Source: Paraburkholderia hospita (GTDB lineage Bacteria; Pseudomonadota; Gammaproteobacteria; Burkholderiales; Burkholderiaceae). From it: a stretch of DNA of 64,000 nt. This document shows positions 1 to 64,000 of this stretch, one piece after another (positions within the stretch are counted from its first letter, which is position 1; every line of letters begins with the position of its first letter). Made by a program: the position numbers and the translations under genes. The notes below the pieces were generated by a model, which was not told the origin of the DNA, ran no database searches, and worked only from the letters and a program-made list of their open reading frames with translations. Location of the stretch: contig NZ_CP026107.1 of assembly GCF_002902965.1 (NCBI RefSeq), forward strand, positions 1,116,001-1,180,000. The letters are read 5' to 3'.

Positions 1-337
1 CGTCGCGCAGACGGTCATCGGCATCGACGCCGGCGAACTGCACGAGCCCCAGCCCGTGCAACTGGATCTCGCAATCGGCGTGCCGTCCCTGCGCGCCTGC
101 GAGACGGACCGGATCGACGACACGATCAATTACGCGGCCGTGCGCGCCGAGCTGCACACGCTGCTCGCGACACATAAGGTGCAGCTGCTCGAAGCGCTGG
201 CCGAGCAGATTGCCCGATTGTTGGTCGACAGGTTCGGCGCTCAGTGGGTGCGCGTCAAGTTGTGCAAACCCGCAAAGTTCGACGACGTCGCCGCGGTTGG
301 CGTGATCATCGAGCGGCAGCGCGAGCGCTTTGCGTGA
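1..337 (+). CDS. Dihydroneopterin aldolase-like protein (FolB family), 5' end outside window
   Basis: The reading frame is open from base 2 to the stop at 335-337, so the start lies upstream of the window; the GTG at 56 is internal. Visible features fit the FolB fold: TVIGIDAGELHE at the left edge, then the D-x-I-D-D-T-I-N-Y-A-A-V stretch and the helix with LLEALAEQIARLL. FolB enzymes cleave the side chain of dihydroneopterin to 6-hydroxymethyl-dihydropterin. FolB-like genes occur in bacterial H4MPT clusters, and the facing fae-mch-mtdB-mptG genes suggest a role in methanopterin rather than folate synthesis; that is inference. It is transcribed towards the minus-strand C1 genes, so it probably ends an upstream plus-strand operon. 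Confidence 0.75.
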   Translation, partial: VAQTVIGIDAGELHEPQPVQLDLAIGVPSLRACETDRIDDTINYAAVRAELHTLLATHKVQLLEALAEQIARLLVDRFGAQWVRVKLCKPAKFDDVAAVGVIIERQRERFA

Positions 338-410
338 GACGCGCGTGTATCTCGCATGCCCGTCGGCCTGAGACGGGCACGTCCGCGCGGCCGCAGGCTT
401 AGGGCAGGCT

Positions 411-824
411 TTACTTCGCCGCGGACGGCGTGGCCTTCGCGAGCCCGCACGCCTGATATGCCTCTTGCTGCAGCGCGCGATATTTCTTGGTTTGCGCGCG
501 CGCCCGGTCGACGCGGAATTCATTACCGCCTTCGCCGCCGAGTGTCGCGTACTTCGCGAACGTCATCTGTTCGACGTAATCGTCATACGGTAGGGCGGCC
601 GCAATCTTGTCGATTACGCACGAGCACTTGTAGACATTGGCGAAATCGTGACCGTTGTCGTCCATGCAGCCGAGCACGTATTCGACGCGGCCTTGTGTCG
701 GGTAGTCGTAGCCGCTGGCGGGGGCCTTGTCGCCCGCGGGATCGGCCGCCAGCGCGGCAAGCGGAAGCACTGCAACGCACGCGAACGCCGCGACAGCGAG
801 GCGCGCGCGACAACGTGAGGTCAT
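411..824 (-). CDS. Small secreted cysteine-containing protein of unknown function in the C1 cluster
   Basis: I do not recognise a named family. The 137-residue product starts with a clear Sec signal (MTSRCRARLAVAAFACVAVLPLAALAA), so it is probably periplasmic. The mature part has four cysteines (LGC, KCSC, QACG), enough for two disulfides, and charged helices. An in-frame ATG further upstream (857) would put eleven polar residues before the signal peptide, so the ATG at 824 is preferred. It lies directly downstream of fae on the same strand, separated by a strong GC hairpin. Its position suggests a periplasmic accessory to methanol or formaldehyde metabolism, but nothing in the sequence proves this. 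Confidence 0.7.
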   Translation of the reverse strand: MTSRCRARLAVAAFACVAVLPLAALAADPAGDKAPASGYDYPTQGRVEYVLGCMDDNGHDFANVYKCSCVIDKIAAALPYDDYVEQMTFAKYATLGGEGGNEFRVDRARAQTKKYRALQQEAYQACGLAKATPSAAK

Positions 825-873
825 GTGGAAGCCTTTAGCGTAGGGTTCTGCATCCATCGGTTAAACACGCGCG

Positions 874-916
874 GCGCAACGCGCGGCAGACCTTTGCGGC
901 CCGCCGCGCGTTGCGC
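874..916 (-). terminator. Strong GC-rich stem-loop between fae and the small secreted protein gene
   Basis: Bases 874-887 and 903-916 form a perfect 14-bp inverted repeat (GCGCAACGCGCGGC against its complement) with a 15-base loop. It lies just after the fae stop codon. Read on the minus strand it is followed only by a short GTGTTTAA stretch, so it may be a weak terminator, a processing site or an mRNA-stabilising hairpin that keeps fae transcript high relative to the downstream gene. Confidence 0.5.
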
Positions 917-948
917 GCGCGACACTGCGTGCCATGCATAAGCTGCGC

Positions 949-1458
949 CTAGTTCGGCGCAAACGGGTGCGCAGCCGTTGCCTTCTTCGCTACGACTTCA
1001 GCGGCGTTCGGCTCGCCCGCTACCGCGCGCTGGAGTGCCTCGCGTGTTGCCTTGTAGTTGAACTCCTGGATCTTCTTGTCGTCGTCGGCTTCCCAGTGGA
1101 TGAAGACGCCGACGCAGATGAACAGGTCGTCGGCTTCGTCCTTCGGAATCGTGCCGTCTTCGACGCAATCCGCGACGGCGAGCGCTACCGCGTGCTGCGC
1201 CGGGCCGAACATCTGCACGGCCTGCTTTGCGCCCTTGATGGTCACCTTGTTGAACAGCACGGTGTTGGGCTTGGTCAGCAGATTCGGCGCAACGACGGCG
1301 AGCAGCGACGTGAAGCCGTCCTTGTTGTTGGTGAGCGCGTGGCAGAAAGCCGATTCGGCTGCTGAGCCTCGCGGCCCGATGATCAGATCGATGTGGGCGA
1401 CTTCGTTGCCCTCGCCGATAAGCGACTCGCCTACCATTACGCGGTTGATCTTGGCCAT
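949..1458 (-). CDS. fae: Formaldehyde-activating enzyme
   Basis: Fae condenses formaldehyde with tetrahydromethanopterin to methylene-H4MPT, the entry step of the cytosolic H4MPT formaldehyde-oxidation pathway. The 169-residue length and sequence ([17 protein letters not shown] near the N-terminus, then [10 protein letters not shown] with the conserved histidine, and the later [19 protein letters not shown]) are typical of the family. The start at 1458 is chosen because GGAGGAA lies at the right distance upstream; the frame stays open 45 codons further but without family similarity. The 135-base gap to the upstream CitG-like gene is long enough for its own promoter, which would suit an enzyme usually made in large amounts. 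Downstream is a 14-bp stem hairpin. Confidence 0.97.
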
Positions 1459-1593
1459 GCTGTTCCTCCAGTGAATTGGGTCTGTCGACGTGTGACGAAC
1501 TCGCGACGCGTGGCGACCAACCGCGCGTTGTTTGAGGGGGACGCACCGCGTTTCCGTGTAACAGGAACCATGCCAATTGATCTCGCGATGCAC

Positions 1594-2475
1594 TCAGACG
1601 GTGTCGCAAGTGAAGCGCTGAGGGTCGAGCAGGGCGGCGACAAACAGCGTCGCGACGCTCAGATCGGCGCTCGTGCCTGGGTTGACGCCTTGCGCCTTCA
1701 GTTCGGCATCCCATGCATCGAGCCGCGCGGCGTGCGCGGGAGTGTCCGCGCCGAGCCATTGCGCGTGGCGTTCGCGCGCCTCTCGCGTGACACTTTGCGC
1801 CACGGCCACGCCATGCTTGCGCAGTATGTGCGAATCGGGCCACGCGCCGAGGAAGGTGAGAAAGACGTCGAGCGTGATAGCGGTCGGCGTGCTGCAGTGC
1901 GATTGCGCGATCGTATCGAGGCCCGAGCCGAAGATGTCCGCGAAGCCGTTCGCGTATTGACGCGCGATGCTGTCGCGTTCTGCGGCCAGCGACATTGCTT
2001 CGCGCAGATCGACGGTGGGCGGCGCATGCACCGATTGCTCCGGCGCGTCGCCCAGTCCACCGGGATTGGCGAGCGCGATCGCACGATATGCGGCGCGCGC
2101 GTCGTCGACGTCGAGACGCGAGAGGACGTTTTCGACGGATGCTTGCCAGCGTGTGGCGTCGAGCGGTGCGGTGTCGCTCAAGGGTTCTAGCGCGGCAGCA
2201 AGCGGCGCGACCAGCAACACGATGCCGAGATTCGTATTGCATCCGGCGACCTGCTGCGTGCGCGTCACGGCATCGAGAATGCGCGTGCCGACGCGCGCGC
2301 CGCGCGCGAACAGCGCAGGCGCGGCGGCCTCCGCGCTGTCGATGAACTGCGCGGCCTGCATCCCGTGTCCCGCGCTCGCGATGCTGACATTGCCCGGCTT
2401 CGCCGCTTCGACGTCGAGCCGGCACGCGCGCAGGAACGCGTCGGGCGCGCGAGAAAGGGGATCGCTAGCGCCCAT
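1594..2475 (-). CDS. CitG/MdcB-like (triphosphoribosyl-dephospho-CoA synthase family) protein of the H4MPT cluster
   Basis: The product (293 residues from the ATG at 2475) resembles the CitG family, with the motif LDVEAAKPGNVSIAS near the N-terminus and the later CNTNLGIVLLVAPLA and GVNPGTSADLSVATLF segments. In citrate or malonate decarboxylase systems CitG makes the prosthetic-group precursor, but no such decarboxylase is encoded here. A CitG-like gene is a regular member of bacterial H4MPT/formaldehyde clusters, so a role in making the methanopterin or methanofuran-type cofactor is likely; the reaction is unknown to me. The start overlaps the end of the upstream ATP-grasp gene by 11 bases, showing translational coupling. 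Longer starts would extend further into that gene. Confidence 0.85.
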   Translation of the reverse strand: MGASDPLSRAPDAFLRACRLDVEAAKPGNVSIASAGHGMQAAQFIDSAEAAAPALFARGARVGTRILDAVTRTQQVAGCNTNLGIVLLVAPLAAALEPLSDTAPLDATRWQASVENVLSRLDVDDARAAYRAIALANPGGLGDAPEQSVHAPPTVDLREAMSLAAERDSIARQYANGFADIFGSGLDTIAQSHCSTPTAITLDVFLTFLGAWPDSHILRKHGVAVAQSVTREARERHAQWLGADTPAHAARLDAWDAELKAQGVNPGTSADLSVATLFVAALLDPQRFTCDTV

Positions 2476-3469
2476 GGAGCGGCACGGCAGGCTGCAGCAG
2501 CGTCGATGTGCGACTCGCCGCGAGCTTGCGATCGAGCAGATCATCGACCAGCGCCGCGGCGATATCGACGGTCGTCACCGATTGCAGTCCACGCCACGCC
2601 GCGACACCGTTCACTTCGAGCACAAGCGGCGCGCCTGTTTCGCCCGGCATCGACAGATCGGGGATCAGGTCGACGCCCGCGTAATCGAGCCCGAGCGCGG
2701 CCGTCGCGCGCTCGGCGAGGCTCGCGAGCGCCGGATCCAGTTCGGCCGGTTCGCAGCGTGCGCCGCGCGCGACGTTGTGTATCCAGCCGCGCCCGCCCGT
2801 TCGCCGCATCGCAGCAACCGCGCGTGAGCCGATCACGAGCACGCGCCAGTCGTACGCTCCAGGCCGCGCGCGCGCACTGCCGACGAAGCGCTGCAGATAC
2901 GCGACCTCGCGATAGCTGCGCAGCGGCGGCAGCGGTGTCAACGCGCCGTTCGACGCGTTCGCGCCGAGCCGCCGCAAGCCCTTGCCTTGCGAGCCGAACA
3001 GCGGCTTGATCACGACCCGGCGCGCGGCCGCCGCCTCGCGCATCAGCACGCGCTGCGCGAAGGCCGCCGATTCCGTCGCCCACGCGGGTGGCGTCGGCAC
3101 GCCCGCGCGATGCAGCAGGAAGCTCGTCATCGATTTGTCGACGCTGCGCTCGATAGCACGCGCGTCGTTGTAGACGGGCACACCGCACTCGCGCAGCGCG
3201 TGCAGGATGCCGAGGCGCAGCGTGACCTGCTCGAACGTGCCGCCCGCGATGCCGCGCACGAACACCGCATCGGGCAGGTCGCGCGCGAAGCCCGGAATGG
3301 CGAGGCCAAACGGCGACCACGACGTGTCGATGCGGCAGGCGGCGAGATCGACGCAGCGCGCATCGACGCCGCGCGCGCGGAACGCTTTCTTGAGGCGTCC
3401 CGTGTGCCAGCCGGTTTCGTCGGTCATGATCGCGACGCGCAGGCCGCTTGCCGCCGATACGTCGCTCAT
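2465..3469 (-). CDS. RimK-like ATP-grasp ligase of the H4MPT biosynthesis cluster
   Basis: ATP-grasp enzymes join a carboxylate to an amine through an acyl phosphate. This 334-residue protein has the glycine-rich ATP loop (VVIKPLFGSQGKGLRRLG near residue 150) and the metal-binding end (PLVLEVNGVAAWRG near residue 300). It resembles RimK and the archaeal MptN/CofE-type glutamyl ligases, and RimK-like genes are standard in bacterial H4MPT clusters. Addition of a glutamyl or similar side chain to the pterin cofactor is the natural inference. Its ATG overlaps the mch stop as ATGA, and its 3' end overlaps the CitG-like gene, so mch, this gene and the CitG-like gene are one coupled operon. Confidence 0.85.
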   Translation of the reverse strand: MSDVSAASGLRVAIMTDETGWHTGRLKKAFRARGVDARCVDLAACRIDTSWSPFGLAIPGFARDLPDAVFVRGIAGGTFEQVTLRLGILHALRECGVPVYNDARAIERSVDKSMTSFLLHRAGVPTPPAWATESAAFAQRVLMREAAAARRVVIKPLFGSQGKGLRRLGANASNGALTPLPPLRSYREVAYLQRFVGSARARPGAYDWRVLVIGSRAVAAMRRTGGRGWIHNVARGARCEPAELDPALASLAERATAALGLDYAGVDLIPDLSMPGETGAPLVLEVNGVAAWRGLQSVTTVDIAAALVDDLLDRKLAASRTSTLLQPAVPLHGR

Positions 3470-4572
3470 GGCGCCCCCGGACTGGTGATGCCCGGCGTGC
3501 CTGGCTCGGCCGCCGCCGGTTCATCGTCCGCAACGAACGCGTCGCCTTGCCAGAGAGCATGCAGCAGCGCGCCGTCGAGCCGGCCGCCGCGATAGGTCGC
3601 ACCGCTTTCGAGGCTGCTGACCCACACCTCGGCGGGCGCAAACAGCGACGCGTCGATCTGATAAAAGTCGTGATTGAACGACGCGAAAATTTCGGCGAAC
3701 GGCCGCCCGTAGTCGCGCGAATTCGACGACGGCAACTCGGCCGCCAGCCGCCGCGCAACGGCGTCGCGCGTCACCGTCAGATGCACGCGACCGCCGTAGA
3801 GGATCGCGTCGTTGGTGCGTCCCATCGCGGCGAGGCCATCGGGCGCGGGCGGCGGCAGCGGCGCCGTGCCGCTCGCTTCAACGATTTCGCCGAGCGGCAC
3901 GCCGAGCACATGCGCCTTGTGCAGCGCGACCTCGACCACGCGCGCGACGATCTGCACCGTCCCGGCGACAGACTGCGTCGGCGTGACGATCACGGTCAGC
4001 TTCTCGGGCGCGAGGCCGCAGTCGCCGACGATCTTTTCGAGCACCGCTTGCGGCGGCGGCTGGCCGACTTCCATCACCAGCATGCCAGCGTCGTGCGCGT
4101 CGCGGTAGCCTAGCTCGTCGAACAGCGTCTCCTTGCCGGCCAGCGCGCGCGCCGGTCCCGAGCCGAGCGAAAAGAACTTCTTGCCGTTGTTCTGTTCCTT
4201 GCTCGCGGAAAGACTCCAGCCCGCGTACTGGCTGCCGAGGCAGGCGAGCACGGGCGACGCCGTATGCACTTCGATCATCGCGGGCCAGAGCGGCTCCTGC
4301 TCGGCGCTGATGCGCGTCTCGATGCGGCCGAGGCCACCCATGCAGATGCGCGCGATCATCACGCCCGCCTCGACGCAGCCGGGCGTCGCGATGCCCGCGT
4401 CGACGATCGTCGGTCCGAACGCGTGACGCGACGACGCGATGCGCAGCCGCGCGACATCCGCGAGCAGTTGCGCGACGAGCGGCGCGGCGAGCGCGTTGAC
4501 GCTGGGCGCGTCACGGGCGATGGGCGGCGGCGCGTTGCCGTTATGGTCAGCCGTGTGAGTCGACGAGTTCAT
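3466..4572 (-). CDS. mch: Methenyltetrahydromethanopterin cyclohydrolase
   Basis: Mch hydrolyses methenyl-H4MPT to N5-formyl-H4MPT in the cytosol, the third step from formaldehyde. The 368-residue protein carries family segments such as GPTIVDAGIATPGCVEAG, ACLGSQYAGWSLS, FSLGSGPARALAGKE and SSNSRDYGRPFAEIFASFNHDFY. The start at 4572 gives the usual length; a start 28 codons earlier is possible but adds unconserved residues that run into the upstream gene. It overlaps the upstream ATP-grasp gene by 26 bases and the downstream RimK-like gene by 4 (ATGA). The C-terminal 25 residues are rich in proline, alanine and glutamate and probably disordered. Confidence 0.96.
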   Translation of the reverse strand: MNSSTHTADHNGNAPPPIARDAPSVNALAAPLVAQLLADVARLRIASSRHAFGPTIVDAGIATPGCVEAGVMIARICMGGLGRIETRISAEQEPLWPAMIEVHTASPVLACLGSQYAGWSLSASKEQNNGKKFFSLGSGPARALAGKETLFDELGYRDAHDAGMLVMEVGQPPPQAVLEKIVGDCGLAPEKLTVIVTPTQSVAGTVQIVARVVEVALHKAHVLGVPLGEIVEASGTAPLPPPAPDGLAAMGRTNDAILYGGRVHLTVTRDAVARRLAAELPSSNSRDYGRPFAEIFASFNHDFYQIDASLFAPAEVWVSSLESGATYRGGRLDGALLHALWQGDAFVADDEPAAAEPGTPGITSPGAP

Positions 4573-5752
4573 GGCAAGGTTCGGGGCTGGTTTCGATGCG
4601 TTGCAAAAGTCGTTGCGTCTGGTGTTGCAGCTCGCGTTGCAGGGCGGTGCGCCCACCCGACATCCGGCCCGTCACGAGCACCGTGCAGACGGGCTGGCCG
4701 GCTTCGATGCGCGTGCCCGGGTTCGGAATGTCGTGACAGACAGGATCGACGAACAGCGCATCGCTGAAGCGGCGCGTCACCGTGAAGGCGGTCGGCGCGA
4801 ACACGACCTGTTGTGCGACACGGCATTGCGGCGCGCCCGCGCGCTCGGGCGGCAGACGGTCATGCAGGCACGCGTCGATATGCGCGGCGAGCAATCCACG
4901 CGGCCACGCGTCGCGCCACGCGCGCTCGTACAGCGCCATCGTCGACGACGGCCGCGCGTTGACTTCGAGCACGCGGATCGCATCGCCGTCGAGCAGGAAA
5001 TCGAGGCTGTTGAGTCCGCTCAGATTCGCGCGCGCCGCTATGGAGCGCACCGCGTCATCGATTTGCCGCGCAATGCTCGCAGGCAGATCGACGGGACCGA
5101 GCGAACCCGCGTGCAGATACGGCAGCGTGCCGCTCGTCACGCAAAGCTGCTCTGCGTAGCCGACCACGAAAGCTTCACGCCGCGCCGCGAGAAAGAGCGC
5201 CGACATTGGCAGTCCTTCGTTCACGCGCTGAAAGTAGCCGTCGCGTGTATCGGCGCTCTCCGCTGGACGGATATGCGTGCCGCCGCAGCCATCGGCGGCT
5301 TTGTGCAGCCAGCCTTCGGGCCGCTCGGGCGGCAAGAAAGCAACCTCGGGATGCGCGATGCGCAGTTCATCGAGCAACGGGAAAAAGCGCCTCGGATCGC
5401 GCACGGCCGCCGTCGCGTCGGCGTCGTTGCCGATCAGGCGCGGCAGTTTCGCCGTCTGTTGCAGCCAGTCGATGTGCGGCTCGATCCCGCTGCCAACCAC
5501 GTAACCGATCAGCTTGGGCAGCCGCACGACGCGTTCGAGCGCAGCCTGGAGCTTGTCCCGATCGATCGATAAACCGCTGCCGCCCGTATCGAGCCACAGC
5601 TTCGCGTAGCGGCGCGTGTCGCGGTCGCCGAACAGGTCGAGCGCGGCCACCTGATAACCGCCATGCGCGGCGGATTGCGCGAGCATGCGCGCCGACAGGC
5701 CCGCCACTGCGACGAACGGCGCGGATGTGGAACCGGCTGCGCTGAAAGGCAT
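4547..5752 (-). CDS. ATP-grasp protein of the H4MPT cluster (carboligase type)
   Basis: This 401-residue protein has an ATP-grasp layout: an N-terminal Rossmann-like segment (AALDLFGDRDTRRYAKLWL), a nucleotide-binding middle (GWLHKAADGCGGTHIRP near residue 150) and the magnesium-binding segment LNSLDFLLDGDAIRVLEVNARPS near residue 265. Related ATP-grasp genes next to mch are known in Methylobacterium and other methylotrophs and are linked to dephospho-H4MPT synthesis, although the precise reaction is not established as far as I know. It is the second ATP-grasp gene of the cluster, and the two bracket mch. It follows mtdB by 33 bases and overlaps mch by 26, consistent with one transcript. Confidence 0.85.
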   Translation of the reverse strand: MPFSAAGSTSAPFVAVAGLSARMLAQSAAHGGYQVAALDLFGDRDTRRYAKLWLDTGGSGLSIDRDKLQAALERVVRLPKLIGYVVGSGIEPHIDWLQQTAKLPRLIGNDADATAAVRDPRRFFPLLDELRIAHPEVAFLPPERPEGWLHKAADGCGGTHIRPAESADTRDGYFQRVNEGLPMSALFLAARREAFVVGYAEQLCVTSGTLPYLHAGSLGPVDLPASIARQIDDAVRSIAARANLSGLNSLDFLLDGDAIRVLEVNARPSSTMALYERAWRDAWPRGLLAAHIDACLHDRLPPERAGAPQCRVAQQVVFAPTAFTVTRRFSDALFVDPVCHDIPNPGTRIEAGQPVCTVLVTGRMSGGRTALQRELQHQTQRLLQRIETSPEPCHELVDSHG

Positions 5753-5785
5753 CGCGTCGCCTCGCTTAGGTCGTGCGTTCGTGCG

Positions 5786-6712
5786 CTAGCTGCGTTCGGC
5801 GACGACCGCGCGCGCTTCGTCGAACGCTTCGGTGAAGCCGAAATACGCAGGCTTTCCCGCCGTGCGCATCCGCGTGAACAGGCGATGTTCGACCTGATAC
5901 TTCACGTTGCCTATCGCGAGTGCGCCGATGCCGATTGCATCGGGCCGCACGGCGCCACCGAGCGGCTTGCCGTCGTCCATCACGTTGACGCCGGCGATGC
6001 CCTCGGGCGGCACGGCGTTGACGTCGGCGGCGATCAGCAGGCGCGGCGCCTGCGCGAGATCGGCGGCGCTCATCACCTGGACGCCCGCGGCTGCCGTCGC
6101 GAACACGATGTCCGCATGGGTCAGCGCGGCGTGCAGTGTCTGCGGCGTGCCCGTGCCGACGCCCGAGGTCTTGATGCCGAACCGCTCGTCGACGTCATGG
6201 CTCGCGCGTTCGGCGCGCGCGGCGTCGGAATGGCTCGCGATGGTCACATGCGCGCCGAGCGTCGCCGCGATGGCGGCCGTGACGCGGCCCACGGCGCCCG
6301 TGCCGCCGAGTATCAGCACGTGCTTGTCCTTCAGTTCCTCGTCGTGCTGCACCTTCAGATGACATTCGACTAGCGCGACGAGCGCCCCTGAAGTCGTGTA
6401 CGCGCCGCTCGGGTCGGCGAACACGGAGACTTCGAACGGCGGCACCATCGCTTCGCGCGCGCGGTCGAGCATGTCGGCGGCGAGCATCACATCGCGTCCG
6501 CCGATAAAGATACCCGTGCGCGACACGCCTTTCGGGCCGCGCGAAAAGATCGCGTCCTGGGTCAGTTGCACGACGTTGCGCACATCGACACCGCAATACG
6601 GCACGACGATCTGATAACCGGCGTCGGCGGCCATGTTGACGTCGAACGGGCTCATCTGCGGCGTCGGCGTGAACATGTGCAGAATGTAGGGCCTTTCAGT
6701 GGTTTGTGACAT
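5786..6712 (-). CDS. mtdB: Methylenetetrahydromethanopterin dehydrogenase
   Basis: MtdB oxidises methylene-H4MPT to methenyl-H4MPT with NAD(P)+, between Fae and Mch. The 308-residue protein begins with the family-typical YILHMFTPTPQMSPFDVNMA and has a Rossmann loop HVLILGGTGAVGRV (residues 131-144). The C-terminal ADVNAVPPEGIAG and DAIGIGALAIG segments are also typical. MtdB and the MtdA type (which also uses tetrahydrofolate) are related; position beside mch and mptG favours MtdB. It lies between mptG and the carboligase-type ATP-grasp gene, all on the minus strand with short gaps. Confidence 0.94.
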   Translation of the reverse strand: MSQTTERPYILHMFTPTPQMSPFDVNMAADAGYQIVVPYCGVDVRNVVQLTQDAIFSRGPKGVSRTGIFIGGRDVMLAADMLDRAREAMVPPFEVSVFADPSGAYTTSGALVALVECHLKVQHDEELKDKHVLILGGTGAVGRVTAAIAATLGAHVTIASHSDAARAERASHDVDERFGIKTSGVGTGTPQTLHAALTHADIVFATAAAGVQVMSAADLAQAPRLLIAADVNAVPPEGIAGVNVMDDGKPLGGAVRPDAIGIGALAIGNVKYQVEHRLFTRMRTAGKPAYFGFTEAFDEARAVVAERS

Positions 6713-6805
6713 GGAGTCGGCTCTTTCGTAGTCAAAAGCGGGGCTTGCGCGACCCTTGATGGGCGCGCAGGCATTCGATCGGTCGGCGGATTGCGGGCAT
6801 CCGGC

Positions 6806-7855
6806 TCATTGCGCGTCGATGCCGAAGCGCGGCTGCTGGACGGCATAGAAGCGCGCGCCGCAATTGCGGCCGCGCGTCACCGAGCACACGATGCCGGGGA
6901 ATTCGCGCGTCGCCGCGCGGGCTGCCGCGAGCGCGTCGTCGGCATGGCGCGAGCTCTGCACGAACGCGAAGCCCGTCGGGCCCCACGAGCTTTGCCCGAC
7001 GCCCGCTGTCTGGTTCGCCGCGATGGCCTGCAAGGCCGCCGCGACGGCGGGGCTGGAGTAGACGCCGCCTTGCACGGGCGCGAAGTATTCACCGATCGAC
7101 TGCTGAACCTCGCTGACGCCGGCGGCGAACGCGTCGAAGTCGCCTTGCGCCATGCCGGGCAGCACGCGCATCAGCAGTTGATGGCAGACGTGCGCGGCGA
7201 GAGTCTGCGGGAAGGGCGGCAGCGCTGCGAGGCCGCGCTTTTCGTCTTCGCCGTGCAGGCCTTCGCGCGTGGTGTCGTCGATCAGCACGATGCGCCAGTC
7301 GTCGGGAAACGGCTGGCGCGCGATCAGCGGCGGCAAGGCGGCGCGCGTTGCCACGCCCGCTGTCATGCGGCCCGGCCCACCGTCGACGAGCAACCCGCCA
7401 TGATCGAAACCGAGCACGCCGATGCCGGAACGCGCGCCGCGTCCGAGGCGTTGCGCGAGTTCCGCCGTCGTTGCCGCGATGCCGACCAGCCGCGCGTACG
7501 CGGTGCCGACCGCGAGCGCGAGCTGCGTGCCCGAGCCGATGCCGCAATGCGCGCGCGCCGCCTGTTCCACTTCGACGGAAACGGGCGGCCCGCCATAGGC
7601 GTCGTGCAGCAGCGCGAGATAGCGCTCGATGCGCTCGCGTTGCGCGTCGGTGGTAGCGCCTTCGATCTGCGCGTCGTCGGCGGGCCGCGCGGTGACGCGC
7701 GTGCCGCATCCTTCGATGACGACGCCGACGCTGCCGAACGCGCGTCCAAGCGATCCGTTGGGATCGAGAAAGCCCATGTGCAGCCGGCCGGGCGCTTCAA
7801 CGGTGATCGCCGAGATGGCAGGCAGTGTCGACGTGCGTTCGGATGACATCCGCAT
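6806..7855 (-). CDS. mptG: Beta-ribofuranosylaminobenzene 5'-phosphate synthase
   Basis: This enzyme (beta-RFAP synthase) joins a para-hydroxybenzoate or para-aminobenzoate-type acid to phosphoribosyl pyrophosphate with loss of CO2 and is the first committed step of methanopterin synthesis. The 349-residue protein has GHMP-superfamily features: APGRLHMGFLDPNG at residues 21-34 and the phosphate-binding-like loop CGIGSGTQLALAVG at 104-117; QSSWGPTGFAF lies near residue 290. The start at 7855 has AAGGAAG upstream; the next ATG, two codons on, is less well spaced. It is the first gene of the mptG-mtdB-ATP-grasp-mch-RimK-CitG-fae series and follows the pterin dehydratase gene by 192 bases. Confidence 0.93.
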   Translation of the reverse strand: MRMSSERTSTLPAISAITVEAPGRLHMGFLDPNGSLGRAFGSVGVVIEGCGTRVTARPADDAQIEGATTDAQRERIERYLALLHDAYGGPPVSVEVEQAARAHCGIGSGTQLALAVGTAYARLVGIAATTAELAQRLGRGARSGIGVLGFDHGGLLVDGGPGRMTAGVATRAALPPLIARQPFPDDWRIVLIDDTTREGLHGEDEKRGLAALPPFPQTLAAHVCHQLLMRVLPGMAQGDFDAFAAGVSEVQQSIGEYFAPVQGGVYSSPAVAAALQAIAANQTAGVGQSSWGPTGFAFVQSSRHADDALAAARAATREFPGIVCSVTRGRNCGARFYAVQQPRFGIDAQ

Positions 7856-8047
7856 TCGAGAGCTTCCTTGTCGAGTCGTATGGGCGTGGGGCGCCGCAAT
7901 AAAACGGCGCGGAACCGCCGCAGCGGCGCGGTTCCGGAGTCAGGCAAGAGCCGTACCACGCGCGACACGGCGCGCGATCCGTGCGATCCGCGCGACCGCC
8001 GTGCGATCAGCCCGTGATCCAGCCCGCGCGCCTTCGCGCGAACGCCG

Positions 8048-8434
8048 TCAGCTCTTCGGCGCGTCGTACTTGATATAGCGGAAGCGCTGATCGTCGGCGG
8101 GCGTGCCTTCGAGCGGGCCGCCTTCCTTGCCCGGCTGCCACCCGATGACCTCTTCGATCTTCCGCGCGAGCGTGAAGTCCTTGTCGGTGATGCCCTTGGC
8201 GGAATGCGTCTTCAGCTTCACGACGACGAACGCATACGACACCGTCAGATCCGGGTGATGCCACGCTGCTTCGGCAAGATGGCCGACGGTGTTGACCACC
8301 ATCAGCGTGCCTTTCCAGCCTTCCGTGCGGTACTTGCGCCGCAGCCAGCCGTCTTCGAGATACCAGTGCTGCAATGGGCCTTCGAGCTTCTTCTGGATTT
8401 CCTCGTCGGAATACACCTGTTCGCTTTGTGCCAT
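8048..8434 (-). CDS. Pterin-4-alpha-carbinolamine dehydratase
   Basis: Members of the PhhB/DcoH family dehydrate 4a-hydroxy-tetrahydropterins. The 128-residue product shows the family signature: HWYLEDGWLRRKYRTEGWKGTL, then VGHLAEAAWHHPDLTVSYAFVVVKLKTH with the E-A-x-x-H-H-P-D core, then the GITDKDFTLARKIEEVIGW end. The ATG at 8434 is preceded by a good GGAGG; the upstream extension is not conserved. No phenylalanine hydroxylase is nearby. Placement at the head of the H4MPT genes and opposite xoxF suggests the substrate is a methanopterin-type pterin, as proposed for similar genes in other methylotrophs. This is inference. Confidence 0.92.
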   Translation of the reverse strand: MAQSEQVYSDEEIQKKLEGPLQHWYLEDGWLRRKYRTEGWKGTLMVVNTVGHLAEAAWHHPDLTVSYAFVVVKLKTHSAKGITDKDFTLARKIEEVIGWQPGKEGGPLEGTPADDQRFRYIKYDAPKS

Positions 8435-8813
8435 GACGGACCTCCGCTGGTGTCGGGATGGTTGCTCATATGAAGAGCTTAGCGCCCCTGTGCGCTTTGC
8501 AAAGCCCGATTGCCGCCTTGCCTGCGTGCGGGCCTCGGGCGCCGCCTGTTGGTTTGCGTATCTGACACAGAATGTCCCGCCGCAGGCGGCGAAGCGGAAC
8601 ATGTTGACGCCGCGAAGGCGTGCAGCGGCGTGTCAATGCGTGTTGTAGCGACCGGCATGGAATATGCGAACCGCCGTCATACGCATGGGCTGGGCAATGG
8701 ATCCGGCGCAGCAAAGACGTTACCTGCATCCAGCGGCGCGGCTGGGAGCGACCCGGTAGCGTGTCATCGGTAACTGGACGGTTTCAACCAGTATCACCCA
8801 ATCTGGAGGAGAC
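8435..8813. promoter_or_regulatory. Divergent promoter region between the H4MPT and xoxF operons
   Basis: No coding region is convincing in these 379 bases. They must hold the promoters for the pterin dehydratase/H4MPT genes (minus) and for xoxF (plus). At 8663-8681 there is a LysR-type box: TATG, 11 bases, CATA, which fits the T-N11-A rule of LysR-family operators. The candidate regulator is the LysR gene at 13141. A GC-rich dyad lies around 8576-8600. The xoxF ribosome site CTGGAGGAGAC ends just before 8814. Confidence 0.6.
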
Positions 8814-10631
8814 ATGAACGTACGCACCCTGGTTCTCGGACTGGCGGTGTTGGTTGCGACGGCGCTGAACTCGTTCCTGGCTTATGCCGATCCGCAGCTG
8901 GACTCGCTAATCAAGAACCCATCTAACTGGGCGGCGCAGGCAGGTGATTATTCCAATCACCGGTACAGCCCGCTCAAGCAGATCAACGAAAGTAATGTCG
9001 GCAAACTGCAGGTCGCCTGGACGATGTCGACGGGCGTGCTGCGCGGTCACGAAGGTTCGCCTCTCGTCATCGGCGACACGATGTATATCCACTCGCCGTT
9101 CCCCAATAAGGTCATCGCAATCAACCTGAAGGACCAGACCTTCATCTGGCAATACGAGCCGAAGCAGGACGCGTCGGTGATCTCCGTGATGTGCTGCGAT
9201 ACCGTGAACCGCGGGCTCGCATACGGCGACGGCAAGATCTTCCTGCAACAGGCCGACACCAAGCTCGTCGCGCTCAACGCGAAGACGGGCGAAGTGGTCT
9301 GGACCGCGCAGAACGGCGATCCGAAAGCGGGTGAAACCAACACCAACGCGCCGCACGTATTCGGCGACAAGGTGCTGACGGGCATCTCCGGCGGCGAGTT
9401 CGGCGTGCGCGGCCGTCTGATCGCGTACGACATGAAGACGGGCAAGGAAGCGTGGAAGGCCTACAGCACCGGGCCCGACAACGAGATGCTGCTCGATCCG
9501 CAACAGACGATGACGTGGGTCGACGGCAAGATGCAACCCGTCGGCGCGGATTCGTCGATCAAGAGCTGGAAGGGCGATCAGTGGAAGCTCGGCGGCGGCA
9601 CCACGTGGGGCTGGTATGCGTGGGATCCAAAGCTGAACCTTGTCTACTACGGCACGGGCAATCCGGGCACGTGGAACCCGACGCAGCGTCCCGGCGACAA
9701 CAAGTGGTCGATGTCGATTTTCGCGCGCGACCTGAATACGGGCAAGGCGAAGTGGGTTTATCAGATGACGCCGCACGACGAATGGGACTATGACGGCGTC
9801 AACGAAATGATCCTCTCCGACATTTCGATCAACGGCAAGAAGACGCCCGCCATCGTCCACTTCGACCGCAACGGCTTCGGCTATACGCTGAACCGCGAGA
9901 CGGGCGAGCTGCTGGTCGCGCAGAAGTACGACCCGGCCGTGAACTGGGCGGATAGCGTCGATCTGAAGAGCGGCCTGCCGATTCGCAACGCCTCGTATTC
10001 GACGCAGAAAGCCGGTCCCGATCACAACGTGAAGGGCATCTGCCCGGCGGCGTTGGGTTCGAAGGACCAGCAACCGGCCGCGTTCGATCCTTCGTCGAAC
10101 CTGTTCCTCGTGCCGACCAACCACGTCTGTATGGACTACGAGCCGTTCGATGTCGACTACGTGTCCGGCCAGCCGTATGTGGGCGCGACGCTGTCGATGT
10201 TTCCCGGTCCGAACGAGAAGGGCGCGATGGGTAACTTCATCGCGTGGGATGCGGCGAAGGGCAAGATCGTCTGGTCGAAGCCGGAGCGTTTCTCGGTGTG
10301 GTCGGGCGCGCTGGCGACGGCAGGCGGCATCGCCTTCTACGGCACGCTGGAAGGCTACATCAAGGCAGTACGGATCAAGGACGGCAAGGAACTGTGGAAG
10401 TTCAAGACGCCGTCGGGGATCATCGGCAACGTGTTCACGTATGAGTATCAGGGCAAGCAGTTCGTCGGCGTGTATTCGGGCATCGGCGGCTGGGCGGGCA
10501 TCGGCATGGCAGCCGGCCTGCAGAAGTCGACGGAAGGCCTGGGCGCCGTGGGCGGCTACCGCGAGCTGGCGAAGTACACCGCGCTCGGCGGCACGCTGTT
10601 CATCTTCGCCATTCCCGGCGGGAACGGCTGA
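8814..10631 (+). CDS. xoxF: Lanthanide-dependent PQQ methanol dehydrogenase
   Basis: XoxF oxidises methanol (often to formaldehyde or formate) in the periplasm using pyrroloquinoline quinone and a rare-earth ion, passing electrons to cytochrome XoxG. The 605-residue protein has a signal peptide (cleavage about residue 25), the vicinal cysteines C127-C128 that stack on PQQ, tryptophan-docking propeller repeats, and the catalytic segment [11 protein letters not shown] at 321-331. The catalytic aspartate D325 is followed two residues later by D327. That extra aspartate marks lanthanide enzymes, whereas calcium-type MxaF has alanine there. A strong GGAGGAG precedes the ATG. No MxaI small subunit gene is seen. 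It heads the xoxF-xoxG-xoxJ operon. Confidence 0.96.
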
Positions 10632-10823
10632 TACGGTCTGAAGCGTTGCAGCAGTCTCGCAGTCGTAGTTTCGCAGCAGCAGTGACGTAGCCGGAGACGC
10701 CCGTACGCGGTCTTCGGCTCCGAACAAGTGGCGCCCGCGGCGCGTTGCAGATGCGATGTGCCGCGCGGCTGCCCGGTTATGCCTGAAAAGCAGCTTCAAT
10801 CGAAATGATAGGGAGACGAACGC

Positions 10824-11264
10824 ATGAAAGGCCGTGTTGTGCTGTCGCTTGCAGGTGCGTTACTGGCGTTGAGCGCTTTACCTGTTGTCATGACCAATAG
10901 CTGGGGACAGTCGTCGGACGCGCCCCCCCAGGCCCAGAAGGTTGCTTACAAAGTGGTCGACGGCAACAAGGTCGACAGTGATACGCTGCTGGGATGGAAA
11001 ACCTGGCGCGCGCTCGCCTGCGAACGCTGCCACGGCGCGAAGCAGGAGGGCCTCGTCGGTCCGTCGCTGATCGATGCGTTCAAGACGCTCGACAAGAACG
11101 AGTTTCATCGTACGGTGTTCGGCGGACGTGTCGACAAGGGCATGCCCGATTTCAGTTCGAGTCAGATGATGCAGAAGAACTGGGAGAACCTCTTCGCCTA
11201 CCTGAAAGGCCGCTCCGACGGCTCGATCAAACCGGGCGATCTGCAGGCGATCGATGCGAAGTGA
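10824..11264 (+). CDS. xoxG: Cytochrome c of the methanol dehydrogenase system
   Basis: The 146-residue protein has an N-terminal export signal and a single haem site, C66-E-R-C-H70, with M107 (GRVDKGMPDF) as the likely distal ligand. Size and position directly after xoxF identify it as XoxG (cytochrome cL-like), the electron acceptor of XoxF, which feeds terminal oxidases. A GGGAGA ribosome site precedes the ATG. The 192-base gap from xoxF is longer than in a tight operon and could hold a processing site or secondary promoter. Confidence 0.92.
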   Translation: MKGRVVLSLAGALLALSALPVVMTNSWGQSSDAPPQAQKVAYKVVDGNKVDSDTLLGWKTWRALACERCHGAKQEGLVGPSLIDAFKTLDKNEFHRTVFGGRVDKGMPDFSSSQMMQKNWENLFAYLKGRSDGSIKPGDLQAIDAK

Positions 11265-11296
11265 CGATAAAGTCGTGCGATTGCCCGTGACGTGCC

Positions 11297-11313
11297 GCGA
11301 TGCAATGCATCGC
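11297..11313. promoter_or_regulatory. Perfect 17-bp dyad between xoxG and xoxJ
   Basis: GCGATGCAATGCATCGC is an 8-1-8 perfect palindrome 33 bases after the xoxG stop and 42 before the xoxJ start. No T-run follows, so it is not an ordinary terminator. It may be an operator or an RNA hairpin that sets the xoxG to xoxJ ratio. Function unproven. Confidence 0.35.
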
Positions 11314-11354
11314 ATCGCGCCGCCCATCGCATGACGCCAACCCGGGAGACCTCG

Positions 11355-12269
11355 ATGACCGATCGCAGAAGTTCCGCCGTCCATGCCGTCTGTGCGATGC
11401 TGGCGCTGTGCTGGGCCTGCGTCGGAGCGCCATCCGCCTACGCGCAAGGCGCACCCGCGCCGAATCTGCCGAACAACGACGGCGCGGACAACGTTCTGCG
11501 CGTGTGCGCCGATCCGAACAACATGCCATTGTCGAACGACAAGGGCGAGGGCTTCGAGAACAAGATCGCGGCCGCAATGGCCAAAGATTTCGGCTACAAG
11601 CTCGAATACACGTACTTCCCTCAGCGCATGGGCTTCGTGCGTCACACGTTGCGCGACAAGGCGGACAACAGCGATCAGTTCAAATGCGATTTGATCATCG
11701 GCGTGCCGCATGGTTACGACATGACGTCGACCACGCGGCCGTGGCTGCATTCCACATACGCGATGGTGTTCATCAAGCGCCCCGAGTTCGCGAACATCAA
11801 TACGCCTACTGATCTGTTGAAGTTGCCGCCCGATCAACTGAAAAAGTTGAAGCTCGGCATTTTCTCGCAGACGCCCGCTGTCGACTGGCTGCTGAATAAC
11901 AACCTGATCGACCAGGCTGTGTCGTATCGCGCGCAAAGCGGCGACCCGAATGCGTTTCCAGGCGAGATGATCCAGCACGATCTGGCGCAGGGCAACGTCG
12001 ACGTCGTGTTCGTCTGGGGACCGATTGCGGGCTACTTCGCGAAGCAGGCGAGCGATCGCGTGAAGCTCGTGCCGTTCCCGCCGCAGGCGGGCATCCGTTT
12101 CGACTATGAAATCTCGATGGGCGTGCGTTACGGCGAGAAGGCGTGGCACGACAAGATCGACCAGTGGATCGCCACCCATCAGGACACGATCGACAAGATT
12201 CTCGTCAGCTATGAAGTGCCGCTCTTGCCGTTGGCGAGCGCGCCGGTTGCGTCGGATGCGCCGAAATGA
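11355..12269 (+). CDS. xoxJ: XoxJ: periplasmic solute-binding-like protein of the methanol dehydrogenase operon
   Basis: MxaJ/XoxJ proteins look like amino-acid-type periplasmic binding proteins but serve methanol dehydrogenase maturation or activation; no ABC transporter is encoded alongside. The 304-residue product has a signal peptide ending ...SAYAQG, then the family start NVLRVCADPNNMPLSNDKGEGFENKIA, and the later CDLIIGVPHGYDM, PAVDWLLNN and GNVDVVFVWGPIAGYFA segments. The start at 11355 is chosen because GGGAGA lies six bases upstream; two earlier in-frame ATGs lack a ribosome site. The TGA stop overlaps the next gene as ATGA. Confidence 0.9.
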   Translation: MTDRRSSAVHAVCAMLALCWACVGAPSAYAQGAPAPNLPNNDGADNVLRVCADPNNMPLSNDKGEGFENKIAAAMAKDFGYKLEYTYFPQRMGFVRHTLRDKADNSDQFKCDLIIGVPHGYDMTSTTRPWLHSTYAMVFIKRPEFANINTPTDLLKLPPDQLKKLKLGIFSQTPAVDWLLNNNLIDQAVSYRAQSGDPNAFPGEMIQHDLAQGNVDVVFVWGPIAGYFAKQASDRVKLVPFPPQAGIRFDYEISMGVRYGEKAWHDKIDQWIATHQDTIDKILVSYEVPLLPLASAPVASDAPK

Positions 12270-13072
12270 CGGGCGCTTTGGGAGCGAACGCACGCGTTGG
12301 CGGGCGTGCGTTTGCGATGCGTGGCGCGGCCGCGATGGCGGCGCTCGTGTTGTGGATGACCTCGCCGCAGGCGGCGCGCGCAGCCGATGCTGCTAGCGGA
12401 GCGAGTGGCGCGACGGCGCCTATTGCACCCGCCGAGAAGTTGCTGTTTCTCACGCCGCATTTGCAGGGCGTCGCGTCGCAGACGGAGCTCGACTATTCGC
12501 TCGTCGTTTCCGCGCCGCCTGAGAAGCAGACGGATAGGGTCCGTGTACTCGTCGCGAGCGCGGGCAACGCGAATAGCGACGTCACGGTCAGCGATGCGAG
12601 CGGCAAGGTGCCGTTGCCGGACAATCTGCCGTGCAACCCTGTGATCCTGTATTTTCTCGAGCGCGATATCGCCGGGATGGAGCAGGCGACGGGCGGCCAG
12701 CGGCGCTATTTCCAGCAGCGCTTGCGGCTTGCGCTCGCGGCGTCGCCGGCTATCACGGAAGCGACGATACAGGTTGACGGCAAGCCCGTGAAGGCGCGCA
12801 AGATCGTGATCCAGCCGTATCTGCACGATCCGAACGCGCAGCGCTTTCCGAAGTTCACGAGCAAGCGCTACACGTTCGTGCTCGCCGACGGCGTGCCTGG
12901 CGGCGTGTCGTTGCTGCGCACCGACGTGCCTGGCGACAACGACGATTTCGCCCATCCGTTGAAGACGGAGTCGTTGAGCTATGAAGGCTCGCTGCGTAAG
13001 CTGTCGCCGCCCGCGCACGGCACGCCGACGTCACCGGCGGCGCCACCTGCCGGACCGCGCGCGAGCCGCTGA
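12266..13072 (+). CDS. Exported protein of unknown function, coupled to xoxJ
   Basis: I do not recognise a named family. The 268-residue protein starts by ATGA overlap with xoxJ. It has a hydrophobic export signal (about residues 18-40, MRGAAAMAALVLWMTSPQAARAA) after a short basic N-terminus, so it probably works in the periplasm. The body has beta-rich segments (KIVIQPYLHD, RYTFVLADGVPGGV) and one cysteine in NLPCNPVILYFLERDI. The tail is proline- and alanine-rich. Strict coupling to xoxJ argues for a role in XoxF maturation, lanthanide handling or electron transfer; this is inference from position only. Confidence 0.75.
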   Translation: MTGALGANARVGGRAFAMRGAAAMAALVLWMTSPQAARAADAASGASGATAPIAPAEKLLFLTPHLQGVASQTELDYSLVVSAPPEKQTDRVRVLVASAGNANSDVTVSDASGKVPLPDNLPCNPVILYFLERDIAGMEQATGGQRRYFQQRLRLALAASPAITEATIQVDGKPVKARKIVIQPYLHDPNAQRFPKFTSKRYTFVLADGVPGGVSLLRTDVPGDNDDFAHPLKTESLSYEGSLRKLSPPAHGTPTSPAAPPAGPRASR

Positions 13073-13140
13073 ATCTTGTCGATGTCGCTGCGTGGCGGCG
13101 CGCGCCTGCCGCCCATTGCCACGCTCATGGAAATTGCCAC

Positions 13141-14127
13141 ATGAACCTGATCCGCTCGCTGACGCTCAGGCAACTGCAGATCTTCGTGATCGCGAGCCGT
13201 TTGCCGAGTTTCGCGCGCGCGGCGGAAGAACTGCATCTGACGCAGCCGGCCGTGTCGATGCAGATTCGCCAGCTGGAGGAAGCGATCGGCATGCCGCTGT
13301 TCGAGCGGATCGCGCGGCGCCTCAGTCTGACGGAAGCGGGCGAGCGTCTGTCGCATCATGCGAGCCGCATTCTCGGCGAGATCAAGGATGCCGAAGACAC
13401 GATGATTTCGCTCGCGCAAGCAGATAGCGGGTCGATCACGGTCAGCATCGTGAGTTCGGCGACTTACTTCGCGCCGAAGTTGCTCGCGCAGTATTCGAAG
13501 CAGTATCCGAAGGTGGATGTGCATTTTTCGGTTGGCAATCGCGAGACGTTGTTGCGGCTCTTGCAGGACAATGCGACGGATCTCGCGATTATGGGTAGGC
13601 CGCCGCCTGAGTTGGGCACGACAGCTGAGCCGCTTGCTTATCATCCGCATGTGATTATTGCGCCGGTTACGCATCCTTTGCGCGATGCGCGGCGTTTTGA
13701 TTTACAGGAACTGGCGGGGGATACGTTTCTGTTGCGTGAGCCTGGGTCGGGGACGCGGGCTGTGGCCGAGCATACGTTTCGGCAGCATCTTTTTACACCT
13801 TCGCGGTGTGTGACGCTTGGGAGTAATGAGACTATCAAGCAGGCTGTGATGGCCGGGATGGGGGTGAGCCTTATCTCGTTGCATACGCTTGGGCTCGAAT
13901 TGCGGACGGGGGAGATTGCGCTGCTTGATGTGAATGGGACGCCCGTTGAGCGCACGTGGCAGATCGTGCATCTCGCTTCTAAGCAGTTGTCGCCGACTTG
14001 TGTGATGTTCAGGCGGTTTTTGCTTGAGCATGCGGAGCCGTTTCTTGAGCAGGAGTATGTGGAGCTGGTCAGGACTTTGTCGTCAGGGACTGCCCGGCGT
14101 GGGCGTAGCGCGAAGGCAGTGGTTTGA
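13141..14127 (+). CDS. LysR-family regulator, CbbR/QscR-like, at the end of the xox operon
   Basis: The 328-residue protein has a LysR winged helix at residues 8-67 (LRQLQIFVIASRLPSFARAAEELHL, QPAVSMQIRQLEEAIG) and a periplasmic-binding-like effector domain. The family resembles CbbR and QscR, LysR regulators of carbon-assimilation genes that respond to pathway intermediates. Proximity to xoxFGJ and the TATG-N11-CATA site ahead of xoxF make it the likely C1 regulator. It begins 68 bases after the unknown exported protein. From about 13600 the codon use shifts towards T- and G-ending codons (GAT, CTT, GGG) compared with the first half, just before the repeat island. Confidence 0.88.
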   Translation: MNLIRSLTLRQLQIFVIASRLPSFARAAEELHLTQPAVSMQIRQLEEAIGMPLFERIARRLSLTEAGERLSHHASRILGEIKDAEDTMISLAQADSGSITVSIVSSATYFAPKLLAQYSKQYPKVDVHFSVGNRETLLRLLQDNATDLAIMGRPPPELGTTAEPLAYHPHVIIAPVTHPLRDARRFDLQELAGDTFLLREPGSGTRAVAEHTFRQHLFTPSRCVTLGSNETIKQAVMAGMGVSLISLHTLGLELRTGEIALLDVNGTPVERTWQIVHLASKQLSPTCVMFRRFLLEHAEPFLEQEYVELVRTLSSGTARRGRSAKAVV

Positions 14128-14311
14128 AGGGTTTTTGTCTGCGACGCTGGGTGGTTTTTTTGCTTTTGCTTTTGCTCGCACTGGCGTTCGCTGTTGCGCT
14201 TTCGCGGCGCGGCGGTTTGGTTTTCGGGGGCTTTGTGCTGGCATCCGTGAGGCGGTGTTTGCTGCGCACGCGGTTTGGTTGTTTTGCCTTTTTGCTGGCA
14301 TCCGCGCTATG

Positions 14312-14405
14312 CCTTCGTACTTCAAGCGTCGCCCCTGTGCGGGGCGGCACCTACTTTTCTTTGCCGCCGCAAAGAAAAGTAGGCAAAAGAAAGCGGCTCA
14401 CACCG
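14312..14405 (+). repeat. Left copy of 94-base repeat core with internal hairpin
   Basis: The core contains a 32-base self-complementary hairpin at 14351-14382 (CTACTTTTCTTTGC paired with GCAAAGAAAAGTAG around a short loop), flanked by GCGTCGCCCCTGTGCGGGGC on one side and AAAGAAAGCGGCTCACACCG on the other. The inverted partner is at 14841-14934. I recall very similar dispersed sequences from Paraburkholderia genomes, but could not search. Confidence 0.75.
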
Positions 14406-14840
14406 CCAGCCCTTTTGTTTGCCTGAGGGACCCCAACGGGTCTTATGCTTCACACGGCAGCGTCTCTGCTGGCGCACGTTGCCAACGCTTCGAATGAACG
14501 CCTCACCCGCTTCGAATACCCGTACTCGGGCAGGCGGCAGCGAATGGTATGTGCCGCCCAGGTGGCAAACTGTGTGTAGGTTGTCGCGTCGTATAGCCTG
14601 GCGCTCTTACATGGTGGCACGCATGCGCTATCGGTCCGGAGTGATGTGTGTGTAGTGCTACGGCCTACACACAGTTTGCCACCTGGGCGGCCGTGGAACA
14701 TCTGGCACGGCATGCTGTATCGCGGGTGCGTGAAGCGGGTGAGGCGTACTGCAAGAGCGCTGGCAACGGACGCGGAACAAGCAGGTTGCCGTGTGAAGTG
14801 AGGGACCGGTTGGGGGCCCTCAGGCAGGGAGAAGAATTTG

Positions 14841-14934
14841 CGGTGTTAGCCGCTTTCTTTTGCCTACTTTTCTTTGCGGCGGCAAAGAAAAGTAGGTGCC
14901 GCCCCGCACAGGGGCGACGCTTGAAGCACGAAGG
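14841..14934 (-). repeat. Right, inverted copy of the 94-base repeat core
   Basis: Reverse complement of 14312-14405 with few differences (for example GGTGTTAGCC instead of GGTGTGAGCC). The internal 32-base hairpin is at 14864-14895. With the left copy it forms the strongest pairing segment of the 1-kb inverted repeat. Confidence 0.75.
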
Positions 14935-15113
14935 CAAAACGCGGATGCCAGCGCAAAGGCAAAAAAACCAAACTGGCCGCGCCACGAAGACAAAACGCGG
15001 ATGCCAGCGCAAAGGCCAGAACAACCAAACCGCCCGCGCTGCGAAGCCGCTGCACAGAAGCCATCGCAACAGCATTCATCCCAACAGCGTCGCAGACAAA
15101 AAAACCAAACGGC

Positions 15114-15320
15114 TCAACAACACTTCCCCGCGCCACCGGCATACCTGGCCGCCTGCCGCTCCCGAAAAAACTCCTCATAACTCATAACAGGGCGATCCGG
15201 ATGCGTAGCACCCATATGCGCGACATAAGTCTCATAGTCGGGCATCCCGACCATCAACCGCATGGCTTGCCCGAGATATCGCCCGGCGTTGAGCACATCA
15301 TCCCGAAGTCCTGAGAACAT
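15114..15320 (-). CDS. YbdD/YjiX-family small protein (DUF466)
   Basis: This 68-residue protein matches the short YjiX/YbdD family that nearly always follows cstA-type genes. The signatures are [53 protein letters not shown] and the GGAGKCC end. It follows cstA by 12 bases and is certainly co-transcribed. Its function is unknown; association with CstA/BtsT-type transporters suggests an accessory role in uptake. Confidence 0.93.
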
Positions 15321-15332
15321 GGCGCGGTCCCT

Positions 15333-17411
15333 TTAGTGCGTACCGCTTGCACGCTGCCCGGAAGGCAGAATCTCAAACGGCGTCTCCCGCACAGTGGGCC
15401 GATCAGCGCGTCGCGCACGAACCACCGCGAGCACGCCATAAAACACCACACTAACGACCACAAAAATAAACAACCCAGCCAGCGCAGCATCGACATAGTC
15501 ATTGAACATGATCCGATGCATCTGCTCGATCGACTTGGCCGGCGCAACGATCTTGCCAGCATCGGCAGATGCACCGAGCTTTGCAGCATGCGCCAGAAAC
15601 CCAACCTTCGGATTCGCGTCGAAAATCTTCTGCCAACCCGCCGTCATCGTACAGACCAGCAACCACACGGTCGGCACAAGCGTAACCCACGCAAAACGCT
15701 CGCGCTTCATCTTGAACAACACCACCGTGCCGAGCACCAGCGCAATCCCCGCCAGCATCTGGTTCGAGATACCGAACAGCGGCCACAGCGTATTGATGCC
15801 GCCAAGCGGATCGATCACGCCCTGATACAGGAAGTAACCCCACGCGGCAACGCACAGCGCAGTAGCGATCAGGTTCGCAGGCAGCGATTCCGTGCGCTTG
15901 AGAGCAGGGTGGAACGTGCCCAGCAGGTCCTGCAGCATGAAGCGTCCAGCACGCGTGCCTGCATCTACAGCCGTCAGGATGAAGAGCGCTTCGAAAAGAA
16001 TGGCGAAGTGATACCAGAACGCCATCATCGCCTGTCCACCAATCACCTGATGGAGAATCTGCGCCATGCCCACGGCAAGTGTCGGCGCACCGCCTGCACG
16101 CGCGACGATCGTCGTTTCGCCGACCGCCTGCGCTGTTTGCGTCAGCATGTCCGGCGTCAGCATGAAGCCCCATTGCGATACGGTTTGCGCGACCGCGTCG
16201 GGCGTCGTGCCGAGCACGGCAGCAGGCGCGTTCATCGCGAAGTAGATGCCCGGCTCGATCACAGCAGCCGCCACCAGCGCCATGATCGCAACGAACGATT
16301 CCATCAGCATCGCGCCATAACCGATGAAGCGCGCATTCTTTTCATTGTCGAGCAGCTTCGGCGTCGTGCCCGACGAGATCAGCGCGTGGAAACCCGATAC
16401 CGCGCCGCAAGCGATCGTGATGAACAGGAACGGGAACAGGTTGCCCGACCACACAGGCCCCGTGCCGTCGACGAACTTCGTCAGCGCGGGCATCTTGAGT
16501 TCCGGCGCGACGACGAGAATGCCGATCGCAAGACCGAGAATCGTGCCGATCTTCAGGAACGTCGACAGATAGTCGCGCGGCGCAAGCAGCAGCCACACAG
16601 GCAGCACCGATGCCACAAAGCCGTAGCCGATCAGAATCCACGTGAGCTGCGTGCCGCTGAACGTGAACCATGCGGCGAGCGCGGCATTATCGTGCACGCT
16701 CTGACCGAACACGATCGATGCCATCAGCAGCACGAAGCCGATCACCGACACTTCACCGATGCGGCCCGGCCGGATGAAGCGCGTGTAGACGCCCATGAAC
16801 AGCGCAATGGGGATGGTCGCGGCGACCGTGAACGTGCCCCACGGCGAATTGGTCAGCGCCTTCACGACGATCAGCGCGAGCACGGCAAGGATGATCACCA
16901 TGATGAGGAACGCGCCGAACAGCGCGATCACGCCGGGCACGGTGCCAAGCTCCATCTTGACGAGATCGCCGAGCGAACGGCCGTCGCGGCGCGTCGAGAT
17001 GAACAGCACGATGAAGTCCTGCACGGCGCCTGCAAACACGACGCCCGCGAGAATCCACAGCATGCCGGGCACGTAGCCCATTTGCGCGGCGAGCACCGGG
17101 CCGACCAGCGGGCCTGCGCCCGCGATCGCCGCGAAGTGATGGCCGAACAGCACGTACTTGTTGGTCGGCACGTAGTCGAGACCGTCGTTGTGCCGCACGG
17201 CGGGCGTCACGCGCTGGCCGTCGAGCTGCAAGACATGATTCGCGATGAAGCGGCTGTAGAAGCGATAAGCGATCAGATAGACGCAGACGGCGGCGATCAC
17301 GACCCAGAGGGCGCTGACCTTCTCGCCATGCGCAAGCGCGATGGTGCCGAACGCGAATGCGCCGAGAAGCGCGACCGCTGTCCAGACCAGAATACTGGAT
17401 GCTCTATTCAT
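15333..17411 (-). CDS. cstA: CstA/BtsT-family carbon-starvation transporter
   Basis: The 692-residue inner-membrane protein has some 16-18 hydrophobic segments and family motifs: GLDYVPTNKYVLFGHHFAAIAGAGPLVGPVLA near residues 75-107, VVFAGAVQDF, ISSGTTPKLL and GGINTLWPLFGISNQMLAG. In E. coli, members take up pyruvate (BtsT, CstA) and peptides under starvation. AGGAG precedes the ATG. The leader carries two 46-bp hairpin repeats beginning 12 bases upstream of the start codon, just outside the ribosome site. The divergent two-component pair at 17714-19767 is a plausible regulator, by analogy with BtsSR-BtsT. Confidence 0.95.
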   Translation of the reverse strand: MNRASSILVWTAVALLGAFAFGTIALAHGEKVSALWVVIAAVCVYLIAYRFYSRFIANHVLQLDGQRVTPAVRHNDGLDYVPTNKYVLFGHHFAAIAGAGPLVGPVLAAQMGYVPGMLWILAGVVFAGAVQDFIVLFISTRRDGRSLGDLVKMELGTVPGVIALFGAFLIMVIILAVLALIVVKALTNSPWGTFTVAATIPIALFMGVYTRFIRPGRIGEVSVIGFVLLMASIVFGQSVHDNAALAAWFTFSGTQLTWILIGYGFVASVLPVWLLLAPRDYLSTFLKIGTILGLAIGILVVAPELKMPALTKFVDGTGPVWSGNLFPFLFITIACGAVSGFHALISSGTTPKLLDNEKNARFIGYGAMLMESFVAIMALVAAAVIEPGIYFAMNAPAAVLGTTPDAVAQTVSQWGFMLTPDMLTQTAQAVGETTIVARAGGAPTLAVGMAQILHQVIGGQAMMAFWYHFAILFEALFILTAVDAGTRAGRFMLQDLLGTFHPALKRTESLPANLIATALCVAAWGYFLYQGVIDPLGGINTLWPLFGISNQMLAGIALVLGTVVLFKMKRERFAWVTLVPTVWLLVCTMTAGWQKIFDANPKVGFLAHAAKLGASADAGKIVAPAKSIEQMHRIMFNDYVDAALAGLFIFVVVSVVFYGVLAVVRARRADRPTVRETPFEILPSGQRASGTH

Positions 17412-17422
17412 TTGTGTCTCCT

Positions 17423-17519
17423 GTCGACCAGAGTTGGCGCTTTAGCGCCTTACTCTGGTCCCATGCACGGCGAGTCGACCAGAGTTGGTGCCTTAGCGCC
17501 TTACTCTGGTCCCATGCAC
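17423..17519 (-). repeat. Two tandem 46-bp hairpin repeats in the cstA leader
   Basis: Copies at 17423-17468 and 17474-17519 (51-bp period) differ at two or three bases only. Each can fold through GACCAGAGT and ACTCTGGTC, with an inner GGCGC/GCGCC-type pairing in the first copy, into a stable hairpin. They sit just upstream of the cstA ribosome site, so they would be in the mRNA leader or the promoter. The almost identical pair suggests recent duplication or a functional tandem hairpin. Confidence 0.75.
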
Positions 17520-17660
17520 AGCTAAGTTGTTTTCATGCCCGTCAGCGCCTGCTGGCGAGACCTCTGCGACGCGCCAGGGGAGCGCCGCGCATGGTCGAAG
17601 ATGTGCCATGCTTTGGGCGTGTAGTATTCGTCTTCGTCGCGTGCGCCACAAGCGCACAAC

Positions 17661-17689
17661 TACGTAAGCGCGCTACGTAGAATTACGTA
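17661..17689 (+). promoter_or_regulatory. Triple TACGTA operator candidate ahead of the two-component genes
   Basis: TACGTA occurs at 17661, 17674 and 17684, the last two inside (C)TACGTAG contexts, 24 to 53 bases before the kinase ATG. Palindromic hexamers in phase with 13- and 10-base steps look like a binding site for a LuxR/NarL-type regulator, for example autoregulation by the response regulator at 19126. Not proven. Confidence 0.5.
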
Positions 17690-17713
17690 GGCAGTCCGAC
17701 CGGCTTTCCACAG

Positions 17714-19129
17714 ATGAAACTCAAGGCAAAGATCTTTCTGCTCGCCCTCGTGCCGTTTCTGGCCGCGATCGCGGGCATTGCGCTCGGCGTGCGCCATCAG
17801 GCCACCGCGCTCGCGAGCGCGCAGCACGACACGACGCAATCGGCCTACATGGCGAGCAAGGAAATCGAACTGCGCCACTACGTCGATCTCGCGACCAGCG
17901 CGATCAAGCCGCTCTACGACGAAGCGGGCGTCAACGCACGCGACGACGCGCTCCTGCGCAACCGCGCGCTCGCGATGCTCGAGAAAATGGACTTTGGCCA
18001 GGACGGCTACTTCTTCGTCTACGACATGCATGGCCGCTCGCTGATGCATCCGCGCGAGCCGGATCTCGTCGGGCGTGATCTGTGGACCTTGCGTGATCCT
18101 GCGGGCTCGCTGACCATCCAGCAGCTCATCAAGGCGGCCGCCGAGGGCGGCGGCTATGTGCGCTATGTGTGGCATCGTCCGTCGACGGGCAAGCTCGCGC
18201 CGAAGCTCGGCTATGTCGTGCCGCTGCCGCGCTGGGGCTGGATGCTCGGCACGGGGATCTATCTCGACGATGTCGACACGACGCTGGCGCGCATCGACCA
18301 GCGCGCATCCTCCGACATCGAGCACACCATGCTATGGATCGGCGCGATCGCGCTCGCGGGGCTGTGCGTGATCGCCGTGTGCGCGTTGGTGCTGAACGTC
18401 AGCGAATACCGCAGCGCGGACGCGAAGCTCAAGCGTCTCGCGCAGCAGGTGGTCGAATCGCAGGAAAACGAACGCGCGCGGCTGTCGCGCGAACTGCATG
18501 ACGGCATCAGTCAGATGCTCGTCTCCGTCAAGCTGCTGCTCGAGTCGGCGCTCGCGCGCTTCGAGCTGACCGAGCCGCGCGTGCAGCCAGCGGAAGCGGC
18601 ACTGTCCACCGGCATCGGGCGGCTCGGCGATGCGCTGCGTGAAGTGCGCCGCATCTCGCATGCACTGCGTCCTTCGATGCTCGACGATCTCGGGCTGGCA
18701 GCAGCGCTCGAACAACTGACGCGCGAGCTGAGCACGCAAAGCCATCTGTCGATCGGGTTTACGCAGATCGTGCACGATCATGCCGCGCAACTGCCCGACA
18801 CGGTGAAGACAGCGCTGTTCCGCATCGCGCAGGAAGCATTGACGAACATCTTCCGGCACGCGCACGCGACGCAGGCTGCCGTCGCGCTGGAAGTCACGGC
18901 GCGCCGCGTCACGCTGTCGATCAGCGACGACGGCCGCGGCTTCGATGTCGAACGGGTGCAGGCCGACGCGAGCGCGGGCGTTGGCTTGCGCAACATGCGC
19001 GAGCGTCTGGAGGCGCTGAACGGCGAGTTGCAGCTCGTGTCGCGGCCGGGCCATACACTCGTCACGGCGACTGCGCCGCTTTTCGCGCGGGAAGCGCTTC
19101 ACATCGAAATGCAGGCAGACCCTTCATGA
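17714..19129 (+). CDS. Membrane histidine kinase with periplasmic Cache sensor
   Basis: The 471-residue protein has one membrane segment at residues 7-27, a periplasmic single-Cache region (about 35-195, with FGQDGYFFVYDMHGRSLMHP and GYVVPLPRWGWMLGTGIYLDD), a second membrane segment at 205-228, then a HisKA_3 domain with the phosphorylated histidine H262 in SRELHDGISQ and a HATPase domain ending with DGRGFD and GVGLRNMRERLEAL. Cache domains of this type bind small organic acids. It overlaps its response regulator by ATGA and diverges from cstA, so it may sense pyruvate or a similar acid and control cstA; that is inference. Confidence 0.92.
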   Translation: MKLKAKIFLLALVPFLAAIAGIALGVRHQATALASAQHDTTQSAYMASKEIELRHYVDLATSAIKPLYDEAGVNARDDALLRNRALAMLEKMDFGQDGYFFVYDMHGRSLMHPREPDLVGRDLWTLRDPAGSLTIQQLIKAAAEGGGYVRYVWHRPSTGKLAPKLGYVVPLPRWGWMLGTGIYLDDVDTTLARIDQRASSDIEHTMLWIGAIALAGLCVIAVCALVLNVSEYRSADAKLKRLAQQVVESQENERARLSRELHDGISQMLVSVKLLLESALARFELTEPRVQPAEAALSTGIGRLGDALREVRRISHALRPSMLDDLGLAAALEQLTRELSTQSHLSIGFTQIVHDHAAQLPDTVKTALFRIAQEALTNIFRHAHATQAAVALEVTARRVTLSISDDGRGFDVERVQADASAGVGLRNMRERLEALNGELQLVSRPGHTLVTATAPLFAREALHIEMQADPS

Positions 19130-19767
19130 ACAGTCCAGCGGGCGCGGCGCGCCTTATCCTCGTCGACGATCATCCCCTCGTGCGCGATGGCTTGCGAGCG
19201 CGGCTCGATACCGTGCCGGGTTTCGCCGTGGTCGGCGAAGCGGGTAACGCCGACGAAGCGCTGGCGCTCGCGGCCGCGCACGAGCCGGACCTCGTGCTGA
19301 TGGACGTGGGCATGCGAGGGATGAACGGCATTGCGCTCGCCGCGCTGTTTCATGAGCGCTTTCCGGGCATCCGCGTGCTGATGCTGTCGATGCACGACAA
19401 CGTCGAATACGTGACCCAGGCGGTGCGCGCGGGCGCGAGCGGCTACGTGCTGAAGGATTCGCCGGGCGCGGAGATCATCCGCGCGATCGGCGCTGTGCTC
19501 GACGGCAAGACCTATTTCAGCGAAGGGCTCAGCGCGCGGCTGATTCATGCGTCGGCGATGCGCGATCCGATCGAACGTCTGACGCCGCGCGAGCGCGATA
19601 TTCTCGATCAGCTCGCCGAGGGGCTGTCGAGCAAGCAGATCGCGCAACGCAACGGTCTTTCAGTTCGCACCGTCGAAACGCATCGGTTGAATCTGAAGCG
19701 CAAGCTCGAGATCGAAGGGCAGGCCGAGCTGATCAAGTTTGCGGTGGAGCATCGGCGCACGGGGTGA
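19126..19767 (+). CDS. NarL/FixJ-type response regulator
   Basis: The 213-residue protein has a receiver domain (LILVDDHPLVRDGL with acidic D14/D15, phospho-acceptor D60 in LVLMDVGM, lysine in SGYVLKDSPG) and a C-terminal LuxR-type helix-turn-helix (LTPRERDILDQLAEGLSSKQIAQRNGLSVRTVETHRLNLKRKL). It is translationally coupled to the Cache kinase and is its evident partner. Likely targets are the divergent cstA and its own promoter, where TACGTA repeats lie. Confidence 0.95.
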   Translation: MNSPAGAARLILVDDHPLVRDGLRARLDTVPGFAVVGEAGNADEALALAAAHEPDLVLMDVGMRGMNGIALAALFHERFPGIRVLMLSMHDNVEYVTQAVRAGASGYVLKDSPGAEIIRAIGAVLDGKTYFSEGLSARLIHASAMRDPIERLTPRERDILDQLAEGLSSKQIAQRNGLSVRTVETHRLNLKRKLEIEGQAELIKFAVEHRRTG

Positions 19768-19798
19768 GGCGGGCAGCAGAGGGCTGTCCGCCCGCCGC

Positions 19799-20140
19799 TC
19801 ACACCTTCCTGACGAATTCCGACTTCAGACTCATCGCGCCGAAGCCATCGATCTTGCAATCGATATCGTGGTCACTGTCCACCAGCCGGATGTTTTTTAC
19901 CTTGGTGCCCATCTTGACCACGCCTGCCGAGCCTTTCAGTTTCAGGTCCTTGATGACAGTCACGGTATCGCCGTCCTGCAAGACGTTTCCGGCCGAATCG
20001 CGATAGACCTTTTCGGCTGGTTCGGCCGGCATCACTGACTGCGCCGACCATTCATGCGCACATTCCGGGCAGATATAGACGCCCCCGTCTTCGTACGTGA
20101 ACTCGGAATTGCATTTCGGACAACGGGGTAGCGTGCTCAT
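19799..20140 (-). CDS. YjdM/PhnA-family zinc-ribbon protein
   Basis: The 113-residue protein begins with a zinc ribbon ([28 protein letters not shown], two CxxC pairs) followed by the PhnA-family C-terminal domain ([54 protein letters not shown]). The family was named for alkylphosphonate genes, but its members usually lie apart from phosphonate operons and have no proven reaction. The ATG at 20140 has AAGGAA upstream. It stands alone, convergent with the response regulator. Confidence 0.94.
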
Positions 20141-20222
20141 AAGTATTCCTTGATGCCTGGCGTCAGCAGTAAAAGCGCGGAAGTATAGCGCTGTCTGACG
20201 GCCGGCTTTCCTGGAAACTGTG

Positions 20223-20903
20223 TCAATCGCTCGTCGCGTCAACGGGTGCTTCTGTATCAGTGCGCTTTGCATCCCGTTTCGGCCTGCGGACAGCACACAG
20301 TGTTCCGCTGTTGCCACCGCCGCAGAAGAACTGTTCAGCACCATCCGACTCGACCCCCGACACACGAACCCCTTCCGGCATATCGAGCATCTCCAGCACT
20401 TCGCCCGTGCGCGGATCGACGTGCCGCAAATCGCTCTGGTCGCCTTCCCACGTACCGTGCCACAGTTCGCCATCCACCCACGTCACGCCCGTCACGAAAC
20501 GGTTCGATTCGATCGTGCGAAGTATCGCGCCCGTTTGCGGATCGAGCTGATGGATCTTGCGTTCCTGATACTGCCCGACCCACAGCGCGCCTTCCGCCCA
20601 CGCGAGCCCTGAATTGCTGCCTGCGGGCGCGGGAATCGTCGTGAGGACGGCGCCCGTCTGCGGATCGACCTTGCGAATCTGGTCGCCGGCGATCTGGTAC
20701 AGGTACTGTCCGTCGAACGCCGTGCCCGCCGTTGCGGGAACCTCGATCGAACGCACCGTTTTTCCGCTCGATGGATCGAGCGCGTTGACCGCTTCGCCCG
20801 AGGCGAACCACACATGCTGGCCGTCGTAGCTGACGCCATGCACGTTGTCGATGCCCGGAAAAGGTCCATATTCACGCACGATTTCAGCAGGTGAGCGTTT
20901 CAT
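20223..20903 (-). CDS. Cytosolic beta-propeller protein (PQQ/NHL-like repeats)
   Basis: The 226-residue protein lacks a signal peptide and consists of about six repeats of the type ...[16 protein letters not shown]... and [13 protein letters not shown], a beta-propeller. The repeats resemble those of glutaminyl cyclase-like and SMP-30/NHL propellers. Near the end, [20 protein letters not shown] has two cysteines. The ATG at 20903 has GAGGAC upstream; the frame continues much further up but there overlaps the regulator gene in unconserved sequence. It follows the regulator at 20942 on the same strand. Function unknown. Confidence 0.85.
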
Positions 20904-20941
20904 GCTTGCGTCCTCGTCGGTGAAGTGTCGAGCCTTACATG

Positions 20942-22162
20942 CTAATCGATTGGCAGCGCAGCGGGGAGTAACAAGACTGTCGCGAAACCCGGCATGGGCG
21001 GCATCATCCAGCGGCGCGCGCGGCCCTGACCGAACGACTGCACCTTGCCCGCCGACGCGAGTGTATCGAGCGCGCGTTGCACGGTCCGTTGACTGGCGCC
21101 GAGCGCAAGCGCGAGCGCGGAACTCGACCACGATTCGCCGTCGGCGAGCAAGGCCAGTAGCGACGCGTGTTCTTCTTCGACGGGCCGCGCCAGCACGACG
21201 ACTTCGGATGCGCGGCGCGGCGTCAGCGCGAAGCCGCGTTTCGTTGCATCGATATCGGCGAGCGCGCCAAGCATCGTGCGCAGCCGTCCGATCTCGACAC
21301 GCAGTCGCGCGCGATGCGTTTCGTCCGCATGCTTCATGCGGAATGCACGCTCGATCAGCGTGTCGCGTGGCACGTCGTTGGGCCAGGCCTCGGCGAGCAT
21401 TCGCGCAAGCGTGAACAGCACGGGGCGCGTGGCCAGCGGCACGACGTGGTCCCCGTCGCGCACGGCGTAACGGCAAGCGTCGATGACGAGCGCTTTCGAT
21501 GCCATCAATGCTTCGACATCTTCGAGCAGCAGAAGCCGTTCGTCGCCGCCTGCGATCAGACGCGCGGCGGGCGTAACCAGCAGGCGCGCTGCGCTTTCGA
21601 CTTCCGCTGCGAGACCGGGAATACCGGCATGGCGCGCGGCGCGCTCCGCTCTCGCCAGCGCTGCGCGCGCGGTCTTCGTGCGCAGACGCCGCATCGCGAT
21701 GCCCGCGACGATCAGCTCGTGCGCGGCGCTCGATGCAGGTGGAAAGGGCGCGGCATCGAATCCGTCCAGCAGACGTTCGGCCTCGTCCAGATGCCCGATC
21801 AGCAGCAGACGGCGCACCTGAAGATTGCGCGCGTGCGCGGCGTTCAGGCGGTCGTCATGCGCTTCGAGCGTCTGGCGTGCGGCTTCGAGCGATTTCGCGG
21901 GCCAGCCGAGATCGCGCGACGCGAGCGCAATCTCCGCTTCGGCGACGATGCATCGCGCGCGAGCGACGGCTTCCTTAGGACCGAACGCGCGCGCCGCGCT
22001 GCGTATCAGCGCCTTCGCGCGCACGAGGTCGCCGAGTTGCGCCATCGCAATGCCGCGCAGCGCGAGCGCAGGCGCGTCGTCGCGCAACGCGACGCGGTTC
22101 AGCGCGCCGAGGGGATTACCCGCGGCGAGCGAGCGCGCGGCGGCTGCGAGGGTTGCGTCCAT
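20942..22162 (-). CDS. Putative winged-helix transcriptional regulator with helical-repeat N-terminus
   Basis: The 406-residue protein is alpha-helical and TPR-like in its first 200 residues (pairs of Ala/Leu-rich helices, LAAGNPLGALNRVAL, HLDEAERLLDGF). The C-terminal half has SARP/OmpR-like DNA-binding features (ARMLAEAWPNDVPRDTLIERAF, RLRVEIGRLRTML) and a second HTH (WSSSALALALGASQRTVQRALDTLASAGKVQSFGQGRARRW). No membrane segment is seen. The likely start is the ATG at 22162; an ATG at 22195 adds eleven residues. It diverges from the DUF899 gene and precedes the propeller gene, and probably controls one or both. Confidence 0.75.
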   Translation of the reverse strand: MDATLAAAARSLAAGNPLGALNRVALRDDAPALALRGIAMAQLGDLVRAKALIRSAARAFGPKEAVARARCIVAEAEIALASRDLGWPAKSLEAARQTLEAHDDRLNAAHARNLQVRRLLLIGHLDEAERLLDGFDAAPFPPASSAAHELIVAGIAMRRLRTKTARAALARAERAARHAGIPGLAAEVESAARLLVTPAARLIAGGDERLLLLEDVEALMASKALVIDACRYAVRDGDHVVPLATRPVLFTLARMLAEAWPNDVPRDTLIERAFRMKHADETHRARLRVEIGRLRTMLGALADIDATKRGFALTPRRASEVVVLARPVEEEHASLLALLADGESWSSSALALALGASQRTVQRALDTLASAGKVQSFGQGRARRWMMPPMPGFATVLLLPAALPID

Positions 22163-22270
22163 CTGAATCACGCCACACTTGTCACTCCCGTCCATTGAAT
22201 GTCCCGCACTAATCTAGCACGACACGTTTCATCGACAGCACGCATTGGACATTCAACGGAGGGACGAACA

Positions 22271-23035
22271 ATGAGCAAGCATACGGTCGCCACACGCGAC
22301 GCATGGCTGAAAGCACGCGTCGAACTGCTGGAAGAGGAGAAGGCGTTGACGCGGCGCAGCGACGAACTTGCGCGGCAGCGTGAGGCGCTGCCGTGGGTGA
22401 AGATCGACAAGCCGTACCGTTTCGAAACGGACGCAGGTAGCGCGACGTTGTCGGATCTTTTTAGAGGACGCTCGCAACTGATTGTCTATCACTTCATGTT
22501 CGGTCCCGACTACACGGCAGGCTGTCCGTCGTGCTCGGCGATCGCGGATGGCTTCGACGGCGTGGCCGTGCATCTCGCGAATCACGATGTGACGCTGATG
22601 GCCGTGTCGCGCGCGCCGCTCGCGAAGTTGCAGACTTACAAGGAGCGGATGGGATGGAAGTTTCCGTGGGCATCGGCGGACGGTAGCGATTTCAACTTCG
22701 ATTTCAGCGTGTCGTTCACGGAAGCGCAGCAGCGCACGGGCGACATCGAGTACAACTTCGAGCGGGCCGGGCATGCGATGGACATGACGCCCGCGCCGGA
22801 ACCCGTCGTCCGGTTCGCGGCCAGTTGCGGCACCGATGTGCCCACGTATTCGCGCGACCGGCCGGGCATCAGCACCTTCGTGCACGAGGACGGCGTCGTG
22901 TATCACGCGTATTCGACGTACGCGCGCGGTGTGGATGGTCTGTGGGGCATGTACCAGTGGCTCGACCGCGCGCCGAAAGGGCGCAACGAGAAGGGCATCT
23001 GGTGGCGGCGTCACGACGAGTACGAACGGCGTTGA
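22271..23035 (+). CDS. DUF899 thioredoxin-like protein
   Basis: The 254-residue protein belongs to the DUF899 family, a thioredoxin-fold group. It shows HTVATRDAWLKARVELLEEEK at the start, the LIVYHFMFGPDYTAGCPSCS segment with the redox-like pair C85-x-x-C88, and HEDGVVYHAYSTYARGVDGLWGMYQWLD near the end. GGAGGGA precedes the ATG at 22271; the frame is open upstream but without a ribosome site. It is followed after 8 bases by a DUF2182 gene, a known pairing. Substrate and role are not established. Confidence 0.9.
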   Translation: MSKHTVATRDAWLKARVELLEEEKALTRRSDELARQREALPWVKIDKPYRFETDAGSATLSDLFRGRSQLIVYHFMFGPDYTAGCPSCSAIADGFDGVAVHLANHDVTLMAVSRAPLAKLQTYKERMGWKFPWASADGSDFNFDFSVSFTEAQQRTGDIEYNFERAGHAMDMTPAPEPVVRFAASCGTDVPTYSRDRPGISTFVHEDGVVYHAYSTYARGVDGLWGMYQWLDRAPKGRNEKGIWWRRHDEYERR

Positions 23036-23043
23036 GGTGGATC

Positions 23044-23856
23044 GTGGATTTCGCTGGCGTTTTCATGCGAACGGACACCTTGAAGGCTGTGGCGAATCCG
23101 CGTGCGTCACGGCGCGCGTTCTTCGGTGTTGCGGCGCTGGTCTTCGTGGCTTCGGCTGTGCTGGCGGTCATCGGGTGCATGTCGATGTCGTCGATGGGCG
23201 AACTGCCGATGCCGGGCGGCTGGTCGCTGTCGATGACATGGGCGCCGATGTGCGGGCAGAAATGGCCACGCGTCGCGGCGACGTTCGTCGGCATGTGGAT
23301 TGTGATGATGGTCGCGATGATGCTGCCGTCGCTCGCGCCTGTGCTGTGGCGCTATCACGAAGCCATCGGCAAAACGGGCGTGATGCGTGCGCGTTGGATG
23401 ACTGCGCTGGCGGGCGTGGGCTACTTTTTCGTGTGGGCTGTTCTCGGCGTGATCGTGTTTGTGCTGGGCGTCGCGCTGATGTCGCTCGCGTTGCAAATGC
23501 CCTCGCTGGCTCGCGCGGTACCCGTCGCGGCGGGCTGTGTCGTGCTGCTCGCAGGCATCGCGCAGTTCAGCGCATGGAAGTCACGTTATCTGGCGTGCAG
23601 CCGCATGCTGACGGCGACGCGCAGCGCAAACGAAGCATGGAAACAAGGCACACGCCTCGGCGTGCATTGCATCTTGTGCTGCGCGGGACTGACGTCGGTG
23701 CTTCTCGTCAACGGCATGATGGATCTGCGCGCAATGGCATTCGTGACGCTGGCGATCACAGCTGAACGTCTCGCACCATTTCCCGATCGCATTGCGCAAG
23801 CGATTGGCGTGATCGTTGTGATTAGAGGCTTATGGATGCTCTTGCAAGCATCTTGA
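23044..23856 (+). CDS. DUF2182 integral membrane protein
   Basis: The 270-residue protein has about six to seven membrane segments and the DUF2182 signatures MTWAPMCGQKWPRVAATFVGMWIVMMVAMMLPSLAPVLWRYH and the later GTRLGVHCILCCAGLTSVLLVNGMMDLRAMA. Methionine, histidine and cysteine residues in the membrane segments suggest metal contact. The GTG at 23044 is chosen because GAGG lies seven bases upstream; the ATG at 23065 has no such site. It is translated right after DUF899 and is probably in the same pathway. Function unknown. Confidence 0.82.
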   Translation: MDFAGVFMRTDTLKAVANPRASRRAFFGVAALVFVASAVLAVIGCMSMSSMGELPMPGGWSLSMTWAPMCGQKWPRVAATFVGMWIVMMVAMMLPSLAPVLWRYHEAIGKTGVMRARWMTALAGVGYFFVWAVLGVIVFVLGVALMSLALQMPSLARAVPVAAGCVVLLAGIAQFSAWKSRYLACSRMLTATRSANEAWKQGTRLGVHCILCCAGLTSVLLVNGMMDLRAMAFVTLAITAERLAPFPDRIAQAIGVIVVIRGLWMLLQAS

Positions 23857-23898
23857 CGAAACGCCGGCACGCGAATCCACCGCCTGCCGGCTGTGACC

Positions 23899-24670
23899 TC
23901 AAATCGATTTCACTTCTCCGCCATCCATGCGCAGCGACGATCCCGTCATCCAGTGCGCGCCGGGCGACACGATGAACGCCATCAACTCGGCGATTTCCTC
24001 GGGCTCGCCGTACCGCGCAATGCCCGCTTCCTTCGGAAACTTCGCCGTCGCTTCTTCGACAGTCATATTGTGCAGCGGCGCCCAATGCTCCAGATACGAC
24101 TGGCGACGCCCCGTCATCACCGGGCCGGGCAACACGCTGTTGACCTGCACGCCGTCTTCGATGCCGCGATCCGAGAACGCCTTCGCCAACGCGACGATCG
24201 CCGCGTTGATCGTGCCGACGGCCGCATACGGCGCCTTCGGAAAAAAGCGCGGAGTTACCCGACATCAGCACGACCGACCCCGACGCTGCCTTCAGTGCGG
24301 GCCACGCCGCAATCGTCAGACGCCGCGCGCCGTGCAGTTTCAATGCAAGCCCGTGCTCCCATTGTTCGTCCGTCATATCGAACACATCGATTTGCGGCAC
24401 CGCGCCTGCAATGTTGAGCAACGCGTCGATCCGGCCAAACGACGCGAGCGCCTGATCGACGACTTCCTGCGCGGCATTCGGCAGCGAAAGATCGATGTCG
24501 ATAGCGAGCGCCTTCGCGCCCGCATGGATCACGGCCTGCGCCGTTTCGTCCAGGTTCTCGCGATTGCGCGCGACCAGCACGACCGCCCCGAAGTCCTTCG
24601 CCAATCGGATTGCCGTCGAACGGCCGATGCCCTGGCTCGCGCCCGTGACGATCGCTACTTTGCTTGACAT
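23899..24670 (-). pseudogene. SDR-family oxidoreductase interrupted by a one-base frameshift
   Basis: Two frames together make one short-chain dehydrogenase. The N-terminal part has the cofactor motif VAIVTGASQGIGRSTAIRLA and the NIAG strand, up to LMSGNSALF. The C-terminal part resumes in the next frame with the residues PKAPYAAVGTINAAIVALAKAF, including the tyrosine expected in YxxxK (here Y-A-A-V-G, without the usual lysine), and ends TGSSLRMDGGE. The break is at a run of six A (24241-24246; T on the coding strand); five would restore the frame. It may be a true mutation or a sequencing error in the homopolymer. A ribosome site (AGGAGA) precedes the ATG. Confidence 0.8.
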
Positions 24671-24703
24671 GTCTGTTCTCCTGGTTGGATGGGGCAACAG
24701 GTT

Positions 24704-25675
24704 TTAGTGGACGACGACCATCTTGCCACCCGCTTCATTCGCTTCCATTACACGGTGCGCTTCGTGGATCTGATCGAACGAGAACACGCGCGACGGCTTG
24801 GCCTTGAGGCGGCCGGCAGCGACATCGGCGGCGATGGCTTGCAACGGCACATCGGAGAGCGGAAAGCCCGGCGTGCCGAACACAAAGCTGCCGAAGAACG
24901 TCAGGTACACGCCGCTCGACATTTGCAGCAACGGATTGAAATCCGCGATCGGCGCGAGACCGCCCAACCAACCAGCGAGACACGCGCGACCGCCGCGGCG
25001 CAGCATCGCGAGCGAATCGAGAATCACGCTGTTGCCGACCAGATCGAGCACGGCGTCGATCTGCTTCGCTTCTGCGATGCGCTTCGACAGATCGGGGCCT
25101 TCCAGTTCGACGCGTTCCGCACCGAGTGCTTTGAGCATGTCGAAGCGCGCCGGACTGCGCGTCGTCGCGATCACCTTCGCGCCCGCATTCACGGCGAGAT
25201 TCACGGCGGCCTGTCCAAACGAAGAAGTCGCGCCACGAATCACAACGGTTTGCCCCGCCTTGAGTTCGAGGTTGCGGAACAGGCATGTCCACGCCGTCGC
25301 GTAGGTTTCGGGAATTGCCGCGAGTTCGGCCCATGGCAGATCCGATTCGATCAGCGCGACGTTCGAAACGGGTGCCCGCGTGTATTCCGCGTAGCTGCCG
25401 TTGATCGTGCGACCGAGGCCGCCCATCAGCGCGGCGACTTTTGCGCCGACAGGAAACTCGCCGCCCGGACACGACTTCACGATGCCCACGCATTCGATTC
25501 CGCTCACTTTCGCCGCTTCGGCCCATTCGCCGCGCCGCATATGCATTTCCGCGTGGTTGACGCCGAACGCCTTGACTTCGATGACGACGTGACCTTCCAG
25601 CGGTTCGGGTTCCGGCAGTTCCGTATAGACGAGGCTGTCGATACCGCCAAACTTTTCGAGCACGATTGCACGCAT
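24704..25675 (-). CDS. Zinc-independent MDR-family oxidoreductase (quinone oxidoreductase-like)
   Basis: The 323-residue protein has the medium-chain reductase layout: N-terminal domain (MRAIVLEKFGGIDSLVYTELPEPEP, AFGVNHAEMHMRRGEW) and a Rossmann domain (GQTVVIRGATSSFGQAAVNLAVNAGAKVIATTRS around residue 145). It lacks the cysteine-rich zinc loop, so it is of the NADPH:quinone reductase type. AGGAG precedes the ATG. It lies between the hydrolase (upstream) and the SDR, all on the minus strand with short gaps, and probably acts with them on one carbonyl or enone substrate. Confidence 0.9.
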   Translation of the reverse strand: MRAIVLEKFGGIDSLVYTELPEPEPLEGHVVIEVKAFGVNHAEMHMRRGEWAEAAKVSGIECVGIVKSCPGGEFPVGAKVAALMGGLGRTINGSYAEYTRAPVSNVALIESDLPWAELAAIPETYATAWTCLFRNLELKAGQTVVIRGATSSFGQAAVNLAVNAGAKVIATTRSPARFDMLKALGAERVELEGPDLSKRIAEAKQIDAVLDLVGNSVILDSLAMLRRGGRACLAGWLGGLAPIADFNPLLQMSSGVYLTFFGSFVFGTPGFPLSDVPLQAIAADVAAGRLKAKPSRVFSFDQIHEAHRVMEANEAGGKMVVVH

Positions 25676-25758
25676 GAGGGTTCTCCTAAGGGTGATGGCG
25701 CGTCGGTCGACGCAGTGTGTAATCAGGCGAACCAGCCGTTCGCCGGTCGTTTCAGGTT

Positions 25759-26613
25759 TCAGCGAGTCAGAAAGCCGGTGATGGCGGCGGCGATGTCAGC
25801 CGCGTGTGTTTCGAGCGCGAAGTGGCCCGTATCGAAGAAGCGCACGTCCGCGTTCGGCAGGTCGCGCTTGAACGCCTCGGCGCCGGGCGGCAGGAAGAAC
25901 GGATCGTTCTTGCCCCACACCGCGAGGAACGGCGGCTGGTGCGTGCGGAAGTACTGCTGGAACGCCGGGTACAGCGCGACGTTGCTTTGATAGTCGCCGA
26001 ACAGGTCGAGCTGGATCTCGTGGGCACCGGGACGGTTCATGTAGTAGTCGTCGAGCGAATAGCCGTCGGGCGAAACCTGCGTCGTGTCGCTCACGCCGTG
26101 CGTGTATTGCCAGATCGTCGTGTCGCGGGTCAGCATGGCCCGCAACGCGTCGCGGTTCGCTTGCGTCGGCTCCTTCCAGTACGCCTGAATGGGATTCCAG
26201 CCTTCGCTAAGTCCTTCCACATATGCGTTGCCGTTCTGCGAAATGATCGCCGTGATGCGCTCGGGATGCTTCAGCGCGAGCCGGAAGCCCGTCGGCGCGC
26301 CGTAATCGAAAACGTAGACCGCGTAGCGGTCGAAGCCGATCACTTCCGTAAACCGGTCGATCACATTGGCGAGATTGTCGAACGTGTAGGCGAATTGGCC
26401 GCGCTCCGGCATGTCCGACTGGCCAAAGCCCGGCAAATCCGGCGCGACGATGTGAAACCGGTCCGCGAGCTGCGGAATCAGGTCGCGGAACATATGGCTC
26501 GAACTCGGGAAGCCGTGCAGCAGTAGTAGCTTCGGCGCGCCGGCGCGGCCAGCTTCCCGATAGAACACGTTGAAACCGTCAACGTCGGCGTGGCGATGGG
26601 CAATCGTGGGCAT
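25759..26613 (-). CDS. Alpha/beta hydrolase, epoxide hydrolase/haloalkane dehalogenase-like
   Basis: The 284-residue protein has LLLHGFPSSSHMFRDLIPQLADRFHIVAPDLPGFGQSDMP (oxyanion HGF and cap entry), a nucleophile elbow YVFDYGAPTGFRLALKHPERI with aspartate rather than serine, and a C-terminal FFDTGHFALETHA with the catalytic histidine. An aspartate nucleophile points to epoxide hydrolase or haloalkane dehalogenase chemistry. The ATG at 26613 has GGAGAG upstream. It is the first gene of a hydrolase-MDR-SDR operon, divergent from a CGNR regulator. Confidence 0.9.
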   Translation of the reverse strand: MPTIAHRHADVDGFNVFYREAGRAGAPKLLLLHGFPSSSHMFRDLIPQLADRFHIVAPDLPGFGQSDMPERGQFAYTFDNLANVIDRFTEVIGFDRYAVYVFDYGAPTGFRLALKHPERITAIISQNGNAYVEGLSEGWNPIQAYWKEPTQANRDALRAMLTRDTTIWQYTHGVSDTTQVSPDGYSLDDYYMNRPGAHEIQLDLFGDYQSNVALYPAFQQYFRTHQPPFLAVWGKNDPFFLPPGAEAFKRDLPNADVRFFDTGHFALETHAADIAAAITGFLTR

Positions 26614-26698
26614 GGCGTTCTCTCCGTAAAGATAAATTTCACTCGACTCGGTCAACGCGACTTGTGCCGCGCCTTGCATCAGAATCGCGCAATCTCTT

Positions 26699-26771
26699 GT
26701 AACCGTTCATATCATGTTTTATAGGTTACGAAGTTGCGATGTAACTTGTCAAGTGCTTTTTTAGTGGTTAC
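26699..26771. promoter_or_regulatory. Paired GTAAC/GTTAC operator candidates
   Basis: Two inverted pairs occur between the divergent hydrolase and CGNR genes: GTAAC at 26699 with GTTAC at 26725, and GTAAC at 26741 with GTTAC at 26767. Each pair has the same 26-base step, and the pairs repeat after 42 bases (four helical turns). This looks like a double operator, most simply for the CGNR regulator. Confidence 0.55.
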
Positions 26772-26806
26772 GATGGAGTCATCGTCACCTTACATTTGTC
26801 ATAGCA

Positions 26807-27439
26807 ATGGACTACCGCCAGATACCGGCCATGTTTTTGGCCGACGCGCCGGGCCTCGATTTCCTGAATTCGATTGCGACGCCCGTCGACGTGCCCGTCG
26901 ACTGGATCAGCGACGGCGAAGGGCTGCTGCGTTGGCTCGATCAGGCCGGCATGGTGCCGCCCGATGCACTCGCGGCGATCCGCTCGCGCGCGACGCCCGC
27001 CGAACTCGACGAGGTCGCGGCGAAGGCGCGCGAACTGCGCGAGTGGTTTCGGGGCTACGTGAAAAAGAGGAAAGGGCATGCGCTCGCGTCGAGCGATCTG
27101 CGCGGGCTCGAACCGGTAAACGCGTTGCTCGCTCGCGACGAACAGCATGGCGAGATCGTCGCGAACGGTCCGGACGCGACGACCGCGTTCTCGTTTCGCA
27201 CCGTGCGGCGCTGGCAGTCGGCGGAGTCGTTGCTGATGCCGATCGCCGAGGCGCTGGCGAAACTCGTCTGCGAAGAGGATTTCACGCAGGTGAAGGCGTG
27301 CGAAGGCCCGGCATGCACGCTGCTGTTCGCCGATCACACGCGAGGCCATGCGCGCAGGTGGTGCAGCATGGCCGTCTGCGGCAATCGAGCGAAAGTGGCC
27401 GCGCATCGGGCGCGGCTCAAGGAGAAGAATCGGGACTAG
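26807..27439 (+). CDS. CGNR zinc-finger regulator (ABATE domain)
   Basis: The 210-residue protein has an N-terminal ABATE-type domain (PGLDFLNSIATP, LLRWLDQAGMV) and a C-terminal CGNR zinc finger: KACEGPACTLLFADHTRGHARRWCSMAVCGNRAKVAAHRAR. CGNR proteins are thought to bind DNA and often regulate neighbouring metabolic genes. It diverges from the hydrolase-MDR-SDR operon, with repeated GTAAC/GTTAC pairs between them, and is followed by a haloacid dehalogenase gene 54 bases on. Confidence 0.92.
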   Translation: MDYRQIPAMFLADAPGLDFLNSIATPVDVPVDWISDGEGLLRWLDQAGMVPPDALAAIRSRATPAELDEVAAKARELREWFRGYVKKRKGHALASSDLRGLEPVNALLARDEQHGEIVANGPDATTAFSFRTVRRWQSAESLLMPIAEALAKLVCEEDFTQVKACEGPACTLLFADHTRGHARRWCSMAVCGNRAKVAAHRARLKEKNRD

Positions 27440-27493
27440 AGCACCAGTCAGGCACGCGGCAGCGATTCACATTTTTCTGGAGGAGAACGCGGT

Positions 27494-28177
27494 ATGAATC
27501 ACATCAAGGCCATTGCATTCGACCTGTACGGCACGCTGTTCGACGTTCATTCGGTTTCCGTCCAGTGCGACGAGCAGTTCCCTGGGCGCGGCCAGGAAAT
27601 CAGCAACGTATGGCGGCAGAAGCAACTCGAATACACATGGCTGCGCAGCCTGATGAACCGCTATATCCCGTTCGAGCACGTGACGGAAGAAGCGTTACGC
27701 TTCACGATCCGGCATCTTGGGGTGGAACTCGACGAGCGTGCGTGCCGTTCGCTGTCGGATGCGTATCTGCGTTTGCAGGCTTATCCGGAAGTGCCGGATG
27801 CGCTGCGCGCGCTGCGGGATCGCGGCCTGAAGCTCGCCATCCTGTCGAACGGCTCGCCGCATTCGATCGATGCGGTCGTTACTAACGCAGGGCTTCGGAA
27901 TAGCTTCGACCATCTGCTGAGCGTCGATCCCGTGCGTGTCTACAAACCGGACAATCGCGCTTACGAACTCGCGGAACAGACGTTTGGCGTCGGCCGGAGG
28001 GAAATCCTGTTCGTGTCGTCGAATGCGTGGGATGCGACGGGAGCGCGCTACTTCGGTTTTCCGACCTGCTGGATCAACCGCGGCGGAAAGACGTTCGAGG
28101 AAATGGGGCAGCGGCCGGACTGGGAAGTGAACGGTCTGGATCGTCTCGTGACGCTGTTCGCTTCGGCCAATGGCTGA
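27494..28177 (+). CDS. Type II haloacid dehalogenase
   Basis: HAD-superfamily type II enzymes hydrolyse 2-haloacids through an aspartyl ester. The 227-residue protein keeps the pattern: nucleophile D10 in [12 protein letters not shown] with T14, the [13 protein letters not shown] serine/asparagine strand, the lysine in [14 protein letters not shown] and the [22 protein letters not shown] loop. These match the active-site set of characterised L-2-haloacid dehalogenases (D, T, R, S, K, Y, S, N, D). GGAGGAGA precedes the ATG. With the epoxide hydrolase/dehalogenase-like neighbour it hints at use of halogenated or epoxidised compounds. Confidence 0.93.
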
Positions 28178-28288
28178 ATGCGCGACTGGCGTCTGCCAGC
28201 CACGCGCGCGTCGTGCTGCGTTTCCAGCGTCACGATGCGCGCGCGGGCGCTACGCAGACCTTCGATTCCCCACTTCGGATAACGCCGC

Positions 28289-28936
28289 TTACTGCGGCTT
28301 GCCCGACGCAAGCTGCTGATTGCGGTCCGTCAAAAACCGCAGCAGCCCATCGATGCCGCTTTGCTGGATCGTCTCGCCGAACTGCTGCCGATACGTCTGC
28401 ACGAGCCACGCGCCCATCACGTTGAGGTCGTACACGCGCCAGCCTTGCGGCGTCTTGCGCAGGCGGTAATCGATCTCGACGGGCTGCGCGTTGGTGGAAG
28501 CGATCGTGCGCACGACGGCGTCGGTGTCCGTCGGCGCGACGCGCATCGGCGGATAGTCGATCTTCTGATCCGGCTTGAGTTGCGCGAGCGCGCCCGAATA
28601 CAGATGGATCAGCAGCATCTTGAACTGTTGCGTGAGCTGTTGCTGTTGCGTGGGCGTGGCCGTGCGCCAGTAGCGGGCCAGGGCAAGCTGCGTCGTATAT
28701 TCGAAGTCGATATAAGGCAGGATGTCCCGGTTCACGATGTTCATGATGCGCGGGATATCCGATGGGTCAATCGCCTGCGTGTGGACTTCGTCGAGCACCT
28801 GCTGCGTCACTGACTTGATCAGTATCTGCGGATCGGAGCTATCGACGGTCTGCGCCGATACCGTATTGCCGAAGGCAAACATCGTGAAGAACAGGACGGC
28901 AACGAAAAATCGCGATCTGATGTGGGCAATATTCAT
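28289..28936 (-). CDS. mlaC: MlaC-family periplasmic phospholipid carrier
   Basis: MlaC shuttles phospholipids between the outer-membrane MlaA complex and the inner-membrane MlaFEDB transporter. The 215-residue protein has a signal peptide ([20 protein letters not shown]) and family segments: [90 protein letters not shown]. The ATG at 28936 is chosen for the signal peptide. No other mla gene is nearby, so this is an isolated paralogue. It diverges from etfB. Confidence 0.9.
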
Positions 28937-29026
28937 GATGTAAATGCGTTGTATAACAACACCGGCGAGGGGCTTCGCCGTGGCCACACCTATTGTAGGG
29001 GCGTTGCAAAAAATCGGCAGCGAGGG

Positions 29027-29057
29027 TGCCCGTCATCGTTGAAACCTATGACGGGCA
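29027..29057. promoter_or_regulatory. Perfect 10-11-10 inverted repeat upstream of etfBA
   Basis: TGCCCGTCAT at 29027-29036 and its exact complement ATGACGGGCA at 29048-29057 flank 11 bases, about 100 bases before the etfB start and 90 before mlaC. There is no T-run. Such a dyad suits a dimeric repressor of TetR or GntR type controlling fatty-acid or organic-acid genes; the regulator is unknown. Confidence 0.5.
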
Positions 29058-29155
29058 GAGCAATCTGGTATTTGCGTTGGGGCAGGGCAGGCTTTCAAAT
29101 AGAGGCTGCTAACGAAGCTCAGGCTCGTGATTCTTCTATAAAAGTGGAGACGCCC

Positions 29156-29905
29156 ATGAAAGTGCTGGTCCCTGTCAAAAGAGTGGTCGACTACAACGTG
29201 AAGGTCCGCGTGAAGTCGGACAACACGGGCGTCGATGTTTCGAATGTGAAGATGTCGATGAATCCGTTCGATGAAATCGCTGTTGAAGAGGCGGTGCGGT
29301 TGAAGGAAGTGGGTGTTGTCAGCGAGGTTGTTGCTGTTTCTTGCGGTGTCGCGCAGTGTCAGGAAACGCTGCGCACGGCGCTGGCGATTGGTGCGGATCG
29401 TGCGGTTCTGGTCGAATCGGGTGAAGATTTGCAACCGCTGGCGGTCGCGAAGCTTTTGAAGGCACTGGTCGACAAGGAACAACCGTCGCTGGTGATTCTC
29501 GGCAAGCAGGCGATTGATGACGACTCCAACCAGACGGGCCAGATGCTCGCTGCACTGGCGGGTCTGCCGCAGGCGACGTTTGCATCGAAGGTTGTCGTCG
29601 CGGATGGCAAGGCGACGGTGTCGCGTGAAGTCGATGGTGGTGCTGAAACGTTGTCGCTGACGTTGCCCGCAGTCATCACGACCGATCTGCGCCTGAACGA
29701 GCCGCGCTACGTGACGCTGCCGAACATCATGAAGGCAAAGAAGAAACCGCTGGAAATCGTGAAACCCGAGGAACTCGGCGTCGATGTCACGCCGCGTCTG
29801 AAGACCCTGAAAGTCAGCGAGCCGCCGAAGCGCTCGGCTGGCGTGAGGGTGGCCGATGTGAAGACGCTGGTCGAGAAGCTGAAGACCGAAGCCAAAGTTC
29901 TCTGA
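29156..29905 (+). CDS. etfB: Electron transfer flavoprotein beta subunit
   Basis: EtfB with EtfA carries electrons from acyl-CoA dehydrogenases to ETF:quinone oxidoreductase. The 249-residue protein starts [20 protein letters not shown] and has [18 protein letters not shown], the AMP/FAD-domain segment [26 protein letters not shown], and the recognition-loop-like [37 protein letters not shown] site precedes the ATG at 29156. EtfA follows after 15 bases. The acyl-CoA dehydrogenase at 35475 may be one client. Confidence 0.96.
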
Positions 29906-29920
29906 AGCACGGGAAAGAAC

Positions 29921-30853
29921 ATGACGATTCTGGTAATTGCTGAACACGACAATGCGGCGCTAAAGGCAGCGACGCTGAATACGGTTGCTGCCGCGCAGAA
30001 GATTAGCGGCGACATTCATGTGCTGGTTGCAGGCCACAACGCACAAGGCGCGGCTGATGCGGCTGCGAAGGTGGCGGGTGTGGCGAAGGTGCTGCTCGCC
30101 GACGCGCCGCAACTCGCCGAAGGTCTAGCGGAAAATATTGAAGCGACGGTGTTGAACATCGCGAAGGATTACTCGTACATCCTCGCGCCCGCCACTGCCT
30201 ACGGCAAGAACGTCGCGCCGCGCATTGCCGCACAGCTCGACGTCGCGCAGATCAGCGAAATTACGGCTGTGGTCGGCGCCGATACATTCGACCGTCCGAT
30301 CTACGCTGGCAACGCAATCGCTACGGTCCAGTCTCAAGACCCGATCAAGGTCATTACAGTGCGTGCAACTGGCTTCGATCCGGTTGCAGCAGAAGGCGGC
30401 AGCGCATCCATCGAGAAGATCGACGCAGCGGCTGACGCCGGCATCTCGCAGTTCGTAAGCCGTGAAGTGACGAAGCTGGACCGTCCGGAACTGACGTCGG
30501 CGAACATCATTGTTTCGGGTGGACGCGGTCTCGGAAGTGGCGAGAATTACACGCAAGTGTTGGAGCCGTTGGCAGACAAACTACAGGCCGCGTTGGGCGC
30601 ATCACGCGCAGCCGTCGATGCTGGCTACGTGCCCAATGACTATCAGGTCGGTCAAACCGGCAAGATCGTTGCGCCGCAGCTTTACATCGCAGTCGGCATC
30701 TCGGGCGCAATCCAGCATCTGGCTGGCATGAAAGACTCGAAGGTCATCGTCGCGATCAACAAGGACGAAGAAGCGCCGATTTTCAGCGTCGCGGATTATG
30801 GTCTCGTCGGCGATCTGTTCACCGTCGTGCCAGAACTGACGGGCGCACTGTGA
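29921..30853 (+). CDS. etfA: Electron transfer flavoprotein alpha subunit
   Basis: The 310-residue protein has the FAD-binding C-terminal domain with [57 protein letters not shown] and [22 protein letters not shown], all standard for EtfA. It completes the ETF heterodimer with EtfB and is followed after 24 bases by the CitE-like lyase gene, so the three may form one operon. Confidence 0.96.
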
Positions 30854-30877
30854 CGAACACATTTGTCGGGAGTCGAG

Positions 30878-31699
30878 ATGTCGCAGCCTGTTAATCGCCA
30901 GCATCGCTCGTTTCTGTTCGTTCCGGGCACGCGTCCGGAGCGCTTCGAGAAGGCGTTGAGCAGCGGCGCGGACGCCGTCATCGTCGATCTCGAAGATGCC
31001 GTCTCACCCGGCGACAAGGACCGCGCCAGACAGGCCGTAGCCGAGTGGCTCTCGCCGGAACGCCCCGTGCTGATCCGCGTGAACGCAGTCGGCACGCCGT
31101 GGTTCGAGCAGGACGCCGCGCTCGGCAAGCTGCGCGGCGTCGCGGGCATCGTCTTGCCGAAAGCGGAGCGCGCAGCCGATGTCTCCACGCTCGTTTCGCG
31201 GACCCGAAGCACGATGCCCGTCTTTCCATTGATCGAAAGCGCGAAGGGCATGTGGAACGCGCTCGAAGTCGCGAAGGCGCCTTTCGTTCATCAACTGATG
31301 TTCGGCACACTCGATTTTTGCGCCGACATGGGCATGGCATCCGATGGCGAGGAACTGGATACGTTTCGCGCGAAGCTCGTGATGATTTCGCGCGTCGCGG
31401 AGATACGACCGCCGATCGACGGCGTGACGCCCGCCATCGACGATGCGCAACTGCTCGAAGCCGAAACGACAAAAGCAAAGCGCTGGGGATTCGCGGGCAA
31501 GCTCTGCATTCATCCCAAACAGGTCTTGACGATCAACGATTGCTTCGCGCCCAGCGAGGCGGAAATAGCGTGGGCGAAGAAAGTGCTCGACGCATTCGAA
31601 CGCGCGAACGGCGCGGCTGTGGCGGTAGACGGGAAGATGGTCGACCGGCCCGTTATCATTCGCGCGCAAGGCATTCTCGACGCAAGCCGCGGCGTGTAG
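30878..31699 (+). CDS. CitE-like CoA-ester lyase (candidate citramalyl-CoA lyase)
   Basis: The 273-residue HpcH/HpaI-family protein has [37 protein letters not shown], the metal-ligand [13 protein letters not shown] glutamate, [14 protein letters not shown] aspartate and [14 protein letters not shown]. Family members cleave citramalyl-CoA, malyl-CoA or citryl groups. Stand-alone members next to a class III CoA-transferase and MaoC hydratase, as here, act as citramalyl-CoA lyase, giving acetyl-CoA and pyruvate in itaconate breakdown. The ATG at 30878 has GGGAG upstream. It lies after etfA and before the LysR gene. Malyl-CoA lyase activity for a serine-cycle-type role is an alternative but less likely from context. 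Confidence 0.85.
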
Positions 31700-31823
31700 A
31701 GCGCGCATCCCACGTCCATCGAGCAAGCGGCAGTATAAAATGGGCTCCCAGCCCAAGCGCCCCAACATGTATCGACAAACCGAACGGCGCTCATCGCACA
31801 ACTGCTCACACCTTCAACCGCTC

Positions 31824-32771
31824 ATGGACGTTCGCCAGCTCCGCTACTTTGTCAGCATCGTCGATTACGGCAGTCTTGGCAAAGCGGCGGAAAAGCTCTT
31901 TGTCGCGCAGCCTTCACTGAGTCAACAGATGGCGCGACTCGAAGAAGAACTCGGCGTGTCGCTGCTGTTGCGCAGCAATCATGGCGTCACGCCGACGGCT
32001 GAAGGCGATGCGCTCTATCGGCATGCGCGGCTCGTGCTGCGGCAGATGGAACAGCTCAAGCAGGAAGTGACGAAGGGCGCGGGCAGCGAGTCGGGTACGG
32101 TCGCAGTCGGCTTGCCGACCACGATGGCATCGGTGCTCGCCGTGCCGCTGTTCGAGCGCATCCAGGACCGCTACCCAGGCATCCGTCTGCAGTTCTTCGA
32201 AAGCATGAGCGGCTATCTCAACGAGTTGCTCGCGAACGGCAGACTGGACCTCGCGATCCTGTTTCGCGAGTCCGACACGCCCGGCATTTCCGCGTTGCCC
32301 GTGCTCGACGAGACGCTCTATCTGCTCGGCGAGCCGGGCGGCGCGATCTCGCCGCGTTCGACCACCTGTCCGCTCGCGAAGCTCGCGGGCGTCAAGCTGG
32401 TTGCGCCCGGTGTGTCGAATGGCTTGCGGCTTCTGATCGAGCGGACCTTTTCGAGCGAGAAGGTCGAGCTGAACATCATCGCCGATATCGATTCGTTGCC
32501 GTCGATGCTGCTGATCGCCCATTCTGGCCGTGCGTGCACGATTCTGCCGTCATCGGCGCTCGCGCAACTCGATCAAACTCGTATGCCGAAGATGCGCAAG
32601 ATCGTCGATCCCGTCATTCGCCGTCCTGCCAGCATCTGCTGGCCAAACGGCGTGCCGATGCATTCGGCGACGGTGGCCGTGCGGCAAACGCTCATCGAGT
32701 TGATTGCGGAGCAGGTCGAATGCGAAACATGGCAGGGCGTGACGCTGCGCAAGCAAGCCACGCCCGGCTGA
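31824..32771 (+). CDS. LysR-family regulator of the C5-acid gene cluster
   Basis: The 315-residue protein has the LysR winged helix at residues 1-60 (MDVRQLRYFVSIVDYGSLGKAAEKLFVAQPSLSQQMARLEEELG) and a substrate-binding domain. It lies between the plus-strand lyase and the convergent minus-strand MFS/CoA-transferase operon. A LysR regulator accompanies the itaconate genes of Pseudomonas aeruginosa, so this is the expected regulator. In-frame sequence upstream of 31824 is unconserved. Confidence 0.9.
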   Translation: MDVRQLRYFVSIVDYGSLGKAAEKLFVAQPSLSQQMARLEEELGVSLLLRSNHGVTPTAEGDALYRHARLVLRQMEQLKQEVTKGAGSESGTVAVGLPTTMASVLAVPLFERIQDRYPGIRLQFFESMSGYLNELLANGRLDLAILFRESDTPGISALPVLDETLYLLGEPGGAISPRSTTCPLAKLAGVKLVAPGVSNGLRLLIERTFSSEKVELNIIADIDSLPSMLLIAHSGRACTILPSSALAQLDQTRMPKMRKIVDPVIRRPASICWPNGVPMHSATVAVRQTLIELIAEQVECETWQGVTLRKQATPG

Positions 32772-32784
32772 TTTCGATCTGCGC

Positions 32785-34179
32785 TTAAGCGTGTTCCGCC
32801 GCGTGCGCCGCGTCGCGGTCCTGGGCGGTAGACGTGGCGTCGCTGGTTCCTGGCGCGACATCTTCGAGCGCGTGCCGGCTCGTCTCGACGCGAAGAATGC
32901 AGATCGCGACGCACAGCACGGCAAAGATCACGCTCACCATCGCAATGACACCGGACACGCCGACACGCTGATACAGCAGCAGCGCCAGATACGGCGTCGC
33001 AATCGACGCGGCGCGTCCGCATGTTCCCGCAACGCCCGTGCCGCGCAGGCGGACTTCCGTCGGAAACAGTTCGGGAATGTACCCGAACAGCCCGAGCGTC
33101 GTGATCGTATAGATCGTCGTGACGAGACAGAAGCCGACGATGATGATCTGCGCAGGCTCGCGCAACGTCACGTAGATCCACCCCAGCACGATGCTGACCA
33201 GCGCGGCGAGCACGATGCCTTTCGCGCGGCCGATCCGGTCCGCGATCAGATAACCGACCAGGCCGCCGACGGGCGAGCCGATCGACATCAGCATCACGAA
33301 GCCGAGCGACTTGACGATCGACAGGCCTTCGCTGACAAAGAAGGTCGGCAGCCACGCGATGAAACCATACAGCCCGATGTTCACGGCAATCGCGGTGAGC
33401 GCGGCAACGAAGGTGCGCCCGCGCATGCCCGGCGCGAACAGCGCGCTCAGCGGCACCGCGCCGACGTTCAGGTTGACCACGCGCTGCACGGGCGGCAAGG
33501 TCCCGACGCGGGCTTCGACTTCACGCTCGATTGTGGCGAGCGTTGCTTCGGCTTCGTCGAGTTGGCCCGTTGATTCGAGCCAGCGCGGTGATTCGGGCAT
33601 CCGGTGACGCAGGAACCACACGATCAACGCGCCGATACCCGCAATCGCGAACATATAGCGCCAGCCGAGGTTCGGGATGATCCAGTAGCCCGCCGCGAGC
33701 GCCGCGAACAGTCCGCTGTTGATGATGATCGCGAGCAGCGATACCCACTTGCCGCGCGTCGCGGGCGGCACGAACTCGGCCAGCGTGCCCGCCGCGACCA
33801 CCAGTTCGGCACCGAGTCCCACGCCCATGATGAAGCGCAACACGATCAGCCATTCGATGTTCGGCGCGAAGCAGGCGGCAATCGAAGCAAGGCCGAAGAT
33901 GCCGAGATTCACCTGATACGAGTAGCGTCGTCCGAGCCGGTCGCCGATGTGGCCGGCCGCATACGCGCCGATCATCATGCCGACGAAGGTCGCCGAGACG
34001 AACATCGCGCCGTGACGGAGATCGGTGAAGCCTTGCTTGACCATCGCCGCGACGGCGCCGTTGGCGAGATAGATGTCGAACGCGTCGAGAAACGCGCCAC
34101 CGGCGATCAGGCCGAGTATCTTCCAGTGGAAACTGCAAATGGGCAGACGGTCGAGCCGACCGGCGGCGTTGACTGACAT
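32785..34179 (-). CDS. MFS transporter, aromatic/organic-acid symporter type
   Basis: The 464-residue protein has twelve membrane segments, the MFS loop motif AGHIGDRLGRRYSYQ after helix 2 and a second DRIGRAKG copy after helix 8. The family resembles metabolite:H+ symporters of organic acids. AGGAG precedes the ATG. It is the last gene of the minus-strand hydratase, acyl-CoA dehydrogenase, CoA-transferase, MFS series and probably imports the acid; the Pseudomonas itaconate locus uses a TRAP transporter in this place. Confidence 0.9.
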   Translation of the reverse strand: MSVNAAGRLDRLPICSFHWKILGLIAGGAFLDAFDIYLANGAVAAMVKQGFTDLRHGAMFVSATFVGMMIGAYAAGHIGDRLGRRYSYQVNLGIFGLASIAACFAPNIEWLIVLRFIMGVGLGAELVVAAGTLAEFVPPATRGKWVSLLAIIINSGLFAALAAGYWIIPNLGWRYMFAIAGIGALIVWFLRHRMPESPRWLESTGQLDEAEATLATIEREVEARVGTLPPVQRVVNLNVGAVPLSALFAPGMRGRTFVAALTAIAVNIGLYGFIAWLPTFFVSEGLSIVKSLGFVMLMSIGSPVGGLVGYLIADRIGRAKGIVLAALVSIVLGWIYVTLREPAQIIIVGFCLVTTIYTITTLGLFGYIPELFPTEVRLRGTGVAGTCGRAASIATPYLALLLYQRVGVSGVIAMVSVIFAVLCVAICILRVETSRHALEDVAPGTSDATSTAQDRDAAHAAEHA

Positions 34180-34281
34180 GGTTTTGTCTCCTGGTTGGGT
34201 TGCCTTGCCACGGACAGAGCAAGGGCAAGGCGGGCGCGATTGTTCTGAAGTGATTGCCCGGATTGTCTGGTTGTCGAATGG

Positions 34282-35460
34282 CTACAAGGCATGGGATGCG
34301 CGCAGCGCGTCCACCTCCGCTGCGCTGAAGCCCAGTTCACGCAGGATCGCGTCCGTGTGCGCGCCGAGCGCGGGAACGGCGTCCATGCGCGGATCATCTT
34401 CAGCGGTCATGCCGGGCGGATAGAGCGCGGGGATCTCGCCCGCAGCCGTTTGCACATGCGTCCAGCGTTGCCGGGCCTGCAACTGTTCATGGTTCCAGAC
34501 ATCGTGCATGTCGTTCATCCGCGCGTTCGCGATGCTGGCCTTCTCCAGACGTTCGATCACCTGCGCCGCTGTCCACGCGGAAAACGCGTCGACGATGACG
34601 CGCGTGAGTTCCTCGCGATGCTTCGCGCGGCCGCTGTTCGACGAGAAGCGCTCGTCCGTGAGCAGTTCGGGACGCTCGATCACGGTCTCGCAGAAGTTCT
34701 TCCATTCGCGCTCGTTTTGCAGGCCGAGCATCACCGTCTTGCCGTCACCTGCGACGAACGGACCATAAGGAAAGATCGTTGCGTGAGACGCGCCCGCCTG
34801 ACGCGGCGGCGTCTGTCCATCGATCGAGTAGTAGAGCGGGTAGCTCATCCACTCGACCATGCTTTCGAGCATCGACACGTCGATATGCTTGCCGCGTCCT
34901 GTCTGCGCGCGTTCCAGCAGCGCGGCGAGGATGTTGGTGTAGCCATACATGCCGGCCGCGATGTCCGCGATCGAGCAGCCCGCTTTCGCCGGCTCGCCTT
35001 CTGAACCCGTGATGCTCAGAAATCCCGATTCGCTCTGAATCAGCAGGTCGTAGGCCTTTTTATCGCGAAAGGGACCATCCAGTCCATAACCTGAAATATC
35101 GCAGACGATCAACCGAGGATACTTCACGCTCAGCGTCGCGTAGTCGAAGCCGAGGCGCTGCGTCGCGCCGGGCGCGAGGTTCTGCACGAACACGTCGGCA
35201 TCGGCGAGCAGTTTGTGCACGATGTCGAGCGCTTGCGGCTGTTTGACATCGAGCGTGATGCTTTCTTTCGAGCGATTCGTCCACACGAAATGCGACGCGA
35301 GGCCCGACACGCGTTCGTCGTAGCCGCGCGCGAAGTCGCCCGTGCCGGGGCGCTCGATCTTGATGACGCGCGCGCCGAGATCGGCGAGCTGACGGGTGCA
35401 GAAGGGCGCGGCGATCGCGTGTTCGAACGTAACGACCTTGATGCCTTGAAGCGGACGCAT
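34282..35460 (-). CDS. Class III (CaiB/BaiF) CoA-transferase, candidate itaconate CoA-transferase
   Basis: The 392-residue protein has family III signatures: LQGIKVVTFEHAIAAPFCTRQLADLGARVIKIERPGTGDFAR, the catalytic aspartate in KKAYDLLIQSESGFLSITG (about residue 145), and GRGKHIDVSMLESMVEWM. These enzymes move CoA between acids, commonly from succinyl-CoA. Together with the MaoC hydratase and CitE-like lyase, the substrate is probably itaconate, mesaconate or citramalate. It lies 14 bases after the acyl-CoA dehydrogenase and 102 bases before the MFS gene. Confidence 0.9.
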   Translation of the reverse strand: MRPLQGIKVVTFEHAIAAPFCTRQLADLGARVIKIERPGTGDFARGYDERVSGLASHFVWTNRSKESITLDVKQPQALDIVHKLLADADVFVQNLAPGATQRLGFDYATLSVKYPRLIVCDISGYGLDGPFRDKKAYDLLIQSESGFLSITGSEGEPAKAGCSIADIAAGMYGYTNILAALLERAQTGRGKHIDVSMLESMVEWMSYPLYYSIDGQTPPRQAGASHATIFPYGPFVAGDGKTVMLGLQNEREWKNFCETVIERPELLTDERFSSNSGRAKHREELTRVIVDAFSAWTAAQVIERLEKASIANARMNDMHDVWNHEQLQARQRWTHVQTAAGEIPALYPPGMTAEDDPRMDAVPALGAHTDAILRELGFSAAEVDALRASHAL

Positions 35461-35474
35461 GATCGGACTCGCTC

Positions 35475-36638
35475 TCAGAAGGAACGCGGCAGACCGAGGA
35501 TGTGCTCGGCGACATACGACAGGATCAGGTTCGTCGAGATGGGCGCGACCTGATAGAGACGCGTCTCGCGGAACTTGCGCTCGATGTCGTATTCAGCGGC
35601 GAAGCCGAAGCCGCCATGAAACTGCAGGCAGGCGTTGGCCGCTTCCCATGACGCATCGGCGGCGAGCAGCTTCGCCATGTTGGCCTGCGCGCCGCACGGC
35701 TCGTGCGCGTCGAAGCGGCGAGCGGCCTCGAAGCGCATCAGGTTCGCTGCTTCGATGTTGATGTACGAGCGCGCAATCGGGAACTGCACGCCCTGGTTCT
35801 GTCCGATCGGACGGCCGAACACGACGCGGTCCTTCACGTACTGCGAGACCTTGTCGATAAACCAGTAGCCGTCGCCGATGCATTCGGCTGCGATCAGCGT
35901 GCGCTCGGCGTTCAGTCCATCGAGGATGTACTTGAAGCCCATGCCTTCTTCGCCGATCAGGTTTTCAGCGGGAATCTCGAGATTGTCGAAGAACAGCTCG
36001 TTGGTCTCGTGATTCACCATGTTCGGAATCGGACGAACCGTCATGCCGTGGCCGATCGCGTCGCGCAGATCGACGATGAAGATCGACATGCCTTCGCTTT
36101 TCTTTGTCACATCGGCAAGCGGCGTGGTGCGGGCGAGCAGGATCATCAGATCGGAATGCTGGACGCGCGAGATCCACACTTTCTGCCCGTTGACGACGTA
36201 GCGGTCGCCCTTGCGCACGGCCGTCGTCTTGATCTTCGTCGTGTCGGTGCCCGTGGTCGGCTCGGTGACGCCCATCGATTGCAGGCGCAGTTCGCCGCTC
36301 GCGATCTTCGGCAAGTACAGCCGTTTCTGCTCCGCCGAGCCGTGGCGCATCAGCGTGCCCATGTTGTACATCTGCCCGTGGCACGCGCCCGAGTTGCCGC
36401 CCGAGCGGTTGATCTCTTCCATGATGACGGACGCTTCCGTCAGCCCCAGACCCGAGCCACCATATTCTTGCGGGATCAGTGCGGCGAGCCAGCCTGCTTT
36501 GGTCAGCGCGTCGACGAAGGCTTCGGGATAGCCGCGTTCTTCATCGACCTTGCGAAAGTACTCGGCCGGGAATTGCTGGCAGAGGTCGCGAACGGCTTCG
36601 CGGATGTCCTGAAACGGATCGGTGACGGTATGGATCAT
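35475..36638 (-). CDS. Acyl-CoA dehydrogenase of the C5-acid cluster
   Basis: The 387-residue flavoprotein shows YGGSGLGLTEASVIMEEINRSGGN, the FAD-contact LQSMGVTEPTTGTDTTKIKT and VNGQKVWISRVQHSDLMILLART, and the C-terminal QFHGGFGFAAEYDIERKFRETRLYQVAPIS. It oxidises an acyl-CoA and passes electrons to ETF, encoded 5 kb away. In the similar Pseudomonas locus an acyl-CoA dehydrogenase is also present, though not needed in the minimal three-enzyme itaconate route; it may let methylsuccinate-type acids enter. The ATG at 36638 is used; a TTG two codons earlier is possible. Confidence 0.92.
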   Translation of the reverse strand: MIHTVTDPFQDIREAVRDLCQQFPAEYFRKVDEERGYPEAFVDALTKAGWLAALIPQEYGGSGLGLTEASVIMEEINRSGGNSGACHGQMYNMGTLMRHGSAEQKRLYLPKIASGELRLQSMGVTEPTTGTDTTKIKTTAVRKGDRYVVNGQKVWISRVQHSDLMILLARTTPLADVTKKSEGMSIFIVDLRDAIGHGMTVRPIPNMVNHETNELFFDNLEIPAENLIGEEGMGFKYILDGLNAERTLIAAECIGDGYWFIDKVSQYVKDRVVFGRPIGQNQGVQFPIARSYINIEAANLMRFEAARRFDAHEPCGAQANMAKLLAADASWEAANACLQFHGGFGFAAEYDIERKFRETRLYQVAPISTNLILSYVAEHILGLPRSF

Positions 36639-36670
36639 GATCAATTCTTATACGGTTGCGGATTGCGGAA

Positions 36671-37513
36671 TCAGGCGAGCGTCGCGCGTGCCGTCATGGT
36701 CAGCCAGCCTTCGTGGTCCTTCGACCAGAGTTCGACCGTTTTGCCGTCTGCCGACGGCTGGCCGCACAGATGAAGGACGTTGCCCATGAAGCTCGGACGC
36801 ATCGCCTTGTAAGAGAATTCGAGCACCTTCGCGTCAGGGCTCTGCCTGTGCAGCAGATCCATCAGCAGCGTGGCGATCAGCGGTCCATGCACGACGAGAT
36901 TCGGATAGCCTTCCACCTGCGTCACGTATGGCTTGTCGTAGTGGATGCGATGGCCGTTGAAGGTCAGTGCCGAGTAGCGGAACATCAGCACTTCATCGGG
37001 GACGATCTGCCGGTGCCATTGAGCGGCATCGGGCGCGGCAGTCGGCGCGGGAGCGGGCGTGCCCGGCGCCGCGGGTTCGCGGTAGACGATGTCCTGTTCT
37101 TCGTCGATGGCGAACGTGCCTTCGCAATAGATACGGTGGATCACCGTGACGAAGCCGAGCTTGCCGGTGCGGCCTTGCTTCTCGCTGACGTTCAGGATCG
37201 ACGATTCGCGCGTGATCGCGCTGCCGACCGTCACGGGCGCGTGAAAGCGCAGGCGGCCGCCTGCCCACATGCGGCGCGGCAAGCCAAGGTCGGGAAGAAA
37301 GCCGCCTTTACGCGGATGGCCGTCTTCGCCGATCTGCGCCTGCGCGACGGTCGGGCGGAAGAAGATCCAGTGCCAGAGAAGCGGAAGGGCGTCGCCGGGA
37401 AGCGGCGGCGCGTCGTAGTCGAGCGTGGCGCCCAGCGCGACAGCCGAGGTGGGCACGACGATATCGGCGGCGATTACGGTTTGCGCATCGCATGCGGCGG
37501 ACTGCTCGGTCAT
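36671..37513 (-). CDS. MaoC/HTD2-type enoyl-CoA hydratase (candidate itaconyl- or mesaconyl-CoA hydratase)
   Basis: The 280-residue double-hotdog protein has LPLLWHWIFFRPTVAQAQIGEDGHPRKGGFLPD, PRRMWAGGRLRFHAPVTVG and the hydratase core SALTFNGHRIHYDKPYVTQVEGYPNLVVHGPLIATLLMDL. This layout is that of mesaconyl-C4-CoA/itaconyl-CoA hydratases, which make citramalyl-CoA. The ATG at 37513 has GGAGA at the right distance; an ATG seven codons upstream is less likely. It is the first gene of the minus-strand operon. The choice between itaconyl and mesaconyl substrate cannot be made by eye. Confidence 0.9.
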   Translation of the reverse strand: MTEQSAACDAQTVIAADIVVPTSAVALGATLDYDAPPLPGDALPLLWHWIFFRPTVAQAQIGEDGHPRKGGFLPDLGLPRRMWAGGRLRFHAPVTVGSAITRESSILNVSEKQGRTGKLGFVTVIHRIYCEGTFAIDEEQDIVYREPAAPGTPAPAPTAAPDAAQWHRQIVPDEVLMFRYSALTFNGHRIHYDKPYVTQVEGYPNLVVHGPLIATLLMDLLHRQSPDAKVLEFSYKAMRPSFMGNVLHLCGQPSADGKTVELWSKDHEGWLTMTARATLA

Positions 37514-37625
37514 GCCTGTCTCCGTCGCCGGCAACCGCCAGCGCGTTTGTTCTCGATACGGAGAGATTAGGCGAAGCCCGAATACGGCGGAAATACCAGT
37601 TTCATGTGCCAGTCATAGGGCGATC

Positions 37626-38543
37626 CTATTGCGGCCAGGGCAGGCCGGCGCGTTGCAGCACGGTCATTGGGCCGAGCCGCTCGATCATCGCCATGTGCGC
37701 CGCGTCGCGCACGAACAGCGATCCGGCGAATCCCAACGCGTTCACCGACACGCCCTCCACGTGTTCCGCCGATCTGGGAACGAGCAGCATCCACTGGCGC
37801 GTGACGAGCAGGTTGTACGGCGACGATTGGCATGGAACGCCGTTGGTCTCGATAGCGCCGACACCCGCCGCGTCGAGCAGCGCGTCGTAGCAGGCAAGCG
37901 CTGCCTTTGCGGCATCGGCGGGCGTCGCATGATCCAGCGTGATACGCGCGAATGCGTGACGAAACGGCAGGCCCGGCACGCGCAGCGCTGGCCCATCGCC
38001 GACGGCTTCTGCTAGCAGCGGCTCGACAGGTACGGACGGCGCTGCATCGCCGAGCGGCAGCGGCACGATCTGCAGATGCTTGTGCGGCTGACTGGCACCC
38101 GCCTCGGGGCCGCCATTGTAAAAGCCGATGCCATCGAATTCCGCCATGCAGGCCATCAGCGCTTCGAAGTCCGCGAGATCGAGCAGCGCTTCCTGCCGCT
38201 GAAAATCGCGTGTGACGATCAGCAGATGATGGTCGATGACGTTGAACTTGTTGAGCAAGGCCAGATGCGTTCCGGAGATATCGGCGACGAACAGGTCGGG
38301 CTCATACGGAAGAAACGGATTCTCGACAGGACCCTTCGCCGTCTGCAGTTTGCGCGCTTGCCGGCGCTGCTGCTCCTTGCGCGTGAGGCTCGACACCTGC
38401 CGCACGACGAAGCGAACAACGCCGCTTTCGATCACGGCCTGAACGGTATCGATAGGTTGCAGCGCGCCGCAGCGCAGCGCGTGTGCGGTCTGCCGCTCGA
38501 TGGCGGCCCACAGCGTACCGGGCGCAAGGCGTCGATGTTCCAT
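37626..38543 (-). CDS. Ap4A phosphorylase/ATP adenylyltransferase-like protein
   Basis: The 305-residue protein resembles the APA1/APA2 family that splits diadenosine tetraphosphate with phosphate. It has NPFLPYEPDLFVADISGTHLALLNKFNVIDHHLLIVTRDFQRQ, FYNGGPEAGASQPHKHLQIVPLP with the H-x-H-x-Q active-site motif, and the C-terminal PYNLLVTRQWMLLVPRS. Bacteria with such genes often lack the hydrolase ApaH or use both. It lies 5 bases from the adenosine-specific kinase gene, so the two are co-transcribed and probably share a nucleotide-turnover role. Confidence 0.88.
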   Translation of the reverse strand: MEHRRLAPGTLWAAIERQTAHALRCGALQPIDTVQAVIESGVVRFVVRQVSSLTRKEQQRRQARKLQTAKGPVENPFLPYEPDLFVADISGTHLALLNKFNVIDHHLLIVTRDFQRQEALLDLADFEALMACMAEFDGIGFYNGGPEAGASQPHKHLQIVPLPLGDAAPSVPVEPLLAEAVGDGPALRVPGLPFRHAFARITLDHATPADAAKAALACYDALLDAAGVGAIETNGVPCQSSPYNLLVTRQWMLLVPRSAEHVEGVSVNALGFAGSLFVRDAAHMAMIERLGPMTVLQRAGLPWPQ

Positions 38544-38548
38544 TCGGG

Positions 38549-39034
38549 TCAAAGTTTGTAGCCGATCGTGCGCAACAGGTCCTTACGCCATTGCACGTCT
38601 TCCGCGCCTTCGACGCCGAGCGGCGAGAATCCGTCGATCACGCCGACGATACCCCGTCCCTGGTCCGTTTCCGCAACCAGCACCTCGACTGGATTCGCCG
38701 TCGCGCAAAAGATGCGGCACACCTCGGGCACTGCCTTCAGCGCATTCAGCACGTTGACGGGGAAAAATCCGTCGCCGAGGAACACGAAGAAGCTGTGGCC
38801 CGCCGCGACGTTCAGCGCGTTCTGGCTGGCCATCTCGACGAGCGCATCGTCGGTGCCGGAGCGCCGCACGAGCCGCTTGCCGGACGCTTCGCAGAACGCG
38901 AGTCCGAACCTGATGCCGGGTACAGCGGCGACGAGCGTCTCGTGGATATCCTCGACGGTCTTGATGAAATGGGATTGCCCGAGAATGAAGTTGGTCGTTT
39001 CGGGCTTGACGACGGTGACGGCGGACAATTGCAT
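38549..39034 (-). CDS. Adenosine-specific kinase-like protein (COG1839 type)
   Basis: The 161-residue protein matches the small archaeal/bacterial family typified by a Pyrobaculum protein that binds adenosine: TNFILGQSHFIKTVEDIHETL, AVPGIRFGLAFCEASGKRLVRRSGTD, GHSFFVFLGDGFFPVNVLNALKAVPEVCRIFCATANPVEVLVAETDQGRGIVGVIDG. The biochemical role in bacteria is not settled. Pairing with an Ap4A phosphorylase-like gene supports nucleotide metabolism. Confidence 0.9.
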   Translation of the reverse strand: MQLSAVTVVKPETTNFILGQSHFIKTVEDIHETLVAAVPGIRFGLAFCEASGKRLVRRSGTDDALVEMASQNALNVAAGHSFFVFLGDGFFPVNVLNALKAVPEVCRIFCATANPVEVLVAETDQGRGIVGVIDGFSPLGVEGAEDVQWRKDLLRTIGYKL

Positions 39035-39251
39035 GGTGGGCCTCGCTCCGTTGCGGCAGAACGCTGGTGAGAGATGCGTGTCGAGCTTGTTCTAGCCTAG
39101 ACGCAAGCGCGCGCGAGGGAAAGCGGGCGCGATGTAAGGCGATTGTCTGATTGATCGAAAACGGATGCGGAAACATCGCGATACAAATTCGACACGATGC
39201 TTACCGGGCTGGCTCAGGTACGCGCCCAGCCAATGTGGGAAAATCAGGGAC

Positions 39252-39503
39252 ATGAAAACGCCCAGAATTTCAATCATCGTGGCCATGCTTGCCGTGGTCA
39301 GCCCGCTGGCGCACGCGAGCCTCGCGAGCGGCGCTCATCAGTTCAAAACCGACGCCAAGACGGCAGGCCGGGAGACCGGGCACGCCGTTCGCAACGGCGT
39401 GCATGCGGTCGGACACGGCGCGAAAGCGGCAGGTCATGCCGTTGCCGACGCGACGAAGCACGGCTATCACGCAACGAAGAAGTTCGTGACGGGACATGGC
39501 TAG
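39252..39503 (+). CDS. Small secreted His/Ala-rich repeat protein
   Basis: The 83-residue product has a signal peptide (IIVAMLAVVSPLAHASLA) and a body of short repeats with the pattern G-H-A-V-x-x-G or G-A-K-A-A-G-H-A-V-A-D-A, forming amphipathic helices rich in His, Ala, Lys and Gly. No family is recognised; similar small periplasmic stress proteins occur in Burkholderiaceae. The ATG at 39252 has AGGGA upstream. Confidence 0.7.
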   Translation: MKTPRISIIVAMLAVVSPLAHASLASGAHQFKTDAKTAGRETGHAVRNGVHAVGHGAKAAGHAVADATKHGYHATKKFVTGHG

Positions 39504-39630
39504 ATGCCGCATTGCAGCATGCTGAATAGCGTGTGATTGCGGCCCGCTGAACGGCCCATTCAGGCGTACGATTAGAGGTATCGCCCCGTTGCATCCCGTT
39601 GTGGATGCCGCCATTTGACGGAGAGCCGAT

Positions 39631-40140
39631 ATGAGACGCCTTTATTTCATTGCCCCCGACACCCTGACCGCGAAAGCGATCGTCGACGACCTGCTGCGCG
39701 CGCGAATCACATGGCGGCATATCCATGTGCTCGCGAATCACAGCGTCGCCCTCGAAGAATTGCCACAAGCCTCTTTGATGCAAAGCAGCGACGTCGTGCA
39801 TTCGCTGGAACGCGGCGTGGCGCTCGGCGGCGTGACGGGCGCGCTGCTTGGCCTCGTGGCGCTTGTCTATCCGCCCGCCGAACTGGCCATCGCGGGCGGC
39901 GCCGTCGTGATGCTGACAATGGCGGGCGCTGGTTTCGGTGCGTGGACAGCCACGATGATCGGCGTCAACGAGCCGAACACACAGCTCGAACGTTTTCGCG
40001 ATGCGATACGCGACGGCCAGTTGCTGATCATGGCCGATGTGCCCGGATCGCGTGAACATGAGATCGAGCAATTGATCGCGCAGCATGTGCCGCGCGCTGA
40101 TCTCGAAGGCGCGGAGCCCGCCTCGCCGATCTTTCCGTAG
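39631..40140 (+). CDS. DUF1269-type small membrane protein
   Basis: The 169-residue protein has an N-terminal cytosolic ferredoxin-like segment (MRRLYFIAPDTLTAKAIVDDLLRARI), two glycine-rich membrane helices (ALGGVTGALLGLVALVYP and AIAGGAVVMLTMAGAGFGAWTATMIG) and the family-like GVNEPNTQLERFRDAIRDGQLLIMADVP. It looks like DUF1269 (TIGR-type general stress/membrane-sensor) proteins. Stands alone; function unknown. Confidence 0.85.
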   Translation: MRRLYFIAPDTLTAKAIVDDLLRARITWRHIHVLANHSVALEELPQASLMQSSDVVHSLERGVALGGVTGALLGLVALVYPPAELAIAGGAVVMLTMAGAGFGAWTATMIGVNEPNTQLERFRDAIRDGQLLIMADVPGSREHEIEQLIAQHVPRADLEGAEPASPIFP

Positions 40141-40371
40141 CGCTTGACGGGACTTTCGCGCGCCGGCAGCGATTCGACAACGCAGTCCAAATGATTGACA
40201 ATCGAATGCCTTGCGCGCGGGGAATGATCAGGTAACTGGCTCCACAAGATTCGTCGTGACGGCATGCAGCCGCCTCACACGCAACATCATTAAGCCGGAC
40301 CCGCCGCGCTGTCCCGATTCAGGCGAACCACGCCTAAGGCGCTTTCGCGCAAGACCTGCTGGCAAATATCA

Positions 40372-41319
40372 ATGAGAAAGACTCTGGACGGCCTCGCCGT
40401 TTCAAGCATGGTGATGCTGTGCCTGATATGGGGACTCCAACAAGCGGCGATGAAATCGATCGCTGCCGATGTCGCACCACTGCTTCAGGTATCGCTGCGC
40501 TCCGGAGTGGCCGCCGTGCTGGTCTGGGTGTTTGGCCGGCTGATCGTGCGCGACAAATGGCTCAAGGGCGTTGCGCTCGGGCCGGGATCGCTGGTCGGCG
40601 TGCTGTTTGCCGCCGAGTTTCTGTTCGTTGCCGAAGGCCTGCGCCTGACCACGGCCTCTCACATGGCCGTGTTCCTTTACACCGCGCCGATGTTCGCGGC
40701 AGTGGGTCTGCAGATCGCGCTGCCTTCCGAACGCTTGACGCGCACGCAGTGGACGGGCATTGCGATCGCCTTCGTCGGGATTGTGATTACCTTTGTCGGG
40801 CCGGGCGCGGGAGCCGGAGCGGGGCCATCGGCGCCGAACTGGATGCTGGGCGACTTGCTGGGGATCTGCGCGGGCGCAGTGTGGGGCCTGACAACCGTCG
40901 CCGTGCGCGCGTCACGTCTGAGCGAAGCGCCCGCCACGCAGACGCTGTTCTACCAACTGGTGTGGGCCTTTGTCGTGTTGCTGCCGTTTGCCCTCCTGTC
41001 CGGCCAGTCTACGTTTCATGGCAATACGCTGGTATGGGCGAGCCTCGGGTTTCAGGCCTTCGTCGTCTGCTTCTTCAGTTACGTTGCGTGGTTCTATCTG
41101 CTGAGAATCTATCTTGCGTCGCGGCTCGGCGTGCTGTCGTTCATGGCGCCGATGTTCGGCGTCGCGCTCGGCGCGCTGCTGCTGCATGAACGGCTCGATC
41201 CGACCTTTCTCGCGGGCTCGGCGCTCGTGCTCGTGGGCATGCTGGTCGTCAATGGGCGCGAGTGGCTGAAGTTCGTGTTCGCACGGCAACGGCGCGATGG
41301 GAAAGTTGGTTCGGCGTGA
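40372..41319 (+). CDS. EamA/DMT-family exporter
   Basis: The 315-residue protein has ten predicted membrane helices in two EamA repeats. Markers include MLCLIWGLQQAAMKSIAADVAPLLQVSLRSGVAA, FLYTAPMFAAVGLQIALPSERLT and the second-repeat FMAPMFGVALGALLLHERLDPTFLAGSALVLVGMLVVN. Such proteins export amino acids, nucleosides or other metabolites; the substrate is not deducible. No weak-start problem: the ATG at 40372 gives the usual length. Confidence 0.92.
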   Translation: MRKTLDGLAVSSMVMLCLIWGLQQAAMKSIAADVAPLLQVSLRSGVAAVLVWVFGRLIVRDKWLKGVALGPGSLVGVLFAAEFLFVAEGLRLTTASHMAVFLYTAPMFAAVGLQIALPSERLTRTQWTGIAIAFVGIVITFVGPGAGAGAGPSAPNWMLGDLLGICAGAVWGLTTVAVRASRLSEAPATQTLFYQLVWAFVVLLPFALLSGQSTFHGNTLVWASLGFQAFVVCFFSYVAWFYLLRIYLASRLGVLSFMAPMFGVALGALLLHERLDPTFLAGSALVLVGMLVVNGREWLKFVFARQRRDGKVGSA

Positions 41320-41346
41320 ACCTGAAGCACGCTGTTGACAAACGTC

Positions 41347-42102
41347 TCAACCGATAGCGCGTCGCCGCAGCCACTCCGCCACCAGCACGCAGGCCGTGAG
41401 CCATGCTGTCGACGACATCGCGCCCGCAAGCACATCGCTGGCGAAATGCACGCCGATGATCAGCCGGCTCCACGCAATCATCCCGACGACAGCCACCGCG
41501 CCGAGTACCACGGGCAGCCGCCAGCGCGCGGGCAGCGTTCGCATGAGCACATACGCGATCGCGCCATAAGTCGCGAGCGAGCCGGACGTGTGGCCGCTCG
41601 GAAAACTCCAGCTATGCACCGACGCGAACGCGGTGTCGTAGTCGGGCCGCGCGCGGCGGATTAGTTGCTTGAGCGTCATGTTCAACAGGCCGTTGCCGCC
41701 CGAAGCCGCGGCGAGTGTGCAGGCGAGCAGAAGGTGCCGCGTCGACAGCAGCGCGATGGCGCCCGCTGTGCAGCAGACCGCTAGCACCTTGGGATCGCCG
41801 AGATGTGTCGCAATAGCAAAGGCATGTTTGACTTCGCGCGGCACGGTAGCGCCGAGATCTAGCGCGAACGCGAGGTCGAAGCGGGTCAACACGGGATCGG
41901 TCAACAGCGCATGCGTGAGCGCCGCGAAGCACGCGGCCGCAGTGACGATGACAACCACGCCAACGCCGATCCCCGCATCGAATGTCAGCATGCCCGCGCG
42001 GCCCACACGAAACGCACCATACGCAATGCACTCCGCGACGATCAGCGTCGCCGCCATCAGTTCGAGCGCATGCCGGCCCGCGATGCTCGCAAGCTCGATC
42101 AT
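41347..42102 (-). CDS. PAP2-family membrane phosphatase
   Basis: The 251-residue inner-membrane protein has the three-part PAP2 signature: KQLIRRARP, SFPSGHTSGS and SRLIIGVHFASDV. Members dephosphorylate phosphatidate, undecaprenyl diphosphate or related lipids. Its ATG overlaps the stop of the metallophosphoesterase as ATGA. The lipid-kinase, phosphoesterase, PAP2 order makes a phosphorylated-lipid cycle a likely shared role. Confidence 0.92.
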   Translation of the reverse strand: MIELASIAGRHALELMAATLIVAECIAYGAFRVGRAGMLTFDAGIGVGVVVIVTAAACFAALTHALLTDPVLTRFDLAFALDLGATVPREVKHAFAIATHLGDPKVLAVCCTAGAIALLSTRHLLLACTLAAASGGNGLLNMTLKQLIRRARPDYDTAFASVHSWSFPSGHTSGSLATYGAIAYVLMRTLPARWRLPVVLGAVAVVGMIAWSRLIIGVHFASDVLAGAMSSTAWLTACVLVAEWLRRRAIG

Positions 42103-42956
42103 GACGAGCCGGCCGCGCGCACCGAAACGGGCGAACGCGCTTCATCCGTGCTGGGGAGATCGAGTGCATGTTCCAGCACAGGCACGAATGCGTTGCCGTT
42201 TTCGTCGTAGTCATAGCGGGCAACGACGGCCTTGCGCCCATTCGGATCGCTCGCGTCGTAGCGAATCAGATTGACCGAATTCGGAATCTGCCCGCGGATG
42301 CGCGTCGATACCGCCGTGCCCGCCTGCACGGCCCATACAGGCCGCGCGATGTCCATGCGGCTCGCGAGCGGCAGCACATACGGCAAATGGATATGTCCGC
42401 CGAGGATCAGATCGGCACCCGCTTGCGCCCATCGGCGGATCGCGTGTTCGCGGCCGTGCAGCAGGTTGCGCGTGTCCTCTGCCGCGACGGACGCCACGGG
42501 ATGATGCGTGACCACTACGCGCAGTTGCAGCGGCGTCGCACGTTCGAGTCGCTGTGCGGCGCGTTCGATCTGTTCCGTGGAGACTTCGCCATCTGTATGC
42601 CGCGCGCGGCGGGTCGTATTCAGCCCGATCACCAGCAGTTCGCGCGATTCGAACACGGGTTCGAGATCGGCGCCAAATACGCGTCGATGATTCGCATACG
42701 GATGCAGCACGCGCGCGAACAGGTTGAAGAGGGGAATGTCGTGATTGCCGGGAATCACGAGCGTCGGTGTTGCGCACAGCCGGTCGACGAACGCCCGCGC
42801 CGCCGCGAACTGGCTGCGCCGCGCGCGCTGCGTGATATCGCCCGATAGCACGGCGAGATCCGGCTGCTCGCGCGCGGCGAGTTGCAGCAAGGCTTCGACG
42901 ACGTCGGGCCGTTCGGTGCCGAAATGCGGATCGGAGATCTGGAGCAACAGCGTCAT
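42099..42956 (-). CDS. Calcineurin-like metallophosphoesterase
   Basis: The 285-residue protein has the di-metal motifs in order: LLLQISDPHFG, LAVLSGDITQRAR, LVIPGNHDIPL, VVVTHHP and LILGGHIHLPY. It could hydrolyse nucleotides, phosphodiesters or lipid headgroups such as UDP-diacylglucosamine-type substrates; context favours a phospholipid substrate. Its ATG and TGA overlap both neighbours by 4 bases, so the three genes are translated together. Confidence 0.93.
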   Translation of the reverse strand: MTLLLQISDPHFGTERPDVVEALLQLAAREQPDLAVLSGDITQRARRSQFAAARAFVDRLCATPTLVIPGNHDIPLFNLFARVLHPYANHRRVFGADLEPVFESRELLVIGLNTTRRARHTDGEVSTEQIERAAQRLERATPLQLRVVVTHHPVASVAAEDTRNLLHGREHAIRRWAQAGADLILGGHIHLPYVLPLASRMDIARPVWAVQAGTAVSTRIRGQIPNSVNLIRYDASDPNGRKAVVARYDYDENGNAFVPVLEHALDLPSTDEARSPVSVRAAGSS

Positions 42957-43954
42957 GAGCGGTTCAGGGCAGCGACATCGGCCTCGGGTTTCAGCAAATA
43001 AAGGGGCGTGTCGCCGACACGGAATTCGAGGGGCATCTGCATGCGCGTGACTTCGCCATCCATCGCGATTTTGACACGCCTGCGCCGCTTCGACGGATGC
43101 GTGACCGTGAAGCGGCGAAACGCGAAGCCGATCACGTTGTCCGCGTCGCTCATCCGGCTCAGCGCGCCATGCAGCGACAGCACGATCTGCGCAATGCGGC
43201 CGATCGCGCGCGGCGCCAATGCAACCAGCAAGCCTTGCGCCAGCAACGGCGCTTCCGCCGCGCCGACCTGTTCGAGTTGCAGCCGGTTGTTGGCGACGAA
43301 CAGCGTCGACGTGCGGATCTCCTGCATCGTGCCTTCGTGATCGACATGCAGACGCAGATGCCGATGCCGCCGCAACAACATCGCAATCGCCGACCACAGC
43401 GCGACGATCCGGCTGCGCCCGAATTGCCGCTTGTAGATTTCGCGATGCTCCAGCATCTTCGGATACAGCCCGAGGCTCGCGTTGACGAGGAACATGCGGT
43501 CGTTGACGAAGCCGACCTGCACGGGATGCGCGCGCGCCGTCAGCAACAGATCGACGGCTTGCGCGGGGTCGGCGGGAATGCCGTGGTCGCGGCTGAAGTA
43601 GTTGAACGTGCCGCACGGCAGCACGCCAAACGCGCAGCCGCTGCCGATCACCGCCTGCGCGACCGCGCACAGCGTGCCGTCGCCGCCCGCGCCGACCACC
43701 GCGCCGCCGCGTGCCTGCGCGAGTTCGACCGCGCGTTGCGACGTGGCGCCGAGTTGCGACGGATCGTCGACGAGCATCAGTTCGTATTCGCGGTTCGCTT
43801 TGCCGAACGCGTTCGCGATCAACGCAGCCGTGGTCTCGCCCTGTTTGCGGCCCGAGCCGGCATTCATCACGATCACGAACGGCGCGCGCGCGTCCATCTG
43901 CCGGGCTTCGCCGTGCGCAGGGATGGCAGATGGACGGGCGGCGTCGGAGGTCAT
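42953..43954 (-). CDS. Diacylglycerol kinase-family lipid kinase (YegS/DagK type)
   Basis: The 333-residue protein has the catalytic domain signatures FVIVMNAGSGRKQGETTAAL, GGAVVGAGGDGTLCAVAQAVIGSGCAFGVLPCGTFNYFSRDHGIP (GGDGT core) and a C-terminal beta-rich domain. These enzymes phosphorylate diacylglycerol, sphingosine or phosphatidylglycerol-type lipids. The start at 43954 precedes the conserved domain by about 20 residues; the frame is open further up, so an earlier start (44008) is possible. It heads the three-gene lipid operon. Confidence 0.88.
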   Translation of the reverse strand: MTSDAARPSAIPAHGEARQMDARAPFVIVMNAGSGRKQGETTAALIANAFGKANREYELMLVDDPSQLGATSQRAVELAQARGGAVVGAGGDGTLCAVAQAVIGSGCAFGVLPCGTFNYFSRDHGIPADPAQAVDLLLTARAHPVQVGFVNDRMFLVNASLGLYPKMLEHREIYKRQFGRSRIVALWSAIAMLLRRHRHLRLHVDHEGTMQEIRTSTLFVANNRLQLEQVGAAEAPLLAQGLLVALAPRAIGRIAQIVLSLHGALSRMSDADNVIGFAFRRFTVTHPSKRRRRVKIAMDGEVTRMQMPLEFRVGDTPLYLLKPEADVAALNRS

Positions 43955-44328
43955 CGCGTCGATTCCGCGCGCGCCGGTCGAACGGACAGCGCGCCGAGTG
44001 CCGCGCATGCAAATATGACCGCGAGAGTGTGTCTTGCCTGCACTTGTTTCCTCCTTATGGTTGCAACGCAATGTCTCCGTGAAGATGTTGACTGTACCCG
44101 ACGATCTGGCGTTCGTTGAGCAGAACGTGACGCGTCTCATGTTGCTTGCGGGTGCAACGTTCAGTGTGTGCATGCAACGCGCATGGGCATCGGCGGGAAA
44201 CGCACGGCCCAAGCGGGTTTTGGCGTGCTCGCGGGTATGCTCGCGTCGGCTTTGCCACTATGATGAGCTTTCTTCCGACGCGGCCTCGATCGCGCAGCAC
44301 GAACACAAACGACAACAAGGAGACGCTA
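43955..44328. other. Divergent intergenic region, no gene seen
   Basis: Between the lipid kinase and the nucleoside hydrolase. Short open frames here have no family likeness or ribosome site. It should contain the promoters of both genes; the only clear element is AAGGAGA just before the TTG start at 44329. Confidence 0.5.
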
Positions 44329-45447
44329 TTGAAGCGACGTTTCGTCACGATGTCATGCGCGGTCATGCTGTCGGGCTGCGGCGGAAATGGCGTCACGCGT
44401 GCCGCGCCGAAGGTGATCGTCGATAGCGACTACAACACGCTGGGCGACGACGGCCAGCTTGGCGTCATGGCCGCGCAATTGCAGGCGCAAGGCAAGATCG
44501 AGGTGCTCGGCATCACAGTCGTGTCGGGCAACCAGTGGCTCAAGCAAGGTGTCGCCGACGCGTTGAAGTCGATGGAGCGGCTCGGTGTTGGAGACCGCAT
44601 CGGTGTTTATGCAGGCGCGAATTACGCACTGGCGCATCCGTATTCGGAGATCCAGCAGGAGCTTGCTCAGTTTCCCAGCGGCGACGGCTATCTGGGCGCA
44701 TGGAGCACGCCGGAGCCGACTTCGGATGCTCAACTCGTCGCGCCTCCTGACGGCTTCGCGACGCATACGCATGTGCAGAGCAAAAGCGCGGTGGATTTCA
44801 TCGTCGAAAGCGTGAAGGCGAACCCGAGTCAGGTGACGATACTCGCGATCGGTCCGCTGACGAACATCGCGCTCGCGGCAAGACAGCATCCCGAGATCGT
44901 GCCGATGATCAAGCAGATCATCTACATGGGCGGCGCGATCGACGTGCCGGGCAACGCCACGGCGACGGCCGAATTCAACTGGTGGTTCGATCCCGAAGCG
45001 GCACGCGAAGTACTGCGTTTACCCATCAAACAGACCGTGTTTCCCCTCGACGTGACCGACACCGTGAAGATGGATAAAACCGTCTATGACCGCGTCGCGA
45101 ACGATCCGACCAAACAGACCATCATCACGCAACTGTTCAAGCAGTTGAACGGCTATGGTTTCGACGGCAAGGACGGCTTCGAAACCAATCCGAACTACAC
45201 GACCGACATCTGGGACACGCTGACCATCGCCTGGCTGATGGACCCGAGCTTCGCGACGCAGACGGAAGAACGCTGGGTCGATGTCGATAGGAGCTTCGGA
45301 GCGAACGACGGCAAGGCGACGGGGTACGCGAGTTCGCCGCCGGCAGGGCTGCAGAAGATGACGATCATCAAGCGTTTCGATAACGCACGCTTTTTCGATT
45401 TCTATGTCGATCTGCTCACGCGGCCCGTTCCTGTGAAACTGCCGTGA
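44329..45447 (+). CDS. Nucleoside hydrolase-family lipoprotein
   Basis: The family cleaves the N-glycosidic bond of nucleosides. The 372-residue product begins at a TTG (44329) with AAGGAGA five bases upstream, giving MKRRFVTMSCAVMLSGCGG, a lipoprotein signal with lipobox LSGC; the ATGs downstream would cut the signal. The family calcium-binding start, usually D-x-D-x-G-x-D-D, appears as VIVDSDYNTLGDDGQLGVMAA, an altered spacing. Other marks are ILAIGPLTNIALAARQHPEI, IIYMGGAIDVPGN and ATAEFNWWFDPEAA. Membrane-anchored in the periplasm, it could salvage external nucleosides; altered residues make substrate uncertain. Confidence 0.85.
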   Translation: MKRRFVTMSCAVMLSGCGGNGVTRAAPKVIVDSDYNTLGDDGQLGVMAAQLQAQGKIEVLGITVVSGNQWLKQGVADALKSMERLGVGDRIGVYAGANYALAHPYSEIQQELAQFPSGDGYLGAWSTPEPTSDAQLVAPPDGFATHTHVQSKSAVDFIVESVKANPSQVTILAIGPLTNIALAARQHPEIVPMIKQIIYMGGAIDVPGNATATAEFNWWFDPEAAREVLRLPIKQTVFPLDVTDTVKMDKTVYDRVANDPTKQTIITQLFKQLNGYGFDGKDGFETNPNYTTDIWDTLTIAWLMDPSFATQTEERWVDVDRSFGANDGKATGYASSPPAGLQKMTIIKRFDNARFFDFYVDLLTRPVPVKLP

Positions 45448-45626
45448 CAGATACGTGGTGTCGCGTGGTCGTACCCGCGTGTGTCCGTTCAATTGCGCAC
45501 GCATCATTCAGCACCTAGTATCCATTTCGGACCAGCCGGTTACGTTGCGATGCGGAACGTCGGAAGAAATCGCCGACGCGCATCCAGCCGCGCTGGCATG
45601 ACTGTTCTTCGACTGGAGCAAATTCG

Positions 45627-46643
45627 ATGCGAAAGATGAGAGCGGTACAGGTGAGCGGGCCGGGTGGCGCGCTGGAACTCGTGGAGCGTGACGTGCCGGC
45701 GCCCGGCGCGGGTCAGGTGTTGATCAAGGTGCAGGCGTGCGGCATCTGCCACAGCGATTCGCTGACCAAGGAAGGCCAGTGGCCGGGCCTGCAGTATCCG
45801 CGCGTGCCGGGGCATGAAGTCGCGGGCGTGATCGATACGCTGGGTGCGGGCGTCGAAGGATGGAAAGCGGGCGAGCGCGTGGGCGTGGGCTGGCACGGCG
45901 GACATTGCGGCCATTGCGCGAATTGCCGCCGCGGCTATTTCGTCGTGTGCGAAAAGGGGCAGGTGCCGGGCATCAGCTACGACGGCGGCTATGCCGATTA
46001 CCTCGTGGTACCCGTCGAGGCCCTGGCGCGCATGCCCGAAGAACTCAACGACGTCGACGCCGCGCCGCTGCTTTGCGCGGGCATCACCACGTTCAACGCG
46101 TTGCGCAACAGCGGCGCGCGCGCGGGCGAGGTGGTCGCGATTCTCGGCATCGGCGGGCTGGGGCACCTCGGCGTGCAGTTCGCGAGGCGCATGGGCTTCA
46201 ACACGGTCGCGATCGCGCGCGGCGAGGACAAGGCACCGCTCGCGAAGCAACTCGGCGCGCATCACTACATCGACAGCCGCGCGCAGAATCCCGCTGATGC
46301 GCTCAAGGCGCTAGGCGGCGCGTCGATCATTCTCGCGACGGTGACCAACGCCGACGCGATGACGGCCACGCTCGGCGGCCTCGCGCTCAACGGCAAGCTG
46401 ATCATCCTCGGCGTCGCGGACAAGCCGATCGAAGTGCCGCCCGTCCAGTTCATCATGGGCCGCAATGCGGTGCAGGGCTGGCCGTCGGGTTCGTCGGCCG
46501 ATTCTGAGGACACGCTCGCGTTCAGCGCGCTCGCCGACGTCAAGCCGATGATCGAAACCTATCCGATCGAACGCGCCGCCGAAGCGTACGACCGCATGAT
46601 GAGCGGCGCTGCACGCTTTCGCGTCGTGCTGACGATGAACTAG
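45627..46643 (+). CDS. Zinc-dependent alcohol dehydrogenase
   Basis: The 338-residue MDR enzyme has the catalytic-zinc residues in ACGICHSDS and GHEVAG, the structural-zinc loop GHCGHCANCRRGYFVVC and the NAD loop VVAILGIGGLGHLGVQFARRMG near residue 165. It oxidises alcohols or reduces aldehydes with NAD(P). An ATG at 45636 three codons on is an alternative start. It stands alone; a link to the C1 genes cannot be inferred at this distance. Confidence 0.93.
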   Translation: MRKMRAVQVSGPGGALELVERDVPAPGAGQVLIKVQACGICHSDSLTKEGQWPGLQYPRVPGHEVAGVIDTLGAGVEGWKAGERVGVGWHGGHCGHCANCRRGYFVVCEKGQVPGISYDGGYADYLVVPVEALARMPEELNDVDAAPLLCAGITTFNALRNSGARAGEVVAILGIGGLGHLGVQFARRMGFNTVAIARGEDKAPLAKQLGAHHYIDSRAQNPADALKALGGASIILATVTNADAMTATLGGLALNGKLIILGVADKPIEVPPVQFIMGRNAVQGWPSGSSADSEDTLAFSALADVKPMIETYPIERAAEAYDRMMSGAARFRVVLTMN

Positions 46644-46846
46644 CCGTTTCGCCTGATCGGGCGAAGCAATGCGGGCTGAAAGGCCGCCGTCGCGAGCGTG
46701 CGACGGCGGCTGCGAATCCGTCTCTCCCAATGTTTGCCGGGGTTTGCGGCATCTGCGGGATGCCCGCAGCGCTCCTTCGACATCCCGTCCGGCAATCTCA
46801 CCTCCGGCAGCGCGTAAAATGCTGCCTTTTCATGGTTTCTGGTGGT

Positions 46847-47614
46847 ATGGTTCAAGCCCCTCAGCGCACGGCGGTCAGCGGTCCGACGCTCGTCCGTCTG
46901 CTCGCGCGCCTGACTACCGCCGACGTTCCCGCCTCCAGCCAGTCGCTGTCGGACCAGTTGAGCCAATGGCTCGGCTGGACAGACGCGATTGCGTTGTCGA
47001 CGGCGCTCAACAGTGCGCCGCCCGCCGTCGCGTCCGGCGCGCGGGGCGCGGGCAGCGTCGAGCACGAGTGCGCGCGGGTGCGCGCGTCGCTGGCGGACGC
47101 GATTGCCGGCGACAGCATGCTCGCGCCGCGCCGGCGACGCAGCGCCGCGCATGCGCAGAATGCGCAGCAGCCGGAAGCGGAAGCCAGTTACGCGGACTTT
47201 CGCCAGTGCTATCTGGCGTTGCAGCAGTCGATGGAAACGCGCATCGGCAGTCTGCGCGGGCGGCTGCGCAACATGGTGGCGGCACAGACGTCGGAGATGA
47301 CGCGGCTCGCGGTGGTCGACGCGATCATGGAGCGGTCGCTCGGCGCGCGCGAGCGCAGCCTGTTCGGCGCGGTGCCGGGTCTGCTTAGCGGTCATTTCGA
47401 GCGCCTACGCCAAGCCGCACAGGCCGCACAGGATGAGCAGGACGCTCTGGCCGCTGCTGCCACCACGGCCACTGGGACCGGGAGTCAAGCCGCACCCCGG
47501 CCCGGCGCGTGGCTAGACGTGTTCCGCAAGGACATGCAGAGCGTGTTGCTTGCCGAACTCGATATTCGTTTTCAACCGGTCGAAGGGCTGCTGGCTGCCC
47601 TTCGCATCAGCTAA
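46847..47614 (+). CDS. DUF3348-family helical protein, first gene of the motor-like operon
   Basis: I recognise the DUF3348 type of Burkholderiaceae and Xanthomonadaceae; no function is known. The 255-residue protein has no signal or membrane segment. It is almost all helix with a likely coiled region (YADFRQCYLALQQSMETRIGSLRGRLRNMVAAQ, then ERSLFGAVPGLLSGHFERLRQAAQAAQ) and a C-terminal WLDVFRKDMQSVLLAELDIRFQPVEGLLAAL. It ends 10 bases before the MotA-like gene, which implies co-translation. It is a candidate cytoplasmic partner or assembly factor for the membrane motor. The ATG at 46847 is preferred; 46832 is possible. Confidence 0.82.
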   Translation: MVQAPQRTAVSGPTLVRLLARLTTADVPASSQSLSDQLSQWLGWTDAIALSTALNSAPPAVASGARGAGSVEHECARVRASLADAIAGDSMLAPRRRRSAAHAQNAQQPEAEASYADFRQCYLALQQSMETRIGSLRGRLRNMVAAQTSEMTRLAVVDAIMERSLGARERSLFGAVPGLLSGHFERLRQAAQAAQDEQDALAAAATTATGTGSQAAPRPGAWLDVFRKDMQSVLLAELDIRFQPVEGLLAALRIS

Positions 47615-47624
47615 CTGGGACAAC

Positions 47625-50063
47625 ATGTCCAGATATCGCATTGATTTTGTCGTTGTTTTTCTCGTAGGTCTGGTTGTAGCCGGTTGGGTCGGCGCCGGCT
47701 ATGTCGTGTCGAATCCGCTGGCGCTCGCTGTCACGCTGCTGGTCGCCGCCTGCTATGTGGCGGGCGCGCTGGAACTGCAGCGCTATCAGGAGGCCACCGC
47801 GACGCTCACGCGCGCGCTCGCGGAGCTGTCCGAGGCGCCGTCACGGCTCGGCGTGTGGCTCGAACGTCTGCATCCCGGTTTGCGCAACCCGGTGCGCCTG
47901 CGCATCGAAGGCGAGCGCGTCGCGTTGCCGGGCCCGGCGCTCACGCCGTACCTGGTCGGGCTGCTGGTGCTGCTTGGCATGCTGGGCACGCTGCTCGGCA
48001 TGGTGACGACGCTGCGGGGCACGGGCGCCGCGCTCGAAAGCGCGACGGATCTGCAGGCGATCCGCGCGTCGCTGGCCGCGCCCGTCAAGGGCTTGGGCTT
48101 TGCGTTCGGCACTTCGATTGCGGGCGTGGCGACCTCGGCGATGCTCGGCTTGCTGTCGGCGTTGTGCCGCCGCGAGCGCGCTCTCGCCGCGCAGCTGCTC
48201 GACACGAAGATCGCGACCACGTTGCGCGCCTTCTCGCAGAGCCAGAAGCGCGACGAGACCTTCAAACTGCTGCAGCGCCAGGCGGACACGATGCCCGTGC
48301 TGGTCGACCGTCTTCAGACGATGATGACGGCCATCGAGCAGCAGAGCCTGTCGCTCAACGAGCGGCTGATCTCGAACCAGCACGCATTTCATGGACGCAC
48401 GGAAGCGGCGTATGCGCGGCTGGTGTCGACGGTTGCGCAGTCGTTGAAGGACAGCGCGGCGGAAAGCGCCCGCGCGGCGGGCGCGGCGTTGCAGCCGGCG
48501 ATGGAAGCCACGATGACCGGCCATGCGCGCGAGATGGCGTCGCTGCGCGAGACCGTCGAGCATGCGGTGCAACGTCAGCTGGACGGTTTGACGACGGGCT
48601 TCGACGCGTCCACTGCGAACGTTGCGAAGCTATGGACCGAAGCGCTCGCAGGACACCGGAGCGCAAGCGAGTCGCTCGCACAGGACTTGCGCGTGTCGCT
48701 GGAAGGCTTCAGCCAGACTTTCGAGCAACGCTCGACGGCACTGCTGGACGGCGTGTCAGCACGCCTCGACACGACGGCGGGCCAGGTGTCGAGCGCGGCG
48801 GAAAGCGCGCGCGCGGCGGGCGCGGCGTTGCAGCCGGCGATGGAAGCTACGATGGCCGCTCACGCGCTCGAAATGGCCGCACTGCGCGGTACGGTCGAGC
48901 AGGCGGTGCAGCGTCAACTGGACGGCCTGTCGAGTGGCTTCGAGTCGACTACGGCGAACGTGGCGAATCTATGGAACGAGGCGCTCGCAGGGCACCGGAG
49001 CGCGAGCGAGTCGCTCGCAAAGGATCTGCGCGCATCGCTGGAAGGCTTCACGCAGACTTTCGAGCAGCGCTCGACGGCTCTGCTGGATGGCGTGTCGACG
49101 CGCCTCGATGCAACGGCGGGGCAGGTTTCTCAAGCCTGGACGCACGCACTGACCCAGCAGGAGCGCACCGGCGAAAAGCTCGCGGAGCACAACCGCGACG
49201 CGCTCACGACGGCGGCATCCGCTTTCGAGCAACATTCGGCCGCGCTGTTGCGCGCCGTCGATGAGTCGCATGCCGGTTTGCAGGCCGAACTGGCGTCGCG
49301 CGACCAGCAGCGTCTGGACGCATGGAGCGCCTCGCTCGAAACGGTCGCGGCCACGTTGAGCCAGAAGTGGGACGAAACGGGCGCGCGCACCGCGAGCCGC
49401 CAGCAGGAAATCTGCGACACGCTCGCGCAGACCGCGCGTGATATCTCGGCGCAGACGCAAGCCCACGCGAGCGGCACGATCGCGGAAATTTCGCGGCTTG
49501 TCGAGGCCGCGTCGGAAGCGCCGCGCGCGGCGGCGGAAGTCGTCGCCGAACTGCGCCAGAAGCTCTCCGACAGCATGGTCCGCGACACCGCGATGCTCGA
49601 CGAGCGCAGCCGTCTGCTCGCCACGCTCGAAACGCTGCTCGACGCCGTGAATCACGCATCGACCGAACAGCGCACGGCCGTCGATGCGCTCGTCTCGACA
49701 TCGGCGGGACTGCTCGAGCGCGTCGGCACGCAGTTCAACGACAAGGTCGAAGCCGAAACCCGCAAGCTCGGCGACGTCGCCGCGCAGGTGGCGGGCAGCG
49801 CCGTCGAAGTGGCGAGCCTCGGCGAAGCGTTCGGCATGGGTGTGCGGCTGTTCGGCGAATCGAACGACAAGCTGATGGCTCACCTGCACCGTATCGAGGC
49901 GGCGCTCGACAAGTCGCTGCTGCGTAGCGACGAGCAGCTTGCGTACTACGTCGCGCAGGCGCGGGAAGTGATCGACCTCAGCATGCTGTCGCAGAAGCAG
50001 ATCGTCGAAGACCTGCAACAGCTGGCGGGTCAGCGCGCATCTGCTGGAGCCGACGCGGCATGA
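47625..50063 (+). CDS. DUF802-family MotA/ExbB-like channel protein with long coiled-coil tail
   Basis: The 812-residue protein has two N-terminal membrane helices (about 8-28 and 30-48) and two more at 106-130 and 157-180 with the MotA/TolQ/ExbB pattern: TPYLVGLLVLLGMLGTLLGM, then LAAPVKGLGFAFGTSIAGVATSAMLGLL. The remaining roughly 620 residues are an Ala/Glu/Gln-rich cytoplasmic coiled coil containing two tandem 113-residue repeats (residues about 277-502). The same build, a proton-channel subunit with a long cytoplasmic tail, is known for ZorA of the Zorya phage-defence system. The stop overlaps the MotB-like gene by ATGA. Function unknown. Confidence 0.88.
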   Translation: MSRYRIDFVVVFLVGLVVAGWVGAGYVVSNPLALAVTLLVAACYVAGALELQRYQEATATLTRALAELSEAPSRLGVWLERLHPGLRNPVRLRIEGERVALPGPALTPYLVGLLVLLGMLGTLLGMVTTLRGTGAALESATDLQAIRASLAAPVKGLGFAFGTSIAGVATSAMLGLLSALCRRERALAAQLLDTKIATTLRAFSQSQKRDETFKLLQRQADTMPVLVDRLQTMMTAIEQQSLSLNERLISNQHAFHGRTEAAYARLVSTVAQSLKDSAAESARAAGAALQPAMEATMTGHAREMASLRETVEHAVQRQLDGLTTGFDASTANVAKLWTEALAGHRSASESLAQDLRVSLEGFSQTFEQRSTALLDGVSARLDTTAGQVSSAAESARAAGAALQPAMEATMAAHALEMAALRGTVEQAVQRQLDGLSSGFESTTANVANLWNEALAGHRSASESLAKDLRASLEGFTQTFEQRSTALLDGVSTRLDATAGQVSQAWTHALTQQERTGEKLAEHNRDALTTAASAFEQHSAALLRAVDESHAGLQAELASRDQQRLDAWSASLETVAATLSQKWDETGARTASRQQEICDTLAQTARDISAQTQAHASGTIAEISRLVEAASEAPRAAAEVVAELRQKLSDSMVRDTAMLDERSRLLATLETLLDAVNHASTEQRTAVDALVSTSAGLLERVGTQFNDKVEAETRKLGDVAAQVAGSAVEVASLGEAFGMGVRLFGESNDKLMAHLHRIEAALDKSLLRSDEQLAYYVAQAREVIDLSMLSQKQIVEDLQQLAGQRASAGADAA
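48453..49130 (+). repeat. Two tandem 339-bp copies inside the DUF802 gene
   Basis: Copies at 48453-48791 and 48792-49130 encode 113-residue units that begin SAAESARAAGAALQPAMEAT and end LDGVSxRLDxTAGQVS. They differ at a few tens of bases. The in-frame duplication lengthens the coiled tail by 113 residues, presumably in register with the heptads. Confidence 0.85.
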
Positions 50064-50707
50064 ACGACGATATCGACGGCGGCGTCGAGCCGACGACGCC
50101 CATCTGGGCCGCCTTCAGCGATCTGATGTCGGTGCTGCTGGGCGCGTTCGTGCTGATTCTGGTCGGTGTGATCGGCGTGCAGCTGGAACTGTCGGCGCGG
50201 CTCGACGATGCCGTCAAGCAGCGGCAGATGGAAGCGCAGCGCCGCAAGACGCTGGAGCAGGCGCTGGCAGGACCGCTTGCGGCCGGGCGCGTGACGCTGG
50301 TCAACGGGCGCATCGGCATCAGCGGCAACGTGCTGTTCGCGCTGAACTCCGACCAGTTGCAGCCGCAGGGGCGCGATCTGCTGAAGAGCCTGGCCGGGCC
50401 GTTGTCCGCGTATCTCCGCTCGCACGACGAAATCCTGATGGTCAGCGGCTTTGCCGACGATCAGCAGGTGCGGTCAAGCAACCGGCGCTTCGCGGACAAC
50501 TGGGAGCTGTCGGCGCAGCGCGCGCTGACGGTGACGCGCTCGTTCATCGATGCGGGCATTCCCGCGTCGTCGGTGTTCGCGGCGGCGTTCGGCTCCGAGC
50601 AGCCGGTTAGCTCGAACGCGGATAGCGAAGGGCGGGCGAAGAACCGTCGCGTGGAAATTGCGGCGGTGCCGAGGCCCGCGTCATCGGGCGGCGGAAACCG
50701 TGAGTAG
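50060..50707 (+). CDS. MotB/OmpA-like partner of the DUF802 channel
   Basis: The 215-residue protein has one N-terminal membrane helix starting with WAAFSDLMSVLLGAFVLILVGVIG. D21 at its start corresponds in place to the proton-binding aspartate of MotB, TolR and ExbD. The periplasmic C-terminal domain is OmpA-type (ILMVSGFADDQQV, NWELSAQRALTVTRSFIDAGI, SEGRAKNRRVEI), a peptidoglycan anchor. This is the stator-rotor build of MotB and ZorB. Coupled by ATGA to the DUF802 gene, it overlaps the DUF2894 gene by 8 bases. Confidence 0.92.
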   Translation: MNDDIDGGVEPTTPIWAAFSDLMSVLLGAFVLILVGVIGVQLELSARLDDAVKQRQMEAQRRKTLEQALAGPLAAGRVTLVNGRIGISGNVLFALNSDQLQPQGRDLLKSLAGPLSAYLRSHDEILMVSGFADDQQVRSSNRRFADNWELSAQRALTVTRSFIDAGIPASSVFAAAFGSEQPVSSNADSEGRAKNRRVEIAAVPRPASSGGGNRE

Positions 50708-51347
50708 CGACGCAACCGCGCGCGCCAGCGACGCACAGACGACGCTCGACGCTTGGCGCGAGCAGGGCGACGACCGGCTCGATCCGCTGCGCTTTCATTT
50801 CATCGACGCGCTGGCGCGGCGGGCAGCCGCTCACGACGGCGAAGCGCGCCGCATTCTCGATGCGCGTCTATCTTCCTTGCTCGAAGCCTATGCTGGCGAT
50901 CTCGCCAGCCGTGCGTCGACGGCACAAGCGCCTGAGAGCGCCGCTCCGCCGTGCAAGGCAACGCGCGGACCGCTCGCGGAACTGGTCGATTACATCGCGA
51001 GCCACCCGCAGGCAGGCGACGAGCGCGTCGCGCTCAACGCCGCCGTTCGCTCCGAATTGAAGGCGCTCGATTACTTCCGCGAAACCTGGTCCAAGGTCAG
51101 CGCCGAGAAACAGGTGCGTGTATCGCTCGAACAGGTGCCGGGCAATGCCGGGCCGCTCAATTCGAGCAGCCTCGTGCATCGGTCGCTGTCGCTGATGCGC
51201 GAGTTGTCGCCGGGGTATCTGCAGCAGTTCCTGGCCTACGTCGATGCGCTGTCGTGGATGGAGCAGATCACGGGCGGCGCGTTGCCCGTCAAGGATGCGC
51301 CACGCCCCGCGAGCGCGAAGAAGGGCGCGCGCGGCAAATCGCGCTAG
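50700..51347 (+). CDS. DUF2894-family protein, last gene of the motor-like operon
   Basis: The 215-residue cytosolic protein starts at a GTG overlapping the previous gene's end (GGCGGA upstream). It has an N-terminal helix pair (TLDAWREQGDDRLDPLRFHFIDALARRAAAHDGEARRILDARL), a low-complexity linker and a C-terminal domain (LAELVDYIASHP, ELKALDYFRETWSKVSAEKQVRVSLEQVP, LSPGYLQQFLAYVDALSWMEQITGG). The tail is basic (KKGARGKSR). I recognise the DUF2894 type, without known function. It is a candidate effector or tail-binding protein of the motor. Confidence 0.85.
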   Translation: MSSDATARASDAQTTLDAWREQGDDRLDPLRFHFIDALARRAAAHDGEARRILDARLSSLLEAYAGDLASRASTAQAPESAAPPCKATRGPLAELVDYIASHPQAGDERVALNAAVRSELKALDYFRETWSKVSAEKQVRVSLEQVPGNAGPLNSSSLVHRSLSLMRELSPGYLQQFLAYVDALSWMEQITGGALPVKDAPRPASAKKGARGKSR

Positions 51348-51377
51348 GCATCTCTGTCGCGTCGCCGAACGGGCGCG

Positions 51378-53423
51378 TCAGGCCGTATCGGACTGCTTCT
51401 TGTACTGCGACGCGAGCTTGTCCTGCTGGTTCGGCGGAACAGGATCGTAATGGCTCAATTCGATGCTGTAGTTGCCGTGCCCGCCCGCGATCGCGTTCAG
51501 GCGCGACTGATAGTCGGCCAGTTCCGATAGCGGCACTTTCCCCGCCACGACCACAGCACGGCCGGCCAGATTGCGCGTGCCCTGTACCTGCGCGCGACGC
51601 GACGACAGATCGCCGATGATGTCGCCCATCGTCGTGTCGGGCGTCATCACCTCGATGTTCACGATCGGTTCGAGCAGGATCGGCTGCGCCTTGAGTATTG
51701 CGTCTATGAACGCCTTGCGGCCCGCCGTGACGAACGCGACTTCCTTCGAGTCGACAGGATGGCTCTTGCCGTCGAACACGGTGATACGCACGTCCTGCAT
51801 CGGAAAGCCCGCAAGCGGGCCGTTCTCGATCACCTGCAAAATGCCCTTTTCGACGGCTGGCATGAACTGGCCCGGAATCGCGCCGCCCTTCACGGCATCG
51901 ACGAATTCGTAGCCCGCGCCGCGCGGCAACGGCTCGACGCGCAGCATCACTTCGCCGAACTGACCTGCGCCGCCCGTCTGCTTCTTGTGGCGATGATGCC
52001 CTTCGGCCTTGCCGCCGATGGTCTCGCGGTACGCGATCTTCGGCGGCCGCGTGATGACGCCGAGCTTGTATTGATCGGCGAGCCGCTCCAGCATGTGCCG
52101 CAGATGCAATTCGCCCAGTCCGCGCACGACGGTCTCGTTGGTCCCGACGGGATGTTCGATTTTCAGGCAAGGGTCTTCCGCCGCGAGCTTTTGCAGGATT
52201 TCCCACAGACGCTGCTCGTTGCCGCGCCGCTCCGGCTCGATGGCGAGGCCGTAGATCGGTGTCGGGAACGCGAGCGGCGCGAGATGGATGTTGCCGTCTT
52301 CAGGCGCGTCGTGCAGCACGGCGTCGAATGAAATCTCGTCGACCTTCGCCGTCGCGCAGATATCGCCGGGTCCCGCCTGCGCGACCTCCTCGTGGTCCTT
52401 GCCCTGCAACAGCATCAGATGCGCGACGCGAAACGGCTGGCGCGCGTCGCCGATATAGAGCTGACCGTCGCGCCGCACCGTGCCCTGATGGATGCGGAAC
52501 ACGGCCATCTTGCCGATGTACGGGTCGATCACGATCTTGAACACATGTGCGAGCACATGTTTGTTGGGATCGGGCTCGGCCTGCACCGTCTCGCGCCGGC
52601 CATCGACATCGCGATAGAAGAGGGGCGGATTGCCTTCGAGCGGATTGGGCAATAGTTTCACGAACACATCGAGCAGTTCGCGGATGCCCGCGCCCGTCGC
52701 CGACGACGTGAAGCACACAGGCACCAGATGCCCTTCGCGCAGCGCGCGCTCGAACGGTTCGTGCAGTTGTTCCGGCTGGACCGCTTCGCCCTGTTCGAGA
52801 TACAGCTCCATCAGCTTTGCATCAAGCTCGATTACCTGGTCGACGAGCGCGTTATGCGCGGATTCGACCGTCAGCAGATCGGATTCGCCGGACGGATTGA
52901 AGAAGCAGTCGACTACGGCGGTTGCGCCTTGCGCGGGCAGGTTGATAGGCAGACAGTCCTTGCCGAAAGTCTCCTGAATCTCTTCGAGCAGACCGGGCAG
53001 ATTGACCTTGTCGCCATCGATGCCGTTCACGACGATGATCCGGCACAGCTTGCGCGCCTCGGCCCACGCCATCATGCGGCGCGTGGTCATTTCGATGCCA
53101 GTGCGCGCGTTGATGACGATCGCGGCTGTTTCGACGGCAGGCAAGGCGCTGATGGAAAGGCCGGAGAAGTCGGGGTAGCCGGGCGTGTCGGCGAGGTAGA
53201 TGCGAGTGTTCTGGTAATGCAGGTGGGCGATCGCGGAGGAGAGCGAGTGGTGGTATTTGCGCTCCAGCGGATCGAAGTCGCAGACGGTCGAGCCTCGGTC
53301 GACGCTGCCTGCCGCATGGATCGCGCCGCCTTCTTTCAGCAGCGCCTCGATCAACGAGGTCTTGCCGCAACCGGCGTGGCCGACCAGCGCGATGGTACGG
53401 ATGGCTTCGGGTGGGTAATCCAT
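51378..53423 (-). CDS. Elongation factor G paralogue with atypical G4 motif
   Basis: The 681-residue GTPase has the EF-G domain order. G1 is VGHAGCGKTS (about 14-23) and G3 is DTPGYPDF (79-86), but the usual NKxD base-recognition motif is VVNGIDGDK (N133-G-I-D136). The C-terminal domains IV and V are present (GHHRHKKQTGGAGQFGEVMLRVEP, TPDTTMGDIIGDLSSRRAQVQG). It is not the main fusA, which sits with ribosomal genes; it resembles the EF-G2/FusA-like group found in many bacteria, whose role is unclear. The ATG at 53423 has GAGGAC upstream. Lack of the lysine in NKxD may alter nucleotide affinity. Confidence 0.88.
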   Translation of the reverse strand: MDYPPEAIRTIALVGHAGCGKTSLIEALLKEGGAIHAAGSVDRGSTVCDFDPLERKYHHSLSSAIAHLHYQNTRIYLADTPGYPDFSGLSISALPAVETAAIVINARTGIEMTTRRMMAWAEARKLCRIIVVNGIDGDKVNLPGLLEEIQETFGKDCLPINLPAQGATAVVDCFFNPSGESDLLTVESAHNALVDQVIELDAKLMELYLEQGEAVQPEQLHEPFERALREGHLVPVCFTSSATGAGIRELLDVFVKLLPNPLEGNPPLFYRDVDGRRETVQAEPDPNKHVLAHVFKIVIDPYIGKMAVFRIHQGTVRRDGQLYIGDARQPFRVAHLMLLQGKDHEEVAQAGPGDICATAKVDEISFDAVLHDAPEDGNIHLAPLAFPTPIYGLAIEPERRGNEQRLWEILQKLAAEDPCLKIEHPVGTNETVVRGLGELHLRHMLERLADQYKLGVITRPPKIAYRETIGGKAEGHHRHKKQTGGAGQFGEVMLRVEPLPRGAGYEFVDAVKGGAIPGQFMPAVEKGILQVIENGPLAGFPMQDVRITVFDGKSHPVDSKEVAFVTAGRKAFIDAILKAQPILLEPIVNIEVMTPDTTMGDIIGDLSSRRAQVQGTRNLAGRAVVVAGKVPLSELADYQSRLNAIAGGHGNYSIELSHYDPVPPNQQDKLASQYKKQSDTA

Positions 53424-53597
53424 GGCCGTCCTCATTCTGCGACAGTTATTGGGCCATTATTGGTGAAAATGGCGCCGCCTGCCACAAGACACGCGCGAAT
53501 TTGCGAATTCGGGTATGTTGCGGCGCGGTAGAAAACGGTCGCGCCTGTTTCTGATAAGGTGCTCCGATCTTCTAGACATTCATTGGATCCGCAACAC

Positions 53598-54251
53598 ATG
53601 ACGCAACAACTCAGAATCGATTTTGTTTCCGATATCGCCTGCCCGTGGTGCGCGATCGGGCTTTCGTCGCTACAACTTGCGCTGTCGCGTCTCGACGATA
53701 CGGTGAATGCCGAGATCGTCATGCATCCGTTCGAACTGAATCCGCAGATGGGGCCGGAAGGCGAGGCGATCGTCGATTATCTCGGCAAGAAATATGGCCG
53801 CACGCCGGCGCAGATCGAAGAGACGCAGGCGATGATCCGCGAGCGCGGCGCAAGCGTCGGTTTTGCGTTCGGGCCGCGCAACTATGTGTACAACACGTTC
53901 GATGCGCATCGGCTGCTGCATTGGGCGGGTATCGAAGGCAAGCAGTTGCCTTTGAAGCTCGCGCTGTTGCAGGCTTATCACGGCGACGGCAAGGACCCGA
54001 GCAATCGCGACGTGCTGGTCGAAGCCGCGCAATCCGTCGGTCTCGATGCCGCGAAAGCACGCGACGTCTTGAACGGCAACGACTATGCCGACGAAGTTCG
54101 CGCAGAAGAGCAGCAGTTCCAGACTATGGGCATCCAGTCCGTGCCGTCGATCGTTTTCAACCAGAAGTATCTGGTGACGGGCGGGCAGCCCGTCGAAGCG
54201 TTCGAGCAGGTGATTCAGCAGATTCTTGCTGAAGAGAAAGCGGGCGCGTAG
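53598..54251 (+). CDS. DsbA-family oxidoreductase (FrnE-like)
   Basis: The 217-residue cytosolic protein has the thioredoxin-type site C-P-W-C in DFVSDIACPWCAIGL, a helical insertion and the cis-proline strand GIQSVPSIVFNQKYLVTGGQPVEAF. It matches the FrnE group of DsbA-like disulfide isomerases or 2-hydroxychromene-2-carboxylate isomerase relatives. No signal peptide is present. The ATG at 53598 gives the usual length. Confidence 0.94.
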   Translation: MTQQLRIDFVSDIACPWCAIGLSSLQLALSRLDDTVNAEIVMHPFELNPQMGPEGEAIVDYLGKKYGRTPAQIEETQAMIRERGASVGFAFGPRNYVYNTFDAHRLLHWAGIEGKQLPLKLALLQAYHGDGKDPSNRDVLVEAAQSVGLDAAKARDVLNGNDYADEVRAEEQQFQTMGIQSVPSIVFNQKYLVTGGQPVEAFEQVIQQILAEEKAGA

Positions 54252-54273
54252 TCGCTTTCTCCCGCCTCAAGCA

Positions 54274-56469
54274 TCAGAAGTATTTGGTCGCGCCTGCATA
54301 CACCGCGAAATGCGGAGCGTACTGCGGTGCGCCGACGCCGATACCTGAGCCGTCGCGCAGTTCATAAACGCGATTGAAGGCGTTGACGACGAGCAAACGC
54401 GCGTCGAACTTGCCGATCAGCGGCTGGTTGAAATGCTGGATCACCCCGAGGTTGACCTGCGCATAGACGGGCAGACGGTCCGTGTTGGCGAAGCCGCTGC
54501 GAAGTCCGCTGCCGACGAGTCCGTCGAACGTGAAGGTGGTTCTGCCGAGATCGTAGGTGCCGCCGAACGAAGCCGTCACGCGCTGGTCGTGATCGAGAAA
54601 CACCCAATGGCTGTTGATGAAGGCCAGTTCGTCGGGATCGAAATTGAACTGCGCCGAACTGATCTGCTTGCCCTGTGCCCGGCTGTACGCGAGGTTCAGA
54701 TAGGCGGAGACATTGTCGTGTCTGAAGTTCGCCGTGAATTCGACGCCGTACGTCTTGCCGTATTGATAGTTGAACGGCGTGAAGATGAGTGCTGAGCCGA
54801 ATTGGCCTTCGTCGAGCAGATTGGTCGACTTCTTGTAGTACGCATCGAGCCCGAGCGTGAGCGCCGAGCCGACCTTTTGCGTCACGCCGATATCGAAGTA
54901 ATGGCTGCGTTCGGGCTGCACGGGATCGTTCTGGCTGGATGGGCTCTGGTTCGTCGTGCCGTTGAACTTCGAGATCGTCGAGCCGGATACCAGTTCGAAT
55001 GCGGGCGGCGTGAAATAGCGGGCGTAGCCGGCATGCACGGTCGTCGTCGGCGTGAGCGTGTAGACCATGCCGATGCGCGGGCTCAACTGGCTCGCGGTCG
55101 TGTATTCGTCCATCCGGTCGTAACGCAGACCGTAGTTCAGCGTGAGGCGGTCGGTGAGCTTCCATTCGTCCTGCGCGTACAGGCTGTACAGGTAGCCCGT
55201 TTTGCTGCTGTTGTCCTGAATGTTGAACGGTTGATCGGAGAGCTGGTTGCCGTTTTCATCGACGGCGAAGACGTTCACGCTGTTGTCGAAGACCGCGTGC
55301 TCCTGCTGGAAAAACAGGCCTGCGCGCACCGTGTGTTTGTCGTTCAGACGCCAGGTGGTATCGACTTGCGCGCCGTTGGCCGAGTTGCTGTGAAAGTCTT
55401 GCGCCGCGACGCCGTTGAACATCAGATCGCCGACGGGGTCCGGGTTGAACTGCGTGCGCGTGTAGCGTGTGAAAAACGCGACCTGATAGTCGAATGTGCC
55501 GCCGTTCGTGCCCTGCAACGCAATGGCCGCGAAGTTGTTCAGTTCGGATTGGGTTTCGTTGAGCTGCGATGAATCGAATGTGTTGTTGCCGTTGAGCGTG
55601 AAGCTGGTCGGCAGGCCGGGCGTATTCGGAATCTCGAACTGGTTGCTGGTCGTGCCGAACAACAGGCTCACGCGTGTCAGCGGATTGATGATGTACGACA
55701 GATAGCCAAACGCGTCGCCTTGTCGCGTGTGATCGTGAATCGCGTTGGCGCTTGCCGTTGGGTTTTCGATGCCCAGATTGTTCATGCCCAGCGAGCCACT
55801 CAGATAGTAGCTGAACGGTCCCTTGTTGCCGTATACATCGGCGCTCGTCTTGATGGTCTGATGGCTGCCGCCGAAGACATCGATCGAGCCGCCGTTGCCC
55901 GTGTCGCCCGATTTGGTACGGATATCGATGATGCCTGCTGTCCGGTAGCCGTATTGCGCGGGCAACGCGCCCGTCAGCAGATTGAGCTGATCGATGATGC
56001 GCGTGTCGAGCGACTGGCCAAAGCCGCTGATCGGCTCCGGAATGATGATGCCGTTGATCCGGTATTGCAGGTTCGCGTGATCGCCGCGCACGTGCAACTG
56101 GCCGTATGAATCCGCAGCCACGCCTGGTGCTTGCAATAGCACCTGATTGAGCGGCGTGTTCTGACCGGCGGGCAGGGCGTCGATATCGTCCTGTGTGAAA
56201 CGGTAGACACTGCTGCCCGTCTCGGGCAACAGGCCGTTGCGAACGTCATCGAGACGTTTGGCGCTCACCTTCACGTCGGTCATCTCGGTTGGGTCGGCGA
56301 TGCTCTCTGTCGACGCGGAAGGATCCGTAGCCGCCGTTGCCCGTGAAGCGGCACTAAACAGAAGTAGCGTGGCGTACATCACGTGAGTGTGTTTGCGCAT
56401 TTTGTTTTGATTTGCTGTCGTTGAAATCTTGTTCGATTCGTTTTGATGGCGCGAGCGCGTCCGATCCAT
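54274..56469 (-). CDS. TonB-dependent outer-membrane receptor, probably Zur-controlled
   Basis: The product has a signal region (MYATLLLFSAASRATAA), a plug domain (RFTQDDIDALPAGQNTPLNQVLLQAPGVAADSYGQLHVRGDHANLQYRINGI) and a beta-barrel ending in AVYAGATKYF, a typical outer-membrane C-terminal signature with final Phe. Length is 731 residues from the ATG at 56469 (AGGA five bases upstream, within a near-palindrome) or 708 from 56400, which starts closer to the signal peptide. A near-perfect Zur box overlaps the promoter at 56599-56615, which points to zinc (or a zinc chelate) as substrate rather than iron. No TonB-ExbBD genes are adjacent. Confidence 0.92.
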   Translation of the reverse strand: MDRTRSRHQNESNKISTTANQNKMRKHTHVMYATLLLFSAASRATAATDPSASTESIADPTEMTDVKVSAKRLDDVRNGLLPETGSSVYRFTQDDIDALPAGQNTPLNQVLLQAPGVAADSYGQLHVRGDHANLQYRINGIIIPEPISGFGQSLDTRIIDQLNLLTGALPAQYGYRTAGIIDIRTKSGDTGNGGSIDVFGGSHQTIKTSADVYGNKGPFSYYLSGSLGMNNLGIENPTASANAIHDHTRQGDAFGYLSYIINPLTRVSLLFGTTSNQFEIPNTPGLPTSFTLNGNNTFDSSQLNETQSELNNFAAIALQGTNGGTFDYQVAFFTRYTRTQFNPDPVGDLMFNGVAAQDFHSNSANGAQVDTTWRLNDKHTVRAGLFFQQEHAVFDNSVNVFAVDENGNQLSDQPFNIQDNSSKTGYLYSLYAQDEWKLTDRLTLNYGLRYDRMDEYTTASQLSPRIGMVYTLTPTTTVHAGYARYFTPPAFELVSGSTISKFNGTTNQSPSSQNDPVQPERSHYFDIGVTQKVGSALTLGLDAYYKKSTNLLDEGQFGSALIFTPFNYQYGKTYGVEFTANFRHDNVSAYLNLAYSRAQGKQISSAQFNFDPDELAFINSHWVFLDHDQRVTASFGGTYDLGRTTFTFDGLVGSGLRSGFANTDRLPVYAQVNLGVIQHFNQPLIGKFDARLLVVNAFNRVYELRDGSGIGVGAPQYAPHFAVYAGATKYF

Positions 56470-56826
56470 AGGAATCCTATGAATGCGTCATGCAGCAGAC
56501 TTGTTTCCGAATCGCTTACGCGATGACTGATTGCGCGGTTGAAACGGTTGTAGTTATGACTCTCCGTCCTCTCGTCGTGACGAAAGGTAATGCCGGAGAT
56601 GTTATAACATAACATTGATGCAATGCAAGCGCCGTATGCCGTCTAGAAACGCGCCGTCCGCATTGCCATTGCAAGCCGATTGCAAGAAAAAAATCTGACG
56701 ACGCGAAGGAATAAGCATCGATCGACAGCGTTAGCCCATATGTCGCGGTGCCTGACGCGCGCGCATGTGCGTGCCCGTTGCGGATCGCGTGGCGCCGGAA
56801 ACAACAACATCAAACCTGGAGTGGTC
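56470..56826. other. Divergent intergenic region with Zur box
   Basis: No gene is credible in these 357 bases. Contents: a CATAGG(A/T)ATCCTATG near-palindrome at 56466-56480, the Zur box and TonB-receptor promoter at 56599-56628, and the leader of the cytochrome b gene, where an in-frame extension exists but is basic and unconserved. Confidence 0.6.
56599..56615 (-). promoter_or_regulatory. Zur-box and promoter of the TonB receptor gene
   Basis: ATGTTATAACATAACAT matches the 17-base core of the proteobacterial Zur operator (ATGTTATA-N-TATAACAT) at all but one position. Read on the minus strand, -35 TTGCAT (56628-56623) and -10 TATAAC (56606-56601) are separated by 16 bases, so the box covers the -10 element: repression by zinc-loaded Zur is expected. 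The receptor start lies about 130 bases downstream. Confidence 0.75.
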
Positions 56827-57420
56827 TTGAGTCACAACACGGTTCAACCGGGGTGGTTGCGAATTACGCACTGGATCAATGCTTTGGCCGTCGTGCTGAT
56901 GGTCATGAGCGGCTGGCAGATTTACGATGCGTCGCCGATCTTTCCCGTCATTCATTTCTCTCCTTCGATCACGCTAGGCGGCTGGCTTGGCGGCGCGCTG
57001 CAATGGCACTTCGCGGTGATGTGGCTGCTGGTGGCGAACTTCATCGTGTATCTGGCGGCGAATCTTGCGTCGGGCCGCTTTCAGCGCAAGCTGTTGCCGC
57101 TCAAACCGACACAGCTTGTCGCCGATCTGGTCGCCGCCTTGCGCGGACGTCTGAAGCACGACGACCTCGCGCATTACAACGCGATCCAAAAGCTCGCCTA
57201 TCTCGTCGTGATCGCCGATATCGTGCTGATCGTGCTGTCGGGGCTCGCGGTGTGGAAATCCGTACAGTTTCCGTTGCTGCGCACGCTGATGGGCGGCTAT
57301 GACAATGCGCGCATCGTGCACTTCGTCTGTATGAGCGTGCTGGTCGCGTTCTTCGTCGTGCATGTGATGATGGTCGCGCTCGTGCCGCGCTCGTTGCTGC
57401 TGATGATCCGGGGACGCTGA
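56827..57420 (+). CDS. Membrane cytochrome b (b561/FdnI-like)
   Basis: The 197-residue protein has four to five membrane helices with histidines at the helix ends, in GWLRITHWINALAVVLMVMSGWQIYD, GGALQWHFAVMWLLVANFIVYL and ARIVHFVCMSVLVAFFVVHVMMVA, fitting two b-haems. The TTG at 56827 is chosen because GGAG lies five bases upstream and the family begins near this point; the frame is open further up. It precedes the molybdoenzyme by 3 bases and should feed electrons to or from it, as MsrQ does for MsrP, although the sequence is closer to b561 than MsrQ type. Confidence 0.85.
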   Translation: MSHNTVQPGWLRITHWINALAVVLMVMSGWQIYDASPIFPVIHFSPSITLGGWLGGALQWHFAVMWLLVANFIVYLAANLASGRFQRKLLPLKPTQLVADLVAALRGRLKHDDLAHYNAIQKLAYLVVIADIVLIVLSGLAVWKSVQFPLLRTLMGGYDNARIVHFVCMSVLVAFFVVHVMMVALVPRSLLLMIRGR

Positions 57421-57423
57421 ATC

Positions 57424-58215
57424 ATGACGATCCGCAAACGCACCCCGCAGCCAGGCTCTTTTCTCGCGACTCACGGCGAGTCGATCATCCGCGATGCACA
57501 GCGCGAACTCAAATCACCCGCGCGACGACTGTTCGGGCAGCGGCTGCTGACGCTTGGTGGCATCGCGATGTTGTCCGGTTGCGATCTGACCAACGACAAG
57601 GCAGTGAACACGGCATTGCGCCGCATTTCGTTCTTCAACGACGACGTGCAGGCCCTGCTGTTCGACCCGAACAAACTCGCGCCGACCTATCCCGAGTCGA
57701 TGATCACGCGTCCGTTTCCGTTCAACGCGTTCTATGACATCGACGACGTGCCCGAAGTGGACGCCGCGTCTTACCGCCTGCAGGTAGGTGGACTCGCGCA
57801 CGGCAAGGGCGTGTGGACGCTCGACGAACTGCGCGCGCTGCCGCAGGAAAGCCAGATCACGCGGCATATCTGTATCGAAGGATGGAGCGCGATCGGGCAT
57901 TGGGGCGGCGTGCGCTTCTCCGATTTCCTGCGCCGCGCAGGCGCGGATACTAGCGCCAAGTATGTGTCGCTACGTTGCGCGGACAACTATTGGACCAGCA
58001 TCGACATGCCGACTGCGCTGCACGCGCAGACGCTGCTCACGCTCACTTACGACAACGACGTGTTGCCGCCGAAGTACGGCTTTCCGATGAAGCTGCGCAT
58101 GCCGACCAAACTCGGCTACAAGAATCCGAAGCATATCGTCTCCATCGAAATCACGAACCAGTATCCGGGCGGCTACTGGGAGAACCAGGGTTACAACTGG
58201 TTCGGCGGTTCGTGA
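57424..58215 (+). CDS. Molybdopterin-dependent oxidoreductase (sulfite-oxidase/MsrP fold), Tat-exported lipoprotein candidate
   Basis: The 263-residue protein has the sulfite-oxidase-type molybdenum domain: RLQVGGL, RHICIEGWSAIGHWGGVRFSDFLRRAG with the Mo-ligand cysteine C150, DNYWTSIDMPTALHAQTLL and KYGFPMKLRMPTKLGYKNPKHIVSIEI. The N-terminal region holds SPARRLFGQR (twin arginine R34-R35, F37) followed by LLTLGGIAMLSGC, so it may be exported by Tat and lipidated at C53. Coupled to the membrane cytochrome b upstream, it likely forms a periplasmic reductase or oxidase, perhaps of methionine sulfoxide or another S- or N-oxide; substrate unknown. Confidence 0.88.
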   Translation: MTIRKRTPQPGSFLATHGESIIRDAQRELKSPARRLFGQRLLTLGGIAMLSGCDLTNDKAVNTALRRISFFNDDVQALLFDPNKLAPTYPESMITRPFPFNAFYDIDDVPEVDAASYRLQVGGLAHGKGVWTLDELRALPQESQITRHICIEGWSAIGHWGGVRFSDFLRRAGADTSAKYVSLRCADNYWTSIDMPTALHAQTLLTLTYDNDVLPPKYGFPMKLRMPTKLGYKNPKHIVSIEITNQYPGGYWENQGYNWFGGS

Positions 58216-58268
58216 CGCAGTAACGTTGTTCTCTCTCGCTACACCTAAACCAACCGTTGGGAGCTTCC

Positions 58269-58883
58269 ATGTCTTTCCGCATCAAACTCGGCGCCACACT
58301 TCTGACAGCCACGCTTGCCACGGCTGCGTTCGCGCAGACGCCCGCGACCAAGCCCTCGCGCATCCGCGGTGAAATCGTGTCGCTCGACGGCGACACGCTC
58401 AAGGTCCATCGCCGCAGCGGCGATACGGTGTCGATCGAAGTGAAGCCGGCCGTGACCGTTTCGGCCGTCAAGGCAATTCAACTGTCCGATATCAAGCCGG
58501 GCTCGTTCATCGGCACGGCTGCGACTACGGGCACGGACGGCAAGCTGACGGCAACGGAAGTCGTGGTATTCCCGGAGTCCGCGCGCGGCACGGGTGAAGG
58601 GCACTACGACTGGGACCTCGGGCCGAACAGTTCGATGACCAATGCGAACGTCGACACTGTGGTGCAGAGCACGAGCGGGCGCGACCTGAAGCTGTCGTAC
58701 AAAGGCGGCAGCAACGACGTGACCGTACCGCCCAATGTTCCCGTCGTGACGTTCACGCCTGCCACGCACGGCGATCTGACGCCGGGCAAGAAGGTGTTCG
58801 TCGTCGCGACGCCGGCTTCGCAGGGTAGCTACGTCGCACAGCGTGTCGTCGTCGAGAAGGATGGCGTTGCGCCGCCGATGTAA
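58269..58883 (+). CDS. Exported DUF5666-like protein
   Basis: The 204-residue protein has a signal peptide (LGATLLTATLATAAFAQ) and beta-barrel-like repeats: RIRGEIVSLDGDTLKVHRRSGDTVSIEVKP, then IKPGSFIGTAATTGTDGKLTATEVVVFPES, and a similar second pair ending YVAQRVVVEKDG. It resembles DUF5666 periplasmic proteins of unknown role. GGGAG precedes the ATG. It follows the molybdoenzyme by 53 bases and ends at a strong terminator, so it may be the third gene of that operon. Confidence 0.82.
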   Translation: MSFRIKLGATLLTATLATAAFAQTPATKPSRIRGEIVSLDGDTLKVHRRSGDTVSIEVKPAVTVSAVKAIQLSDIKPGSFIGTAATTGTDGKLTATEVVVFPESARGTGEGHYDWDLGPNSSMTNANVDTVVQSTSGRDLKLSYKGGSNDVTVPPNVPVVTFTPATHGDLTPGKKVFVVATPASQGSYVAQRVVVEKDGVAPPM

Positions 58884-58891
58884 TTGCTGCA

Positions 58892-58935
58892 AGCGCCGCT
58901 CGAGCATTCAAGCCTCGAGTGGCGCTATTTAATTT
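58892..58935 (+). terminator. Rho-independent terminator
   Basis: AGCGCCGCTCGAG (58892-58904) and CTCGAGTGGCGCT (58914-58926) form a 13-bp stem with one wobble pair and a 9-base loop, followed by ATTTAATTT. It lies directly after the stop of the exported protein gene and ends the cytochrome b-molybdoenzyme-exported protein operon. Confidence 0.8.
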
Positions 58936-59009
58936 CGCCAATTATTTTCCATTTTTGTTATCGGCTGCGACGATAAGATCGGCGCAGCCGTAATAAATGG
59001 GGCGAAAAA

Positions 59010-60158
59010 ATGGCGAGTACCTTGAAGCTGCCGGCGTCGGCCAATTCCGGAAAATCTTTAAAGATCGACGGCATTCGCTTTCTTGCGGCGTTCTGGGTAC
59101 TGATGTACCACTTCAAGCCGCCTCTTTTCCGCGAACTCTTGCCGCATCGGCTTTCGTTTCTCGGCGGCGCGCTGTGGTCCGGATCGACCGCATTGTTCGC
59201 CGGACCCGCCGCTGTCATCGTGTTCTTTGTGATTTCCGGCTATTGCATTCACGCGGCATATCATAAGGACGTCGCGCTCAAGCCAGTCAACTATTATGCG
59301 TCGCGATTCATCCGTATTGGATTGCCGCTCGTCGTTCTGCTATGCGTCGTTCAGCCATTGCCGACGGGGCAGAACTATCTGGAATCGGTGTTGTGGTCGC
59401 TTTACTGCGAGATGGTGTATTACGCGGTTTATCCGCTTTTGCGGCCGCGCTTTCACTATATCGGCGAAATGATCGTCGGCTGTGCGCTGACGGCGGCTGC
59501 GATGGTTACATGCGTGCGGCTGTTCGGGCATCCCGTTTGCCACGGTTGCGTCTATGAAACCTATCGCGTGCCGGGCACGGCATTGCTGTACGGAGCCGGC
59601 TGGATTTCAGGCTGCCTGATCGCGGAGACGCAGCGTAACGCGGCGCAGTTTCAGATTCGTGGCGCGTATTCGCCGCTGACGATGGCGATGAGGCAAGGCC
59701 TGGATGCGAGCACGCGTCTGCTTGCCAACCATCTCGTCGTGCTGAGGACGGTGATTGTTGCCGCAGGCGCAGCCGTGATGATTCTGCTGTCGGAATCGAG
59801 TCTCAAGCCGGCCGCGCTGCCGTTGATCACACCGGATATCACGCTGCCAGTATTTCAGATCCTCGCGGCGATCTGGATCGCGACGGAAACCGCGACGCCG
59901 TCACAATCCCGTTCGTGGACGGTGCTGGCTGCATGCGGCGCGTGGTCCTACAGCCTTTATCTTTGCCACAAGACCGCGCTGGCGCTACTCGAAATGACGA
60001 CATTCGACGAAACCTCGCGCTACGCATGGTTCGTCGAAGTGGCGCTGGCCCTCGCGATCAGCTACGCGTTCTACCGGATCATCGAAAAGCCTTCGCACGT
60101 CATTTCGCAGCGGCTGCGAAAGTACACACCGGACGTGCCGGGCGCGCCCGCGGCCTGA
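59010..60158 (+). CDS. Acyltransferase family 3 membrane protein (OafA-like)
   Basis: The 382-residue protein has about ten membrane helices and acyltransferase-3 signatures: IDGIRFLAAFWVLMYHF near the start with the catalytic histidine, VIVFFVISGYCIHAAYHKD, YYASRFIRIGLPLVVLL and a C-terminal CGAWSYSLYLCHKTALALLEM. It may O-acetylate a surface polysaccharide or lipid, but no such gene cluster is next to it. Slightly lower GC before its start than in the neighbours. Confidence 0.9.
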   Translation: MASTLKLPASANSGKSLKIDGIRFLAAFWVLMYHFKPPLFRELLPHRLSFLGGALWSGSTALFAGPAAVIVFFVISGYCIHAAYHKDVALKPVNYYASRFIRIGLPLVVLLCVVQPLPTGQNYLESVLWSLYCEMVYYAVYPLLRPRFHYIGEMIVGCALTAAAMVTCVRLFGHPVCHGCVYETYRVPGTALLYGAGWISGCLIAETQRNAAQFQIRGAYSPLTMAMRQGLDASTRLLANHLVVLRTVIVAAGAAVMILLSESSLKPAALPLITPDITLPVFQILAAIWIATETATPSQSRSWTVLAACGAWSYSLYLCHKTALALLEMTTFDETSRYAWFVEVALALAISYAFYRIIEKPSHVISQRLRKYTPDVPGAPAA

Positions 60159-60189
60159 ACCGCAGCGGCGCTGCCCTTGCGCAAAGACG

Positions 60190-62112
60190 TCACGGCGTCC
60201 AGCGATAAACAATGATGCTCGATCCGTTGTAGTTGTCTTTCGTGACCACGTACTCGCCCGTCGATCTGAGGTAGGCACGCAGGCCATACATCGAGTCGAC
60301 ATCGTTGCCGACGTCCACATTGACCGGGTTCGAATTGGTCAGCGTTGTGTCGAGGCGCCCCGTGGTGAGATTGAACGCGTCGATGTTCGGCACCGTGTGC
60401 ACGTAGCCGATGAACAGATAGTCGCCCGCCGCCGTCATCGATTTCGCATTTGCGCTGGTGAGATTGATCACCGGGTCGGGGCGCGTCATATTGCCCGCGC
60501 TCCAGCCGTGATACACCTCGATCCGCGTGTTCATCGCGGTCCAGTCCCAACTGCCCGCGATGCCTTGCGCAAGAATCATCGTGTCGCTTTCGGCGAGATA
60601 GATGATGCGTGTCAATGGGCGGATGCTCATGGGAATGGGCAAAGCGATGCCGGGTCCCCATGCCGGCTTGCCGTATCCATCGAAGCCCGTCAGCGGATAG
60701 TGATAGATGTGATTCGTGCGATCGAGCCCGGCCCACACGTCGCCTTTGCTGTCGATGCTGAAACCGCCCGTCACCGGGCACGTCGTATTGAACGCGGCAC
60801 CAGGCAGCGAAGCATCCGGCACCGCGATATAGCCCTTCGACGGTTCGAAATGGAAGAAGTAGAAGATGGCCGGGTTCTGTCCTGACGCAACGAGAATCCG
60901 GTTGCCGCCGACGCTGACGAGCTGGCCAAAGTGCTCGTCGCGTTGCGTGTCGTTGACGTTGAGGCGCGGGTCGTTGGGATACGAGAAAGGATCGACGGTA
61001 TTCGCGACGAAAGTGCCGCCCGCCGTGCCCGAATGGATGTTCGTGCCGCTATAGAACAACGCGCCATCCGTCACGGGATCGGGCGCGGCGACAGCTTCGA
61101 AGTTGAGCGACTGCAGCTTCCACAGCAGGCTACCTGCGCTGTTATACGCGTGAATGTCCGTGCCGCCGTTGCGGCCGAGATCCCAGCCGCCGCCCCACGG
61201 ATTGTTGAGAACATACAGATTGCCGGCCGAGTCCCTGCCGATGCCTTCAATACGTGTGAAGCGCTTGTCGCCGACCTGGCCTTTGATGCCCGTCGTGGTG
61301 TCGAGATAGCCGCCCTGAACGCCGAAGGTGCCCGCCAGTTGCGGCGCGCCTGACAAGCTGTAGAGCTTGATGTTCATGTCGGGGCCTTCGTCGCCGACCA
61401 TCAGCAGGCCCGTCGATGCATCGAAGTACAAAGCGGAAGGACGCGAAGTCGCGGCCATCTGGATCGTGTTCAGCAAGGCGCCCGTGGGACCGTATTCGAC
61501 GATGGCGCTCGCGCTCTTGCGCGCCACCCAGACATTGCCCGCGCTATCCAGTGCGAGCGCCCCGGGTCCAGCGACGCTGAAGTCCTGCTGCCATGCGCCA
61601 TCCGTCGTGAAGACGCGCACGCGATTGCCGAAGAAATCGCTCGCATAGAGCAGCGAGCCGGCCGTCGCGAGTCCCGTGATCGCATCGGCGCGGGTCACCG
61701 CGTTCCATGTGCTGACGTTGATGACGAGATCGCGTGTGCCCGTCGCGCGGTTATAGCGGCCGACGCCGCCGCTGCCGTATTGCGTGCCCGCCTGCATCGC
61801 AGCAAAAATCGATGTCGCATTGCCCGTAATGGCGCTGCCTTGAAACTCGCTATGGATACCAATCGATCCGACGCTTCGTCCGTTCTGGTAGATTGCAACG
61901 CCGCCTTCATTTTCGTCCCACATCGAAGCTGTATAGACGACGCCTTCTGGCGCGACCCACATCGAACGCGCGGCATTGCCCACGTGCGACGCAAGCGTGC
62001 CATAAGTATTCGCGAGCCAGTCGGTCGTGTATTGCGCATGACAGACCGATGCGATCATTGCAATGAATGCGCTGAAGAACAGGGCGTGTAGCCGTATTCG
62101 TCTGTTGTGCAT
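60190..62112 (-). CDS. Large secreted beta-propeller protein (NHL/SMP-30-like)
   Basis: The 640-residue protein has a signal peptide (LHALFFSAFIAMIASVCHAQ) and many propeller repeats such as PGALALDSAGNVWVARKSASAIVEYGPTG, IGRDSAGNLYVLNNPWGGGWDLGRNGG and GGFSIDSKGDVWAGLDRTNHIYHY. It is probably periplasmic or secreted, with the NHL/SMP-30 fold; it may bind or hydrolyse a sugar lactone or act as surface protein. The ATG at 62112 has AGGAGAA eight bases upstream, with in-frame sequence above it unconserved. It converges with the acyltransferase gene. Confidence 0.87.
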   Translation of the reverse strand: MHNRRIRLHALFFSAFIAMIASVCHAQYTTDWLANTYGTLASHVGNAARSMWVAPEGVVYTASMWDENEGGVAIYQNGRSVGSIGIHSEFQGSAITGNATSIFAAMQAGTQYGSGGVGRYNRATGTRDLVINVSTWNAVTRADAITGLATAGSLLYASDFFGNRVRVFTTDGAWQQDFSVAGPGALALDSAGNVWVARKSASAIVEYGPTGALLNTIQMAATSRPSALYFDASTGLLMVGDEGPDMNIKLYSLSGAPQLAGTFGVQGGYLDTTTGIKGQVGDKRFTRIEGIGRDSAGNLYVLNNPWGGGWDLGRNGGTDIHAYNSAGSLLWKLQSLNFEAVAAPDPVTDGALFYSGTNIHSGTAGGTFVANTVDPFSYPNDPRLNVNDTQRDEHFGQLVSVGGNRILVASGQNPAIFYFFHFEPSKGYIAVPDASLPGAAFNTTCPVTGGFSIDSKGDVWAGLDRTNHIYHYPLTGFDGYGKPAWGPGIALPIPMSIRPLTRIIYLAESDTMILAQGIAGSWDWTAMNTRIEVYHGWSAGNMTRPDPVINLTSANAKSMTAAGDYLFIGYVHTVPNIDAFNLTTGRLDTTLTNSNPVNVDVGNDVDSMYGLRAYLRSTGEYVVTKDNYNGSSIIVYRWTP

Positions 62113-62377
62113 GCGATAGATTCTCCTGACGTCGATCGATCGGATAAGTGAGTAAATCGTGCATTGGCGATGCAGCAAATTTTAAGTGCCCATTTATTCA
62201 AACGGGTATCGATATCCGAACGTGAGTGCAGAAAAAGTAATCTCCGATGCTGAGCGCATAGCCAGCACCCATACGCGATACGAAAAACCCTTCAATCGAT
62301 GCATGCCGCACTAGAATGGGTTACTGCCGTATGCGTTTTCGCATCCGCATCCAATTCTTCCGCATCGGAGAATCAGC

Positions 62378-62542
62378 ATGCCGACCTATCAGTATCGTTG
62401 CGAGAGTTGTGGGGAAAAGTTCGAGCACGCGGAGCACGTCGCAGAACATGCGACGGCGCAGCTGAAATGTCCTAAATGCGGAAGCGACAAGGTGCAGCAC
62501 GCACCGACGCCTTTCGTCGCGAAGACGTCGCGCAAGAGTTGA
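62378..62542 (+). CDS. FmdB-type zinc-ribbon protein
   Basis: A 54-residue protein beginning MPTYQYRCESCGEKFEHAEH and ending CPKCGSDKVQHAPTPFVAKT plus SRKS. The two CxxC pairs and the PTYQYRCESCG start are the hallmark of the FmdB/CxxC_CXXC_SSSS regulatory protein family. GGAGAATCAGC precedes the ATG. The name comes from a putative regulator beside formamidase/amidase genes in methylotrophs; its partner here is unknown. Confidence 0.9.
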   Translation: MPTYQYRCESCGEKFEHAEHVAEHATAQLKCPKCGSDKVQHAPTPFVAKTSRKS

Positions 62543-62569
62543 GCGCGTGGCATAACGCGAGGCACGCAG

Positions 62570-62788
62570 ATGAAACCATGCGACGCATGCAAGGCTTTAG
62601 CCGGAAAGCCGTCGTCAGCGCCGCCGCATGGCGATTTGAGCGCCATGGGTTCTGACGCCAGGGTGTCGCCGGCGTCTCCCGCCGAACGCTATGACGAATA
62701 CCGTTGCACCGTCTGTGGTAACTGGATGCTTAGAAACACGCCTGGCATCTGGTCGCTGCGCAATCCGTCGGGCGCATCCGCCGCGTGA
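62570..62788 (+). CDS. Small CxxC zinc-ribbon protein of unknown function
   Basis: The 72-residue protein has CDAC near the N-terminus and YRCTVCGNWMLRNTPGIW later, a split zinc ribbon. GAGG lies upstream of the ATG at 62570. It follows the FmdB-like gene by 27 bases on the same strand. No family name is known to me. Confidence 0.7.
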   Translation: MKPCDACKALAGKPSSAPPHGDLSAMGSDARVSPASPAERYDEYRCTVCGNWMLRNTPGIWSLRNPSGASAA

Positions 62789-62830
62789 ACGAGCGACGTT
62801 CACTAGCGGAATTTTCTGATCGAGGTCGTG

Positions 62831-63091
62831 ATGGCATGGCTTGTCATTCTGCACGGCGCTTACTGGCGCAACGTTTCACACGACGTATTCAGCGAGCATC
62901 CGAAAGAGGACGACTGGAGCCAGATGACGTGCGACACCTTCGACGCAAGCGAAGGCATGTGCGAAGCGGAAGTCGATGGCCTGAAAATCCTGATTCCACG
63001 CAATACGGTGATTGCCGCCGTGAACCTGCAGGATCGCGAGCAGGCAAAAGGTTTTGCTTTGCCTGCCCGCGATGAGCACGTTCATCGTTGA
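62831..63091 (+). CDS. Small hypothetical protein
   Basis: The 86-residue protein is acidic in the middle (HPKEDDWSQMTCDTFDASEGMCEAEVDGLKIL) with a short hydrophobic start (MAWLVILHGAYWRNV). GAGG precedes the ATG at 62831; a GTG is one codon earlier. No family or neighbour gives a function. Confidence 0.55.
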   Translation: MAWLVILHGAYWRNVSHDVFSEHPKEDDWSQMTCDTFDASEGMCEAEVDGLKILIPRNTVIAAVNLQDREQAKGFALPARDEHVHR

Positions 63092-63535
63092 CGGCGCGCA
63101 TCAATGCCTGTCGGCGACCGTGCTGATGCTCACACCATCGGCGTGGCTTGAGGCGGCAATCGCTTTATCTCTCCTTCGGGCGTTATCGGCTGTGAATTGC
63201 CGTTAGCGCTCCTGCGCGCAGACCGACCCGATCAGGACTTCGTCGTCGCTACGTTGTTCGACGACGATGCGCCGCAGTCGTTCTTTCACCGCATGCTCGA
63301 CTCTCACGGAAACGTCAGTCTCCGGGATTGCAGACGGATGCGCGCTCAACGGAATTTTGCGTGAGTAACATATACACGCGGCCAGCACGAGCGGCCAAAA
63401 CTACGGCATCATGCGTCACCTGCCGCTTGCGTCGCGTTTACCTGACTCAAGACCCGCATTTTCAGGCCGTTAATTCAGAGAGCAAAGCTTGCCCCGTGAT
63501 GGGCCGGAATGCAGCGTCCCGACCACGGCCGAGCC
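63092..63535. other. Intergenic region, nothing recognised
   Basis: Between the small hypothetical gene and the membrane protein at the right edge. A minus-strand frame of about 60 codons (63203-63388) starts at a GTG without ribosome site and is left uncalled. I see no repeat, RNA gene or clear regulatory site. Confidence 0.4.
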
Positions 63536-64000
63536 ATGTCCGAGAAAACTTCCATGTTCGATTCGCTACTGGCGACGCCCACGCCAGAGAAGGCCGTTGT
63601 CAGTCCGTCGGTGCGCGCAGCGCTGCTGTCCGCGCTGTTCGACAACGCATGGCCGTTGTTCCTGTCGGGCATCTCCAGCATTTTCGTGGCCGTCGTTGCG
63701 TGCTTCCGGCTGCATCAGACATGGACGGCGCTCTGGCTGATTGCCGATATCGCCCTGCTGGCCGCACGCCTCGGGATCGTGCGCCTTTATGTGGCGCGCA
63801 GCCGCGTCGGTGAGGTGCATCCCGGCCCGTGGGCCGCCCGCTACGCGCCCGTCAGCCTGATTGCCTGCCTGCTGCTCGGGCTCGGCACGGCGGCGTGCTT
63901 TCTGTCACCGGACAAGGAACTGGCCACGCTCGCGATCATGGTCGCAGCAGGCATTCTCGGCGGCATCGCGTCGCGCAACGCGGCGCTGCCGCGGCTTGCG
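63536..64000 (+). CDS. Multi-pass membrane protein, 3' end outside window (possible signalling protein N-terminus)
   Basis: The frame from the ATG at 63536 (or 63554, six codons on) is open to the window edge, 155 residues. It has four to five membrane helices: WPLFLSGISSIFVAVVACF, WTALWLIADIALLAARLGIV, YAPVSLIACLLLGLGTAACFL, and ATLAIMVAAGILGGIAS. The pattern resembles the N-terminal membrane sensor of GGDEF proteins, with a charged loop (VARSRVGEVHPGPWAARY) between helices, but no catalytic domain lies inside the window. Identity must wait for the downstream sequence. Confidence 0.7.
   Translation, partial: MSEKTSMFDSLLATPTPEKAVVSPSVRAALLSALFDNAWPLFLSGISSIFVAVVACFRLHQTWTALWLIADIALLAARLGIVRLYVARSRVGEVHPGPWAARYAPVSLIACLLLGLGTAACFLSPDKELATLAIMVAAGILGGIASRNAALPRLA

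Follow-up and report, generated by a model that had tools for sequence, protein, structure and literature searches.

A Zorya type III operon with a tandem duplication in the ZorA tail of Paraburkholderia hospita

The four genes and their assignment

Four adjoining genes on the plus strand occupy positions 46847-51347 of the window (the whole stretch of Paraburkholderia hospita DNA analysed here, 64,000 nucleotides long, on a 2.44-Mb contig of an 11.5-Mb genome). Read from the open reading frames and the sequence, they encode in order a DUF3348 protein, a DUF802 motor protein with three DUF802 stretches (Pfam, E 8.9e-50), a MotB/OmpA-type protein and a DUF2894 protein (Table 1), and are spaced by +10, -4 (ATGA) and -8 bases, the same frames and gaps as in the original prediction of a four-gene operon. 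The Pfam, PADLOC and NCBIfam runs took the DUF3348 start 18 bases and the DUF2894 start 3 bases further upstream. The nearest named DUF3348 and DUF2894 proteins are those of Paraburkholderia such as P. terrae.

Table 1. Features of the operon, with positions in the window
Feature	Positions	Strand	Basis
DUF3348 protein, 255 aa	46847..47614	+	Pfam E 4.4e-99; PADLOC ZorG3 E 3.4e-109; all-helical model, mean pLDDT 84
ZorA3 (DUF802), 812 aa, a long helical tail in the cytoplasm following four hydrophobic segments	47625..50063	+	PADLOC ZorA3 E 0; profile match to type I ZorA 8VVN
ZorA T122 codon, within GTLLGM; candidate residue of the ion ring	47988..47990	+	T in 99/99 relatives; aligned with GTFMG of 8VVN ZorA
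ZorA T163-S164 codons, within FGTSIAG; candidate residues of the ion ring	48111..48116	+	99/99 relatives; aligned with FLTSVWG of 8VVN ZorA
339-bp tandem duplication in the ZorA tail	48453..49126	+	Tandem Repeats Finder; self-comparison
ZorB3, 215 aa, with a single membrane helix and an OmpA-like, putatively peptidoglycan-binding domain	50060..50707	+	PADLOC ZorB3 E 7.5e-117; OmpA E 1.9e-16
Codon of ZorB D21, presumed ion-carrying aspartate	50120..50122	+	D in 110/110 relatives
DUF2894 protein, 215 aa, GTG start	50700..51347	+	Pfam E 6.5e-65; PADLOC ZorF3 E 1.2e-85; low-confidence all-helical model, mean pLDDT 65

Zorya type III was named in 2021 from 6,401 gene pairs (printed as zorBC) with DUF3348 and DUF2894 genes at their sides (Payne et al. 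2021, PMC8565338); the available text of a 2025 structural paper (PMC11890865) gives the composition of the type and the genera Burkholderia, Xanthomonas, Stenotrophomonas, Ralstonia and Paraburkholderia, without experiment. In PADLOC-DB all four window proteins match the models of this type (ZorG3, ZorA3, ZorB3 and ZorF3; E 1.2e-85 or better), and ZorA3, ZorB3, DUF3348 and DUF2894 lie in one contiguous locus, with the membrane aspartate of ZorB, the Thr/Ser ring of ZorA (from invariant residues and the 8VVN alignment) and the long cytoplasmic tail of ZorA all present. The type I/II models also match ZorA and ZorB, more weakly (ZorA1 and ZorA2 within ZorA residues 109-335, best E 3.8e-10). The names ZorF and ZorG are swapped between sources: in the 2021 and 2025 papers DUF3348 is ZorF and DUF2894 is ZorG, and in the PADLOC-DB models the reverse.

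Judged by these model matches, the operon represents Zorya type III, an anti-phage system described before, and no new motor family. The absence of ZorC, ZorD and ZorE, for which PADLOC gave no match at E 1e-5 among the 10 proteins neighbouring zorAB, belongs to the definition of that type. The original prediction had correctly recognized a ZorAB-like motor (the type I/II ZorA and ZorB models match it, and a profile finds the type I ZorA 8VVN) in which DUF3348 and DUF2894 replace ZorC, ZorD and ZorE, which is the published composition of type III; its claim of a "separate rotary-motor family" and a "distinct system" is refuted by the type III matches of all four proteins together with the 2021 description. 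With the operon filed correctly, a motor that belongs to a known defence system is not mistaken for a new one.

A hydropathy scan places the hydrophobic segments of ZorA at about residues 6-24, 31-49, 110-128 and 159-181. With a profile of residues 1-240, the sole significant solved chain was the type I ZorA 8VVN (E 2.5e-4, profile positions 109-184), and the Pfam family MotA_ExbB (PF01618) had six matches elsewhere in the genome, none in the window and none on ZorA; the MotA/ExbB similarity claimed from the sequence is thus upheld by the ZorA1/ZorA2 models and the 8VVN profile, but is weak by sequence and escapes PF01618. Residues G121-T122 and G162-T163-S164 of ZorA are invariant (99/99 sequences), as are W16, F19 and D21 of ZorB (110/110), the last being the aspartate at the start of the membrane helix that had been singled out beforehand. 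The domain of ZorB predicted to be of peptidoglycan-binding type scores as OmpA-like (Table 1), with G130 and D133 invariant and R154 and N195-R196-R197 found in 110 of 110 sequences. For types I/II, the text of PMC11890865 describes ZorA5B2 (5:2) complexes solved by cryo-EM, and reports that defence depends on the aspartate of ZorB, on binding to peptidoglycan and on the tail of ZorA; a specific histidine is reported as needed for peptidoglycan binding by ZorB. The position of this histidine, placed by motif and by eye, is F131 in 109 of 110 type III ZorB sequences.

All four genes stand in one order and on one strand in 30 of the 31 genomes for which the operon region was available (the window's and 30 fetched for a DUF3348 match); the exception, G288, has a weak DUF3348 match and gave no ZorB match. 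Among 80 named loci chosen by ZorB, 77 match all four genes, and in the remaining three (L062, L096 and L108) the available stretch stops short of DUF3348. Counted among the 77 are L037 and L038, where the DUF3348 frame is short, and L061, L102 and L116, where the ZorA frame is possibly broken. These counts bear out the expectation that the four genes travel together. Most of the 77 loci share the +10 and -4 gaps; the gap before DUF2894 varies more, with -8 as its most frequent value, in a comparison in which gene starts were partly mispicked.

Length and repeats of the ZorA tail

After the last hydrophobic segment of ZorA, the hydropathy scan leaves a tail of ~630 residues, close to the ~620 residues of unusually long cytoplasmic tail put forward earlier. 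It contains two 113-residue units, beginning at residues 277 and 390 and identical at 95 of 113 positions. Among 96 ZorA3 proteins with trusted starts, length ranges from 555 to 1155 aa, and 63 carry tandem repeats, with twelve dominant unit lengths (22, 29, 33, 51, 58, 62, 69, 80, 87, 98, 113 and 131 residues); the median length is 701 for repeat-free and 871 for repeat-bearing proteins. Because many of the 96 are close relatives, the case for a repeated origin rests on the twelve unit lengths and not on the count of 63. The 42 of 105 ZorA tails that lack strong repeats have a hydrophobic period of 3.675, near the hendecad value of 11/3. At three loci (L061, L102 and L116) the ZorA frame stops 762 to 1092 bases before ZorB, and these are possibly broken, repeat-rich or misassembled copies.

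The variable tail length of ZorA3 differs from the well-conserved component size within each family studied in the 2025 paper, as given in its available text (PMC11890865), and a narrow literature search found, among the matches listed and in the text available for them, nothing on tail-length variation or tandem repeats in ZorA. We tentatively suggest that type III Zorya might be a near-core Burkholderiaceae motor with tail length as its evolving parameter: in lineage after lineage ZorA would have grown through tandem duplication of helical units whose insertion tends to preserve the coiled-coil register, evolution would in this way adjust how far a rotating or bending rod reaches, or its gearing, and the system may serve both envelope and defence. 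The natural tail-length series of ZorA3 offers a ready test of tail function.

Distribution and genomic context

The ZorA3, DUF3348 and DUF2894 models each match 98 of 150 genomes from the GTDB family, a set that includes the genome of the window. A full DUF3348 match was found in 98 of the 109 family genomes of at least 3 Mb, the other 11 of which are not all complete, and in none of the 41 smaller ones (a hand count from listed sizes). The ZorB1 model at E 1e-30 matches 9 of the 150, which makes only a rough contrast with the type III counts, because there are further models for types I/II and this one was run at a stricter threshold. Outside the family DUF3348 is rare: it was found in 7 of 150 genomes drawn from the order (two weak matches, two from the family itself, the window genome included) and in 6 of 229 drawn from the class (again with the window genome). 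In another family of the order, G288 (locus L144) and G158 have a weak DUF3348-like stretch within a frame of 453-460 aa. Plasmid records gave 26 matches in 72,556, the shortest of them 588,872 bases long, and phage records none in 50,697. The near-core distribution within the family is unlike that of most defence systems.

The genes neighbouring the operon in the window are metabolic (alcohol dehydrogenase, EF-G-like, DsbA-like). None of the 10 neighbouring proteins tested matched PADLOC at E 1e-5, and there is therefore no evident defence island, a context that the original prediction had proposed to look for. The G+C content is 67-69% in the operon and 58-65% in its flanks. When 100 loci were compared, the genes directly beside the window's operon were common only to a few close relatives (L037 and L039 to L044), and no fifth gene family was common to all, the most frequent non-operon family occurring in 18 of 101 stretches (simple gene calls). 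Seven genera have at least two members in the trees; the operon tree recovers three of them as monophyletic, the rpoB tree five and the gyrB tree six. Because operon neighbours differ from clade to clade and the rpoB and gyrB trees conflict with that of the operon, some exchange of the operon between lineages is likely. Compared with 22 other family genomes, the window's operon core shows an almost constant identity (64-72% in 18 of them, lowest 53%), while rpoB spans 85-98%; this pattern suggests exchange but may alternatively reflect fast divergence to a plateau.

Several other genes of the window were recorded. Convergent with the operon lies an EF-G-like GTPase of 685 aa with EF-G domains (51378-53435), kept in L037 and L039 to L044. 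What looks like a methanol/formaldehyde oxidation cluster spans 3466-12269, a region of C1 metabolism with a methenyltetrahydromethanopterin cyclohydrolase (3466-4656), a member of the beta-RFAP synthase family (6806-7855), a PQQ methanol/ethanol-type dehydrogenase (8814-10631) and a MoxJ-like protein (11292-12269). At 15333-19129 a CstA-like pyruvate/proton symporter (15333-17411) is accompanied by a histidine kinase (17714-19129; best model MctS), both below the model cut-offs.

Proposed working and relation to known systems

The predicted structure of DUF3348 (pTM 0.79) has eight helices, and that of DUF2894 (pTM 0.37) is all helical with confident N-terminal helices. Comparison of the predicted models gave no significant fold match for either protein, no solved relatives were found, and neither hit a significant enzyme family in Pfam or NCBIfam; nothing in these searches points to an enzyme. 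Our guess is that both are tail-bound transducers rather than enzymes; in the available text of Payne et al. 2021 (PMC8565338) they are proposed as ZorAB regulators in place of ZorC, ZorD and ZorE.

We consider it probable that the window holds a Zorya type III anti-phage operon working as an ion-driven ZorAB motor with tail-borne DUF3348 and DUF2894, a reading that starts from the observed family identity, gene order, conserved ion residues and tail repeats. Five ZorA3 and two ZorB3 subunits would probably form a 5:2 ion-driven motor in the inner membrane; a phage disturbing the envelope would cause ZorB3 to grip the peptidoglycan; ions would then pass D21 and the Thr/Ser ring of ZorA, so that ZorA and its helical tail turn; and the tail would carry or switch the small helical DUF3348 and DUF2894, standing in for ZorC, ZorD and ZorE. 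Stoichiometry, gating, rotation and sensing are here modelled on types I/II. The possible defence role named by the original prediction agrees with the type III anti-phage activity found in print, that of one operon, from Stenotrophomonas nitritireducens, which reduced plaque formation by at least one of five phages when carried by E. coli BL21-AI (in the text available of Payne et al. 2021, PMC8565338); against the defence motor stand the single operon behind this activity, F131 at the histidine position, the 10 neighbours without PADLOC match and the near-core distribution in the family.

Two other accounts seem to us unlikely, to a similar degree. The output could be membrane depolarisation, with ZorAB opening as an ion channel that kills the cell and DUF3348 and DUF2894 merely gating it. 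The lack of an enzyme fold in either protein would agree with this, as would the regulator proposal and the proton-channel idea of abortive infection cited with it (Payne et al. 2021, PMC8565338, available text), but later work on types I/II links defence to a motor with its tail and to modules separate from it, among them the nickase ZorE (PMC11890865, available text).

The operon could equally encode a housekeeping envelope motor of Burkholderiaceae, for cell-wall sensing, division or stress, with phage protection as a side effect or second role. One full DUF3348 match in 98 of 109 large family genomes and in 0 of 41 smaller ones, one ZorB1 model matching just 9 of 150 at its strict threshold, 10 neighbours free of defence matches and the absence of matches in phage records would all suit such a motor, as would the high conservation of type III Zorya in Ralstonia solanacearum (90% or more of genomes; 2026, PMC13064858, available text). 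It is opposed by the phage protection measured for the Stenotrophomonas relative, by operon neighbours that vary from clade to clade, by an operon tree that keeps 3 of 7 genera monophyletic as against 5 (rpoB) and 6 (gyrB), and by the 11 large genomes lacking the operon marker, three of them in the window's own genus. Infection data also speak against it: when Bcep176 infected B. cenocepacia K56-2, a change was seen in the first one or two genes of both Zorya I and Zorya III, Zorya III not being listed, in the available text, among the systems its authors considered active (PMC12584637). The first proposal, a motor family of its own with no relation to Zorya, is highly improbable: the missing MotA_ExbB match and the long, variable ZorA tail would fit, but four genes match type III models, the type I/II ZorA and ZorB models match as well, and the ZorA profile matches 8VVN.

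Taken as a defence motor, the window system can be set beside three known ones. With flagellar MotAB it shares the MotB-type aspartate and the OmpA-like domain of ZorB; unlike it, ZorA3 has no Pfam MotA_ExbB match and none of the 10 neighbouring genes tested is flagellar. Zorya types I/II (PMC11890865, available text; 8VVN and 8VVI) are alike in the ZorA channel segment, the Thr/Ser ring, the membrane aspartate of ZorB, the OmpA-like domain and the long tail, whereas the window operon has DUF3348 and DUF2894, and no ZorC, ZorD or ZorE was found among its 10 tested neighbours. From Zorya type III itself (PADLOC; Payne et al. 2021, PMC8565338, available text) it does not differ in composition, all four components being present, adjacent and matched by the same models, and the window copy is set apart by the 113-residue tandem duplication in its ZorA tail.
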